From the NCBI GenBank assembly GCA_030062745.1, contig CP099852.1, positions 20,978,266-21,042,265 of the forward strand: a stretch of DNA of 64,000 nt, written 5' to 3'. This DNA is from Capitulum mitella. Lineage: Eukaryota > Arthropoda > Thecostraca > Pollicipedomorpha > Pollicipedidae. The first letter of the stretch is position 1. Every line of letters begins with the position of its first letter. A program made the translations under genes and the position numbers. The notes below the pieces were generated by a model. That model was not told the origin of the DNA. It did not search any database and saw nothing but the letters and a program-made list of their open reading frames with translations. Shown piece after piece: positions 1-64,000 of this stretch.

Positions 1-1781
1 GAAAAGCGATCAAATTATCAAGTGTACTGCAACGATCGAATGCCCTGTAAGCTCGCCTGCGTGTACGAATGGCGTCTCTACACGCTTTCGTCCACCATGG
101 CACTGGTGGGCGGCGGGGAGCACCAGATGTTTTGGGGATGCTTTGTCCGGCTGACTGCACGATCATCTCGGTAAATTCGTCCACCGACATCGGACGCTCC
201 TCCGGCTGACGCCAACGCACGGCCAATTCAACCTCTTCCTCAAATTGGCCCCAGTCAGCACACCGAAGCAACCACCGTGGTGGCCTTGAGCCGAGCACGG
301 CACCGTCCTTATAGTGCAGCCATACTGGCAAGTGATCGCTTCCGCATGGGTCGTCATCCACCGACCACGTCAAGTACTGCATCATCTGTGGGCTACAAAT
401 GCTCAGGTCTAGAGCCGATGTTTGTCCGGAAGGCAAAGTAAAATGTGTTTTGGCTCCAGTATTTAAAAGACATAGTGATTCGTCGTTCAACAAGCTTTCT
501 AAAAGTCGACCACGTGTGTCGGTGTTGTCGCAACCCCAATTAGTATGGTGAGCATTAAAATCACCTAAAAGCAGGAAAGGTGCAGGCAGCTGTGCAACCA
601 GACGCCGGAGCTCCAACGTGGGAAAAACACAACCAGGCGCCAAATACACTGAGCACAGTGTTACTTGACGGCGTCCCAAGTGCGACCTCACTGCCACAGC
701 CTGCACATCAGCGCGCACGTCGAGCCGCTGGGTGGGAACACCATGGTGAACGGCTAGTAGGACCCCACCGTGCGCAACGGTGTCGACTGGCTCGTCGCGA
801 CGAAATATGCTGTAACCTTTGAGACTAAAACAAGTGTTTGATGCCAGTTTTGTCTCCTGGAGGCCAACAGCAAATGGGCAACGCCGTCTCAGAAGAGCCT
901 GCAGATCACTGGCGCTCGACCTAACACCTCTACAGTTCCACTGTAAAATGACCTGTATAAGGTCGGGTTAAAAGGGTCTTAAAACACAGCGTCCCGGGAT
1001 ATAAAAGAAGCGTCAGCACCTGCAGGAACACTAAAACAGTCACTGCAAGTGGAAGGTTAAAGTGTTCAAAAAAAGTGGTCAGCCCTTTTGCAAGGTCATA
1101 ACCCTCCCGTGGGTGGACGACCTTCTGCAGAACTGTCGCGCACCTTGGCCCTGCCCCCGTCCGTCGGGGACACAGGCCAAGGCGGCGGGCGTTTTGTTGT
1201 CCGGCCCGCGGCCGGGGAGGACGACGCCGACCCACCCCGCGCCGGAGCAGGGGGAGGGCCCATGGCCGCGCCATCGCCAGACGGCGACGGATGGGCCCGG
1301 GCCGGCGCAACCGTCGGCCCAACGCCCCGGGCCGCGCGACCCGCAGCCCCCAGATCTGGAGCACCCGGGCGCACGGTGACACCCGTACTCCGCGGCGCCC
1401 CAGGACGGGAAGCCCCGCCCGAGAGCTGCGCCCCCGACGGAGCGGTCACCGGGGAACGTCTCGAGGCCGCGGCACGAGGCGGCGTGGGCGGCGCGGACGC
1501 GGGGGACGCAACAGGTCCCAGTGGAGAGCCGCTCCGCGCCGGAGAAGAGCGGGGTCCCCGACCCCGCCGGACCACGGTCCACCCACTGCCCCGGCCGACG
1601 GAACGTCCGGGGCCGTGGACACCACCGAGGTGGCGGGCGCAAGAGGCGTCGGGGACCCCAAGGACGTGGCCGGTGCAGAGGGCGCAGGTACGACGGCAAG
1701 GCCGTAATGCTTTAAAATGTTTACTAGTTGAGGCAACGTCATCACTTCAGACTGCGTCGCCGGCACAGCAGTCTTCACCTT
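1..1781 (-). mobile_element. 5'-truncated non-LTR retrotransposon fragment (end of ORF1, endonuclease part of ORF2)
   Basis: Base 1 corresponds to 53709 of the full-length element on the same strand, and the two run in parallel with few differences until 1781 (55490 in the full copy). The fragment carries the C-terminal proline/alanine-rich tail of ORF1 (about 1090-1781) and the AP-type endonuclease of ORF2 (about 1-970). A one-base loss near 1600 breaks the ORF1 frame compared with the full copy. The 3' end lies outside the window. The abrupt 5' boundary at 1781 is typical of incomplete reverse transcription. It is a dead copy, probably young because it differs so little from the full element. 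Confidence 0.85.
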
Positions 1782-1975
1782 TTAAATGTCTAGCATAAAC
1801 TGCATCAACTGTTTTGGAGAGAGGTTGATAACAGATGGCAAGTCGCAGGATATGGCGTGGCTGAGTACTTCACAGCTAACGTCCATGTTCGTCTCTAATG
1901 CCAGTAGTGCGTCAGACAGACAGTCAAACAAAATCAGTGAAGGGGGGAGGGTGCGTGGGTAGACAAAAACAGTTC
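1782..1975. repeat. Short dispersed repeat, second copy at 49108-49300
   Basis: The stretch starting TTAAATGTCTAGCATAAACT and ending near CAAAAACAGTTCTGC recurs at 49108-49300 in the same orientation with scattered substitutions and a small deletion. The minus strand gives a 67-residue open frame (1782-1985) with no recognised domain. In both places it lies beside decayed non-LTR coding sequence, so it may be part of a related element, but this is an inference. Confidence 0.6.
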
Positions 1976-2638
1976 TGCGCAGCAACTGTTACCGTCGGTC
2001 GTGCATTGCCCTGTGCGTGGGGCGGCGAAGCCCCAGCCGGCCGGTCCGACCGACCCGCACCGGCGGTCCGGCACGTCTCGCCGGACCCGGCCGGCCACCT
2101 GTGTTTGCGCCGCCTTTGTTCCGTCCCAAAGTGCGTGGATTTGTTTGTTTGTTGTGAATTGGGATGCACAGCCTCTTGGGCTCAAGCATCCGTGTTCCGA
2201 GTCAAGTCTTGTGTCTCGTCGGGCGTCAGTCAGTCGTATGAAAAAGTGCGTGGGGCGGTGATGCCCCGGCCGGCCCGCCGACCGCCCTGCGCCGGCGGTT
2301 CCGCGCTTCTTATCGTACCCGGCCGACCACCTGTCTTTGCTTTTTACCGTTTGTTCTGTCCCCAAGATACCTCTCCCCTTTATCTCATGACTTCCTTCGC
2401 TCGCGCTGTATAAGCTTGCCGTAAACACGTCCTCTTTGTCTCTCTCTTCCTGTTTTTCCAACTGTTGTTGGATCTGTGATGGATGTAATGTAATCCAACT
2501 GTTCGGAAGTCTCCTCAATACAGAAATTCGTTGTCAGTGATGGCGTGCGACAGTGCAATATGTGAGGTGACGTATAACAGAAAAATGGTAGTCCGCGGGG
2601 CTCGGGAGTTTCTTTTACCCTCTCCTCAGTCTCTTTAA

Positions 2639-3860
2639 CCCGTCCCCGACTGGGGGGGGGCAGTTGACTGCCCCCCCCTGAGGTTTTTCTGGGGTTGCCA
2701 GAGAACCAACAAACACAGATTCACGAAACTTTGTGTACCTTTTGCTCCATCAATTTTACATCTTGTGTCAAAATTTTGACCTCAGGTCACGTCAGGTGCC
2801 TAACCTAGGTCAGGTCAAACAGACCTATGTCAAAAAAAGTTTAGCAACCTCTAACTTTTTCGCAAAACAAGATATCTCAATAATACTTTCAGGGATTAGT
2901 GATCGTGATAGAGGCAACAAATCTGCTATCTCAGATTTTTCGGAATTTTTTGGGTCATTGACCTAAGGTCAAGCCCATTTTTAAGACATATCGCCGTTTT
3001 TTCCGGAAATTGACGGAACATTCCATAACATTTTTACTGTGGAATGAAGCAGACATCTGGTTACCGTCATTGGGCAAAGTATCAGTGACTTCCAGCCATT
3101 GACCTGAGGTCAGGTCACGAATAACTGTAGTGGGCCAAAATGCACCACCGTCAAAATCGACGATGAATTACTCAGAATGGGTAGAAAATGGCAGAACTAG
3201 CGTGCGCAGACGTAATTAATACCAGGAACCTCAAAAAGTTTGAAAAAGTAGCATATTTTGGAAATAAACAGGCTCTCGCGAATAAAGCTCCGCCAACTTT
3301 GTACATTGGCAACTAATAAATTTTTCCAAAATTTAAGCATGAGAAACCATCACAAGAACCACAAATATCAATAAAATTTACAAAGATCGTCTTTTTTCGC
3401 GAAAATAAAGGAACGCTAAAATTAGTTCCCGTCAATTTGGTACCGCATACGGCCGCGGCGCACACTTGACCGCTGACGGGAGAATTACGGTGTCTTTAAC
3501 TCAACGTTTCGGCGTATATATTGAACAAATCTGGGGGAATTAGACGTGTATCGGCATCCGCGGACATTTATTTGTGCGCTGGTGCCTTTACCTATGCGTT
3601 ATTAGTCACAGTCCTTGAGATTCAGGCCATTTCTCGGTCTTATGCAGTCGGCTATGAGAAAACATATATAGGGCGTAAATTGGCTTAAATATTATCTAAA
3701 ACTAAAAATGAGACCAGTTTCGAGCTCTACTCGTCACAGGCTTTCCAACGGTATGCTTATTTTTATCTTGCGACCAACCGTTCGCGAGTTAGAGGGGGGG
3801 GCAGTCAACTGCCCCCCCCCAGTCGCCGGTGTTCGGGACGGACCGACGGTCGTGCGCGGG
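2639..3860. mobile_element. piggyBac-type non-autonomous element (MITE), 1222 bp, TTAA target duplication
   Basis: TTAA occurs at 2635-2638 and 3861-3864, and the matching empty site in repeat copy 2 has a single TTAA at 60259-60262, which fixes both ends. The element starts CCCG and ends CGGG, as piggyBac-family termini do. A perfect 32-bp inverted repeat lies subterminally (2647-2678 and 3794-3825): CGACT, nine G, CAGTTGACTG, eight C. Each arm folds on itself into a G/C hairpin. The right terminus carries about 22 additional bases between CCCG and the shared arm. The interior is AT-rich with no transposase-like frame; the 77-residue frame at 2733-2966 is not convincing. Three everted AGGTCA-type half-site pairs lie inside. 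Confidence 0.9.
2777..3117. promoter_or_regulatory. Cluster of AGGTCA-type half-sites inside the MITE
   Basis: Three everted repeats of the form TGACCTnAGGTCA occur at 2777-2789, 2959-2971 and 3100-3112. Overlapping direct AGGTCAGGTCA copies occur at 2807-2817 and 3107-3117. AGGTCA is the known half-site of nuclear receptors. Whether these sites are bound is unknown; they could also be internal repeats of the element. Confidence 0.4.
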
Positions 3861-3932
3861 TTAATGGGAGGTCTCCTTGCTGGCTGAACTGCAATTCTGG
3901 AAATTACTTCATTCCTATCCCAGCGCGCTTGT

Positions 3933-4241
3933 TTGAAGTGTTTGTTGTGCTCTAGAGCGTTCGTTCTCAAATTAGAGCTCCTGCCTCACATATACCAGCT
4001 TGAATTTGCTGGTCCTTCCTTTCACGCTGTTGAATTGCAGCATTCTCGGTTAGGACCCGTACACCATCTTGAATTGGATGGGTTTCCCCTTACGCCGCTA
4101 AATGGTAGCATTCTTAGGATCGTATACACTCTTGAATTGGATGGTTTTCCTTTTATTCTGCTGAATTCTAGCATTCTGCGCCGGCCTGCTCCGAATTTTC
4201 CAACCTATTCCTCGTTACTTTTTCTCCTGAGCCAGACGTAG
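3933..4241 (+). CDS. Hypothetical 102-residue leucine-rich repeat-bearing open frame
   Basis: The frame begins MKCLLCSRAFVL and contains three tandem units of about 21 residues, seen as LEFAGPSFHAVE, LELDGFPLTPLNGSILRIV and LELDGFPFILLNSSILRR. The DNA has a matching period of about 63 bp. The same frame is open over the same length in repeat copy 2 (60331-60639), with only a few substitutions. No signal peptide, catalytic motif or known family is recognised. It lies between a MITE and a ribonuclease H fragment within a repeat, so it may be transposon-borne or an accident of the tandem repeat. Confidence 0.25.
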   Translation: MKCLLCSRAFVLKLELLPHIYQLEFAGPSFHAVELQHSRLGPVHHLELDGFPLTPLNGSILRIVYTLELDGFPFILLNSSILRRPAPNFPTYSSLLFLLSQT

Positions 4242-4961
4242 CCCATTTCAGTGTCGCGGATCTCTGGTGTCCACAAAACATACAAACCACACCAGAGCCA
4301 CGAGCCTTCAGACGGAGGCTAGGCAGTCAGCGACAGGAACGAAAAGAATGGTCGCAATAGATCAGGTATAAGCACAAAGTAAAGGATAAAATCTAAAGCA
4401 GTGTCTAAAAGTCTTCATCTTTTTATCTTACATCTACATGCATACCTGTACACACGGGGCCAAATGAAGCTTTTTATTTGATAAGTAGCAACAACAGAAT
4501 TTATAAATTTCTGCTGGTCAAAATAAAGTGGGCTAAATCCGCTGACAAACCCACACTTGGGGGAGGTTAGGTTGCTGGGCCTTCGGTTCGCCCCTTCCCT
4601 CCAATCATTTACAGAAATCGATATCCCTGCGTTCAGTGTCGGGAGTTCACATACAATTTCCATGAATACCACAGACGCACTTCGCAGGGGCAACAAAGCA
4701 AGTGTTTCTCACGAAACTTCAGTGTTCTTACCTAAATGTAGCGTTGTTGCGCCTCTCTGAACGAGCCACAGAAGCCAGCAGCTCACTACGCACAACGGGG
4801 AATCGACAACTGGCCATCTGCTTGTCTCGACACGTCCGCCCGCGTGTCGCGATAACAACGCACTTTCCGCAATGCCGCGAGCCGGCGACCAACTGGCCTG
4901 AGGCGCGCATGCGCACGGCCGCTTCTGATGCTGGACGCTGATTGGTCGGCCGCCCGCACAG

Positions 4962-5048
4962 GACTTGGACTACACCTTTTTGCACACTGATGGCTCCAGG
5001 ATCCCTCAGGCCATGGGAGCAGCATTCATAACTTCTGAATTCGATTAA
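4962..5048 (+). pseudogene. Ribonuclease H domain fragment of a non-LTR retrotransposon
   Basis: The frame contains LHTDGSRIPQAMGAAFITSE, matching the start of the RNase H domain of I-type non-LTR elements (TDGS with the first catalytic Asp, then a Gly-rich strand). It stops at TAA 5046-5048. The same fragment with the same stop is at 61355-61441. Only about 28 residues are present, so it is a relic. Confidence 0.5.
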
Positions 5049-5077
5049 GCCTAACGGGTTTAACCGATTACATTATT

Positions 5078-5577
5078 NNNNNNNNNNNNNNNNNNNNNNN
5101 NNNNNNNNNNNNNNNNNNNNNNNNNNNNNNNNNNNNNNNNNNNNNNNNNNNNNNNNNNNNNNNNNNNNNNNNNNNNNNNNNNNNNNNNNNNNNNNNNNNN
5201 NNNNNNNNNNNNNNNNNNNNNNNNNNNNNNNNNNNNNNNNNNNNNNNNNNNNNNNNNNNNNNNNNNNNNNNNNNNNNNNNNNNNNNNNNNNNNNNNNNNN
5301 NNNNNNNNNNNNNNNNNNNNNNNNNNNNNNNNNNNNNNNNNNNNNNNNNNNNNNNNNNNNNNNNNNNNNNNNNNNNNNNNNNNNNNNNNNNNNNNNNNNN
5401 NNNNNNNNNNNNNNNNNNNNNNNNNNNNNNNNNNNNNNNNNNNNNNNNNNNNNNNNNNNNNNNNNNNNNNNNNNNNNNNNNNNNNNNNNNNNNNNNNNNN
5501 NNNNNNNNNNNNNNNNNNNNNNNNNNNNNNNNNNNNNNNNNNNNNNNNNNNNNNNNNNNNNNNNNNNNNNNNNNNNN
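5078..5577. other. Assembly gap of exactly 500 N
   Basis: All bases are N. The round size suggests a placeholder of unknown true length. The left flank ends inside dispersed repeat copy 1, and copy 2 shows what should follow on that side. The right flank lies in the middle of a non-LTR open frame, whose 5' part is therefore missing. Confidence 0.98.
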
Positions 5578-8500
5578 CACACACGCAGCACCAAGATCAC
5601 AATCAGCCATCGACCTCTCTCTTGTTTCCAGTGACATATCTGCAAAATTTACGTGGCGCGTACAACCGGACAGATACTTTAGTGATCATTACCCCATACA
5701 CATCCAACTGCATAACACTCCCTCAGGCCAACATGATTACCACTTCCTACCCAGGTGGAACATTAAACGCGCGGACTGGCCATCCTACAACATGCAAATT
5801 GACGCTAGTCAGCCTCCAAATTCGACGCCTCCGCTTGCACAACTTTTGGACACAATTCTTCAAGCAGCACACAACAACATTCCTCACACCTCACGACCAC
5901 ACGGCCGCAGGCACGCGGCTTGGTGGTCGGACGCCTGCCAGAAAGCAGTAGCGATCCGGCGCCGAGCCGAGCGAGTTTTTAGACGCTGTGTCTGCGGCCC
6001 GCACGAGGAGGCGGCTAGACAGGCACGTACGCAATGCAAACGCATAATTCTTGCAGCAAAACGCAAATCCTGGGGACAGCACAGCAACAATTTCAACAGA
6101 TTCACGCCTCTCTCAAAAATCTGGAACCTAGTACGCGCCTTTTCTACGAAATTTTCATCCCCCAGAGCTTTCCCACAACTGACTATTCAGGGCATGACAT
6201 ACTCAGAACCGAGCGAGGTCGTGACACAGTTTGCACAGCACTACGCGGCAGTCTCTGCCAACCCACAGTACAACCAAACCACACTCACGCACTTACATGC
6301 GACACTGCAGGCATGCCATTTCCACTCAGACAACACCCAAGGATACAATCAACCATTCTCCCTCGCAGAACTCACACACGCCCTCAACAGGTGCGGCAAC
6401 TCCTCGGTAGGACCGGATCAGATTGCGTACCCCTTTTTGCAAAATCTCTCTGAATTCGGTCAATCACAACTGTTGAGTGCATTAAATAAAACCTGATTAA
6501 ACGAAGACTTTCCGGCCACCTGGTCTTCCTCTACCATAATTCCTATCCTCAAAGCTGGCAAACCTCCCACTAACCCTGCCAGTTACCATCCCATCTCACT
6601 CACCAGCTGTGCTTGCAAACTTTTCGAGAAAATGGTCAACGATCGGATTAGAATCTATCTAGAAACAAAAAAACAATCTGTTTTTACCAAAATGGCTTTC
6701 GATCGCGCCGCTCCACGGCCGATAGCCTTCTTCACATCAGGGGAGTGGAGAAGTCATCGCCTTATACAGGATATTTTAAGACGACTGACAGCGTTAGATC
6801 GACATGGAAAGAGAGTGACGTTCTGCTGGATTCCAAGCCACGTGGGGATATCTGGCAACGAACCAGCCGATGCAGCCGCGAAGCGTGCGTCACGCATGTG
6901 TGTCACGCGACGAATGTCATTGCCTGCCAGGGACTTTTATCGTGTGTTTTCGTCGTATATGTATGACTTGTGGCAGCGTGAGTGGGATGCGCTCGGTCCG
7001 AATAAGCTTAAAATTATTAAACCCCTCCTAGGAACTTGGGCCTCAAGTTCACGCGAAAACCGGCGAGAGGAGGTTATTCTCTGCCGTTTGGGCCTAGGTC
7101 ACACACATGTAACGCATCACCATATGTTGAAGGGCGAAGAGAGAGGGATGTGCCCCCGCTGCAGTGAGCCCCTCACTGTGCACCATGTGCTGATCACATG
7201 CAATGGTTTGATTTCAGAGCGTTTGCGGCACTTTGGGCACAGTGCGACACCTCGCACTTTGCTGGATTTGCTGGGTGATGAGTCTCGTTTTATAGAGACG
7301 GGACAGTTGTTCCGGTTTTTATCGGTTGTCGGTTTTTCTGCGGTGTTTTCACGCTACTAGTCACATGTGTTTTATTTTGTGTATGCGGTTGTAAGCAACT
7401 TTTTGTCTTGACATAATTGCGCTATATTACGCCGTCGGATTATGTTAATCGTCGTGACTGTTGTTAATGGAGCTACTTAAAGAAGTTATGGGCGCCGAAT
7501 GACCCTGCAGTCGGTGCGCCCCTAAGCCCCAATAACCAACCAGCCTTCTCCAAATCATTCACTCCATCCAAAATGGCTTTTCTCACCGAGAGGAGACTGT
7601 TGCACTGTTTCTGGACCTAAAAGCCGCCTTTGACAGTTCACCGTTCTGCTGTCTTAATTAAATTACATCGCGCAACTTTCTTCGCTTAAGAACATTCACA
7701 GTGCGTTGCGGCAACGTCCACTCCCCTTCTACCCTTCAGGAGCAGGGCTTGCCGCAAGGCAGCGTACTTTCCCCTACTTTATTCCTCCTCATGATCAATG
7801 ATGTCGCGGACGATCTCCCAACCATACACCCGGGCTTCAAATACTCACTCTACGCCGACGACATAGCGGTGTGGTTCACCCATCCTAGCGTCGACCGCGC
7901 CAATACATTTGTGCAGCTTGCACTTGATTCAATCCAGAAATGGTGCAACCGGTGGGGCTTGCAGGTTTCTGTTGCTAAATCAGCCACGGTAATTTTTTCA
8001 CACTTCCCGTAACATACAACCTGTATCCCCTTTGCGTCTCAGAGGCGAAGACATCCCTATCCACACTCATTTCAAATATTTAGGCATCATATTAGATCGC
8101 AAACTCACATTCAGTGTCCACGTTGCCGACTTACGACGTTGTATTCGCCGCCTGAACATTTTACGATGTATTTCCGGACAGGACTGGGGGGCCGACAGGC
8201 GCACTCTCCTGCGTCTCTGCATCGCTCTAATTCGATCGATCCTAGAACATAATGCGTTTCTTTTTGACAATATCTCTTCTTCCCTTGCTTCGGTTCTGGA
8301 GGTCATCCAGAACCGAGCACTTCGAGTCATCACTGGGGCCTTTGCTACGTCCCCGTGTGAAAATCTCCGGGCCGACGTTGGCATTCCTTCTCGCTCACAT
8401 AAGCGCACTTTACAACTCATGAAATACTCCATCCGAGTTCATCCCACCCACAATCACCCATCGCAACACATTCTGACACACACTCAGTGGCGACAACGAC

Positions 8501-8625
8501 GGAACACCTATTGCATCGCGCGACAGTTAAAAAATGTAATAAACACGTTGGGCTTCCCCAAAATTCCTTACCTCTCAACTCCAACTCCTGGCAATCATTG
8601 GACTTATCGTCACCTTGAGTGGTGA
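5578..8625 (+). mobile_element. Decayed I/Jockey-type non-LTR retrotransposon ORF2, interrupted by a nested insertion
   Basis: Pieces in several frames run in the order expected for ORF2. The endonuclease-RT linker comes first (5792-6496, with AAWWSDACQKAVAIRRRAE). Early RT follows (6510-6749, ISLTSCACKLFEKMVNDRI and QNGFRSRRSTADSLLHI). RT resumes at 7544 (QNGFSHREETVALFLDLKAA), then comes the RT core with LPQGSVLSPTLFLLMINDV and the catalytic YADD at about 7850-7862 (7701-8012). The thumb and C-terminal region (8032-8625, FKYLGIILDRKLTFSVHV) ends at HLEW without RNase H. Stops and frameshifts occur at 6494, near 7620 and near 8010, so it is inactive. It differs clearly from the element at 50.7-57.2 kb. 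Confidence 0.85.
6750..7543 (+). mobile_element. Nested 3'-end fragment of the 50.7-57.2 kb retrotransposon family
   Basis: The sequence matches the 3' end of the full-length element on the other strand (51536 down to about 50730). It holds the end of RNase H (ILRRLTALDRHGKRVTFCW, then IPSHVGISGNEPADAA) and the C-terminal Cys/His segment, with the ORF2 stop at 7358-7360. The 3' UTR follows, then the tail CCCCAATAACCAACCAG. It is inserted in the RT region of the older element, whose frame resumes at about 7544. No convincing target-site duplication was found. The tail has fewer AACC units than the full copy. Confidence 0.85.
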
Positions 8626-8639
8626 ACGTAACATCAGCC

Positions 8640-9090
8640 GTCAATCATGTAGCAATGAGCTGGGGAGATATTGTAGCAATGAGCTTGCCGGACCGCCGCG
8701 AGATATTGTAGCCCGCGAGATATTGTAGCAATTGTACTGCACGAATTCGTCGCTGTGTCAGCGAGGAGACATTGATTTCGTCGCTGCGCCCGCGAGATGA
8801 GCCTGCGTGATTCTGTTGCTGTGACCGCATTTCTGACGCTGCTTCCGTGCGACTTAACTACCAAAGCAGAGCAATTAATCATACATGTTTGCCTCACCAC
8901 TCCCAGACCAGCCAGCCCGTTTATCTTTTTGCAAGTTGACACAAGGCCCGCATAGAGACACATGCCAGACGGCCAACCACGCACAAGTCACGCGCTAACA
9001 CCCCAGCCTCATCCCCAAAAGCTTCTAGAACCTTCCATCGGACTCAGCCAATCACAACCCGCCACCACACAACACGTCACTTACTTCCTC
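8640..9090. other. Non-coding stretch with short internal repeats
   Basis: The unit GAGATATTGTAGCAATGAGC recurs several times, whole or in part, at 8650-8740. The rest shows no coding frame or recognisable element. Confidence 0.4.
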
Positions 9091-9094
9091 ACCA

Positions 9095-9175
9095 TCGCGT
9101 CACACTTCTACGTCACACCCGGGCCAGGTATAAAACTCGTAACCCCCAGACCCCGTCATGGATTCTGGACTTGCT
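9095..9175 (+). promoter_or_regulatory. TATA-type RNA polymerase II promoter-like sequence
   Basis: GGTATAAAAC (TATAAAA at 9129-9135) is preceded by two CRE-like motifs, ACGTCAC near 9076 and TACGTCAC near 9110, and followed by a pyrimidine-rich CTCTGCTCTGCTCTCTCTC stretch near 9205. No clear gene follows. It could be the promoter of a lost LTR element; no second LTR copy was seen in the window. Confidence 0.3.
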
Positions 9176-9699
9176 AGCCGGCCCGCCATCGCCGACACCA
9201 CTCTGCTCTGCTCTGCTCTCTCTCGACCGTGAGTTCCCGCTTCGGTTATCTTCCAAATTCACAACGCGGATCAAGGTCCTACCGCTAGATTACGCTGCAC
9301 TACGCTGTTCTTCGCTGTTCTCCGCTGTTATCTGCTGTCCGCTGCTCTGCAAGTTTCAATACAGCGCCGAATCCGAAAATCCGAATGTCTAGTGCCTCGC
9401 AGACAAACAACAAGACGATCATCAGCATTCGGACAACTACAGCAGACCGGACGGACAGCGGAACGGGAGTAACGCTAATCAGGAGTCGTGACACTGCAAA
9501 CATACGACCGCAGGGCTGGCTAGCAGGATAGGATAGGGCAGGATATAACAGCACAGGATAGCATCGACCTGAGGACTCAAGAAAAAGGTTTACCTGCTCC
9601 ACCTAGTAAGTCCAGTTCAAATAGAAGTGTTTCTGGAATTCTGTCGCGAGAGGGCTGTACAAACATCGAGCACTGGAGCAGCTCTTTAATCTCGCGACA

Positions 9700-10200
9700 G
9701 GATCGACCATTTTAAGACCACCATGGGAGGAACGCACTTTCAAACTCTTCTGCGGCATGGCGTTTTTGACGATCTGGGAACCAGAGACACGAGGAAGAAG
9801 TGTGACAAGTTCGTACCAATCCAAGTCACGATCAATGCGAGTTCGACAACAGCCTGAAGAAATGCTGTTGTCCTGGGCCGTGTGAGGCTGGATGAAACTC
9901 TGCTAACGTTCAGAGGAAATGCTCTTTTCGCCTGTGTATGCCAAGCAAACCTGGGAAGTACAAAATACTCTTCAGATTCGTCGCATATGCAGACCCCAGA
10001 TATTTCTGGAAACTGTGCGACAACGCGTTGTTAACGCGACAACCCAAAACTATGACCACCCTCGTTCGGGAGCCGTCCTCAACACGACAGCCGACCTGGC
10101 ATAACACATAGTCCGAAAAGTGGAAGGCCAGGGCAGAAAATTAATAGTGGACAAATACGACAAATACAAGAACGTAACAGAAATCCACATCTGTACCTTT
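9700..10200 (+). pseudogene. piggyBac transposase remnant
   Basis: Three frames together give the conserved middle of a piggyBac (DDE_Tnp_1_7) transposase. FQTLLRHGVFDDLGTRDTRK followed by CDKFVPI matches the conserved FDD-TR-R-DK segment. LDETLLTFRG matches the DEQL-FRG catalytic motif. CMPSKPGKYKILFRFVAYAD matches the PSKP-KYG strand. A stop interrupts the frame near 9855 and frameshifts lie near 9935 and 10100. The following GRKLIVDKYD may be the decayed second catalytic Asp segment, with DN changed to DK. Beyond 10200 the match is not clear. It is broken and cannot be active. There is no evidence linking it to the MITE at 2639-3860. Confidence 0.7.
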
Positions 10201-11840
10201 CACGGCAGAGACGAAGACAGACAAGCTGACGGTCACTGGCACGATGAACGGCAACGAAATTCTCCAGCCATAAGAACTCACAGAACTTACAGTTCGTGGC
10301 ACGGAGCCAAACACGACATTTGTTTGACTTCCGAAACGGTGTCATGCTGGTGTTCCACACTGCCTCCGTTATCGTTTGACTCGTTTTTAGTGATAGACCG
10401 TCAGCACTTAAACACTTTTAAGTCTGCGGAGCAGCCCAGGCATCTGCAGAAGACAAGCCATCGCGAAAGTGTGCTCATCGACTCTTATCATGTAGGAGAG
10501 AATTTGTGGGCTAAAGACGCCCCCGGTGACTAGCTCTAATGGCCAAACTTCTGTTACTACTTCGTGCATACATGCAGCCTATACACAGGTTACGAAATTG
10601 ACGCCTGTAGGTCTGTGCAGGTTTTTAATGTGTAGTCTGGGAACGTCAAGGATATTCGGATGTATAAACATTCCGGTGTGGCATTTCTCAAAGCTTCTGT
10701 CATGCCAGGCCAGCGTCTGTCAAAAACATGTCATAACTGTCATGAGCCATGGTTGACTGGAAGACAGACGCACTCCCGTCAGGGATCTATACGGTTAAGT
10801 CTCCTACTCGCGAACAGCCGCTGTTTGCGACCACTCATTATATTAAATGTCGAGAGAAACCCCGTAACATATTCTGAACATCGTTGCATCTGAAGCGCCG
10901 TCAAATCAAAGCCCATTTCCGGTCGCGACAGCAACAGGACGTAACACTCGGCAGCGGCAGGTGGCAGGCTTCAGCAGCCGGCAGCGGGAAGCAATGTTCC
11001 GCGCCTTCGGCGTTCTAAAAGCTTTTCCCGATAGCCTGATACCTACACTCAACCCAGAGCATCCATTTCAGCTCTGGCGTTCCCGTTGAACGGATCTTGG
11101 CGAGAGTGCAAAACCTTGTCAAGAACGAAATGGTCGCGGAACCTTCGCAACTTTAATCGTCGTTGTCAACGCAAATAGACGCTTCGACCCCAAGCTACCT
11201 GGATGGTGCTGTACGTCCTACAACTGGTCCCACGAAGTGACAAGCTTGGGTCTTATGCGATGTGGCCACTTCATGGCGTCGCCCGCCTGGATATGTACAG
11301 TCATCCATAAAGATGTGTTTATCATACGGAAAACACTGAGGTTCCGTTCACCAGCGACTTCTTCACGAACATTCTTGTCACTGCGTCGAGAATTCGGAAC
11401 CAGCAGCCGAGGTTGCGCTGAAGCTGTGCCGGTACGGAACATCGGGTACAGCAAAATGCGACTGCGCACCACGTGGGCACATTTATCCAGGGCGAACAGC
11501 GCATGATCATGCATCCAAGCTCGCAGATGTTGCAAAGACCAACAATCGTTGTGGCGTATCCATGTGGTCGGCTGCCCGAAACAACACTGGACTTCCGCCG
11601 TCTAAGCGGACTCGAGATGAAACTGGTCTGCTGGTTGGGACCTGCCCGCATAGTGTTACGCTTGGAGAGGTGAATATGAATTGTTGAGAACTTTATGCGT
11701 ACAGTTATTTTCTCCACACATACCGTTCAAAAAAAACGCCCAATACTTCGCCAGTGATATCGTGTGCCAGTACATACTACATGTCCATGTGTGCCGGAAG
11801 TACGGCGAATGATGTTACCTGTATGGATTTGGGTTGTGTG
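10201..11840. other. Unassigned stretch between two transposase remnants
   Basis: Open frames of 70-137 codons occur on both strands (for example 10120-10533 plus and 11322-11717 minus), but none shows a motif I recognise. The left part may be the decayed C-terminus of the piggyBac gene. The part after 11200 may be the N-terminus of the Harbinger gene. Neither is demonstrated. Confidence 0.3.
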
Positions 11841-11844
11841 CCAG

Positions 11845-12141
11845 CATGACCTCGAGTTCATTGACGTCTTTAAAGTATGGCGAGGCTCTGTGCATGATGC
11901 AAGAATGTTTCGGAACTAGCCATTGTATGATAACTTGGCAGTAATGGAACACCAGGTAACACCATTCAAGGACAATGGAAACCTGACAGCCATCCAGAAG
12001 TGACTCAACTACAAATTAAGCAATGAGCGCTGCATGAATGCGCGAGTATTTGCTCTTCTCAAAGGCTGCTTTCGCCGGCTAAAGTTCATCAAAATGTGGT
12101 TCAGGGCAGCATGTGTGTTGCACAACGTCTGCCTCGGGTAA
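11845..12141 (+). pseudogene. PIF/Harbinger (HARBI1-like) transposase C-terminal remnant
   Basis: Translation gives HDLEFIDVFKVWRGSVHDAR, the hallmark PGS-HDAR-F segment of DDE_Tnp_4 transposases. VTPFKDNGNLTAIQ follows, then RVFALLKGCFRRLKFIKMW and the C-terminal CVLHNVCLG. An in-frame TAG lies at 11918-11920, and a gap of about 20 codons removes the expected strand with the next catalytic Asp. It is a relic of the nuclease subunit; no Myb-like partner gene was found beside it. Confidence 0.7.
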
Positions 12142-12490
12142 AATGCTCATTGGGATGACCTGCACAACAATGAAGGTGAGTCATGACCCATAACAGGTGG
12201 CGGGGATCAACTCCAGGTCATGTGGACGACTGCGCTAATGCGAGGACGTTTCATGATGTGGTGAACTCGGGGACCGCGCGTTTGTTTTTTGTTACTTTTT
12301 TGTTATTTTTTTTATTTTTTGGTAGTGCGATTACGCTCATATTATCCTCATATTCGAAACGCAGGAGCCTGGGCGTAATATGTTAGAAGAGTGTGTTATA
12401 CTGGGGGGAGGAGGATGCGGGCATTGACAGATCAGAGATTCATGGAGTTTCAGGTTTATGGATGTTAATGGAGGTTCAGGGGGTGGGGAA
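12142..12490. other. Low-complexity spacer upstream of the recombinase-like gene
   Basis: A T-rich run at 12283-12322 precedes an AG and could be a polypyrimidine tract of an acceptor for an upstream exon. No exon could be tied to the downstream frame, so the true 5' end of the gene is unresolved. Confidence 0.3.
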
Positions 12491-12500
12491 AACTGCACAG

Positions 12501-12617
12501 TGTCATGTATGAAATCCGGTGCAACTTCCAGCACCACGTGCGGCGCGTGCACCCGGAGCAGGGGCGGCAAGTGCGGCAGGAGCTGTTTGCGCGCACCTTG
12601 ATAAGTGAAAGCGACAG
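12501..12617 (+). CDS. Exon 1 candidate: zinc-finger-like segment
   Basis: The frame gives MYEIRCNFQHHVRRVHP followed by helix-forming residues and ends at a GTGAGC donor. The F-x2-H-V-R-R-V-H spacing resembles the end of a C2H2 or BED-like finger; the upstream cysteines would be in an earlier exon not found. The exon ends in phase 2, whereas exon 2 starts in phase 0, so either a small exon is missing or one boundary is wrong. Confidence 0.4.
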
Positions 12618-15600
12618 GTGAGCGCGTCGCTGAAATGATCCACCCGATCCGGAAACCTTCACCGCCGACCCAGCGCGCCCGAAAAAATTATCCTCGTGCT
12701 GCATTTGAAATCCAGCGAGTTGTGCATGCGTGCCGGTGTCCAGAAGACCATTGAGTTCCAAATTTCCGAGCATAGCTGTAATCTGAATGTCTGAAACGTC
12801 GCGGGTGGCTGCTGCACCGTGAAGCTACTCGTGCCTCGTCTGCAGATTCCCATGCAGGTATACCCTATGTGGACGTCCGCGCCGTCGGCTGTCAGGTGGC
12901 CGCGCGGAAGCTGTTGACTGCGAATTGTGACGCGCCAACCTTCACGTGCGCCGCAGTGCCTGCGAGCCATGACGGAGGCGGCGGCCAGGCAACTCTCAGC
13001 TCCTGTGCACGAGAAGACCATCGATCGCATCAACGTGAGTGAGCGCCGATTGGCTGCTGCCGTCTTGGCTCCTCCTGTTGTCTACGAATTGCCAGCGGTT
13101 TTGCATCGCATTTGTTACGGCCATGGGGTCCACACCAGACGACAGACAATAACGGCGCGCGTCAGTGATCGGCGCCGCGACACGCCTGAATGCCTGAGCT
13201 CGACGCGCTGACACGCACGTGCCGTAGTGCGCCTTGTGCCTTGCCTCGTGCAGCTGCTCCGTGAGCTATCTGGTGGTCCGCGAGAAGGCGGCAGCTGACG
13301 ACCGGCGCGTGTTCGCAGGAAGCGATTCGGGTGCGGCGCCGTGCACAGGAGCTGGAGGAAGAGGAGGCGCACCTGCCCGGCGAGCCGCTGCCGGAACGCG
13401 TGCTCGCGGCGTCTGTGCGGCTGGACGGCGCCGATAACGATCTCTTCCGGCACACGGGCACGGTGAGTCGCACGCGCACCTGACGGCGGTGGTAATGGTG
13501 TCGCCTTTCGCGACAAGCTTTTGGCACGGGTAACCGGCCGCGTGACGAAAAAGCGTCGTCGAGCCTGGGCACTCGAGCCAGCCCGCTTGCGTACAGACGG
13601 CCGGCAGTGTCCGCGGTCCCGCGAGACGAGTCGTCACGCTTTGCGCGAGCGGCACCTCGTGCTGAAAGGCGATTCTCTGTTTTCAGTACCGGGAGCAGCA
13701 GCTGGCCAACAGCCAGGCGCTGAGCCAGCTGCTGCGTCTGGCCGACGTCGGCGGCGGCGACGACGACTGGCGCCGTATGCAAGTGAGCACCGACGACTGG
13801 CGCCACATCGTCTGCGACCGGACGTCGACCGCAGCGGTGAGTCGACCGCCACGGCAGCGGGCAAATGCAGTTGCGTTCAGTTTTTCTCACGGCACGATAA
13901 TCCCCGTTTGAACAGGGGCGGTGTCCGCGTCACGCCGAGTTTTTGCGTGCGCATTCTGTGCGCGGCGTGACTGTATTGCGCGCCGCACCGCGGCCGCGGG
14001 CCGGCCGTTTTCCGAGACGTCGCTGTTCTGCCGACAGGTGTTTGGCGCGATTGCCGCAATGCTCAGGGCCCAGCCCTTCAACGGCCTGCGGCTGATCAAG
14101 GCCCTGCAGCATTTCTGCAGTCGCGTCGCCCAGTCGGCGTGGGCGCTGCGGTCGGCGGCCGTGACGCGCCAGTTCGCGCAGGTGGCGGAGGGCCTGGTCG
14201 GTCTCAGGAGAAAGCACAAATCCGGTTAGTGACGAGCGAACGTCGAGCTCCGACGAGCGATCGGAATAGTCCGGTCTCCGTCGAGGTGTTGCGTCGGCCA
14301 TTCTGCGTTGGCCGTGGCCATTGGAAACGCCGCGCGCAGAGGGTGCGGATTCCGCCCCCCCCCTGCCGGGAATAGGGTTAAATTTGTCTTCACCGCTGGC
14401 ATCCGAAAACTGGGCTTAGAAAACGCAGCCATTTCCTCGGATAAAGGCCCTCTGATAAATGCCAGTCGTTTTCAGATGACACTGACAATAGTTTCACTTC
14501 TGCCTCTGATCATACATCGAATGACATGACACGTAGCAAAGCAGGCCTGGTACAGACGGACGGGTACTTGTCGTGCAGCTTGCATGATTACTGCCATGAA
14601 CAGTGGTTCAGAAATGCACCATGAGACCTGTCCTGCGGGCGTTGTTACTTTTACTTGCATACGGTGCTCACTACGTGCGTTTAACGTGTCGTGACGTCAG
14701 AGATTCCTTGAAGGCTGTGGTTTCTTTCGCCCGAAATATTCCTTGTGTGTGTCGCGTGGGTCCATGTGATAACAACTCGGTGTCTGCGACTGATAGCTCG
14801 ACCTCGTCTGACCTCGCTTAGTAGGATATGATGCTGCTTTAATCCGCAATGTCTGGCGTGCATACGATCCGGAACAACGCGGGGATTCATCTGCCGCGTA
14901 TTTGATGTTGCCAGCTTTTTTCGCTCAGGAGCTAATGCATTTTGCCGTTCTGAAGCCGAACTGAAACAACACGGCGCTTTCGCAGAGATCGACCAGGCCA
15001 TGGCGCGCCGGCAGGACGCCAAGCGCGACCCGCGCCTCCAGCTCGGCCTGGAAGAGCGGGTCGCCATTGAGGACGTCTGCCGGCGCTTCTTCCAGCGGCA
15101 CAGCTGGCCGGAGCCGCCCACCGCGCCGTCCAGAGACCTGGCCGTCAGGTTCAGGGAGTAAGTGTGACGATGTCGACTGTGCGCGCCATCCGGCCGCCGG
15201 TGGGCGCACATTCGTTACCCGTTTTGTGGTATCGCCGGCTTGCGCTGCGCGGATCGCCGGTGCGTTCGACGCGGACAGCTGGCGCGGCGGCAAACGGTGA
15301 TCAATAGAGCGGCCATTGCGCCGCGCTCGTCGACCGATCGCCGACCAATGGCCGCCCGCCATGGACCGCGGCGCTCTCCGTGTGTGTGTGTTTAATGCTG
15401 CTCGGTGTGCGTGCTTCAGGATGCTTTACATCGCCATCTCCAACCTGAGCGGCCTGCGGACGGGCGCGGTGGCCGGCACAACCCTTACGGAAATGGCCGC
15501 AGGGCAGGTACGTGTCTCGACGCGCGGTCCGTGTGCTTTGTCGCAGGCGCGCGCCGCAAACGGATGCAGGGCTCTCGCGTGTCGACGGCGGCGGCATCAC

Positions 15601-18266
15601 GCAGCGTAATAACCGTCTTTCCCTTGGCAGATGCGCGAGGTGGACGGCGAGGTGAGCTGGTCGTGGTACACCACGGCCAGCAAGACGCTGGGCAGCCGCG
15701 GCAGAGTGCTCGTCGTGGTGACCGAGTGGGTCTGGAGGGCGCTCCAGTACTTCGTGGGCGTGCTCCGACCCCTCCTGCTGAGCCAGACGGAGCGCTCAGG
15801 TGAGAGTTCGCCAAACGGCAACGGGCGGCGTCGTGTAATCAGTGTGCTGTTCTTCACTTGAAAGCCGTCCCGCGCGAGTCACTCGAAAGCCGGCCGTCGC
15901 GGGCCTCAGTTCCTGCGCGAACGGTCGCACGCCCAACGGCTGCCGGACCCGGCGGCGGCGGCAGGGGCCGGCGACGGTGGCAACATGAGGCTGGCATTGG
16001 GCAAGCCGACGCGCCGCGGCAGCGGGGCCGAGAGACGGTGTACCCTGAGCTGCGTGTGACCCGCCGTCGCCCTCGCTCCGTGCTGCAGCCGCAACGCAGG
16101 CCGTGCTGCCCGGCGTCCGGACCTCGACGTTCGCCCTCGACGCCACCCTGCAGGCTGCCGCCGCCCAGCTGGGGCTGGGGCCGGCGCCCCGGCTCGTCGG
16201 CCGCTTCATAGCGAGCCGTAACAGGGCTTTCCAGAACATCATGGTGAGTGGACAGGCATGAATGTAACAGCCGCGTTTTATGCACCAGATGTGCGTGGTA
16301 CGTCCTCTGTCTGTGCGTTTGCGTGTTTGCAACACGTCTTTCTACGATACCGTTGATTGGCAGAAAAAAACGTGCATTGCGCTGCGCACTTTCTTGCGCG
16401 TTCAGTGATCCACGGCAGTTTTCGGAAATGCGTTCCGCTTGTGCGCGTGCGTGCGCGGTTGTGTGCCAGTGTTCGGATGTCGTTGAGCTGGCGTCGCAAA
16501 AGCCGCATTCGCAGTTTTTCCGTACGCATGGTTCGTCCTGACTGACACTCCAGAGCCGACTGCCGTGGCCGTGACACGCCTCAGGAATGAACGGTGGGCT
16601 TCGCTGTTGACAGGATCGCCAACTCCGTGCCGCCGGCCGTCTGCCGGGCTTCAGCGCCGCCACGGCCGCTGAGGCCCGTGCGCACTCCACAGAGACGGCC
16701 GAGCGGCACTACAGCGCCCACGGCCACCGGGAGCGCGTGCATGGGTACGCCTCCGCCTTCCGGCGCGTGGTCCTGCAGGTGAGCTCGGTGGTGTCTGCTG
16801 CCCGTTGTCACCAGTGGTCAAACTGTCAACGGGCAAAAGGACGAAACGCCGGCTACTAATCCGGGTCGTAATGGATCCATGGTTTTGTCAGCGGCAATGT
16901 CGTGCGCATTATGGCGGCAGCAGTGCTCTCCGTGACCAATGTCCTTTGCGTGCGGGCCGGTGTCTGACGTGTACCGTATCGCCTCACTGCCAACGGTCGG
17001 TCTCGGACTTTGCCCGCAGGAGGCTGCTGCTGTCGCAGAAGCCCCGCAGGAGACGTAGCCCGGCCCGTCCAGTGCCCCGGACCCCGTGTGGCTCGGCGGG
17101 AGTCCGGGGTCCTTCTCGGACGGGTCGGCCAGCCCGGAAGAACTTCCTGGTGGCCGTGATCACGACTCGCCGCAGCCCGCCGGCCCTCCGCCGCAGCCCC
17201 TGGTGTGGCCCGCCGGCCCGCCGCAGCCCGCCGCGTGGCCCGTCGCCGCCACCGTGGCGGCCGCCCGCGGTTGGGCAGCGGCCGCGGGCCCGCCGCAGCC
17301 CGGTTGGTTGGTTGGTTATTGGGGCTTAGGGGCGCACCGACTGCAGGGTCATTCGCAGCCCGGCCCCTTCGGCGTCCCGCCCCTGCCCGCTCAAGCAGCG
17401 CCGATGCCGGTTGCCCCGGTAAGTCAAAAGAACAACAGTCGTGAAGAAATCTCATGAAAGCGCTGAGAAAACGTTCTACCATTGGCAGACACAACATAAT
17501 TTTCTTCAACCTCTCTTATGCGTGAGAAACAATGTATGAAGTGTTCATGTCATCATCTCTTGGTCGGTCTCCATTTGTGTGATGAACTACAACGTATACG
17601 AGAACCACACCTCAAGTCAAACGAAAAACAGACTATTGTCAGTGTCCCTGATGTTGACGTTAATGATTGTGTGTCGCCGGCAGCCACCAGCGGGAATCGT
17701 GCGATTCCCCACCGGTCCGGTGGTGGCGGTGGAGGAGGCGACCAGCATCAGGATCGTAAGTAGTGGTTGCAGGGAGCGGGGAGAATGCTCTGTACCGTGA
17801 GCCCTTTACCTACCCGTACCATATACCTACATACTGCATACCCATACTATACAGCGTACCATTAAGCGTTAATCACTGCCCGAGTCGAACCTTGCACCGG
17901 AGCGCGAGCGGTGATGTTGATGTCCGGCGTTTCGGCTTATGTTCCCAGATGGAGGCCCTGCAGTCTTATTATGAGGCTGCTCGGCTCGAGCAGGGGCTGG
18001 CGCCGGGTGACACTTACAGCAGCGGACAGCAGCAGCAGCCCGGCCAGCAGGCGGTCGTCGGTCGGCCCAGCGGGCGGCATTACGCCCGCTGGAGCCCGGC
18101 CGAGATGGCCGTCTTGCGCTGGCACGAGGAGGTCCAGCATCGCCTGGTGTCTCCGGACGGGCGGAGCTTCCGGAGCATGCGGGCTTTCCTCGTGCAGGCC
18201 GGGCTATACTTCAACTTCCGCCGGACGGAACGGCACTGGTACCGGCGGCGCCGGAGAGATAGGTAG
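12501..18266 (+). CDS. Multi-exon tyrosine-recombinase-like gene with zinc-finger-like start and Myb/SANT-like end
   Basis: Exons read: 12501-12617, 12957-13034, 13319-13462, 13687-13836, 14038-14224, 14986-15157, 15420-15507, 15631-15799, 16089-16243, 16614-16778, 17020 or 17059 to 17418, 17684-17755, 17949-18266. From exon 2 to exon 10 every junction is GT-AG and every phase matches, giving about 436 continuous codons. Features seen: NFQHHVRRVHP (end of a zinc-finger-like fold), acidic and helical middle exons, SNLSGLRTGAVAG (candidate box I Arg), TTASKTLGSRGR (candidate Lys hairpin), and HSTETAERHY (candidate His...Tyr box). Proline-rich and Myb/SANT-like segments follow. Animals carry Crypton-derived recombinase genes, and this fits such a gene by architecture; the assignment is by eye. 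Problems: exon 1 to 2 phases do not match, a TAG lies in exon 11, and the last exon ends in TAG where copy B has CAG. It could be a living, domesticated or recently lost gene. Confidence 0.55.
12957..13034 (+). CDS. Exon 2 of recombinase-like gene
   Basis: An acceptor CCGCAG precedes the 78-base exon, and a GTGAGT donor follows it. It encodes 26 residues including EAAARQLSAPVHEKTIDRIN. Phase 0 at both ends fits exon 3. Confidence 0.5.
13319..13462 (+). CDS. Exon 3 of recombinase-like gene
   Basis: The exon has 144 bases in phase 0, with acceptor TTCGCAG and donor GTGAGT. It encodes a charged helical segment starting EAIRVRRRAQELEEEEAHLP, probably coiled coil or a linker. Confidence 0.6.
13687..13836 (+). 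CDS. Exon 4 of recombinase-like gene
   Basis: The exon has 150 bases in phase 0, with acceptor TTTTCAG and donor GTGAGT. It encodes YREQQLANSQALSQLLRLAD and two acidic W-containing DDW motifs. Confidence 0.6.
14038..14224 (+). CDS. Exon 5 of recombinase-like gene
   Basis: The exon has 187 bases, enters in phase 0 and leaves in phase 1 at a GTTAGT donor. It encodes 62 residues predicted helical, including FNGLRLIKALQHFCSRVAQS, which could be part of the core-binding domain of a recombinase. Confidence 0.6.
14986..15157 (+). CDS. Exon 6 of recombinase-like gene
   Basis: The exon has 172 bases, enters in phase 1 and leaves in phase 2 at a GTAAGT donor. It encodes a basic helical segment, including LQLGLEERVAIEDVCRRFFQ, just before the catalytic exons. 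Confidence 0.6.
15420..15507 (+). CDS. Exon 7: candidate recombinase box I
   Basis: The exon has 88 bases, enters in phase 2 and leaves in phase 0. It encodes MLYIAISNLSGLRTGAVAG; the Arg at 15457-15459 sits where tyrosine recombinases have the box I Arg (G-x-R-x-x-E/G-strand). A homologous exon lies at about 33151-33237 in the third copy and keeps the Arg. Confidence 0.6.
15631..15799 (+). CDS. Exon 8: candidate Lys hairpin and helix
   Basis: The exon has 169 bases, enters in phase 0 and leaves in phase 1. It encodes WSWYTTASKTLGSRGRVLVV, resembling the beta-hairpin with the catalytic Lys (15682-15684) of tyrosine recombinases, followed by a helix ending VLRPLLL. A homologous exon lies at 33474-33581 with SAGKTLGSRGRVLIVV conserved. 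Confidence 0.6.
16089..16243 (+). CDS. Exon 9 of recombinase-like gene
   Basis: The exon has 155 bases, enters in phase 1 and leaves in phase 0 at a GTGAGT donor. It encodes TFALDATLQAAAAQLGLG and RFIASRNRAFQNIM. One of the Arg residues here may be the box II Arg, but the exact residue is uncertain. Confidence 0.55.
16614..16778 (+). CDS. Exon 10: candidate box II His and nucleophilic Tyr
   Basis: The exon has 165 bases in phase 0, with acceptor TTGACAG and donor GTGAGC. It encodes HSTETAERHYSAH. This fits the H-S-x-x-T-A-x-x-x-Y signature that ends tyrosine recombinase catalytic domains, with His at 16683-16685 and Tyr at 16710-16712. Confidence 0.6.
17020..17418 (+). CDS. Exon 11: proline-rich segment with an in-frame TAG or alternative acceptor
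   Basis: With the acceptor at 17019, the frame meets TAG at 17056-17058 after 12 codons. If the AG of that TAG is itself the acceptor (exon 17059-17418), the frame is open for 120 codons and phases fit both neighbours. The product is rich in Pro, Ala and Gly (GPPPQPLVWPAGPPQPAAWP). A 51-bp retrotransposon tail with a 9-bp duplication sits at 17304-17363 without breaking the frame. A truncated product ending at 17058 is the other possibility. Confidence 0.45.
17304..17354 (-). mobile_element. 51-bp 3'-end fragment of the retrotransposon, in frame in an exon
   Basis: The sequence is the tail and 3' UTR end of the family at 50734-57216 (same GGTTGGTTGGTTATTGGGGC start). The 9-bp target duplication GCAGCCCGG lies at 17295-17303 and 17355-17363. 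The other copies of this exon (near 23830 and 32185) lack the insertion. Insert plus duplication is 60 bp, so the reading frame is preserved and 20 codons are added. Confidence 0.9.
17684..17755 (+). CDS. Exon 12, 24 codons
   Basis: Acceptor GTCGCCGGCAG and donor GTAAGT flank 72 bases in phase 0, encoding PPAGIVRFPTGPVVAVEE and a short tail. In copies B (24078) and C (32435) the donor GTAAGT is changed to a CAAGC-containing sequence, so only copy A keeps a working splice site. Confidence 0.5.
17949..18266 (+). CDS. Exon 13: Myb/SANT-like domain exon
   Basis: After acceptor TTCCCAG the frame encodes 105 residues and stops at TAG 18264-18266. After a Gln/Ser-rich start come three putative helices: SPAEMAVLRWHEEVQHRL, RSFRSMRAFLVQAGL and RTERHWYRRRRRDR. 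The tryptophan spacing and basic third helix suggest a Myb/SANT-like DNA-binding fold; this is by eye. Copy B has CAG instead of the TAG, directly before GTAAGG, so the ancestral exon probably continued into the next one. Confidence 0.5.
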   Translation: MEALQSYYEAARLEQGLAPGDTYSSGQQQQPGQQAVVGRPSGRHYARWSPAEMAVLRWHEEVQHRLVSPDGRSFRSMRAFLVQAGLYFNFRRTERHWYRRRRRDR

Positions 18267-18555
18267 GTAAGGAACAGAAACATTGTGGCTGTGAATGTGT
18301 GTTGTTCTACAATTGAGCCCACGCAAATATTGGCCGCTTCCTTCCCAGAACAACAAAGCACTAGAATCCGTTAAAATGTTCATTGGAACCCAGTAAGCGC
18401 ATGACCTGTAGATGGTACATGACCGTGCCCCTTAAGAAAACATGACGAGATGAAGACGAGACAGTCTGACGGGAGATTCCTTGGAAGTGCATTTTCACCA
18501 TCAGACCTAACATTTCGCACTTTTACCCAGCCAGGGTCGTCAGCAGCCGACGGTT

Positions 18556-18660
18556 GGCTTCCGTCCGGCCCCTGCCGTCCGGCCCCTGCCGTCCGGCCCC
18601 TGCTATCCGTCTGCTGTCCGGCCCCTGCCGTCCTGCCCCTGCCGTCGGGCTGACGGCGTG
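18556..18660. repeat. 14-bp minisatellite (unit A)
   Basis: CCGTCCGGCCCCTG and close variants recur about six times in tandem. The equivalent array in unit B is at 24884-24965 with a different number and order of variants. Confidence 0.8.
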
Positions 18661-19220
18661 CGGCCCGGCTCATCCCCAATTTCGTCTGCTTGGTCCGCTT
18701 CGGCGTGCTTTACTTCGGCGTAAAATTATGAAAAACTCAGCTTGCCAAAAACTATAATAATGCCTTCAGAAGCCGCTACTCTGTAATACGCAGGTGAGTT
18801 GGCTGCTTGTTTGCGTCTCTGATTGGTCATGCACTATGTGGTGTGGAGCTGTTCATGTAAAGATCTTTTTTTGTCTTTGTGTTATCGATCTTTGTTTTAT
18901 CTATCTTTTAATCGCAAGGCAACTTAGCTTGATCATATTCTTGTTGTGGGTTGTTTTGAATGTAATTAAGGGATGGGAGCTTTTTAAAACCTCTTTCCAG
19001 TTACCACTTGACCTGGACCTGTCGGTTGCCTTTTTCTGTATATCACCACAGTATAAGAGGACATCGCCTTCAAGTCATCAACTCCGTGTCGAGGAACATG
19101 GCTACTACCTGAACCCTAAATGCATAAAACCACCTGACCATTTTGAACGTGATGAATGTAGGGATTCTTGTTCTTTGTAAAATGTCCATTAGCTAAATAA
19201 TGATGCTCTGTCTTTTGCAG
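18661..19220. other. Non-coding stretch (intron-like) of unit A
   Basis: The stretch is AT-rich with no coding frame that I trust. It ends in a good acceptor, TCTTTTGCAG, at 19211-19220. Confidence 0.4.
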
Positions 19221-19291
19221 AACTTTCTGCAGGCTTTTCCCCAAGAAACAGCGAGCGAGCCGGGATATCAGTGCCGCGGTTTGGAATATTG
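19221..19291 (+). CDS. Exon 14 candidate (unit A), donor lost
   Basis: In the frame continuing from the copy B form of exon 13, it encodes NFLQAFPQETASEPGYQCRG. The 5' splice site reads CTAAGT, whereas unit B (25529-25599) has GTAAGT. The exon is therefore probably dead in unit A. Confidence 0.35.
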
Positions 19292-19709
19292 CTAAGTTTC
19301 CAATGGTCGAATTACTGAATTCGAAATGATCTTAATTAGCAATCGTGCTTTATGCATGGTGATTGGAATAATCAACCTTTCTTATGTTACATTCAAAAGA
19401 TGTAAAAAACGCATTTCCTGTGAACTGCGTGTGGTTCACGGGGCCCGAAAAACCAGCACAACCTCAGCGGAAATGTTCGCCGGCTGGTGCGTAATCTTGC
19501 TGAAATCATTGTACTAATGAAATCAAAAGTCAAATGATGTGTATGTAGTAACTATCTTGCTATCGGTTCAACAATGAAAGTCAAATATCAAATGTAAGAT
19601 GTCTTCATCATCGCCAGTTCAATGCGGCAGTTTTCGAAATGATTCTAAAGTGGATCAGATATCATCTTAACGTCATAATCCCTTTCGCAAACAATTACTT
19701 TTTCTTTAG

Positions 19710-19733
19710 CGGTCCAATAGTACCAAAATCCAA
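19710..19733 (+). CDS. Small exon 15 candidate (unit A)
   Basis: CTTTTTCTTTAG at the left and GTAAGC at the right flank 24 bases. In phase 2 this gives Cys followed by GPIVPKS in unit A. In unit B (26018-26041) the first base is A, making TGA with the upstream TG unless the next AG is used. Confidence 0.25.
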
Positions 19734-20161
19734 GTAAGCGCCCGAGAGCGCTGCGGCGCATGGCCGCCCAGCCGGTGGCCATCCGTTGCGCAAAATTCCA
19801 TGAAATTCTAATGAGCGGATTCAAAGTTCGATACGATGTGGCACGAACGAGAAGAAGACTCGGGCTTTACCAAAGCGAGGAAAGCAACGGAGACTCGTCT
19901 TTTCGGCTCTCTGAAATGCATTCCTGACTCACTTAGTTCAGGAAGAATGCATTGTCAAACTAATGCATTGCATTAAGTTTGACATGCTTTCTTCTTGGAC
20001 AGCAAACGGTAATATCGAAGCTCCTATGTTAATATGTTTTTTTCCGTTTCAGAAAAGTTCTCGGGGCCACCAGCACGCCGGGCTGATCGTTCTGCCATCG
20101 TTTCGCTCCGCTTCAGTTTCCGTGTGCGATGACCACTGCGCGCTTCACTTCATCACTTCAG

Positions 20162-20593
20162 AACGTCAATCAGTTCAGCCCGCACCTGCGATGCCCTCCC
20201 GAACGACATACGCACCGCGGCCACCCCTCTCGCCCAGAGCAACGAGGGCTCCTTCAGCCCCCCCCCTTCACCCCCCACATCGGCATTCAGTCGGACGGTC
20301 TCGACACAAGTCCCTCTGGTATGCGGATTCACGGAAAACGGAGGAGGGAAGGGGTTCCTTGGACCTCTCCCCAAATACGAACAGGGGGCGGGCACGCGCT
20401 TCTTTGGACGGGATGCTGGCACCTTTAGCCTAAACGAACCAATGAGGAAGCCGGCGTGCTTCAGACCGTCAGGGCGTTCAAAACGTTTTTTGCTCAAAAG
20501 CTGCGTACTAAAGTTTGTCCTTGCTCTCGGTGCATTTGAGACAGCTTGGGTGACCCGCACGAAGACTTACGACCTCCATCAGCTGCGATCAAC
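20162..20593 (+). CDS. Exon 16 candidate (unit A)
   Basis: After an acceptor at 20161 a frame stays open to a GTAAGT donor at 20594. It encodes AATPLAQSNEGSFSPPPSPP, later PLVCGFTENGGGKGFLGPL and a basic C-terminal part. The phase matches exon 15. In unit B a one-base loss near 26783 breaks it, while the run of C inside it is 9 in A and 12 in B, so that change keeps the frame. No known domain is recognised, and two other frames are also open here. Confidence 0.25.
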
Positions 20594-21530
20594 GTAAGTA
20601 CTCATACGTTTGCTTGACAGATTCCATTTATTTGTGGAGACCGTTAACCGCTTGTTTTTTTCCCGCTAGAAACGGACGGACGGACGGACGGACGGACGTA
20701 CCGTTTCAGTTAGGCATTTCGAACTTTCCTTACGCCTTCCCCAATAAGGTGGATACAAGAAATCCTTTACGCCTCGAGAAATGTGGTAGTTATGCTCTGA
20801 AACGTTCTATGATGTGAGTCCGTTAAGCTCAACCGAGCGGCGCCTCCCGACAGCGGACATCTTTTTTCGTCACACATCAACTCGGAAACCATCATTATTA
20901 CATCTTGCCTGTGCAATTACTGCTTTCAGCCTTAAGCCGCTGAAAAACGTTTATGCTCTCCAACATTCAGTCGTTTTATATGTTCTATTCCATGTTCTGT
21001 CAAGGATCAATAACAGTGCAAACAAAAACGCAACGAGTACCTTTGGACTGAAACTTCGTTCCGGGTTTCACAACCGTGATCTTTGGGTGCTATATAAGGT
21101 TGATCCTGTGACCGGACCTTAATAGATTAATATAATGACTTAAAAATAGGCAAAACATAGATAAATAGCAAAACAAAATAATAACAGGAGCAAGGTAATG
21201 ATAGGTGATGTGCAAGTGCACTTACACAGAATGAGTTCTGTGCGTAATCCGTAATCTATGTATCGTTCAAAGATACAACGTTTAATTGGGTTCTGTATTA
21301 GTGGAGCATCACAGCCACGCTAATTAACAATGCTAAACGATATTTTCGGTGTCCTCGTCGGATTGCGACGACTGGATGCATGAAAACATTTCGTCTCCAT
21401 CATCTACTCATTCTTCTGAAGAATGTACATCAGCGCCCTTAACCTAGCTCTCAGCTTCATTTCCGCTGACTTTGTCCAATAGAAGTATTTCTCCAGCAGA
21501 GATAAGCGTCGCCCTTGCGGTGAACGCACC
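20594..21530. other. Non-coding spacer with GGAC microsatellite
   Basis: A (GGAC)n tract at 20671-20699 has more units than its unit B partner at 26983-27003. Otherwise the spacer is AT-rich and without a convincing frame. Confidence 0.5.
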
Positions 21531-21534
21531 GAAA

Positions 21535-23532
21535 GGAGCGCGTGATCAAAGAAACTGTTGTGTGTCTTGTGGAAAGCCGTAAAGCCAACTGGCTCGACAT
21601 ACGATACGGAAACACAAAAACCAATGAGAAGTTCAATCGGCCATGCTTTACGATGTTAGCTGGCACGAAGGACGTCAAGCATTCCAAGCTTTATGCCACA
21701 AGGGCAATTACGAGAAAAACACTGATGCAGTTAAATAGGGGGAACTGTTAAACTATTACCCCTGGCCGTAGCCCTGGTGCAAAAAAGGGCAGCAGTGAAT
21801 ATATTCCGCGTTCCCATTGCCTTGACTCCTTTAAAGCGGACTGTGTCTGGTAACATTCGAAATCGTGCACTGAAAACAGGTCACGGCCAGATATCTCACA
21901 AGTGCCTAGCAGACTCCTGCTTCCTGGGACGCCTGCGATGGCGATGGCATCAAATCTTTAGTCTGCGGCATGCGGCAACATCGCATTGCCCAAAAAGTTA
22001 GACGAGATCCCCTTATTCTAAAGCCGGGAAATCGACTTCTCTTAAAAAGCGGATCAGTTGAAAGCCACCAAAGACAGTACGTTAGAAACAAAATGAGGGA
22101 AATGGGAAGACTTTTGCTTGGTCTTGAAAAAATAGTGGCAATCGGCTGCTTACAATGAAGGATTTTTTGACGCCTGGTAAGTATGATGAACTGGTACATG
22201 TAGTAAAAACAACTTCATTTCATAGCCTTATGAACAAATTTAGGACCCCATCACTAGATCCGAAAATTGGTCATAGCTTGAAACACATGGCAAAGCTGCT
22301 AATAGCAGAAGCCTTGATGCACGGAACCCCGGAACTTGAGCAGCCCGCTGAACAATTTATCCAGGTGTGTGAGATTGACTGGACCCATCAGGTTCCAACC
22401 ACAGCACTTGCCACCATGCACGAGGAAAGATGGAATAAGCCCCAGCTTCTTCCAGTTGCAAAAGATGCACAAAAAGCGCAAAACATTCTGATCGAAAAAA
22501 TGTGGGCAGCAAAGATAGCCAATAAAAATGGGGGATGCACCCAAAATGTTTTCAAGAGCTGGCTCAAGAAACACTAGCAAAAATTATTCCGTTCAACAGA
22601 TGGCGTCAGGGTGAGGTTGCACGCCTAAAAGTAACACCTTTCATTGAAAGACATACCATGAACTTCAATCCGATATTCTGGCTTCTCTTAGCAAAAGCGA
22701 ACAGTACCTCTGCTCATCTCTGACACGAGTTGTCACAAAACGTAAACGTACACGACTTGTACCGGTCCTGATGACAGCCGAAATGAAATCGTAGATGTAC
22801 TCATAGATGTAGATGTAGATGTACTCATCACGAAAAGAAACGGAGTTGTCAAGCGTAAAAGCAATCGTTACGTCCTCGTAAGCCCATACTCGCTGACCGG
22901 TGAACCGTTCCGTGGAAGTGATTCCATCAGGAAGTTTGCAATGCTCTGTGGAGCTCGGCACCCAATGACCCTTTGGTCTACTAAGCTTCGAAAGCAGATC
23001 GGAACACTGTCGCAAATTTTAAGTCTAAAGGAAAACGAGTTGGATTTGCTTGCGAGGTTCATGGGCCACAGCGTTCGGGTTCACAGGGCTATCGGCTATC
23101 GTCTCCCGGAGCAAGAATTGCAAATCGCAAAAATGGGAAAACTGCGTATGGGTCTCGATGGAGGGATCACTTCTTATGCAGGAAAAACGTCTCGATGGCA
23201 TCGAGATCTTTGAGTCTCAACGGCAGGATGGACATGGTGGTGACCACGACGACCCTTCTTTGCCCTTCTCAGCTAGTCAGTATCCAAGTGGTCCCCAAGC
23301 TATTGAAATCACTCAGAGTCGCTCCGATGACGGAAGCGTTTTTCTTCCCAAAAAGCGTGCTGGTAAAAAGACAGCTTGGCATGAAGCCGAAAAAGCAGAT
23401 GTCTTACGTCAATTCAGAACGAAATTGGATACCTTGACAACAACAAATACGGAGGAATGTGCAAGAGCGATCAGTTGTCCGTTTGACAAGAACGAACGTG
23501 GATGGACGTTAAATACTGCGTTTATAACATGA
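21535..23532 (+). pseudogene. Second tyrosine-recombinase-like gene, decayed (unit A)
   Basis: Pieces in several frames run in order. A finger-like CVSCGKP, a TAA stop at 21580-21582, then SQLARHTIRKH come first. REMGRLLLGLE follows (21970-22158). A helical domain comes next (22155-22577, KFRTPSLDPKIGHSLKHMAK and ALATMHEERWNKPQLLPVAK). Then come IIPFNRWRQGEVARLKV (candidate box I Arg), RTRLVPVLMT, and STKLRKQIGTLSQILSLKEN with FMGHSVRVHRAIGYRLPEQE (candidate box II, His and Tyr). The end is a basic GKKTAWHEAEKADVLRQF segment that may be SANT-like. Frameshifts near 22560, 22690 and 22780 are shared with unit B. An extra base near 23187 is private to A. The domain order parallels the upstream recombinase-like gene, but the sequence is a different subfamily. 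Confidence 0.6.
22785..22830 (+). repeat. Short GATGTA repeat inside the recombinase pseudogene
   Basis: GATGTA-type units recur at 22791-22826 and in unit B at 29132-29167. They lie beside the frameshift between the RTRLVPVLMT segment and the box II segment, so local repeat slippage may have caused that lesion. Confidence 0.5.
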
Positions 23533-23574
23533 TAGCATGTAAGCGTCGAAAAATGCAAAAACAACCAAACCCTG

Positions 23575-23872
23575 TCCGGGCCCACAACCCTCTGGCCCGC
23601 CGCAGCCCGCCGGCCCACCACGTGGCCCGCCGGCTTGGCGCAGCCCTCCGGCCCACCGCAGCCCGCCGGCCCACCACGTGGCCCGCCGGCTTGGCGCGGC
23701 TCTCCGGCCCGTCGGCCGGAGGCCTGGAGCCACAGCCCGTCGGCCCGTCGCAGTTCGCCGCGTGGCCCGCCGCCGCTACCGTGGCGGCCGTCCGCAGTTG
23801 GACAGAGGCTGCCGGCCCGCCACAGCCCGGCCCGTCCGACGCCCCGCCCCAGCGCCGATGCCGGTCGCCCCG
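23575..23872 (+). pseudogene. Proline-rich exon, unit B
   Basis: Homologous to exon 11, ending at the same GTAAGT donor. A 13-bp loss near 23848 relative to unit A changes the frame before the donor. A tandem duplication of about 57 bp (GCCGGCCCACCACGTGGCCC start) lies at 23604-23715. No recombinase exons precede it, so it lacks the 5' part of the gene. Confidence 0.5.
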
Positions 23873-24077
23873 GTAAGTGAACAGAACAACAGTCCAAAAA
23901 TATCATCAAAGACCAAACAAAATGCATGCAGTGTTCCTATAATCATCTCTCAGTCCGTCTCATTTGTATGCTGAGCTACGAGGTATACAAAAACCACACC
24001 TCAAGTCAAACAAAACAAAACGATCGACCATTGTCGTGTCCCTGATGATGACGTTAACGATTGTGTGTCGCCGGCAG

Positions 24078-24212
24078 CCACCAGCGGAAACCGTGCCGTT
24101 CCCCGCCGGTCCGATGGTGGCAGTGGAGGAGACAACCGGATTCAAGCAGTGGTTGCAGGGGGCGGGGGACATGCTCTGTACCATGAGCCCGCCATTAAGC
24201 ATTAACTACTGA
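24078..24212 (+). pseudogene. Exon 12 homologue, unit B, donor lost
   Basis: PPAETVPFPAGPMVAVEE is encoded after the conserved acceptor. The donor seen in unit A is mutated, so the frame reads through to a stop at 24210-24212. The same loss is present in copy C. Confidence 0.5.
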
Positions 24213-24281
24213 CCGAGTCGAGCCTTGCATTTGAATGCGAGCGGTGATGTTGACGCCCGGCCGTTCGGATTATGTTCCCAG

Positions 24282-24589
24282 ATGGAGGCCTTGCAGCCTT
24301 ATTATGAGGCTGCTCGGCTCGAGCAGGTGCTGGCGCCGGATGACGTATACAGCAGCAGCAGCCCGGCCAGCAGGCGGTCGTCGGTCGGCCCAGCGGGCGG
24401 CATTACGCCCGCTGGAGCCCGGCCGAGATGGCCGTCTTGCGCTGGCACGAGGAGGTCCAGCACCGCCTGGTGTCTCCGGACGGGCGGAGCTTCCGGAGTA
24501 TGTGGGCTTTCCTCGTGCAGGCCAGGCTATACTTCAACTTTCGCCGGACGGAACGGCATTGGTACCGGCGGCGCCGGAGAGATAGGCAG
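24282..24589 (+). pseudogene. Myb/SANT-like exon, unit B, frameshifted
   Basis: A 10-bp loss in the CAG-rich part near 24355 shifts the frame relative to unit A and copy C. The downstream helices (MAVLRWHEEVQHRL and RTERHWYRRRRRDRQ) remain in another frame, and the donor after CAG is intact. Confidence 0.55.
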
Positions 24590-24883
24590 GTAAGGAACAG
24601 AACCATTGCGGCTGTGAATGTGTGTTCTTTTACAATTGAGCCCACGCGAATATTGTTCGCTTGCTTCCGAGAACAACAAAGCACTAGAATCCGTTAAAAT
24701 GTTCATTGGAACCCAGTAAGCGCATGACCTGTAGATGGTACATGACCGCGCCCCTAAAGAAAACATGACGAGATGAAGACGAGACAGTCTGACGGGAGAT
24801 TCCTTGGAAGTGCATTTTCACCATCAGACCTAACATTTCGCACTTTTACCCAGCCAGGGTCCTGAACAGCCGACGGTTGGCTT

Positions 24884-24965
24884 CCGTCCGGCCCCTGCCG
24901 TCCGGCCCCTGCTATCCGGCTGCTGTCCGGCCCCTGCTGTCCGGCCCCTGCCGTCGGGCTGACGG
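24884..24965. repeat. 14-bp minisatellite (unit B)
   Basis: Tandem CCGTCCGGCCCCTG-type units match those at 18556-18660, with one variant fewer. Confidence 0.75.
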
Positions 24966-25528
24966 CGTGCGGCCCGGCTCATCCCCAATTTCGTCTGCTC
25001 GGTCCGCTTCGGCGTGCTTTACTTCGGCGTAAAATTATGAAAAACTCAGCTTGCCAAACACTATAATAATGCCTTCAGAAGCCGCTACTCTGTAATACGC
25101 AAGAGAGTTGGCTGCTTGTTTGCGTCTCTGATTGGTCATGCACTATGTGGTGTGGAGCTGCTCATGTACAGATCTTTTTTGTTTTTGTGTTATCGATCTT
25201 TGTTTTATCTATCTTTTAATCGGAAGGCAACTTAGCTTGATCATATTCTTGTTGTGGGTTGTTTTGAATGTAATTAAGAGATGGGAGCTTTTTAAAACCT
25301 CTTTCCAGTTACCACTTGACCTGGACGTGTCGGTTGCCTTTTTCTGTATATCACCACAGTATTAGAGGACATCGCCTTCAAGTCATCAACTCCGTGTCGA
25401 GGAACATGGCTACTACCTGAACCCTAAATGCATAAAACCACCTGACCATTTTCAACGTGATGAATGTAGGGATTCTTGTTCTTTGTAAAATGTCCATTAG
25501 CTAAATAATGATGCTCTGTCTTTTGCAG

Positions 25529-25599
25529 AACTTTCTGCAGGCTTTTCCCCAAGAAACAGCGAGCGAGCCGGGATATCAGTGCCGCGGTTTGGAATATTG
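25529..25599 (+). CDS. Exon 14 candidate (unit B), splice sites intact
   Basis: TTTTGCAG at the left and GTAAGT at the right flank the same 71 bases as at 19221-19291. In phase after the unit B form of exon 13, it encodes NFLQAFPQETASEPGYQCRG. Confidence 0.35.
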
Positions 25600-27834
25600 G
25601 TAAGTTTCCAATGATCGAATTACTGAATTCGAAATGATCTTAATTAGCAATCGTGCTTTATGCATGGTGATTGGAATAATCAACCTTTCTTATGTTTCAT
25701 TCAAAACGTGTAAAAAACGCATTTCCTGTGAACTGCGTGTGGTTCATGGGGCCCGAAAAACCAGCACAACCTCAGCGGAAATGTTCGCCGGCTGGTGCGT
25801 AATCTTGCTGAAATCATTGTACTAATGAAATCAAAAGTCAAATGATGTATATGTAGTAACTATCTTGCTATCGGTTCAACAATGAAAGTCAAATATCAAA
25901 TGTAAGATGTCTTCATCATCGCCAGTTCAATGCGGCAGTTTTCGAAATGATTCTAAAGTGGATCAGATATCATCTTAACGTCATAATCCCTTTCGCAAAC
26001 AATTACTTTTTCTTTAGAGGTCCAATGGTACCAAAATCCAAGTAAGCGCCCGAGAGCGCTGCGGCGCATGGCCGCCCAGCCGGTGGCCATCCGTTGCGCA
26101 AAATTCCATGAAATTCTAATGAGCGGATTCAAAGTTCGATACGATGTGGCACGAACGAGAAGAAGACTCGGGCTTTACCAAAGCGAGGAAAGCAACGGAG
26201 ACTCGTCTTTTCGGCTCTCTGAAATGCATTCCTGACTCATCTAGTTCAGGAAGAATGCATTGTCAAATTAATGCATTGCATTAAGTTTGACATGCTTTCT
26301 TCCTGGACAGCAAACGGTAATATCGAAGCTCCTATGTTAATATGTTTTTTTCCGTTTCAGAAAAGTTATCGGGGGCACCAGCACGCCGGGCTGATCGTTC
26401 TGCCATCGTTTCGCTCCGCTTCAATTTCCGTGTGCGATGACCACTGCGCGCCTCACTTCATCACTTCAGAACGTCAAACAGTTCAGCCCGCTGCTGCGAT
26501 GCCCTCCCGAACGACATACGCACCGCGGCCACCCCTCTCGCCCAGCGCAGCGAGGGCTCCTTCAGCCCCCCCCCCCCTTCACCCCCCACATCGGCATTCA
26601 GTCGGACGGTCCCGACACAAGTCCCTCTGGTATGCGGATTCACGGAAAACGGAGGACGGAAGGGGTTCCTTGGACCTCTCCCCAAATACGAACAGGGGGC
26701 GGGCACGCGCTTCTTTGGACGGGATGCTGGCACCTTTAGCCTAAACGAACCAATGAGGAAGCCGGCGTGCTTCAGACCGTCAGGCGTTCAAAACGTTTTT
26801 TGCTAAAAGGCTGCGTACTAAAGTTTGTCCTTGCTCTCGGTGCATTTGAGACAGCTTGGGTGACCCGCACGAAGACTTACGACCTCCATCAGCTGCGATC
26901 AACGTAAGTACTCATACGTTTGCTTGACAGATTTCATTTATTTGTGGAGACCGTTAACCGCTTGTTTTTTTCCCGCTAGAAACGGACGGACGGACGGACG
27001 GACCGTTTCAGTTAGGCATTTCGCACCTTCCTTACGCCTTCCCCAATAAGGTGGATACAAGAAATCCTTTACGCCTTGAAAAATGTGGTAGTTATGCTCT
27101 GAAACGTTCTATGATGTGAGTCCGTTAAGCTCAACCGAGCGGCGCCTCCCGACAGCGGACATCTTTTTTCGTCACACATCAACTCGGAAACCATCATTAT
27201 TACATCTTGCCTGTGCAATTACTGCTTTCAGCCTTAAGCCGCTGAAAAACGTTTATGCTCTCCAACGTTCAGTCGTTTTCTATGTTCTATTCCATGTTCT
27301 GTCAAGGATCAATAACAGTGCAAACAAAAAGGCAACGAGTACCTTTGGACTGAAACTTCGTTCCGGATTTCACAATCGTGATCCTTGGGTGCTATATAAG
27401 CTATCCTGTGACCGGACCTTAATAAATTAATGTAATACCTTAAAAACAGGTACAACATAGATAAATAGCGAAACAAAATAATAACAGGAGCAAGGTGATG
27501 ATAGGTGATGTGCAAGTGCACTTACACCGAATGAGTTCTGTGCGTAATCTAGGTATCCCGTAATCTACGTATCGTTCAAAGATATAACGTTTGATTGGAT
27601 TGTATATTGGTGGAGAATCACAGCCACGCTAATTAATAATGCCAAACGATATTTTCGGTGTCCTCGTCGGAATGCGACGACTGGATGAATGAAAATATTT
27701 CGTTTCCGTCATCTACTCATTCTTCTGAAGAATGTACATCAGCGCCCTTAAGCTAGCCCTCAGCTTCATTTCCGCTGACTTTGTCCAATAGTAGTATTTC
27801 TCCAGCAGAGATAAGCGTCGCCCTTGCGGTGAAT

Positions 27835-29905
27835 GCACCGAAAGGAGCGCGTGATCAAAGAAACTGTTGTGTGTTTTGTGGAAAGCCGTAAAGCCAACTG
27901 GCTCGACATATCATACGGAAACACAAAAACCAATGAGAAGTTCAATCAGCCATGCTTTACGATGTTAGCTGGCACGAAAGACGTCAAGCATTCCAAGCTT
28001 TATGCCACAAGGGCAATTACGAGAAAAACACTGATGCAGTTAAATCGGGGGAACTGTTAAACTGTTAAGTCTGGCCGTAGCCCTGGTGCAAAAAGGGCAG
28101 CAGTGAATATATTCCGCGTTCCCATTGCCTTGACTCCTTTAAAGCGGACTGTAACTGGTAACATTCGAAATCGTGCACTGAAAACAGGTCACGGCCAGAT
28201 ATCTCACAAGTGCCTAGCAGACTCCTGCTTCCTGGGACGCCTACGATGGCGATAGCATCAAATCTTTAGTCTGCGGCATGCGGCAACATCGCATTACCCA
28301 AAAAGTTAGACGAGATTCCCTTATTCTCAAACTGGGAAATCGACTTCTCTTAAAAAGCGGATCAGTTGGAAGCCACCAAAGACAGTATGTTAGTAACAAC
28401 ATGACGGAAATGGGAAGACTTTTGCTTGGTCTTGAAAAAATAGTGGTAGTCGGCTGCTTACAATAAAGGATTTTTTGACGCCTGGTAAGTATAATGAACT
28501 GGTACATGTACATGTACATGACATCAGTTCTGAGGCTATCAAACTTCATTTGATGAAGTTTGATAGCCTTATGAACAAATTTAGGACTCCATCACTAGAT
28601 CTGAAAATTGGTCATAGCTTGAAACACATGGCAAAGCTGCTAATAGCAGAAGCCTTGATGCAGGGAACCCCGGACTTTGAGCAGCCCGCTGAACAATTTA
28701 TCCAGGTGTGTGAGACTGACTGGACCCATCAGGTTTCAACCAGAGCACTTGCCACCATGCACGAGGAAAGATGGAATAAGCCCCAGCTACTTCCAGTTGC
28801 AAAAGATGCACAAAAAGTGCAAAACATTCTGATCGAAAAAATGTGGGCAGCAAAGATAGCCAATAAAAATGGGGGATGCACCCAAAATGTTTTCAAGAGC
28901 TGGCTCAAGAAACACTAGCAAGAATTATTCCGTTCAACAGATGGCGTCAGGGTGAGGTTGCACGCCTAAAAGTAACACCTTTCATTGAAAGACATACCAT
29001 GAACTTCAATCCGATATTCTGGCTTCTCTTAGCAAAAGCGAACAGTACCTCTGCTCATCTCTGACACGAGTTGTCACAAAACGTAAACGTACACGACTTG
29101 TACCGGTCCTGATGACAACCGGAATGAAATCGTAGATGTACTCATAGATGTAGATGTAGATGTACTCATCACGAAAAGAAACGGAGTTGTCAAACGTAAA
29201 AGCAATCGTTACGTCCTCGTATACCCATACTCGCTGACCGGTGAACCGTTCCGTGGAAGTGATTGCATCAGGAAGTTTGCAATGCTCTGTGGAGCCCGGC
29301 ACCCAATGACCCTTTAGTCTACTAAGCTTCGAAAGCATATCGGAACACTGTCGCAAATTTTAAGTCTAAAGGAAAACGAGTTGGATCTGCTTGCGAGGTT
29401 CATGGGCCACAGCGTTCGGGTTTACAGGGCTATCGGCTATCGTCTCCCGGAGCAAGAATTGCAAATCGCAAAAATGGGAAAACTGCGTGTGGGTCTCGAT
29501 AGAGGGATAATTTCTCATGCAGGAAAAAGTCTCGATGGCATCGAGATCTTTGAGTCTCAACGGCAGGATGGACATGGTGGTGACCACGACGACACTTCTT
29601 TGCCCTTCTCAGCTAGTCAAAATCCAAGTGGTCCCCAGGCTATTGAAACCACTCAGAGTCGCTCCGATGACGGAAGCGTTTTTCTTCCCAAAAAGCGTGC
29701 TGGTAAAAAGAGAGCTTGGCATGAAGCCGAAAAAGCAGCTGCCTTACGTCAATTCAAAACGAAATTGGATACCTTGATAACAAAAAACAAGGAGGAATGT
29801 GCAAGAGTGATCAGTTCTGAGTCCGTTTTACAAGAACGAACGTGGATGGACGTTACATACTGCGTTTACAACATGATAGTATGTACGCGTCCAAAAATGC
29901 AATAA
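27835..29905 (+). pseudogene. Second tyrosine-recombinase-like gene, decayed (unit B)
   Basis: This is the same gene as at 21535-23532, with shared frameshifts. Private changes differ: a TAG at 29315-29317 replaces the Trp codon of unit A, while the C-terminal 174 codons (29381-29905) are open without the extra base found in A. Box II reads KLRKHIGTLSQ here (Gln instead of His in A), and the later motif reads VRVYR instead of VRVHR. A 29-bp near-palindrome (ACTTCATTTGATGAAGT core) and a (GTACAT)n tract lie at 28500-28560. Confidence 0.6.
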
Positions 29906-29918
29906 CAACCAAACCCTG

Positions 29919-31849
29919 ACATCTTCCCGTGTCAACGTTAGACGTTTTGATGGCAAAACTGTCAAATTGTTAGATATCTACTTGGTGTTTAAAAAATCGT
30001 AACACATACTGCACGTTTTCCTGCAAAATGTACTAGCATTGCTCGCATTATTCAGTTGTCTACAATACTGATTACTGGCAATATTGACCTGCCTTATCCA
30101 TTTCTTACTTGGGGTTAAGCTATTTTTTGTGAGATTTTGGATGGTTCAGAGTTACCACATCTGGTTGCACCTAAGGCTGACGGTTTACCACGGGTAACAC
30201 CTGTCGTCAACCGTATGCAATAAGCCTTGATCGCAACAAAGATCTCGTGAATTCTGCTGTTCGGAGTGCGATGGTGGGTGTTTTTTTTTTGTAGCGTATG
30301 TAAAGGATTTACTTTCCTCGTAATGAGCACAGATTAGAGTACTTCAGCAGAAAAACATTAATCACCTTGCAATTCAAAAAAAAATGAAAGAATCTAAAGA
30401 TGTAGAAATCACGAGAAATCTCCTTCCTTGTGGCGCTGATGAGACGCAGCGTTCTTAGTTTTCCTGGGTATTTATTCCTTTGCAGATTTCCACTGTCTGT
30501 AAAGCCAAAAGTGATGGCACTTTCAAATTACGCCTTGTTTGGGACTGCGTAAGGACTGCGTAAGTTGACAAGTTTGTCTGACAATACTAAATCGTGCTTA
30601 ATTTTCGAGGTCAGAATCCCCTGTTGCCAGCATGCATGGCGGCGAAACATTTTCATTAACTTGTCCATTTTGAGCGGTTTTGCTGCCACAGAGGAGAACA
30701 AGTAACTTTGTCGGTCTCCTGGTGGTTGATCAAATGATGCTCATTGCAAAAGCGATGCTTTATTAGACCCATTTGCGTTCGTTGATCTCACTACCATTTC
30801 AAACTAATCTCATTTAGCTGACTTTGCATCAGATGAAACCCATTTTTAGACAAAATCTCTTGGTTAAAAGTTCAGGTCTCTTGGGACATGCAAATCTTCT
30901 CATGAACCCTTTGCAGGCGACTGATGAACCTCGCAAGAAACTGTAGTTCGTAAACTTCCCCGTTGGTAAACAGTCGCAACTGGTTATGGCCTGACTGCCT
31001 TTCATCAGTGAACGCTGCAGCCATACTGAGCCATTCACTTCCGCTGTACGGATTACGGACAACGGAACTGGATTTTGGGAGACGTATGGGATATGTGCAC
31101 GTTTTTATCTACATTTCTGGTTCTTGGGTGGGACATTCATGCAAGATTTCGTTTCGGCTCCTTCAGCCGCAAAATTATGTAATTGTTGCTTGAGTAAGAG
31201 TACCTCTTTGAATAGGTTTCCATGGGCCGTTTCCTTGGACTACTGTTTTTATTTCTGACAATCTCAGCAACATTTCTTTGACGAGGTACACGGTTCGGTG
31301 GTCACCTTGCGGACATTTTCTTTTTTCTTCAGAAGAAGGAAACTTCTAGCTTCAGTGTAAGATGTTATCGTCTCAGCTCCCCAAAGCGGTGATGTTCATT
31401 AAATTAAGATTTCATTTTGTTTAAAAACAACCATTGGTTCGCAAAGCGGAAATCTTGAAGCCACTTGTGTTAAGAAGTCTGGCATAAGACGTTTTGGCCC
31501 TAAAAGTCGTAGGAGTCGTGCTTTTATTAGAAGGAAAAATTCAAATACAGAAGCCAGGGCAACGGGAGCGACTTGCAGCATCAACCATGAAATGGTTTCA
31601 AACACAGAATGCCGATAACAGAGTCCCACTGGACTTCTTTTGGCATGCAGATGTTTTCCTTGCGGTGTGTACCTTACCGTTCATATTCTAAAAAAAAAAT
31701 CGTTCAGCGCGCTAAATGTTAGAAAAATTTGCTTTACAGTCATTATGTTTACGTGACACTTCACACGCGACGCTTCTGCGTTGATCCCTCTCGTTATGTG
31801 ACGTTTTGGGGATACGCTTCTGTGTAGGAAAAACCTTCGTGCTATGTTA
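29919..31849. other. Long stretch without recognised genes
   Basis: AT-rich sequence with poly-A and poly-T runs and short frames only. I see no transposon termini or conserved motif. Confidence 0.4.
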
Positions 31850-32069
31850 TAGGTCTGAAAAGCTTTTCATCCTCCAAAAGAGAGCCGTCCGCATGACTGA
31901 GTTTGTCTTTCCCCCTCAAAGCTCTGAGCCAATCTTTAAACGTTACAAAATTTTGAAGCTTAAAGACCTTGCAAAATCGTTGCTGCTTATATTAATGAAC
32001 AACTTTTTAACTCATCAGTTACCCTCGCCTTTCACCTTGTTGCCTGAGAAAAAATGTAGCAAAACGTAG
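31850..32069 (+). pseudogene. CR1/L2-like non-LTR reverse transcriptase C-terminal fragment
   Basis: LQKRAVRMTEFVFPPQSSEP then IFKRYKILKLKDLAKSLLL fits the thumb region of CR1/L2-type elements (QK-A-R-I, then LF-L-IL-L-D). It is about 75 residues long and has no RT core upstream. Confidence 0.5.
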
Positions 32070-32099
32070 AAACGTACACACAGCTAGCCGCCCGTCCTG

Positions 32100-32953
32100 A
32101 AACGCCCTCCGGTCTCCCGCAACCCTCCTCCGGTCCGGACCCACAACCCTCTAGCCCGCCGCAGCCCTCCGACCCGCCACAGCCCGGCCCTTCCGACGCC
32201 CCGCCCCAGCGCCGATGCCGGTCGCCCCGGTAAGTGAACAGAACAACAGTCGAAAAATATCATCAAAGACCAAACAAAATGCATGCAGTGTTGCTATAAT
32301 CATCTCCCAGTCGGTCTCATTTGTATGCTGAGCTACGAGGTATACAAAAACCACACCTCAAGTCAAACAAAACAAAACGATCGACCATTGTCGTGTCACT
32401 GATGATGACGTTAATGATTGTGTGTCGCCGGCAGCCACCAGCGGAAACCGTGCCGTTCCCCGCCGGTCCGATGGTGGCAGTGGAGGAGACAACCGGATTC
32501 AAGCAGTGGTTGCAGGGGGCGGGGGACATGCTCTGTACCATGAGCCCGCCATTAAGCATTAACTACTGACCGAGTCGAGCCTTGCATTTGAATGCGAGCG
32601 GCAATGTTGACGCCCGGCCGTTAGGCTTATGTTCCCAGATGGAGGCCCTGCAGCCTTATTATGAGGCGGCTCGGGCGGAGCAGGGGCTGGCGCCGGGTGA
32701 CGTATACAGCAGCGGACAGCAGCAGCAGCCCGGCCAGCAGGCGGTCACCGGTCGGCCCAGCGGGCGGCATTACGCCCACTGGAGCCCGGCCGAAATGGCC
32801 GTCCTGCGCTGGCACTTGGAAGTGCAGCAACGCCTCGTCTCACCGGACAAGCGGAACTTCCGCAGCATGTAGGCCTTCCTCGTGCAGGCCGGGCTCCATT
32901 TCAACTTCCGATACACCGAGCGGCACTGGTACCGGCCTACACGCGCCGGCGAG
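32100..32953 (+). pseudogene. Third partial copy of the proline-rich and SANT-like exons
   Basis: Proline-rich exon end 32100-32229, exon 12 homologue from 32435 with lost donor, and SANT-like exon 32639-32953. The Gln-rich part is intact (no 10-bp loss), but TAG at 32870-32872 replaces an Arg codon in helix 2. The last helix is changed to TERHWYRPTRAGE before a GTAAGA donor. Confidence 0.6.
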
Positions 32954-33150
32954 GTAAGAGGGTCAGGAACAGAAACATTGTGGCTTTAGATGTCTGATGT
33001 ATCACAATTCAGAGCATGTGGAAATATTGGTTGCTTGCTTCCTGGAAAAACGGTGTACTTGAATTCGTCCGCTCGTTCATTTCACCACGATTGTCGTATG
33101 ATCTTCAGCTGGTATGACTGTGTCCCTGAAGAAAGGATGACGGACCAAAC

Positions 33151-33581
33151 ACCATAAATGTCGCCATCTCCAGTCTCAGCGGACTGCGGACGGTGACGGT
33201 GGCCGGCAGCATGTTGGGCGGCCTGGCCACCGGCCAGGTAGGTGACGTACGGCCGTGTTGTCAGCGCGCGTCGCAAATGGATGCAGCGCCGTCTTTCCGG
33301 CCGAGACGAACGCTTCCGCACCCGGCAACGTTTGCAAACGCATCTCGTCTTCGGATCACTGTCCCTAACAACGGTACCAGTTAGAGGTGGCGAAACAGAC
33401 AAAACTCTCATGCCAAACCGCGTCTGGCCGCCGGCAGCACAACACAGCGCAATGTCCGTGTGTTGCTTCACAGGTGCGCGAGACAGACGACGGTGGAAAC
33501 CGCTGCTTGCGGTACACCTCGGCCGGCAAGACGCTGGGCAGCCGCGGCAGGGTTCTCATTGTGGTGATCGAGTGGGTCTGA
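33151..33581 (+). pseudogene. Extra copies of recombinase exons 7 and 8
   Basis: Exon 7 homologue 33151-33237 (SSLSGLRTVTVAG, donor GTAGGT) and exon 8 homologue 33474-33581 (SAGKTLGSRGRVLIVV) lie after the third SANT-like exon, so exon order is scrambled relative to the main gene. The exon 8 copy ends in TGA (33579-33581) within the helix. No exons 9 or 10 follow. Confidence 0.65.
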
Positions 33582-33599
33582 AGCGCGATCCGACGCCTC

Positions 33600-34779
33600 C
33601 TCGTCAGTAACACGGGACCCGGAGGTGCGAGCACAGTTCCTGCGCCCGAAGGCGGCGACTTGTAACCTGTTCTTAATCAAAAATCAATGTACTCAATCAA
33701 TGTTCTTAATATTCGCCAGCGGCGGGCGTCACTCATACCAGCGGAACCGGCGTGAGAGCCGGATGAGAAGAGGAAAACATTCGGACGGCTGTTGTTACAC
33801 AATGCAACGCATGGAAATGTTTGCCGGTTGGTTCCCAGAAAAACGACGCACTGGCAAGTAAGCACTCGTTCACTCAAGTTCGAGCTCTTCCCCGCAATGG
33901 AGCAAGCAGACATGTGTGCGCAAATAAAGATGTCCAGAAGACCAGTGATTCGAAAACGAAAGAGAACGCTTTGCCATCAGGAAAGAAAAACGTAATGGTA
34001 GCAAGCAATGGAAACGATGACAAAGACGAGCAGCGACCAAGACGTCGACAGCATATATCGTGCGGACTTGAGCGGTGCAATCACAAGCCACTTCTGATAA
34101 GCAGGATGACGAGCTTCAAGCAGCAGAACCGCTACCTTCGCCGCTGAGGCAGCCACAGCAGCCGCCGTCGCCGCAGCCGTCGGCTGTGCAACTGGTCGCA
34201 GAACCAGTGCCGGAGGGGTTCAGTACTTTGACTCATGCAGCCTGTGTAAAGCGACTTGAATGTCACCTTTGTTCATGAGCTGGCTTTCCAAGAAATTGTT
34301 TTATTGAGAGCTGGAAATGTGCAAAAGTGTTTAATGCTTGAAGTCGAACAGAAATGCGATCACCGAAATAAAGCTGAATTTGCAATGCTGTACAGTGTCC
34401 TATATTCGTGCGCGTCAGTGGTGGCAGAGCTGGCTGGCGACGGCAACGTGTCGAACTCGTGCGGCAAGCAAGAAGACGTGCTGCAACGGCGTCAGGCAGC
34501 GCGGCTGGCTCTCAAGAAATTTCATTGTCTTTGTGTACAAGGTTTGTACACGGGATGCAGGGTCCTATACGTCATGCATATTTGACACGTGCACTTTTCA
34601 CGGCGTCGTGCTTGGTGTGTTTGAAATGACTAGTCGCATGTTAAACACAGTGATGTCATTTCTCATTTGCACTTGCCTTATTGGAATAATGTCAGCAGCA
34701 CGCAAATACTGACCAGTAGGTCACCCAAGACGACTGACTACGGATTTCAGTCTAGGTCAAGTGGACCATATTTGCATCC
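33600..34779. other. Unassigned stretch
   Basis: Frames of 60-124 codons exist, but no family is recognised. A Gln/Pro-rich segment is encoded at 34108-34200. Confidence 0.3.
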
Positions 34780-35875
34780 TTAAATACAGACGGACTCCAA
34801 ACCGTGCATGGCGGCGTGACAAAAAGACGTATGTAGTTCACTTGGTTAAACGAGAAAAAAACTGACATAGTTCTGATTCATGAAACCCAAAGTAATGAAG
34901 TGATGGGGAAACTGGTCCTTTCCAAATTGGGAGAAACATTTCACTTCAAAAGTGGTATTGCGAGAAGAAGGGGTGGAGCAATTTCAGCGCATCCGAACTT
35001 AAGTGTTGATGTTGGCCCAGTGCCGCCACATAAATGCGATGACATCTAATCCTTCAGCTTGTGATGGATAGCTCAGTTGTAGTAATAGGCTACATTTACA
35101 ATGAACGCCGAAACACCAGATGTTTTCGAGAATCTGCATCGAAATAAGCAATTACAGCTGTAACAATTATGCACTGGCGGGTGATTTTAGTTTTGTAATC
35201 GAAAACTCACAAGACAGGGTGAGCGTATCAGGCAACATGCGTAACCATATCCGAAGCCGAGAAGTCGTAACAAAGTTTATGGAGCAATGAGATCTAGTAG
35301 ATATATCGCGCATAACTCATCCAGGTGCCAGCGAGTATACTTTCGCAAGGGGCAACGCCAAAAGTTTACGCAAAACAAACATAAACCGAACGCGCATATT
35401 TTGGATGGATCCTTAGCCGACCACAAACAAGTGACGTTTCAAGCGCTCTTCTCCACGACCGAAACTGGCCCCACTTGCTGGAAGTTCGACAAGGCATCGT
35501 TACTCGACGAGAATTTCACAGATTTCAGTAACCGCAGAATACGCGAAATAATCAGCGACAGTGATTCCCTATCAGTACCTAGAACTATGCCGTTTTTAAG
35601 GTACGTTATAAACCGTTTTGGTGGTACTCAGTGGTGACATATTATCCTATCGAAACCATATGAAAAAACAAGCCCAGAAAAAGCTTCATGAGCCACAGAC
35701 GGCAAAAAACTTATCGTCATTATCCACAACCCACAACGGACAGACAGCTGAAAGACTGCAGCGAAGACTAGAAGAAAAAGACGTAATGATAGCAGAAGCG
35801 ACGAGAAAATGTATAGCACAACAGGACGATGGAGATATCCGCGCCCGTCAACAAGCACTGTGCTTAGCCGGGTGA
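34780..35875 (+). pseudogene. L1-like non-LTR endonuclease remnant
   Basis: Broken frames give NEKKTDIVLIHETQSNEVMG (the conserved HET-Q strand), then GARGGAI-like sequence. LVDISRITHPGASEYTFARG, LADHKQVTF and GPTCWKFDKASLLDENF follow, in the order of an L1/Tx1-type endonuclease and its C-terminal W-K-N-slL segment. The linker end IRARQQALCLAG is at about 35838-35873. Several stops are present and no RT domain follows. Confidence 0.6.
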
Positions 35876-36754
35876 GATTACGCGAACCCTGCTATATGTA
35901 ACAGCTCACTTTTGGCCAGCACGTGGCCAGGAATTTACATTAATACTGACACTAATTCGGGAAAGGTGCAGTAGCCATCCCGGTGCTGATTTTAGCACTA
36001 GATGATTTACTTTTTCAGTCAATACTTGATCCGGATCGATTTTTCAAAAATTGGAGTGAGTCCCATTTGATTCAGGTCAGCTTTGAAAACGCTTGCATGA
36101 ATTCCATACCACTGGGATAAAATTTAAAAATGAGTCGTGCCTGAAATGCTGGTTCGGATCAAGTCATTGTGATTAAGATTCCGATGCAGGTCATCCAAAA
36201 GATGTCGAGCTCATGTCGAATCTGCTTGTCGGACAGCTTGATGTCCTAACACATACCCAATACGTTCTGGGTAGCGACTACTCTAGCCTGGCTACATATT
36301 ATTTCTTTTGACATTGCCAATGAAGACAAAATATTACAAAAAGGACATTTATTTAAAGCTCAGTTAAACTCTGAACTTAAGCACACGATTAATCAACGCA
36401 CGATGTTAAGCAAAGGAAATAATGAAGGACCGACATGAACAATTTTGGACACAGGATTGTCACATTTCATAACTGTCATAATTCATAATTGTCCCAAATG
36501 TTCAGCATACACCCAATGCCTGCAATGACATTTAAAAGGATGTTGCCCGCAGAATGGATTACCGCAACAACAGCACAAAGACCCAGACGGCCCTCAACAT
36601 CCGGAGCTTTTGCTGAACTGAGCAAAGGAATTCAGACGGCTGAATGGGCATACCAGGAATTACGGGCACTGAAATATGTACGCATGGGAACAAAAGCCTC
36701 ACAGAAATGGTACAGTTACTGTTATGTTCTATCGCAGAGCCGTTACTTATGTAT
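35876..36754. other. Unassigned stretch after the L1-like remnant
   Basis: A frame near 36000 (LALDDLLFQSILDPDRF) may be RT relic. The open frame 36489-36764 (91 codons) has no recognised motif. Confidence 0.3.
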
Positions 36755-36833
36755 GATATGCTAGCGGACTGGTAAGGTGCCTGCTACTCATGCAGGTGAG
36801 AAGGGTTCGATTCCTGGCTACAGATGTGGTATT
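36755..36833 (+). mobile_element. tRNA-derived SINE head
   Basis: An A-box-like TAGCGGACTGG, a perfect 5-bp anticodon-like stem (CCTGC...GCAGG) and the B box GGTTCGATTCC occur with tRNA spacing. The acceptor and T stems do not pair and the loop lacks U33, so it is not a working tRNA gene. Confidence 0.55.
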
Positions 36834-37308
36834 TTCTTTGCTCGCTTGCGCTTTTGCTTCCCGCGCCTGGCCCTCTCCCTCACTGGCCGGCTGACCCCTG
36901 ACCACGTGATCCTAACTTGATCTCAGTAGCGGGTCGGCAAGCGATGGGCAGTCGGCCTCCCGACTCGCTCCCGTGCGCGCTGGCTCAGGGCTACACCCTG
37001 AGGCTCACCCCTTGTCCTCCCATCCTTCCTGTGCACGTTAGCTCAGTGCTACTCCCTGAGGCACACTCCTAGTCCTTTCCTGACATCTCCTCGCACACTC
37101 CTTGCTCATTTTGTCTCCTTGCTGGTGGAGACATGTAAGCCACAGATCTGTTTGTGGCAAGCCGGGTTGCTACGTCGTCATCTGTATTTCTGTTGGTCCG
37201 GTCGATTGAGGACAATTAATAGAACGCTCGTTTCCGCGATCCAGAAGGTGTTTTCTGTTGGCTTCATGATGAGGTCCTGAGGCGCACGGCGACGGTGGAG
37301 CGTAACAC
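36834..37308. mobile_element. LTR-like body (solo LTR or SINE body)
   Basis: The segment begins TGTGGTATT and ends GCGTAACA (TGT...ACA). CTAC lies just outside on both sides, at 36828-36831 and 37309-37312, a possible 4-bp duplication if two further bases belong to the element. It is GC-rich with an AATAGA-containing stretch near 37220. It could equally be the body of the SINE. Confidence 0.3.
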
Positions 37309-39120
37309 TACCTTAATCTTAATAATTAAAAGATGTGGTCCGGTTCGTTTAAAACCACTCATCATACAACCCAAGACGTAAAATAACGTTTGTTACAATT
37401 TGGAGTGTAGCATCGCATTTTGCCTACATGTTTTCAAACCTGTGTAGAACTAGCGACACAAACAAACGTAGGTGACGTCCAATATACGAGCAAGCAATTC
37501 AGCTTCTCTTTTGGCAATGCCCCTATGCTGGATGGTGCTGGACCGAAGCAGAAACCATATCGACGTGATTAAAACTATACACAGAATCCAACACTTTCGG
37601 GAGCAGATATCTGACGGGGGGGGGGAATGGGACCCCAATCAGTACATATACTGATACTGTAAGTGTTTCTTGGCAGAATACAGTGCAACAGAAAAACACA
37701 TACGAGTGATGTAAAACTCGTCGGAAAAGCGGTGAGCTTCGAGCTACAAGCTACGACCCAAACTATTTACGATAATCGTAGACGGTTTGAATACGTGTGT
37801 CTGATTATGATCCAGCGCACGTCTGCACATTACTGTCATCGACATTGTGCGGTTTTTGACGCCTTGCGAAAACGTATGTTTTGCGCGATTTGTCCACAGT
37901 TCTGTTTACACGCTCGAGTTGAGCAGTGAATTATTAGTTCATGTGTGCCGTTCGTCTGACGCGGCAGTCTGCTCACTCCGTGATTACATTTTCCTTCTGG
38001 ACAAGCGTAAAATCAGGCCGGCTATGTTAACGAGCAAACCGTCTTTCCCCCTCTCCGCCCTGGAAATCCCACGGCCTCCCCTCCCTGTCGCCGCCGTCTG
38101 GGGACCACATGTTCCCGTCCAGCCGGCTCTCCCGGCGGCGGCAGACGAACGACGGCGCTCGCTGACGGCGACCAGCGGGTGTGAGAAGCCACACTGTGCG
38201 GGCGCGAGACGAAGACGAGCGTCGACCGACGCAACAACGATCACCGCTACCTTTCTGCTTCTTCAACTCATCTCACTTCTCAACGCTTTCTGAATAACAA
38301 CCCTCGCCTTTCCAACGATGCTTTTCATCGACTAGTCCTCCGGCATTTCACCTCACGAATAACTACGAACAGATATACTACGCCACAGTCCAAAGTTCAA
38401 CGCAGAACGGAGGGGACGGTGTGAAATACGTCCGTGCAATGGCATGGCCACGGCCCGTGGCCAATGTCAGTAACACGGCACAACGAATCGAACGCCGGGC
38501 GCGATGAACGCTGACGACCGACAGGAACAGCGTGCTGAATCACCGTGACACCATACAGGGCAGCTGGACTCACCCGCTCGCTGTCCACGACCGGCGCCCA
38601 CTTCGACGGACGTCCGGTGCAGTCCTCGCTCTTCGAATAGGGGCTGAACTGCGAAAGGACGTTTCCGTATCACATTCGGAGCAATTCAGCACTGTGATAC
38701 ACATTTGGCAGCCATGCCACGTGGCGCACAAACGGACGATGAAAGCAGACCGGCCGTCCGGCTGAACTACCCAAAGCAAGGTGATGATGGTCTCTGTCAA
38801 AACCGTCTGTTTGCTAACGACAGGAGGAAATACACTAGCCGATTTTCTGTGTAAAACAGGTATCCCTCCGCTGCGATGCTGCTCGTTCAATCGCGAGTAA
38901 CGAAGCACCGCAATCTTTTTACCACCACCAGTTATCGAGCGTCCAGATTTGCCCTGTTGCTGCTGTTGAAAACGATACCATGAACTCAGCAACATATTTT
39001 GCCAGAGTAAAATAACCCACCTGAGCTGGATATAGAAATAGTTAATTTTGTGCTACTAATCTGCTGTCCTCTTCACGTTTCCTTCGCGTCAGAACGAGAG
39101 CAGCACAGCCACCCACCTCG
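37309..39120. other. Unassigned stretch with a GC-rich patch
   Basis: The patch at 38035-38260 is CpG-rich, and its open frame (37847-38293, 148 codons) has no recognised domain. No element termini were seen. Confidence 0.3.
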
Positions 39121-39391
39121 GACTGAACTGAAGATCTGACCGACAGAACAGGCCTACGTCTCCTTATCGTCCCCAGACTGAACTGAAGATCTGACCGACA
39201 GAGCAGGCCTACGTCTCCTTATCGTCCCCAGACTGAACTGAAGATCTGACCGACAGAGCAGGCCTACGTCTCCTTATCGTCCCCAGACTGAACTGAAGAT
39301 CTGACCGACAGAACAGGCCTACGTCTCCTTATCGTCCCCAGACAAGAAGATCTGACCGACAGAACAGGCCTACGTCTCCTTATCGTCCCCA
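39121..39391. repeat. 55-bp minisatellite, five units
   Basis: Units start at 39121, 39176, 39231, 39286 and 39341, each beginning GACTGAACTGAAGATCTGAC; the last is shortened by 4 bp. Copies differ at only one or two positions, so the array expanded recently. Confidence 0.95.
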
Positions 39392-40259
39392 GGACGGTCA
39401 GTGCTCGCAAGCGGTGAGGATCAAGCGGTCGGCCAGCCCTCTCCAGGGGACCGCACCACGCACTGCAACCATCCCCTACAACATGACCATGGTGGTGGCC
39501 ACGTTAGGGACCGATGGTTTGAAGGACCATTTGCTGGATATTGTAGATTTGTCGTCATATCATGTAATTGCTTCAACAGCTAGCCAACTATTAGAAGCAG
39601 ATTTGTCGCACCTTTCATTCAGCGTCTGATTCACCTCAATTCGTTCAGTACATGCCTCGCAAGGAGCCAACAAAGTTCAAACATTAGTAGACTTCTGAGC
39701 GATCAGGAGCGGAAGATATTCGTAATGTACGAGTTTTCGTCTGCCTTTACGTTCAGGCGGGCTTCTACGTTTCCGGCGCGCGTGCGACATTTGCTGCAGC
39801 TGTGCGTTTCAGATAGAACTGTGTGCTGAGGCGTCCGAACAGGGCCGTGGTCCGAACTTTGCTCATTTGTATGTTTACCGGGCGTATGTTATTCATTGAC
39901 GTATGAAGACAGCAAGTATGATGGATTGACGAAGTAGCCGGACACTTTTTTAAACTTTTCTCAGCGCTAGGCACGCTGGAACATGTTTGAATGGGGAATG
40001 TTTCTGAAAAAGACGAGGCAAATATGAGGTAAGGTATTGCTCAGCAGTCCTAAGGTCAGGCCTATTTCGTGGTGACTTTCTGACCAACTGTAAATGATTA
40101 TTTCTATTAAAAAAGCTATATAATGCATGAGAATGCTGCATGAGTGTTAATTTTAAGATCATATAGGCCTATTGGTTTCAAAAAGCTGAAGTCCTTTTCA
40201 CTTTGGAAAGCCACAAACCTTTTGATTTTTTAGGAATGCAGGTCTACTGATTTTTGAAA
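39392..40259. other. Unassigned stretch
   Basis: A short frame (39414-39629) with MTMVVATLGTDGLKDHLLDI ends near a GTAATT and could be an exon, but nothing confirms it. Confidence 0.25.
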
Positions 40260-40720
40260 GCATGCTATCTTCATATTTTTAAATGTGCTTAGCCTTCTGA
40301 CTCCTTACCACTTGCTCAAACGGCACAGGCTTTGTGCATGGTAACATGCTGCAGGCATTTGGCCTGTTCACATACCACAGCCTTTCCACATGTTCACATT
40401 CTGCAGGTTTTGTGCATGCTCACAAGTTGCTCACTTGCAGTATGCTAACAAGTTGCTGGACTTCTGTTTGCGGGCAGGTTGCGGGCTGTCGGCATGCCCA
40501 CAAGCTGCAAGCTTTTGTTGTGATCACTACGTGGGCTTTCTTCATACTCGCAAGCCATAAACTTTCTGCATGCTCACCCATTGCAGGCTTTCCACTTGCT
40601 CACAGGGTGCAGGTTTTTTCTTTGCTAACAAGGCACAGGGTTTCTGCTTACCCGCAAACTGCTTGCTTTCCATATATTGACCAGCTGTGAGCTTTCAACA
40701 TCTCAACCAGCTATCATGTT
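40260..40720. repeat. Degenerate minisatellite of about 26-33 bp
   Basis: Variants of CAGGCTTTCTGCATGCTCAC followed by AAGTTG recur at least a dozen times. A detached two-to-three unit piece lies at 41090-41160. Divergence between units is high, so the array is old. Confidence 0.8.
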
Positions 40721-41389
40721 TACAATGCACGTTTTGTGCGTTTATAAGTTGTACCTCCTGAGTGTTTATCAATTCAGACTTCCTCAAGCTTTTTTTTTAT
40801 TTTCCTTGCAAATTTTAAATATAAAATCTTTTTTGAAATAGTAAAAAACAAGCATGCATTGCATTCAACCAAGCCTCTATAAAATACTGTTTAATAAGGA
40901 TTTCCATAGTAAGTCAGACATAAGACTGTCAAACGCCAATGAAAATTTACAATAGTTTCTTAAAATAATGAATGCACACTAAACTTTTTTTCAATACTGC
41001 ATAATCACATTGCAGTGGTACCCTTTGGTGGTATTTTCATTTTCATTCTCTCATGATGTCACATGTGAAAGAAAACTCTAGCCTTGGCTGCTCATAAGCT
41101 GCAGGTTTTATGCATGTTCACAGTCTGCAGGCTTTCTGCATGCTCACAAATTGTGGGTTTAAATGATTATAATTCAAATAATGATTTAAATTATTAAATG
41201 TATGATTGACACAAATTGCGGGTTTAAATGATTCGTACTGTGTTACAGAGCCATGTCAAAGGCAAAGCTATCAGCTTCTTGAAATGTCGTACGTAATAGG
41301 CTTTCGGTAAAATGTGTGTGATTGGGGACAAGGTGAAAGGACAGTTAAGTATAAAAGAAATTCCTACATTATATTGGTTTGCACAATGC

Positions 41390-42790
41390 CACTCACAAGC
41401 GCTACTTGGCAACTCGCACGCTTGAACGAAGCTGTAAACATTGTCGGTCTGGCCACAGAATGAACGAGAACTTCCCCCTCGAGGCAAGCAAAGACGGAGC
41501 TTGGCTGGACCTCGCGTCAGCTTTGCAAACTCTGCACCCGACGCCATCTGACGAGAGAATTCGAGTGAAGATATCGGGTAATCCACGTATTTAAATATGA
41601 TAGCGTACAGTCCAACGGAAGGTATGGATCACCAACAGGCATTGCAGTGAGGTTACTAAATAATGCACTCTGAAGCTGTCATTCCTTCGTCTTGATTTGC
41701 CAGGTTTTTCGCATATTGGGTTTGGCGATTTTTCGCATTTGTGTAAGAATCAAATACTTTCGAATTAAAACTATCAATATGAGATGACTTCCGAATAAAT
41801 TGACGCGGTCTGGAAGGAAAGATTTAAACTTCATCGTTGTTGCATTTCCTGTGTAACGAGCCAGCTGACACAAAACACATGTTTGTACTCTTGTTGCATG
41901 TTGTTATGCCTGGGGCCTAATTGACTTGTATCTATTAGTGCAGTCAATGTCTTGACACGCTTTGATTCCCAACGTTTTGCGTTCCAGGAGATGGTGCCCA
42001 GGCGGGAAAGTTCACCGGCTTTACAAACTTCTCCATCACTCTTCTCGACGAGACTCTCCCTCACAAGAAGAAGCCGCTTGTGATTGGGACTGGAAAACTG
42101 AGCGAAAATAATGAAAACTTAAGTGAGCCTGTGAAGAACCTAAACGACCAAATTTTTTTTCTGTGCAGCGCAATGGCGTGATCATTGATGAGCATCAACA
42201 GGTGTTCGACTTTTACCTTGGCGGTGATTACAAATTCCTTTTAATTGTGTTAGGTTTTAACGCTGCCCATTCCACTTTTGCTTGCATTTACTGTCATGCT
42301 TCCAACGCGGACCGGTATCACGGGGATCACAAGCGTCGACAAGACGTGTGTGTGAAAAACCCAGGCGTAGTGCGACCGAGTTTGGTGACGGCTGTGCCGA
42401 TGGACCGCGGGGCAATCGACACTTTGCATATGCATCTCCGTACAAGTGACAAACTTTTTCAGTGTGTATTCGATCACATCCATGACCGCGCTAAGCGTGA
42501 GTAGTTTGTATCCGCTATAAAGAGCAGCGTTACAACGCGGGGCAAATTCACCGCAGGAAAGGAAAAGATTGAGACTAGCGGGCTATCCGCGTCGGATAGG
42601 GACGGCATCCTTCGCGCACCGACAACAACTGACGTTTTGCTTGAGTGTGCGTCGTCTGATGTAGTAGGTAAGAAACTCAAGGAGATACTCGCGGAGCATT
42701 GTCACCTGTATTAGCTTGTCAAGGCCAGTAGACATGCGTTAGGTCTGAAAGAAGCCGGGAAGAAATTTGTCAGGCTGTTCCTTGAAGTTT
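41390..42790 (+). pseudogene. Spliced DNA-transposase-like gene, decayed
   Basis: A first frame ends RIRVKISG at a GTAATC donor (41577). After acceptor GTTCCAG it continues at 41991 with DGAQAGKFTGFTNFSITLLD, phase 1 to phase 1. A frameshift in a T8 run near 42160 leads to VFDFYLGGDYKFLLIVLG, the pair CIYC, and AIDTLHMHLRTSDKLFQCVF (to 42504). Further frames with stops run to about 42790. The order VK-SGDG, D-K-L, C-x2-C and D-LHM-LR-SD matches an uncharacterised transposase-like family that I recall from invertebrates. I cannot name the superfamily with certainty. Confidence 0.5.
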
Positions 42791-42982
42791 TCTAGAAAAA
42801 AAAATGATACCATCATTCCTACATATCATGTGCTTTCATGTTCCAGAATTAGTGCCACGGTTGGGCGTACTAGGTGCTTTTTGTCAGCAGGCTGACGAAA
42901 AGCTTAACCATGACATCGCGGCAGGATAATTACGGTGTTCCAACTACAAAGATGGGCCGCGTCAGGTCATTCAAAGGCAGTG

Positions 42983-43063
42983 CAGGAAAACGCTCTATCG
43001 TATCCGCTAGCGGGTACGACACAGCGTTTTCCTGTGTTTTCCAGCGTTACCCGCTAGCGGGTA
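42983..43063. repeat. Palindrome cluster
   Basis: CAGGAAAACGCT (42983-42994) pairs perfectly with 43023-43034, enclosing a near-perfect 20-bp palindrome around CCGCTAGCGG. A second, perfect 16-bp palindrome TACCCGCTAGCGGGTA follows at 43048-43063. The DNA could form a large hairpin or cruciform. Confidence 0.85.
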
Positions 43064-43089
43064 CGTTGTAGTGTTTTCCTGTATAGTCG

Positions 43090-45580
43090 TTTTCACAGAT
43101 GTGACGTTTGTTTGACTCGTGCCAATACAATCACATGAGCTGGATTGATTTGATGTGGTGTTATTTGCAGCGAATGCGACTAGCAGTTTATTTTGATCAA
43201 GTCTGCACCGCACATATACCAGCTGATTATTCTCCGAACCACTTTTTGGTGGTCATATATTCTAATTATGACGTTCTGATGAACATTTCTTGGGATCGGG
43301 TGATTATTTCGTAATGTTCACTTTATTGCAAGATGTTTGCAATTGTTGCAGTCATAGGCTGCCATATATGGTATATTATAGGTACGTATGTGTTCGCCAT
43401 TATTGATGAACACGTTTACAGCAAACTTCAGTTTGCCCTTCATATCTAGACCATTCTGCAACATTGCATAATCTAAGTGCAGTAAAGTCTTTGGTCGCAC
43501 ACCTTTTGCAATCCACATCTGATGTTGTGAAATTATAATGAAGACGCGGTGATCGAAATAACCTGTTAACTCTGGGCCGCACCAGCGTTTCAAACAATTT
43601 TCGGTTATTGCAATGCATTTGCAGCAATTGCAAACAAATGTCCCTTTTACTTCGTTATCAGCGCGAATATGTTTATGTGCCATCATTGATGAGCAATGAA
43701 AATCTCAGTATTAAGTACTACATAGCGGCTGATTTTAGCCCGTGTTGCAATATTGCAGAAAGCATTAAATACTACGCTCGCACATATCTTGTGCACTTCG
43801 CAGGCACTCAACGTAGCCGACTCTTGGATGAAAGCTCTGTCAAAAAATACACAGTATTATTCAAGCCGTTCCATAAATCACATGCATATCATCGGGATTG
43901 CCTATTGAATCTACTGGCTGTTGCACGCCAGTTGCACATGTTGCACACGAATCCACATTGTGTGCTCACCAACGTCTAAAATTTGTGTTATCTCTTGTTA
44001 AAGGTGTGCGGTCTCTGACTGGTCGTATTACATCATCGAGTACACATTTTACCTATTTGCAGCAATGAATTGCAAATGCAACCCAACTTGGCCCCTTAAA
44101 TTACTGTAGTACGACATCCCGGACATTTTTCCCAGTTTCCTCAGATATCGCCCTACGTGAAAGTGGGCGCCGAAATTTGAAAATGGTTACACGGCTAAGA
44201 TGAGAGCTAGATATGGTCAGGATGCGCCAAAATTTCACGGATCTCGTATGTTAAAATCGGCCTGTATGCAGTTCTTTCATGCAAATTGGCCTCTTAAGTA
44301 CCAACGCTACGGCCACAACGAGTAGTGCATGCTATAGCGAAAGCTTTGTTCTACTTGGGACCAGGCGTCGAATTTGTTTTCCAGGTTAGTTAGTAACTAT
44401 ACCGGTTACACCGCGATTTCAGGCAAATTTCCTTATGGCGGCCTTACGCTTAGGGCCCGACCGGAACGCCAAATGAGCGGCTCGGTCCGTAACGAGGGCT
44501 ATGACGGTCCTCCGGGGCACAGAGCGGTCGCCTTTGATCTAGACTCGTCAACACCAGGCGGGGGGCCAACAGGACACGTGGATCGTCTTACGGTCCGTGT
44601 CCGGGTTCGTGTCTCGGTCCGTTCCACGGTCGTTCTGTTCGTGTTCGTTACAAATGATCGCTGCTGAAAACACGGACACCCACCTGGAGTGCCCACTCGG
44701 CACTGGGTACAGTTGCTGGGCTCCTTTTCGGACGCATCCGTCGCCGTTTCATCGTTCAACACGAAATCACCTTCGCCGGAGCATGTGTAACAGTTACTTG
44801 TACATCAAATTTACCTCAGTACCTCGTCAGGTGGACGCATCGCCATTACCTCACGAAGTACAACCGTGAATCCCAACAACTTCTGGAGTCGGTAAGCTGC
44901 GATTCAAAATCAGTTGCCGCACACAAAGCTGTCCGCTCGCCGCAAACGATCACCAAACGACACTATGATCCCTACCGCCCTCGCTCTACCTCCGAGGCTG
45001 GGCGGCGCCGCACGAATTGCCGCGAGGTGGGCAAAGGCGTACCCAGCAAGAGGTCGCCGACCCAGGCTGCCTCCAGCACGAAGGACCAGATACATTCGGA
45101 TGAGACAAAACTGTGAAAGAAAGTGTCATTCTCACAACCTTTTCTAGAGTTTTACCCCGGGCCTCCTCGTGGCAAGGCGCCTTAAACCTACAACACGACG
45201 TCTCCAGGGTGCGCCTCTGTTGCTAGGCAACGGGCGACAAGCCAGCCGGGCGATGACGCATCCAAAGGCAATCGAGAATCTTCCCGAAAACAGAAGAATC
45301 ACTGGACAGCCCCGCACGTGGAATATTGCTCATTACTAAGCTGTCAGTACTCAGTTCCGAAATGACGGTTACAGAGACCTGGCCCTGGCTCGACTTGACA
45401 ACTGTACTGACCAACTTCTCCGCCAATATTACCATTCACAGTGCGTTAACCTCGCAGAATTCTGCCATCTTCACACTGCTGCATGACTGAGTGGCAGATG
45501 GATGCGACGTTATAGCCATATCGCAAATAATTACTCTCGGGTATTGTTGTCATCAATCAGGCCGGCTATGTAAACGGAAA
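43090..45580. other. Unassigned stretch
   Basis: Open frames of about 120 codons lie on both strands around 43318-43979 (minus strand with a Cys-rich VCNCCKC start), but no family is recognised. A GTCCGTGT-type low-complexity tract is at 44590-44650. Confidence 0.3.
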
Positions 45581-45581
45581 A

Positions 45582-45821
45582 TTACGCATCACTGCAGCGA
45601 GTGGCCGCCAGGTTAACGGTAACTGCAAATGACTTGTCAGTCACGAAAGGAGCTGTGCTTTGCTTTGCATGCTTCCGAAAAATATCAGTTCCCCTAACTG
45701 GTGTCGGCCCTTGCGAGGGTGGCGTATCCAGCGGCGTGTCCCAGTTTCCTGCTGCCTCCGCCGCCATCATGGCCGATCGGGGCGGAGGCGCTTCAAACAA
45801 AGCCGCCAACGGCGGCGCAAG
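45582..45821 (-). CDS. Possible terminal exon of a minus-strand gene
   Basis: On the minus strand a GGTCAG acceptor is followed by an 80-codon frame (LAPPLAALFEAPPPRSAMM, then NWDTPLDTPPSQGPTP) ending in a stop at 45582-45584. It begins in phase 0, matching the exon at 46090-46195. CpG-rich, no known domain. Confidence 0.3.
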   Translation of the reverse strand, partial: LAPPLAALFEAPPPRSAMMAAEAAGNWDTPLDTPPSQGPTPVRGTDIFRKHAKQSTAPFVTDKSFAVTVNLAATRCSDA

Positions 45822-46089
45822 CTGACCTCTGACACCGGGCGGTGGGAACATGACGTGTTGCCATCCGACGCCCGGCGACTGATGGCACGCCGAAGAGGCA
45901 AATAACATTGCTTTGTAAAGGCATCAACCGTCCTGTGACGTTTTGCTTTCAGGCTAAACGTTCCTCTGTGTGTGTTTGACAACTTATTCTCTGACATGTC
46001 GCAAACTGCAGGTGAAAACTTCACAGGGCGGAAAATTCTCCGCATGACGTCCGGTGCGGGTCCCAATCGGCAAGCGGTGTATTACTTAC

Positions 46090-46195
46090 CTGGAGCCCGG
46101 CGCCGGTGACAGTGGCTGACGGCGGCGGCGGTCGGCCCGTGGCGGCTGGCGACCGTCCGGCACTCCGGGGACGCTCCTCGCTGGTTTCCACCGAA
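46090..46195 (-). CDS. Possible internal exon of a minus-strand gene
   Basis: On the minus strand CCCCGGACAG precedes a frame encoding SVETSEERPRSAGRSPAATG and ending TVTGAGLQ directly at a consensus CAG/GTAAGT donor. Proline/serine-rich, probably disordered. No further upstream exon was identified. Confidence 0.3.
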
Positions 46196-46199
46196 CTGT

Positions 46200-48180
46200 C
46201 CGGGGCACACAAACCAGCAGGATTAAGTCGTTGCAGTAGAAACGTAGTAAAACTGCGAGACACGTGCTAGTTAAAACACAGACACCGCCACCCACGATCT
46301 ACTTTCTCTTCCGAAACGGTCCAATACGGTACAAATGACAATTACAGAAACCTGGCCTTGACCTAATTGCAGGTGAGGTATTTTTCCGTCTTTACATTTT
46401 CACGTTGTGGTCCTATTTCTTGTTGTTTAATTCCTAATTTGCGTTCTGCCATTAGCATTTTAGATTGTATTCCATTAATCCTACTGCGTTTATTCTTTCT
46501 GGTACATTTCTGTTATTTTTTGCACCACTTACAATTATTTCTACTGATGTCAATTTCACTTATGTTACTATATTTACTTTACTTTGTTTTTGCACTGTCA
46601 TTATTAGTATTTTCATTCGTGAGGTTTTAATACCACAAACGTTTCGGCTAAAAAAAATTCTGATCCCATGATCTTAGAACAATCCACTCTAAAACCAACA
46701 CCAAATAAACGATACTGCGTCCTCTTTATGGCAACTGAAAATAACTCTTTATGATACTGTGGTAAGATAGGACATCCGCCTAGTCTGGCTGTGTCTCGAC
46801 AATCCTTCACCCTCCAGGCTCACACACGAGTCCCAACCTCTCCACGCTTTATTCCCGAGTGCCCCCGACGCCGCCGCACACGTCGGCCTGAAATCCGATC
46901 TGCGCCCGGGGTCGGCTCCTTAGCTCCGACGTTAAAATAACACTGTGATGGCGGGAACGGCTCTGCCTGAGTTCAGGGTCGGCATACGTTGCGACGGCAG
47001 GATGGCGTCGCTCACCAACAAAGACCACAGGTACCTAAAAATAATCTATCTTCTCAAATAATAACAATAAAATCGTAATGAAAACGTTCGATACACTGCA
47101 ACTGTGCCGGTCGACTGACAAACGGCCGTATTCTATGGCGAAAAATGTAGTGCTTCCCCGGTTAAGGTTGTTCGCACTAGGGATCTGTGAAGATCCTGCA
47201 CATGTAATCTTGAATATGAATTTATATTTACTCTTCATTTATTGCGTTCTTGTATTACTGTATTATACAACTGTCATGATATACTGCCGTCACAGTGAGA
47301 ATAAGTTAGGTGAAAGGTTGGGTTGGGTTAGGTCACGTGGTTATTTTCATTAAGTTTACGGAGTATTTATTATTCCATTTTATCTTTATTTTCCTGCGAT
47401 TTTTTCAACGAAATTTCCCCTTATCTAGCACCCTAAATTGCACATTACATGTTTCCACATCTTCTCCACCACTTTTCATCCGACCTTGGGTCCGACCAAC
47501 AGCCTATCAGCGCCCACGTATAAGATTCCACGCACGCTAACAATGAAGGCAAAAAAAACGTCGAAAATTTCTACACGAGCATCTGGCGGCTGGCGTCGCA
47601 GTGACGAAGCAATTTCTTTTCGGGGAAAAACGGTGTATTTTGGATCCTTTCCCGACTGAAGACGTAAGTAGTACATCTCGGCATCGTGTTTCAAGAATCA
47701 CACAACCTCTATTACGATGTTTTCGCACAATGTAGGCGATAGGTCATAATCTAACTGTCCACCAATGTTTCCCTCTTGTATATCGGTATCACCCAATAAG
47801 CAGTGATGAGTTCGTGACCCATCTCTACTTTAACTGAGATGGGTCTCACTTGCTGTTACTACCTTTCTCCAACCAACTACTGCTTACGAACTCCTCAATT
47901 TCTGTCCCTCCGACATCCACATCGCCTGTTCCTAGCCTCCGCTGGAAGTGTGTGTGTGTGTGTGTGTTTTCTCCATTGTGCATGTGGCCATTGTTTGACT
48001 TCGGGCCCGGAAAAAGCCCTGTTGTCTTTGGCCATGCATGGTGGATGAACCCACGACGTAAAATAACAATACTTAAGCGGAACCAGGATAATAATGGCAT
48101 GTCATGCTTTTGCACGGAAAACACAATCCTTTGGTGTTTAAAATGGCACGTTTTCTGCAGTAGCCTGCATATTCTGCATT
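46200..48180. other. Unassigned stretch with T-rich tract and a GT microsatellite
   Basis: A T-rich tract lies at 46380-46640 and a (GT)n microsatellite at 47948-47967. I see no convincing gene. Confidence 0.4.
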
Positions 48181-48184
48181 GCAT

Positions 48185-48280
48185 CAGAGGTCGATTTGTA
48201 TTCTTTTGAGAGGGCCCTGGCCCATCCAATGTTCATTTGGGCTCCTCCAATATTTTCTTCCAGTTTTAAAGGGCAATGGT
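48185..48280. repeat. Dispersed repeat piece, relative at 59500-59605
   Basis: ATTTGTATTCTTTTGAGAGG and the following GGCCCA/CCCAATGTT pattern recur at 59500-59605 with many substitutions. Confidence 0.6.
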
Positions 48281-48403
48281 CAAAAACGATGTAAAAACGG
48301 CCGCAGTAGATGAAAGACAAGCAGAAAGTAGAGAATAAAATATGAAGTGGTGCATCTATCTTTCTGTCTTTTATCTATCCATCCAATGTACGGAAATTTT
48401 TTG

Positions 48404-48560
48404 CTTGAAAAAGAGTTACAAGAAACTTATAAATTTCCACTGATCAAAATAAAATGGGCCACATCTGTTCAGAAACCCACATTTAGAGGGAGGTTAGGTT
48501 GTTGGACCCTCGGCTCGGCCCATGCAATCATTTACAGAAATTGACGCCCCTGCATTGCTT
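48404..48560. repeat. Diverged third piece of the 1976-5077 repeat
   Basis: The stretch from TTACAAGAAACTTATAAATT to about ATTGACGCCCCTGCATT parallels 4490-4635 and 60883-61026, including the GGGAGGTTAGGTTG core. Confidence 0.65.
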
Positions 48561-49107
48561 TATCTTTCTACCACAGTATCGAAATCTTCAATTGTCTGGT
48601 GCAGCACGGACCAAAGGGGGATACTGGAAACTACGCACAGAGCTTGGAAACGAGAACCATGTCAAACCGTGAGCCGGAGCGCAAACCGTGGCAGGTTTCG
48701 ATGAGGTCTTGTCGACATGCATCGGATAGTTCACGCCAGCTTAGGTGTGCGCTTCGCTATTCCTATGCGTGCAAGAAAATGTTCTGGCGTACGCCGGGTG
48801 TGCCATCGTTCAAAACAACTTCGGACAAACAAAATAGCAAATTTGCTTGAGGCCAAAAAACGCACTGTACCAAGCAAACCGCGAAAAAGGCAGTGTGCAC
48901 AAGAATTATCGCATTCAGTAGTTTCCAAATTATCACCAAACTCAACAGGTTTTATGCGAAAAAAATGTTGAATGAAAAAAACACGATTTCCCCATTTCCC
49001 CATTCACGATAGCATAATTACTGATGTTGATTCAATGATCTTAAAATGTCTTTGAGCACAAAAAACGGCTTTTAATCTAAAAAAGCTCCTCTGGTGGATT
49101 GTGATAT

Positions 49108-49300
49108 TTAAATGTCCAGCATAAACTGCATGAATTGTTTTGGAGAGAGGTTGATAACAGATGGCAAGTCGCAGGACATGGCGTGACTGAGTACTTCACA
49201 GCTAACGCCCATCTTCGTCTCTAATGCCAGTAGTGCGTCAGACAGTCAAACAAAATCAGTTAAGGGGGGAGGGGTGCGTAGGTAGACAAAAACAGTTCTG
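49108..49300. repeat. Short dispersed repeat, copy of 1782-1975
   Basis: It starts TTAAATGTCCAGCATAAACT and ends near AAACAGTTCTGC, in the same orientation as the first copy. Confidence 0.6.
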
Positions 49301-49453
49301 CAATGCAATTTGCATCACGGCCCTTGACATCAGTTACATGCCCCCGTCGTCCCTGCATTAGGTTTCGCTTCGTGAACGTGTGCAGTCCCGTGCCGCCTGC
49401 GGGGCCTGTAGAGCAATTCAAGAGACCTGGAGTCCATGCGAACGAGAAGACAG

Positions 49454-49810
49454 CTACGGGCTGACGGCTGGTGACAGGACGTACCATGTGTTCCTCGACA
49501 GAACTGCTGTAGACCTTCTACACGATGGAAGAGATCTGTACAGCAGCTCGTCAGCAATTCTGTCTGGCTCTGGATGTCTTATTCCATCAGTGGAAATCTT
49601 TGTAAGACCCTGATACATCGCCAAGTGTTCCAAAGCCCTCGACTGAAACAAAGCAGGGTGGACGTCCCCCTTCCTAATTTCAGGGAGCGAGAGGTCTATT
49701 GCTGGGGAAACCAAATGCCACGGTGGCCTTGCAGGGTGATCCACACGCATTACTTCGCGCAAACGTCCGCCGCTCTCGCTGAAAAGTCCCCATCCTCACA
49801 CAACGGGCCA
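49454..49810 (-). pseudogene. Diverged RNase H region of an I-type retrotransposon
   Basis: On the minus strand PPWHLVSPAIDLSLPEIRKG and ALEHLAMYQGLTKISTDG align with PPWEMVSPVVDVSLAENQKR and ALEHMASYDGHMTAFTDG of the full-length element. The catalytic TDG is retained, but the following strand is not. It is a relic of a related, older family. Confidence 0.6.
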
Positions 49811-50722
49811 GCTCGCTGATGGCGACCTTCACGGAACAATGCCATAATGTGGTGTGGAAAAAAATCGGCCTCATGCGTCCGGTGTGAAGAAAACTAGCGC
49901 AGTTTGCAGGCGCATCGCATGCAGCGTATCTCATATCTATATGCATCACCGGCGTGTTTTTGGCGAAATCTCGCCCAAAAAAAATCGTCGTTATGCCGGT
50001 GGATGGAACCAATGACTTCCTTCAAGACACCAAGCCTGATACCTATTGTCCAGTATCGTGCTGGGATTTTCTATATTTACTCAGGTATAACACATTGTTA
50101 ACCACCCAGTCTAGGATTTTAGAGCCTTTGTTTACTTGTTAAAAGTAAGTACAGAAGCAGGGGCTAAGAAAAATTGTACCAGGAGGCCACGAAATCTCTC
50201 AGAACTTCCCTATTGATAGCCATTAGCGCCCAAAACGTTTTCCGGTGTACCGAGCTCGATTCGGACCTTATATATCAAGCTAATTGAACCTTCTACTACA
50301 CGGTTCTGGAACGGTCTCTGCCAAGATGATCAGTCCCAGCAGTGTTATGGGCATGGTCACTAGTGTCAATGTTTCGTGGAACAAATCACAATATCAAGAC
50401 CCCAAAGCAGAAATGATGTCTATTATTCACTGAGCAGGGAGCAGACAACAGAAACCGGCGCAGACGTTTCGGCTACGTGAACACCCTCCTAAGATGTCAC
50501 GTGTGCGACACGGATTCTGATCCATGGTTGTTTTCTGCTTTGCTACGCCGCATTTTTATAAAACAAAACACATGGTGTTAAAGCAGTACACCTAGCGAAC
50601 AGGAGAGTAACAAGTGTTCACGTCTATATCTTAAAAGGTTTAGAATGGTCTGCAAAAAACACTCGATGGGGAGGCGGATCCGCCCGCTGACAGAAATACG
50701 GCTTAAAGATGTTTTATCCTTT
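49811..50722. other. Unassigned stretch
   Basis: No frame or repeat that I can support. The right end carries the left target-site duplication of the full-length retrotransposon. Confidence 0.35.
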
Positions 50723-50733
50723 CATCTCAACGG

Positions 50734-50921
50734 TTGGTTGGTTGGTTATTGGGGCTTAGGGGCGCACCGACTGCAGGGTCATTCGGCGCCCATAACTTCT
50801 TCAAGTAGCTCCATTAAAAAGAGTCACGACAATTAATAAAATCCGACGGCGTAATATAACGCAATTATGTCAAGACAAAAAAGTTACCTACAACAGCATA
50901 CACAAAATAAAACACATGTGA
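50734..50921 (-). other. 3' UTR with CCAA-type tail
   Basis: After the ORF2 stop come about 185 bases ending in element orientation with GGGGCGCACCGACTGCAGGG-type sequence on the complementary strand and a tail of AACC units. The same end is shared by the insertions at 7543 and 17304, so this is the 3' end recognised by the element's own RT. Confidence 0.8.
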
Positions 50922-53900
50922 CTAGTAGCGTGAAAAAACCGCAGAAAAACCGACATCCAATAAAAACCGGAACAACTGTCCCGTCTCTATAAAACGAGAC
51001 TCGTCACTCAGCAAATCCTGCAAAGTGCGAGGAGTCGTACTGTGGCCAAAGTGCCGCAAACGCTCTGAAGTCAAACCATTGCATGTGATCAGCACATGTT
51101 GCACAGTGAGGGGCTCACTGCAGCGGGGGCACATCCCTCTCTCTTCGCCCTTTAACAGATGGTGATGCGTTACGTATGTGTGGCCTAGGCGCAAACGGCA
51201 GAGAATAACCTCCTCTCGCCGGTTTTCGCGTGAACTTGAGGCCCAAGTTCCTAGGTGGGGTTTAATACTTTTGAGCTTATTTGGACCGAGCGCATCCCAC
51301 TCACGTTGCCACAAGTCATACATATATGACGAAAACACACGATAAAAGTCCTTGGCAGGCAATGACATTCGGCGCGTCACACACATGCGTGACGCACGCT
51401 TCGCGGCTGCATCGGCTCGTTCGTTGCCAGATATCCCCACGTGGCTGGGGATCCAACAGAACGTCACTCTCTTTCCATGTCGGTCTAACGCTGTCAATCG
51501 TCTTAAAATATCCTGTATAAGGGGATGACGCGGATGGAAACACTTCAGCGCTAAAAGGCTACTCAGCGAGTCTGTAAAAAGTACGTAAAAACCATCGTCG
51601 CTTGCCTCAATGAAACACAGCGCCTTGTCGATAGCCACGAGTTCCGACGTATAAACCGATGCATGAGGTGGCAAAGTAAATGACCGAGTGTCAGGGCCAC
51701 ACACGAAAGCACAGCCCACACCAGCCTCCGTCCTCGATCCATCGGTGAAAGCAGTCATATGGCCATCGTAGGATGCCATGTGCTCCAGTGCTCTGCACCG
51801 TAACTCCTCCGGGGCCACGTCGCGCTTCTGGTTCTCAGCCAAAGACACGTCGACCACAGGGGACACCATTTCCCAGGGGGGTATGTCTAGATCGTAAGAA
51901 CGTGCCACGGACCTCAGTCGCACACCGCTCTCAATTAACAGTTCATGGACTCTCACACAGAAAGGAGTGGCTTTCAGAGATCGTCCGGTGCGAAAAAGGG
52001 CTATTGTGCTGGAAGAAAACACCGCCTCATATGTCGGGTGGTCGGGGAACTGAGCTAACTTGCATGCATACCGCAGCCCGAGCACCTTCCGTCGCAAAGC
52101 CAGGGGTGGCTCGTTAGCTTCCACCAAGATACTAGCGGTGGGAGACGTTCTGAAGGCACCCGTAGCAATGCGCAAGGCAGAGTTGTGCACTGTGTCCAAC
52201 GTACGCTTGCTGGAATCGCATGCAGAGTCATACACAAAACAAGCATAGTCCAACTTAGAGCGAATCAGGGATCTGTATAGACGGAGCAACGTCACTCTGT
52301 CCGCACCGTACGATGTACCTGCGACACACTTTAAAACGTTCAGTGATTTAAAACACTTCTCACGCAGCGATTTAAAATGGTCCCTGTACGTCAATCGTTT
52401 GTCAAATTGCAGTCCAAGAAACCGCACTACTGGCTCCGACGGAATCAGTTTCCCGTACAGTTGCACAGATAAAGCGGGACAGCCACGGCGAGAGCGGCAA
52501 AAGTGGCACGCAACTGTTTTTGACGTCGAAAACTGTTTTTGACGTCGAGAAACGGAAGCCATTTGCCAGGCTCCACTTCTCCAAGCGGCCGACGGCCAGC
52601 TGCAACTGCCTCTCCATCGAGATAGCACTGGACGCCTTACACCATATTGCCAGATCGTCGACGAACAGTGACCTTCCTACAGAGCGAGGCAGTCTGTCTA
52701 CCACATCGTTAATCATAATGGCAAAGAGTGTCACACTTAACACACCACCCTGAGGCACGCCGTTCACCTGCAGAAACCGGTCAGAAAAGTGCTTTCCTAC
52801 ACGAACACGGAAAAAACGGTCATCCAAGTAGTTCTGTAAAAAGACGCCCATACGACCACGAATACCTTGCCCAAAGGCCTTCAAGAGAATGCCGTGTCGC
52901 CACGTCGTGTCGTATGCACCCTCGATGTCAAAAAACACACCTCCCACATGACGTCGTTCCCGAAAAGCAACACGCACTGCTGTGTCTAGGGCTAAAAGGT
53001 GGTCCACAGTACTACGGTTTTTCCGGAGACCGCACTGAGCATTGTCAAACACGTTATTCTTCTCTAAAAACCAGGTCAGGCGGAGGTTAACCATCTTCTC
53101 CAAAAGTTTACACAAGGAAGATGTCAGAGATATGGGACGATAATCAAGAGGGTTTAAACCACTCTTGCCAGGCTTGCACAGTGGGAAGACGATGGCCTCT
53201 CGCCAGGCCAACGGGAACTCGCCACGGGTCCAAATCGCATTGAACATAGTCAACAGTGTCTCAACCGCGCAATGTGGAAGGTGTCGAAGCATATCGTTAT
53301 GCACTTCGTCTGGGCCCTCCGACACACTGCGCAGGGACGATATTGCTGACCTGAGTTCAGCCATTGTGAACACTTCGTTATACGAGTGCTGCTCAGAGGT
53401 ATAAAAGTTCACAGGCGACCGCTCACAGCGAGTTTTGTGACGCACAAACTCAGGATCGGCGCCGCCACCCCGGCAGCGCTCTGCGAGGGCGCGGCCGATC
53501 TCGTTGGCAACGTCAGCAGGGTGAAACACGTCATGGCCGTGCACGCGCAGCACGGGCAACGGCGCAGAGCAATGTCGGCCCCCTATCCTCTTGATGCGGT
53601 CCCAGACCTCCGAAGTGCGGGTGGCGCGGTTCAGGCCACCCACATACTCTCGCCATGACCGCCGTTTCGCCTCCAAGATAACACGGCGTGCCGAGGCCCT
53701 CGCTTGTCGAAAAGCGATCAAATTATCCAGTGTACTGCAACGATCGAATGCCCTGTAAGCTCGCCTGCGTGTACGAATGGCGTCTCTACACGCTTTCGTC
53801 CACCATGGCACTGGTGGGCGGCGGGGAGCACCAGATGTTTTGGGGATGCTTTGTCCGGCTGACTGCACGATCATCTCGGTAAATTCGTCCACCGACATCG

Positions 53901-54675
53901 GACGCTCCTCCGGCTGACGCCAACGCACGGCCAATTCAACCTCTTCCTTAAATTGGCCCCAGTCAGCACACCGAAGCAACCACCGTGGTGGCCTTGAGCC
54001 GAGCACGGCACCGTCCTTATAGTGCAGCCATACTGGCAAGTGATCGCTTCCGCATGGGTCGTCATCCACCGACCACGTCAAGTACTGCATCATCTGTGGG
54101 CTACAAATGCTCAGGTCTAGAGCCGATGTTTGTCCGGAAGGCAAAGTAAAATGTGTTTTGGCTCCAGTATTTAAAAGACATAGTGATTCGTCGTTCAACA
54201 AGCTTTCTAAAAGTCGACCACGTGTGTCGGTGTTGTCGCAACCCCAATTAGTATGGTCAGCATTAAAATCACCTAAAAGCAGGAAAGGTGCAGGCAGCTC
54301 TGCAACCAGACGCCGGAGCTCCAACGTGGGAAAAACACAACCAGGCGCCAAATACACTGAGCACAGTGTTACCTGACGGCGTCCCAAGTGCGACCTCACT
54401 GCCACAGCCTGCACATCAGCGCGCACGTCGAGCCGCTGGGTGGGAACACCATGGTGAACGGCTAGTAGGACCCCACCGTGCGCAACGGTGTCGACTGGCT
54501 CGTCGCGACGAAATATGCTGTAACCTTTCAGACTAAAACAAGTGTTTGGTGCCAGTTTTGTCTCCTGGAGGCCAACAGCAAATGGGCAACGCCGTCTCAG
54601 AAGAGCCTGCAGATCACTGGCGCTCGACCTAACACCTCTACAGTTCCACTGTAAAATGACCTGTATAAGGTCGGG
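50922..54675 (-). CDS. ORF2: endonuclease, reverse transcriptase, RNase H (one frameshift)
   Basis: The frame opens just after a stop at 54676-54678 and reads PDLIQVILQWNCRGVRSS, the usual start of an AP-type endonuclease. It continues with LLGDFNADHTNWG and GSDHLPVWL. The RT has KMVNLRLTWFLE, GVFFDIEGAYDTTW, VPQGGVLSVTLFAIMINDVV and FVDD in place of YADD. RNase H has FTDGSRTEAGVG, SELVAIDKAL, FTDSLSSLLAL and IPSHVGISGNERADAA, so all four acidic residues are present. A C-terminal Cys/His segment (CPRCSEP...H...C) follows. No AUG precedes the endonuclease, so initiation may be by coupling or a non-AUG codon. A 19-bp tandem duplication at 52512-52549 shifts the frame after motif FSTSKTVFDV. Total about 1250 codons. 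Confidence 0.9.
52512..52549. repeat. 19-bp tandem duplication that breaks ORF2
   Basis: AACTGTTTTTGACGTCGAA is followed directly by the same 19 bases with one change at the end. Nineteen is not a multiple of three. The frame before it and the frame after it both repeat FSTSKTV, which shows a single-event lesion. Confidence 0.9.
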
Positions 54676-54803
54676 TTAAAAGGGTCTTAAAACACAGCGT
54701 CCCGGGATATAAAAGAAGCATCAGCACCTGCAGGAACACTAAAACAGTCACTGCAAGTGCAAGGTTAAAGTGTTCAAAAGAAGTGGTCAGCCCTTTTGCA
54801 AGG

Positions 54804-56399
54804 TCATAACCCTCCCGTGACTGGACGACCTTCTGCAGAACTGCCGCGCACCTTGGCCCTGCCCCCGTCCGTCGGGGACACAGGCCAAGGCGGCGGGCGT
54901 TTTGTTGTCCGGCCCGCGGCCGGGGAGGACGACGCCGACCCACCCCGCGCCGGAGCAGGGGGAGGGCCCATGGCCGCGCCATCGCCAGACGGCGACGGAT
55001 GGGCCCGGGCCGGCGCAACCGTCGGCCCCACGCCCCGGGCCGCGCGACCCGCAGCCCCCAGATCTGGAGCACCCGGGCGCACGGTGACACCCGTACTCCG
55101 CGGCGCCCCAGGACGGGAAGCCCCGCCCGAGAGCTGCGCCCCCGACGGAGCGGTCACCGGGGAACGTCTCGAGGCCGCGGCACGAGGCGGCGTGGGCGGC
55201 GCGGACGCGGGGGACGCAACAGGTCCCGGTGGAGAGCCGCTCCGCGCCGGAGAAGAGCGGGGTCCCCGACCCCGCCGGACCCCGGTCCATCCACTGCCCC
55301 CGGCCGACGGAACGTCCGGGGCCGTGGACACCACCGAGGTGGCGGGCGCAGGAGGCGTCGGGGACCCCAAGGACGTGGCCGGTGCAGAGGGCGCAGGTAC
55401 GACGGCAAGGCCGTAATGCTTTAAAATGTTAACTAGTTGAGGCAACGTCATCACTTCAGACTGCGTCGCCGGCACAGCAGTCTTCACCTTCGCAGCGTAA
55501 GACGACTTTGGATGTGTCGCACTGTATATTTCTCTTGCCTCTCGGAAGGAGACTTTGCGAGAGCATTTTATGGTCAGGATTTCTTTTTCTCTTATATAAA
55601 CAGGACATGTCCTGTCGAAAGACGCATGTGGCGACTGCGTTGGTCCACAGTTGGCACAGCGCGGGGCATGACCCTCGCAAGCATCAGCAAGGTGCTCTGT
55701 TGACGCACAAACTCCACAGACAGGAGGGTTTTTACAATACGGTTTTGTGTGGCCGAAGCGCTGGCACTGGTAACAGCGCATGGGGTTTTGGATGAACGGT
55801 CGCACCTTGACCCTCAGGTATCCAACGGCTACATCAGCAGGTAGGTCAGGCCGGTTAAACGTCAGTACAATGTTATTTGTGGGACAGAGACGTCCCTCCC
55901 GTCTCACCATCATGCGACGGGCGTCCGTCACACCGAACTCGGACAGTCCATCAACAATCTCCTCGTCGGCAACGTCTCTCAGATCGTAACAGTTTATAAT
56001 CCCTTTTGACAAGTTCTTCATTTTGTGGGGCTCCACAGTCATATTTACCACCACATCTCGTGTCTCCGTACCGTTGCGCACACTGTATGCGAACGTTGTC
56101 GCTGTCAAGGCTTTTTCAGCTTCTTCACTTTTCACAAACTCGACCTCTAGGGAGCCGTCTCTCAGTTTGTCACATCTGATAATTTGTCCCAAACGGTCGC
56201 AGCCGTTACGGCGATGAAAAGGCGACAACGAAGCGAGGGCCTTATCTTTTCCTCGGAAAATCAATACTCGAGCCCCACGGATTTCCGTCCCTCGGCAGGA
56301 GGCAGGGGGACGACTGGTCCGCCCCTCGCAGGGGTGGGAGATGTCTGAGCGTAGAGTTTGGTTAGAGTTTGCCATAAGTGAGATTTGTAATTTCGGCAC
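54804..56399 (-). CDS. ORF1: Gag-like RNA-binding protein with three CCHC knuckles
   Basis: The frame has 531 codons, starting MPKLQISLMANSNQTLR. The middle contains an RNA-recognition-like region and then three zinc knuckles, seen as CYQCQRFGHTKPYC, CGVCASTEHLADAC and CANCGPTQSPHASFDRTC. The C-terminal 170 residues are Pro/Ala/Ser/Gly-rich and very GC-rich in DNA. The protein is expected to bind element RNA. The stop lies about 130 bases before the ORF2 endonuclease. Another Met at residue 9 could be the true start. Confidence 0.85.
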   Translation of the reverse strand: MPKLQISLMANSNQTLRSDISHPCEGRTSRPPASCRGTEIRGARVLIFRGKDKALASLSPFHRRNGCDRLGQIIRCDKLRDGSLEVEFVKSEEAEKALTATTFAYSVRNGTETRDVVVNMTVEPHKMKNLSKGIINCYDLRDVADEEIVDGLSEFGVTDARRMMVRREGRLCPTNNIVLTFNRPDLPADVAVGYLRVKVRPFIQNPMRCYQCQRFGHTKPYCKNPPVCGVCASTEHLADACEGHAPRCANCGPTQSPHASFDRTCPVYIREKEILTIKCSRKVSFREAREIYSATHPKSSYAAKVKTAVPATQSEVMTLPQLVNILKHYGLAVVPAPSAPATSLGSPTPPAPATSVVSTAPDVPSAGGSGWTGVRRGRGPRSSPARSGSPPGPVASPASAPPTPPRAAASRRSPVTAPSGAQLSGGASRPGAPRSTGVTVRPGAPDLGAAGRAARGVGPTVAPARAHPSPSGDGAAMGPPPAPARGGSASSSPAAGRTTKRPPPWPVSPTDGGRAKVRGSSAEGRPVTGGL

Positions 56400-57216
56400 C
56401 AGGGCTCCCCACCCACCTCGGAGCCCAACTGGGGGACGCCCGGCCCTACAAAAAAGGGACGCGGGACGCCAGGGCTACCCCGGTGCTATACGGGACAGGC
56501 GGCGCCTTCTGCCCGGCCAGGTGCAACCGGCGAGACCCCTCCCCGTCCTGACCGGGCTCCAGCGCTGCCCACCCCTTGACCCCGGCCGGCCGGGCCGAAC
56601 GAACCCGAACAAAGCCGGGCTCGACGGCCCGAGGCGACCAGCCACTTGGTCCGCATGGGGCCATACGGACCCGCCCGCCCCTCCCGGATATCAGGACCAA
56701 AGAGGCGTGTTGGCCCCCCGCCACAACTAGCACCGTGCGGCGAGAGGCCTCAACCTCCAGGACTCCGTCAACCCCGGGGGACGGGCCGAGGGAGCGCGGC
56801 TACTCCGATAAAACCGAGAGCTGGCGGACTGGCAGGGTTGCTAGACCTGAGCAGTCAGGGGAAGCTGAGCTGCTTGCTACCAGAGGTGAGGTGAACAAAA
56901 GGCCCGGATATGGGACAACCAGGGTCGGCGTGGGCAGGGGATGCTAGGATCGATACGGGTCAGAGGAATTTCTTGGCTGGGACCCGGGGGGTCGCCATAC
57001 CCCACACCAAGTGGTGTTCCTGCGGGAGAAGCTGGGGACCGAGGGGGCGCTGCTCCCCTACACTGACCGGAGCCAGTGCCCTTCGGTGAGGCACTCTTCG
57101 TCTGGCTCCTCCCCTTTGGCCGGAAGGGGAGCTCCACGAGCAACCCCGACCGCCCGCCGGATCACTGGAGCACACAATCCCCCCCACCACGGAAAGGTGG
57201 TGCCCCATCGGGGGGG
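56400..57216 (-). promoter_or_regulatory. 5' UTR and presumed internal promoter of the retrotransposon
   Basis: The region is GC-rich without a conserved frame, between the ORF1 start and the right end of the element. Non-LTR elements of this type carry an internal promoter here; no specific motif is identified. Confidence 0.5.
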
Positions 57217-57227
57217 CATCTCAACGG

Positions 57228-59490
57228 TGTCAGTGATGACGTGATAGTGTCGGTGCGTCATTATTCTAAAAAAAAAAAAAAAAATAAAAAAAAAAGTTAT
57301 TTGCATTCTCGTCCTGTTTTAGTATTATAACCTACTGTTATCACATGACGGACACCCGAAGACGTCGCGTGGAGTGCATGCCCTCAAACATTTCAGACCC
57401 CTAAGTCTAGATAAGTCTATGATTCAGCCCGTATGGCCATTCCCAGCTACAGCCAATTAATTCGTGAGATATGGCTGGGATCATGCCTGAACTTATAAAG
57501 TAGAGACATATGACTGTGCAATGACGTCACTGTTCACGGAATGTTCTAGGTTATTTCAACAATCTTGCGGAGTTTGCGCCATACACTGAACGGCACTGAG
57601 AGACGGCGGTAGCAGAACCTTCATATAGATGCCTTTTGGTTCTTCTGCCCCATTGAATTCACCGGAATGTCCTTAGTTCTCAGTCTAATAATTTACATTC
57701 TTCGAGTGGTTACAGGAATACAGTTGATTGTGTTTTGACCGATTGCTTGTGCAGCATTTCACCGTGAATCATGCAAGCTGAAATGCATGAAGACACGGCG
57801 AGTTGAACTAGGCGAATTCCCTGCAAAAAAAATTCGAGGACAGGGCATAGCAACGTCATGAGTAAATGTTTTTTCCCCAAGTCATTGAGGGCAACAGTTG
57901 CTGCACGCCCCATTTCCAACACGTCTGGTGAAATGGCTGTTTGAAAATAACAACATGATAACGATCTTTAAGGAAAGTTACCATATTTCTACCTTCCCAT
58001 TTCTTAGGTCAGCCAGGCGAAGTCGCTGGACCAGTACATCGTTGCAGTGACCCAATGAGGCGAAAGCGAAAAGACACGAATATGAGTGTTTATGAACGTA
58101 AATTGTCAATGTCGCTGGCATTACCAGCTGGGTAGTAAAATAAGAAACTGGGTACATATCATCGAAGAAATTAGCTAACTATCATTAACTATGCAATGCT
58201 TAGGCTCTCTCAAACAGGGTAAAATCCAGATTTCAAGGCAAGAGGGGAACAGAGCTTAATTCGCAATGAGGTTCAAGTTAATTCGCAATGACATAGTGAA
58301 CGTAAAAAAAAAACATAACAGACTTACTTCCTGTAACAGGAAATGTCTTCCCGAAATTTCTTAATTTCTCTGCCGAAATACCAGTAAGGGCATTTTTTTA
58401 TAGTTTACTGTCAACATCCAATCATGTATTTTCTAAACAACATTCCTAGTTTTAAAACAGAGGCGATGCACTACCATTCATTCCTACCGGGAGGGTCATC
58501 GTGCTGAAAAACGCAAATCGTCATGGATTAGCGCCGCGGGAATGCGGGAAAAAATCGCAGTAAATCCAGTTAACAGCACGACTTGTTTTGGACGGAGACG
58601 TGGTTTCCCGCAAGGTACGCTGTGATGAAGTGCTCGGCACTCAGCAGTGATGAAGAGGACAGTGGTCTGTTGGTGACTGCGAGGTTAAACGCCTCTCAGT
58701 TTCGTCTAGGGAACAGCAACATCTGTTAATTAACATATTATCGGAATTTATTCCAAGGGATGGCCATTCTATCACCTTCAGAAGGCAACATCATTTTGTA
58801 ATTCTTTACACCTACGGTCGCAGTCAAATCGCCGTTGCCGCTTCTACACTCTGACTACCCGTTTCTTTCCCTTGGCTACTTCACACACGGTCCGGCCTGT
58901 ACTTCCAGTGACGCAGAGATTGGTGCTTATGACTTCTCACTTCCATGAGGCTCATTCTACACTTTAAGGTGAAACCAGATTGAGACATTTAGCGAATCAA
59001 AATAAAGCACTTCGGTCTCACATTTTCTTGCCATTCAACAGGCTGTGTGTGGCCAAAGTGGCATGCAGTTTGAAGTGTTCGTTGGTTTTTCTAAGCCAAT
59101 TTTACGACCCTGTAGGCCTTTGAGGGCTGTAAAACTGCAGTGTGTTTTCTATATGAAATAAATATTACACGGCCATTCATATTTTCTTGTGCGGTTGGCA
59201 AAATCATTCTAATCCGTCATAAGCGACGTTTTTTGCCGTTACGGTAGAGCCAAAAAGCAAAATCTGAACTCGACGGAGCTGCCATTCAGCAGCTGAACCG
59301 AAACCAACGAATTTCTCCGAGCGTGCAACATTCGAAAGGCATGTACGCCATGTGCACAATTTACTGGTCCAGACAGACCTCAAGCGTGCATTCTCGATAA
59401 CAGCGGTGCATCTCGGGCGTGCACATGCCACGCTTTCCAGTCTGGGCCGGGAGGCCCGACAGCCAAACCATTTAACACGCAACGTGGCGT
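57228..59490. other. Unassigned stretch with poly(A) run
   Basis: A near-pure A run lies at 57268-57295, close to the retrotransposon 5' end. Except for one small exon-like piece, no coding sequence was recognised. A TATGAAATAAATATT stretch near 59155 could be a poly(A) signal. Confidence 0.35.
58008..58058 (+). CDS. Possible small terminal exon
   Basis: CCATTTCTTAG is followed by a 17-codon frame, VSQAKSLDQYIVAVTQ then TGA. The acceptor is good and the peptide looks protein-like, but no upstream exon is known. Confidence 0.15.
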   Translation, partial: VSQAKSLDQYIVAVTQ

Positions 59491-59499
59491 TCAGTCTGG

Positions 59500-59605
59500 G
59501 GTGTCCATTTGTATTCTTTTTAGAGGGCTTATGGCCCACCCAGTGTCGATCTGGGCCCACCCAATGTTAGTTTGCCCCCCCCCCCATATTTTCTGCCGGA
59601 TTTGA
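59500..59605. repeat. Dispersed repeat piece, relative at 48185-48280
   Basis: Shares ATTTGTATTCTTTTTAGAGG and the following GGGCCCACCCAATGTT pattern, with a C12 run near 59575. Confidence 0.6.
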
Positions 59606-60330
59606 AGGGAAATGAGTGACAGCAACTGTTACCGTCGGTCGTGCAGCGCCCTCCGCGCAGGGTGACGAAGCCCCAGCCGGCTGGTCCGACCGGCGGTCCG
59701 GCACGTCTCGCCGGACCCGGCAGGCCATCTGTGTTTGCGCCGCCTTTGTTCCGTCCCAAAGTGCGTGGGTTTGTTTGTTGTGAATTAGGATGCACAGCCT
59801 CTTGGGCTCAAGCATCCGTGTTCCGAGTCAAATCTTGTGTCTCGTCGGGCGTCAGTCAATCGTATGAAAAAGTGCGTGGGGCGGCGAAGCCCCAGCCGGC
59901 CCGCCGACCGCCCTGCGCCGGCGGTTCCGCGCTTCTTATCGTACCCGGCCAGCCACCTGTCTTTGCTTTTTACCGTTTGTTCTGTCCCCAAGATACCTCT
60001 CCCCTTTATCTCATGACTTCGTTCTCTCGCGCTGTATAAGCTTGCCGTAAACACGTCCTCTTTGTCTCTCTTCCTGTTTTTCCAACTGTTGTTGAATCTG
60101 TGATGGATGTAATGTAATCCAACTGTTCGGAAGTCTCCTCAATACAGAAATTCGTTGTCAGTGATGGTGTGCGGCAGTGCAATATGTGAGGTGACGTATA
60201 ACAGAAAAATGATAGTCCGCGAGGCTCGGGAGTTTCTTTTACCCTCTCCTCAGTCTCTTTAATGGGAGGTCTCCTTGCTGGCTGAACTGCAATTCTGGAA
60301 ATTAGTTCATTCCTATCCCAGCGCGCTTGT

Positions 60331-60639
60331 TTGAAGTGTTCGTTGTGCTCTAGAGCGTTCGTTCTCGAATTGGAGCTCCTGCCTCACATATACCAGCTTG
60401 AATTTGCTGGTCCTTCCTTTCACGCTGTTGAACTGCAGCATTCTCGGTTAGGACCCGTACACCATCTTGAATTGGATGGTTTTCCCCTTACGCCGCTGAA
60501 TGGTAGCATTCTTAGGATCGTATACACTCTTGAATTGGATGGTTTTCCTTTTATTCTGCTGAATTCTAGCATTCTGCGCCGGCCTGCCCCGAATTTTCCA
60601 ACCTATTCCTCGTTACTTTTTCTCCTGAACCAGACGTAG
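60331..60639 (+). CDS. Hypothetical 102-residue repeat-bearing open frame, copy 2
   Basis: Same frame and length as 3933-4241, with a few substitutions such as Glu for Lys near residue 13. The three leucine-rich units are preserved. Function unknown. Confidence 0.25.
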   Translation: MKCSLCSRAFVLELELLPHIYQLEFAGPSFHAVELQHSRLGPVHHLELDGFPLTPLNGSILRIVYTLELDGFPFILLNSSILRRPAPNFPTYSSLLFLLNQT

Positions 60640-61354
60640 CCCATTTCAGTGTCGCGGATCTCTGGTGTCCACAAAACATACAAACCATACCAGAGAGCCT
60701 TCAGACGGAGGCTAGGCAGTCAGCGGCAGGAACGAAAAGAATGGTCGCAATAGATAAGGTGTAAGCACAAAGTAAAGGATAAAATCTAAAGCAATGTCTA
60801 AAAGTCTTCATCTTTTTATCTTACATCTACATGCATACCTGTACACACGGGGCCAAATGCAGCTTTTTATTTGATAAGTAGCAACAACAGAATTTATAAA
60901 TTTCTGCTGGTCAAAATAAAGTGGGCTAAATCCGCTGACAAACCCACACTTGGGGGAGGTTAGGTTGCTGGGCCTTCGGTTCGCCCCTTCCCTCCAATCA
61001 TTTACCGAAATCGATATCCCTGCGTTCAGTGTCGGGAGTTCACATACAATTTCCATGAATAGCACAGACGCACTTCGCAGGGGCAACAGAGCGAGTGTTT
61101 CTCACGAAACTTCAGTGTTCTTACCTAAATGTAGCGTTGTTGCGCCTCTCTGAACGAGCCACAGAAGCTAGCAGCTCACTACGCACAACGGGGAATCGAC
61201 AACTGGCCATCTGCTTGTCTCGACACGTTCGCCCGCGCGTCGCGATAACTACGCACTTTCCGCAATGCCGCGAGCCGGCGACAAACTGGCCTGCGGCGCG
61301 CCTGCGCACGGCCGCTTCTGATGCCGGACGCTGATTGGTCGGCCGCCCGCACAG

Positions 61355-61441
61355 GACTTGGACTACACCTTTTTGCACACTGATGGCTCCAGGATCCCTC
61401 AGGCCATGGGAGCAGCATTCATAACTTCTGAATTCGATTAA
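61355..61441 (+). pseudogene. RNase H fragment, copy 2
   Basis: Same peptide as 4962-5048, including LHTDGSRIPQAMGAAFITSE, and the same stop. Confidence 0.5.
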
Positions 61442-61479
61442 GTCTAACGGGTTTAACCGATTACATTATTTACACAAGC

Positions 61480-62810
61480 AAACAAAACACTATTGCGAAA
61501 TCCAGGCCATCGTCACGAATTGCAGTATACAAACAATATAATAAGAAAAACCGCCTTACTAAAAGTTAAATGTAAATTGCTTTTTTCCGCACATTCTGGC
61601 CTCGTGCGAGATTTTTCCCAAACGCCACAGCAAACAATACATTGCGCCATAACACATAGTACGATGAATGTCAGTGGAGTCAAAGGGCCCCTGTCGCGGC
61701 ATGCCATTGCTGGCTGAGCCAAGGGGTCCCCTGTTGCGGCAATGAGGCTGATGTCCCACAGTGTGGATTCAACGGAGCCAAGAGGTCCCACGACAGCGCC
61801 CTTGAGCAAGGCGCGTCGTCATATTTTCATGTTTTCATATGCCATATTGTCGTCTGGCGCCCTTGGGCAAGGCGAGGGCTTTTGTTTCGTCTTCTGTCGT
61901 CGTCTTTCTCTGGACCTCTGTTGACGATGTTGACCTACCGATGACACGTGATGGGGTAACTGGGGAGGGGTGGCCGCCGGCCAGGCGCGATTGGGGTGAA
62001 CGGTCTTTAGGAGTGGAGACTGGCCGAGCCGGCCGGCCGGCCGGCTGGAGCGGCGGCTGCACGGCAAAGGCGCATGCTGCAGCATCAGTACCGACTCATC
62101 CAGGTGAAATAAATCCGTGAATGGTGTGATTTCTTGCATCGATTTTGCCTCGGAGCTCCACATATCACCTCTTTCGCTTTGGACCTCTGTTCCGTCAACA
62201 TGACCATTTCTCCACATGCGCTCAAACATTCAAATCTTGAACGACAACTTGCGTCCCTCCTTGACAATTCTTGCCCACCGAATTCAGATGTCAGAGTAAG
62301 TTGCCCGGAGATCTGCAGGGAACCGTGACACATACAGATCCCACCGCTAAAGGGTTTTATTGAGTACAAAATATAGAGTGCAGCATTTGAAAACCAGTGA
62401 GGTTATTGTGTTACCTGTAAGTCCGGAAGCATCAACCCGATCTTCGTGCCGTTCCCTTGTAAGCATGCGACTCGGTGTTGCCTGTGTTGGTGTAATCGAC
62501 GAAATACATCGGTCGGTAACGTCTGTTAAAAATGGTCAAACACTGTTCTCCTGTGTCCGACATTTAATTCGTTTCGTGAGCTTATCAGACATTGCATGCT
62601 ACCATCTGCAAAACCATGTGCTGGCGTGTGGACCAGTCCCTTCGGGCCGTTAGGGGTAGCCCTGTGGGAGACCTCCAAGTTTGTCCGTAAAGGAGGCTCC
62701 TGCCCGATTGTAAAGGAACCCTTGCAACTGTCCACTTCTGCATGATACATGGCTATCCTGTAAAGTGACTTCCACTTGGAAATGCAGGGACCCTGGCCTG
62801 CTGAAGGGTA
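61480..62810. other. Unassigned stretch
   Basis: GCGCCCTTGAGCAAGGCGCG at 61796-61815 recurs as GCGCCCTTGGGCAAGGCGAG at 61857-61876. A (CCGG)n run is at 62028-62043. I see no convincing gene. Confidence 0.3.
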
Positions 62811-62813
62811 CCC

Positions 62814-62823
62814 GCTCTCTGTC

Positions 62824-62862
<39 letters not shown>

Positions 62863-62887
62863 GTTACTCACTCACTCACTCACTCAC
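62814..62887. repeat. Compound microsatellite (CT)n then (CACT)n
   Basis: A run of CT units with occasional G is followed by five CACT units. Confidence 0.9.
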
Positions 62888-63049
62888 TGTCACCTTACAA
62901 GGTATTAAATTTCCCGGCCAACCGAACATGCACAGAACAAAATTCTGCCCACGTATTTGGTAGGAGACATTTTTTTCAATACGTTTGATCCGAATGATTA
63001 CAGGGATGATGTTAGGGATTAGAGCCCATGCCAAGCAGACTCTGTTGCA

Positions 63050-63340
63050 TTGACTCCACCCGCTACACCCGATCGCGTAACTCCAGGTGACGTAGTTTCG
63101 AAAGTTAAACGTGCCGCTAAAGGTGCGACACGATTGTGCGGTAGTCACTTTAACTGCATGTCGGCTAGTTTCCGCATGAACCGCGGAACTAATATCGAGC
63201 GTCGAGGCGACTCGAGCCCGTCTGACCAGAGTCGAGGCGACTCGAGCCCGTCTGACCAGAGCGGGGAGACCAACGCCTTGCCAACTCAGCTGCCGGTCAC
63301 GGTGACAGTCGGCGAATTTGTCCTCGGTGGACTAACATGA
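63050..63340 (+). CDS. Hypothetical 96-residue open frame with a 10-residue tandem duplication
   Basis: The frame contains RGDSSPSDQS twice in a row, encoded by a 30-bp tandem duplication at 63200-63259, and ends with LPVTVTVGEFVLGGLT. No signal peptide or known domain. It may be chance. Confidence 0.15.
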   Translation: MTPPATPDRVTPGDVVSKVKRAAKGATRLCGSHFNCMSASFRMNRGTNIERRGDSSPSDQSRGDSSPSDQSGETNALPTQLPVTVTVGEFVLGGLT

Positions 63341-63369
63341 GACTTACCACCATTCAACTCATACTTCCA

Positions 63370-63760
63370 TCAATTGATATCCGACAAACTAGCATTTATG
63401 TACAAATGTTCGATTAACTCGTTTTCTGGTGAAATGATATTCGACTAATTTGCTTTCAGCTATACGACTTGGCGTCCACTTAGCATTTGAAAAATTGACA
63501 TTGGATCAATTGACATGTCATTTAACACGTTATCAAATTAGCATTCGACTAACTGGCATTTGTCCAACTGACATTCGAGTAACTGGCGTTTGTCAAATTT
63601 AAATTCGACAATTCACATTCGTCAAATTTGTATCCGATCACTTCACATCAGTCAGATTCACATTCGAGTAACTGACATTCGTCAAATTCACATTGAAGTA
63701 ATTGACATTTGGCAAATCGGTATTTGAGCTACTGACATTGAACAAATTGGCATATCGACA
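63370..63760. repeat. Degenerate 15-bp tandem repeat tract
   Basis: Variants of ACATTCGTCAAATTC recur about every 15 bases. On the minus strand the open part (63638-63874) reads as five-residue steps such as FNVNLTNVSYSNVNLTDV. Both the DNA period and the Asn-Val pattern are clear. Confidence 0.8.
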
Positions 63761-64000
63761 TGAACATGCCAATCTGCCGTTGGATTTTTTTGACGATTCG
63801 CCTATTTCACATGTCGGCAAGCAAAAAAAAAAACATGTCCGCAAAAAATCAGTCGACCTTTTTACATTTGACAAAACAGAATTCGACTAAAAGCCCCTGG
63901 ACTATTTGTCCCATAATCGATGACGGGACAAAGCCGAAGCAGGGGCAATGACCACCGTATGTTTACATGTCGGTGGCGAAATAGCACACCATGCGCAGAT

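Follow-up and report, generated by a model that had tools for sequence, protein, structure and literature searches.

A putatively recombinase-like, intron-rich zinc-finger gene family clustered in the Capitulum mitella genome

Does a stretch of Capitulum mitella DNA encode an intron-rich tyrosine recombinase, and is the gene working, mobile or decayed? The question arises from the window, the 64,000 nucleotides of contig CP099852.1 that were analysed, in which a gene with a zinc-finger-like start, a recombinase-like core and a SANT-like tail had been predicted. As our best explanation, about as likely as not, we propose that this locus, copy A, belongs to a family of zinc-finger, recombinase-like genes that is rich in introns, clustered and locally amplified, and that this copy has suffered partial damage.

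Exon structure of copy A

The nine exons of copy A between 12957 and 16778 (forward strand, as are all features below) are real, and the original prediction of a genuine multi-exon gene stands. According to splice borders and coding bias, exons 2, 3, 5 and 6 occupy 12957–13034, 13319–13462, 14038–14224 and 14986–15157, respectively. Exon 4 (13687–13836), delimited by its splice borders and paralog rows, exceeds its counterparts in L261, L262 and L263, all paralogs, by 10 codons. Exons 7 to 10 (15420–15507, 15631–15799, 16089–16243 and 16614–16778) carry the core motifs described below. Joined, exons 2–10 comprise 1308 nt, or 436 stop-free codons, with matching phases and AG/GT at every border; the first methionine codon of the frame is the ATG at 12969. 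The GC content at the three codon positions was 0.71, 0.52 and 0.88, and that of the introns was flat at 0.59–0.61. Among 2000 second-order Markov sequences built from the locus, a null model that does not include the freedom of splice-site choice, none was stop-free over the full length and none reached the position bias.

The predicted zinc-finger-like start was found whole in paralogs and truncated in copy A. A complete CxxC-H-H finger, identified by motif, is present in exon 1 of L260, L262, L263 and L267, with CPLC or CPIC upstream and a GTAAGT donor (TTG/GTAAGT or TCG/GTAAGT). By comparison with these paralogs, exon 1 of copy A (12505–12618) is a remnant containing the second half of a C2H2/BED-type finger: the CxxC half is missing, as it is in the sister copy within L265, and the donor is broken (TTG/ATAAGT, at 12601). 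The best weak Pfam match of exon 1 was zf-BED, with an E-value of 0.15, under its cut-off. Via its visible donor, exon 1 of copy A is out of phase with exon 2.

Downstream, frame reading and, for exons 11 and 13, the paralogs delimited a proline-rich exon 11 (17020–17418), exon 12 (17684–17755, phase 0) and a basic, Myb/SANT-like exon 13 (17949–18266). The proline-rich stretch and the basic C-terminal exon are in the same phase in copy A, as predicted. Continuity of the protein into this tail found no clear support: the tail exon is in phase, but an in-frame TAG at 17056–17058 precedes it unless an unproven and poor alternative acceptor at 17059 bypasses this stop. This TAG is common to four of six copies and may therefore be the normal end. 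Exon 13 itself ends in TAG in copy A (18264), whereas L262, L263, L264 and copy B have CAG/GTAAGG. Nothing scored over the cut-off in searches with the tail exon, the best weak matches being Pfam DUF3653 (E 0.048) and PDB chains with E-values of at least 0.16. An AlphaFold model of the tail exon alone, made from one sequence, had a mean pLDDT of 57.3 and yielded no Foldseek match at E 10. The tail gives an impression of GCR1_C; a Pfam search up to E 10 detected no GCR1_C (PF12550) in it.

Paralogs and their distribution

Exon 6 had nine matches within 0.3 Mb of the same chromosome and three elsewhere in the genome, and remnants of the family occur on C12, C13, C15 and C16 as well as at other places on C14. 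All 23 scored junctions kept AG/GT in each of L262 and L263, as did 20 of 21 in L261. Splice sites were mixed in two further loci, with 6 of 12 scored ones kept in L260 and 11 of 13 in L264, although seeding may be misplaced there. The pattern-based joining of paralogs was partial: it missed the majority of exons in L260, L261 and L264 and, in every copy, exon 10, which was taken from separate paralog rows. In L263 the frame stays open from exon 1 until a stop is reached in exon 11, but this exon is out of frame with exons 12–13. No gene intact from end to end was found among the copies examined.

The window also contains three partial copies that were absent from the original prediction. Copy B (23585–24592) comprises exons 11–13, with a frameshift in exon 13; copy C (32087–32964) comprises exons 11–13, with a stop in exon 13; and copy D (33160–33614) consists of exons 7 and 8, with a stop in exon 8.

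Copy B is an unequal-crossover hybrid with a breakpoint near 24264. On the 3′ side, the match of copy A to L262 and L263 stops at 18711. Pieces of a larger unit (19.4–47.9 kb of the window) recur at C14:3.80, C14:20.96 and C13:21.62 Mb, and its 44.6–46.7 kb part was found at five places. The copies of the family differ in their borders, some ends being the ends of the stretch compared. The copies demonstrate that the family was copied as DNA together with its introns and that parts were exchanged by unequal crossing-over.

The recombinase-like core and signs of selection

In copy A, the motifs SGLRTGAVAG, ASKTLGSRGR and HSTETAERHY stand in the predicted order, which is that of the tyrosine-recombinase boxes, with a spacing of R-34-K-84-R-30-H-9-Y. 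The arginine of box I (SGLRTG, exon 7, codon 15457–15459) is present in all 11 exon-7 rows, and the lysine of SKTLGS (exon 8, codon 15682–15684) in all 11 exon-8 rows reaching the position. The second arginine (exon 9, codon 16223–16225) is present in all six exon-9 rows reaching it; its box reads S-R-N-R, with serine where the first histidine of (H)xxR would stand. The histidine and tyrosine of exon 10 (codons 16683–16685 and 16710–16712) are both present in 6 of 10 rows. All five residues are kept in the four loci with complete exons 7–10, namely copy A, L261, L262 and L263, the last two being near-identical; complete cores number only four because L260 and L264 are without exon 7. Histidine or tyrosine is lost in L265, L266, L267 and L268, three of which also have a stop in exon 8. 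A loose recombinase motif matched 782 of 20,000 shuffled sequences and a strict one matched 0 of 20,000; the strict motif was derived post hoc from the query itself and fits none of five known recombinases.

Profile comparisons gave the predicted kinship with phage-integrase-type recombinases no support. The core had no family or structure match in Pfam, PHROGs, NCBIfam or the PDB, and hhalign scores against 12 bacterial and phage recombinases were not significant, being reached by 3 of 60, 13 of 100 and 59 of 100 shuffles. A PF00589 search of the genome matched two places, neither in the copy A family. Searches of 5.8 billion protein sequences, a collection that contains animal-type retrotransposon proteins and from which spliced genes may be absent, returned 0 of 7992 scored candidates at E 1e-3 for the joined 448-residue protein and 0 of 7998 at E 10 for residues 195–440. 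IMG/VR scans with the core and with the tail found no relative. Scans for phage integrases returned mostly near-identical sequences, of no use for a diverse profile. Motif order, spacing and the five kept residues suggest kinship with recombinases, and we lean slightly towards the core of the family being a tyrosine recombinase.

The dN/dS ratio between copies was ∼0.2, well below 1, in line with the original prediction, in a comparison of paralogs within one genome rather than of other species. Between copy A and L263, it was 0.20 over 425 codons (33 synonymous and 20 nonsynonymous changes; Fisher p 1.8e-8) and 0.14 in the exon 13 tail. Changes unique to copy A in exons 2–10 numbered 8 synonymous and 5 nonsynonymous (p 0.007). 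Exons 2–10 and 13 demonstrably have fewer amino-acid than third-position changes, and there are signs of selection on the protein. What counts against the favoured reading is that divergence is faster at third codon positions than in introns and at positions 1 and 2 is only marginally under the intron rate (p 0.052).

Alternative readings and known systems

The failed profile tests and the weak zf-BED match favour a rival reading in which the core is not a tyrosine recombinase. In that case, the family would be one of BED/C2H2-type zinc-finger proteins with an undescribed helical domain, probably DNA-binding regulators, and the boxes would have arisen by chance in an Ala/Arg-rich protein. We regard this as a serious contender that falls somewhat short of probable: four boxes are ordered and spaced as in a tyrosine recombinase, K-T and H-x8-Y are at the expected places, and loss of the histidine or tyrosine accompanies other decay. 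A comparable standing, plausible though on balance doubtful, is given to copy A being merely a recent pseudogene while only paralogs such as L263 work. The half finger, the broken exon-1 donor, the two TAGs (17056 and 18264) and the end of the 3′ match at 18711 agree with this; the synonymous skew of the changes unique to copy A and the sharing of the first TAG among copies speak against it.

It appears unlikely that the family represents a present or former mobile element with introns, whether of Crypton type or akin to the multi-exon recombinases of crustaceans, and that its copies are insertions. The scattered remnants and the recurrence of the larger unit fit such an element. However, most intact copies lie within one 0.3-Mb cluster, borders vary among copies, neither terminal repeats nor empty sites were established, and unequal crossing-over explains copy B. 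Domestication, raised as a possibility in the original prediction, likewise found no clear support in this locally amplified family with decayed copies. That the family encodes a host-run, still active, site-specific zinc-finger tyrosine recombinase, its catalytic residues under selection and perhaps acting on its own cluster, seems rather improbable.

Returning to the favoured reading of a recombinase-like family, the protein would bind DNA through its zinc finger and its R-K-R-H-Y core. Such binding would allow the protein, or its ancestor, to cut and rejoin DNA at particular sites via a covalent phosphotyrosine, and in a long form the basic tail would supply extra DNA contact. Copy A, which lacks the finger and the exon-1 donor, would encode a product of 444 residues running from the ATG at 12969 to the TAG at 17056.

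Multi-exon tyrosine recombinase genes are described, in passages of PMC10871703, in two crustacean whispoviruses and unassociated decapod relatives, and C2H2-bearing recombinases in majaniviruses. Compared by description, the copy A family resembles the former in its many exons and arthropod-type setting and the latter in combining a C2H2-type finger with a recombinase-like core; it thus has both traits, the finger by motif and under the Pfam cut-off. It may differ in its C-terminal tail, none being mentioned in those passages (PMC10871703). According to sections of PMC3212892, Crypton recombinases were repeatedly domesticated in animals, the animal CryptonA and CryptonI have no C-terminal domain, and DUF3504 genes lack most tetrad residues. 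The copy A family would likewise be a putative animal recombinase-type enzyme, but it has an in-phase C-terminal exon, though TAG 17056 precedes it, keeps the residues at catalytic positions and has no PF00589 match. CryptonF has a recombinase followed by a GCR1_C C-terminal DNA-binding domain (in the same sections of PMC3212892); the copy A family shares the order of recombinase-like core and putatively DNA-binding C-terminal domain, but not, in Pfam up to E 10, GCR1_C itself.

The domesticated animal recombinases of DUF3504 type described so far in those sections lost most catalytic residues (PMC3212892), whereas the copy A family keeps all five. If the recombinase reading fails, the locus would represent a zinc-finger gene cluster that is absent from the literature searched and has a clear record of unequal crossing-over. 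If it holds, domestication of a recombinase, or intron gain by a mobile element, could be put to the test in this intron-rich, locally amplified family.

Exon structure and constraint of copy A

The window gene, copy A, had been predicted to comprise nine consecutive exons (exons 2-10, 12957-16778), and this prediction was upheld: the exons have AG/GT borders and matching phases, and encode 436 codons free of stops. GC3 was 0.77-0.95 in every one of the nine, as compared with a GC2 of 0.46-0.60. The joined introns, unlike the exons, lacked a codon period. Copy A is a spliced gene, and chance is ruled out. Downstream, exons 11 (17020-17418), 12 (17684-17755) and 13 (17949-18263) continue in phase 0, with an in-frame TAG within exon 11 (17056-17058). 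Among six copies, the triplet at this site is TAG in four (copy A and the paralogous loci L260, L261 and L264) and CAG in two (L262 and L263, which are near-identical to each other), suggesting that the protein may end there. An alternative acceptor, YAG/CCC, just 3' of the TAG would retain the phase and bypass the stop; its use seems less likely because further AGs sit just upstream. Exon 13 ends with TAG in copy A and L261, and with CAG/GTAAGG in L262, L263, L264 and copy B, a partial copy in the window. L262, L263 and the further locus L270 diverge past the point equivalent to window position 18711; downstream in L263, one more candidate donor and acceptor were spotted by eye.

The expectation of dN/dS below 1 was borne out among paralogs of one genome: over exons 2-10, dN/dS was 0.20 for copy A and L263 (425 codons) and 0.26 for copy A and L261 (399 codons). 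Over exons 8-10 only, values were 0.32 with L260 and 0.13 with L264; with the more distant remnants L267 and L272-L274, they were 0.32-0.42. For the basic tail exon, exon 13, the pairs A-L263, A-C, A-L261 and L261-L264 gave 0.14, 0.26, 0.48 and 0.90, respectively, C being a second partial copy in the window. Exon 11 past the TAG was loose (0.30-1.11, 15 pairs). Copy A and L263 differ by 3.4% in introns, 4.1% in exons and 8.2% at third positions. Using intron rates stratified by CpG and base class, codon positions 1 and 2 carried 18 changes versus 29.3 predicted (p 0.052), and third positions carried 35 versus 16.7. Constraint is clear relative to third positions (p 1.5e-6) and weak relative to introns. 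Across 12957-16778, third positions outpaced introns even with this sorting.

Identity of the core and its flanking exons

With odds slightly better than even, the core exons would encode a tyrosine recombinase. As originally predicted, the candidate catalytic boxes occur in tyrosine-recombinase order; their spacing is also recombinase-like, and the key residues persist in many copies. The box-I Arg persists in 11/11 exon-7 rows, the Lys of SKTLGS in 11/11 exon-8 rows and the second Arg in 6/6 exon-9 rows, the latter two among rows that reach the site; His and Tyr are both present in 6 of the 10 exon-10 rows. Exons 7-10 are complete in four loci (copy A, L261, L262 and L263), and each of these retains all five residues. 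His or Tyr is lost in L265, L266, L267 and L268; in the first three of these, exon 8 is also interrupted by a stop. Against the recombinase reading stands every profile test of the core (Pfam, PHROGs, NCBIfam, PDB and hhalign), the exon-by-exon PF00589 search being weak for short exons. PF00589 reached its cut-off at two other places in the genome, C2:6019129 and C12:21030284, each with a GH-x8-Y type box; the model therefore works in this genome. These two places look Crypton-like. The best hhalign alignment of the core placed SKTLGS on the expected beta-hairpin Lys, with box I out of register, and 13 of 100 shuffles scored equally well.

The predicted zinc-finger-like start survives in copy A only as the second half of the finger, in an exon 1 remnant (12505-12618). 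The whole finger occurs in the paralogs L260, L262, L263 and L267. In their exon 1, a C-x2-C precedes the half that reads HVRR(V/T)H, and the exon closes with a phase-0 GTAAGT donor compatible with exon 2. In copy A and its sister copy in L265, the CxxC half is missing; the donor is ATAAGT in the former and TTAAGA in the latter. In Pfam, exon 1 matched zf-BED at E 0.15, which falls short of the family's cut-off. As for the predicted SANT-like tail, exon 13 follows in phase 0; neither a fold match to the tail model nor a protein family profile above its cut-off was found. The model contains three helices (50-62, 77-84 and 90-104; pLDDT 57). The Myb/SANT-like character of the tail is an impression, as is a likeness to GCR1_C.

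Cluster dynamics and other features of the window

Copy B (23585-24592) sides with copy C (32087-32964) left of ~24264 (74 sites versus 8) and with copy A right of it (89 versus 8). This switch marks copy B as a hybrid that arose by unequal exchange within intron 12, which separates exons 12 and 13. L262 and L263 form an inverted pair at C14:21.09-21.12 Mb (98.8% identity over 9.4 kb); in exon 6, L262 has a stop versus Gln at the equivalent site of L263. Mutual matches of L272-L274 vary in extent, some ends being limits of the examined stretch. Pieces of a larger unit (window 19.4-47.9 kb) recur at C14:3.80, C14:20.96 and C13:21.62 Mb; the 44.6-46.7 kb part of this unit was matched at five sites, which are spread over two chromosomes, and one further match was short.

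Two decayed copies (22128-23532 and 28436-29905; 96% identity) represent another ORF family, which contains MGHSVRVHRAIGYRLPE. This family resembles a further recombinase-like family; the two pieces searched had no Pfam match. A retrotransposon lies on the minus strand at 50922-56474. Its first ORF encodes 556 aa of CCHC type; the second is in two overlapping frames, split near a 20-bp tandem duplication (52512-52553). Its relatives, which are consistent with an animal host, measure up to ~1240 aa and carry endonuclease, reverse transcriptase and RNase H domains. Window 1-1781 is a 98.9% copy of part of this element. A tandem repeat at 39121-39392 comprises five copies of a 55-bp unit (97% matches).

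Distribution and precedent of the family

The genome searched comprised 477 Mb in 16 contigs, with the window at C14:20978266-21042265; family loci were examined at sequence level in twelve stretches of 10 kb, three of 6 kb and one of 7 kb. Exons 2-7 gave 62 matches in all. Exon 6 matched nine times inside C14:20.82-21.12 Mb and once each on C12, C13 and C16. The tail exon gave 22 match rows, 15 of them inside C14:20.85-21.14 Mb, including two from copy B.

No description of the gene family was found in the literature searched, including passages of PMC3212892, PMC10871703, PMC9004415 and PMC3537659. The nearest precedents are the multi-exon recombinases and the C2H2 fingers of crustaceans (PMC10871703); intron number by itself is therefore not new. 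The gene is real, and so is the family, which may have been domesticated. At L275 (C15:10.42 Mb), exons 12 and 13 are present at 5538-6050 but core exons are unmatched in the 5 kb upstream; the tail may thus be able to move separately from the core exons.
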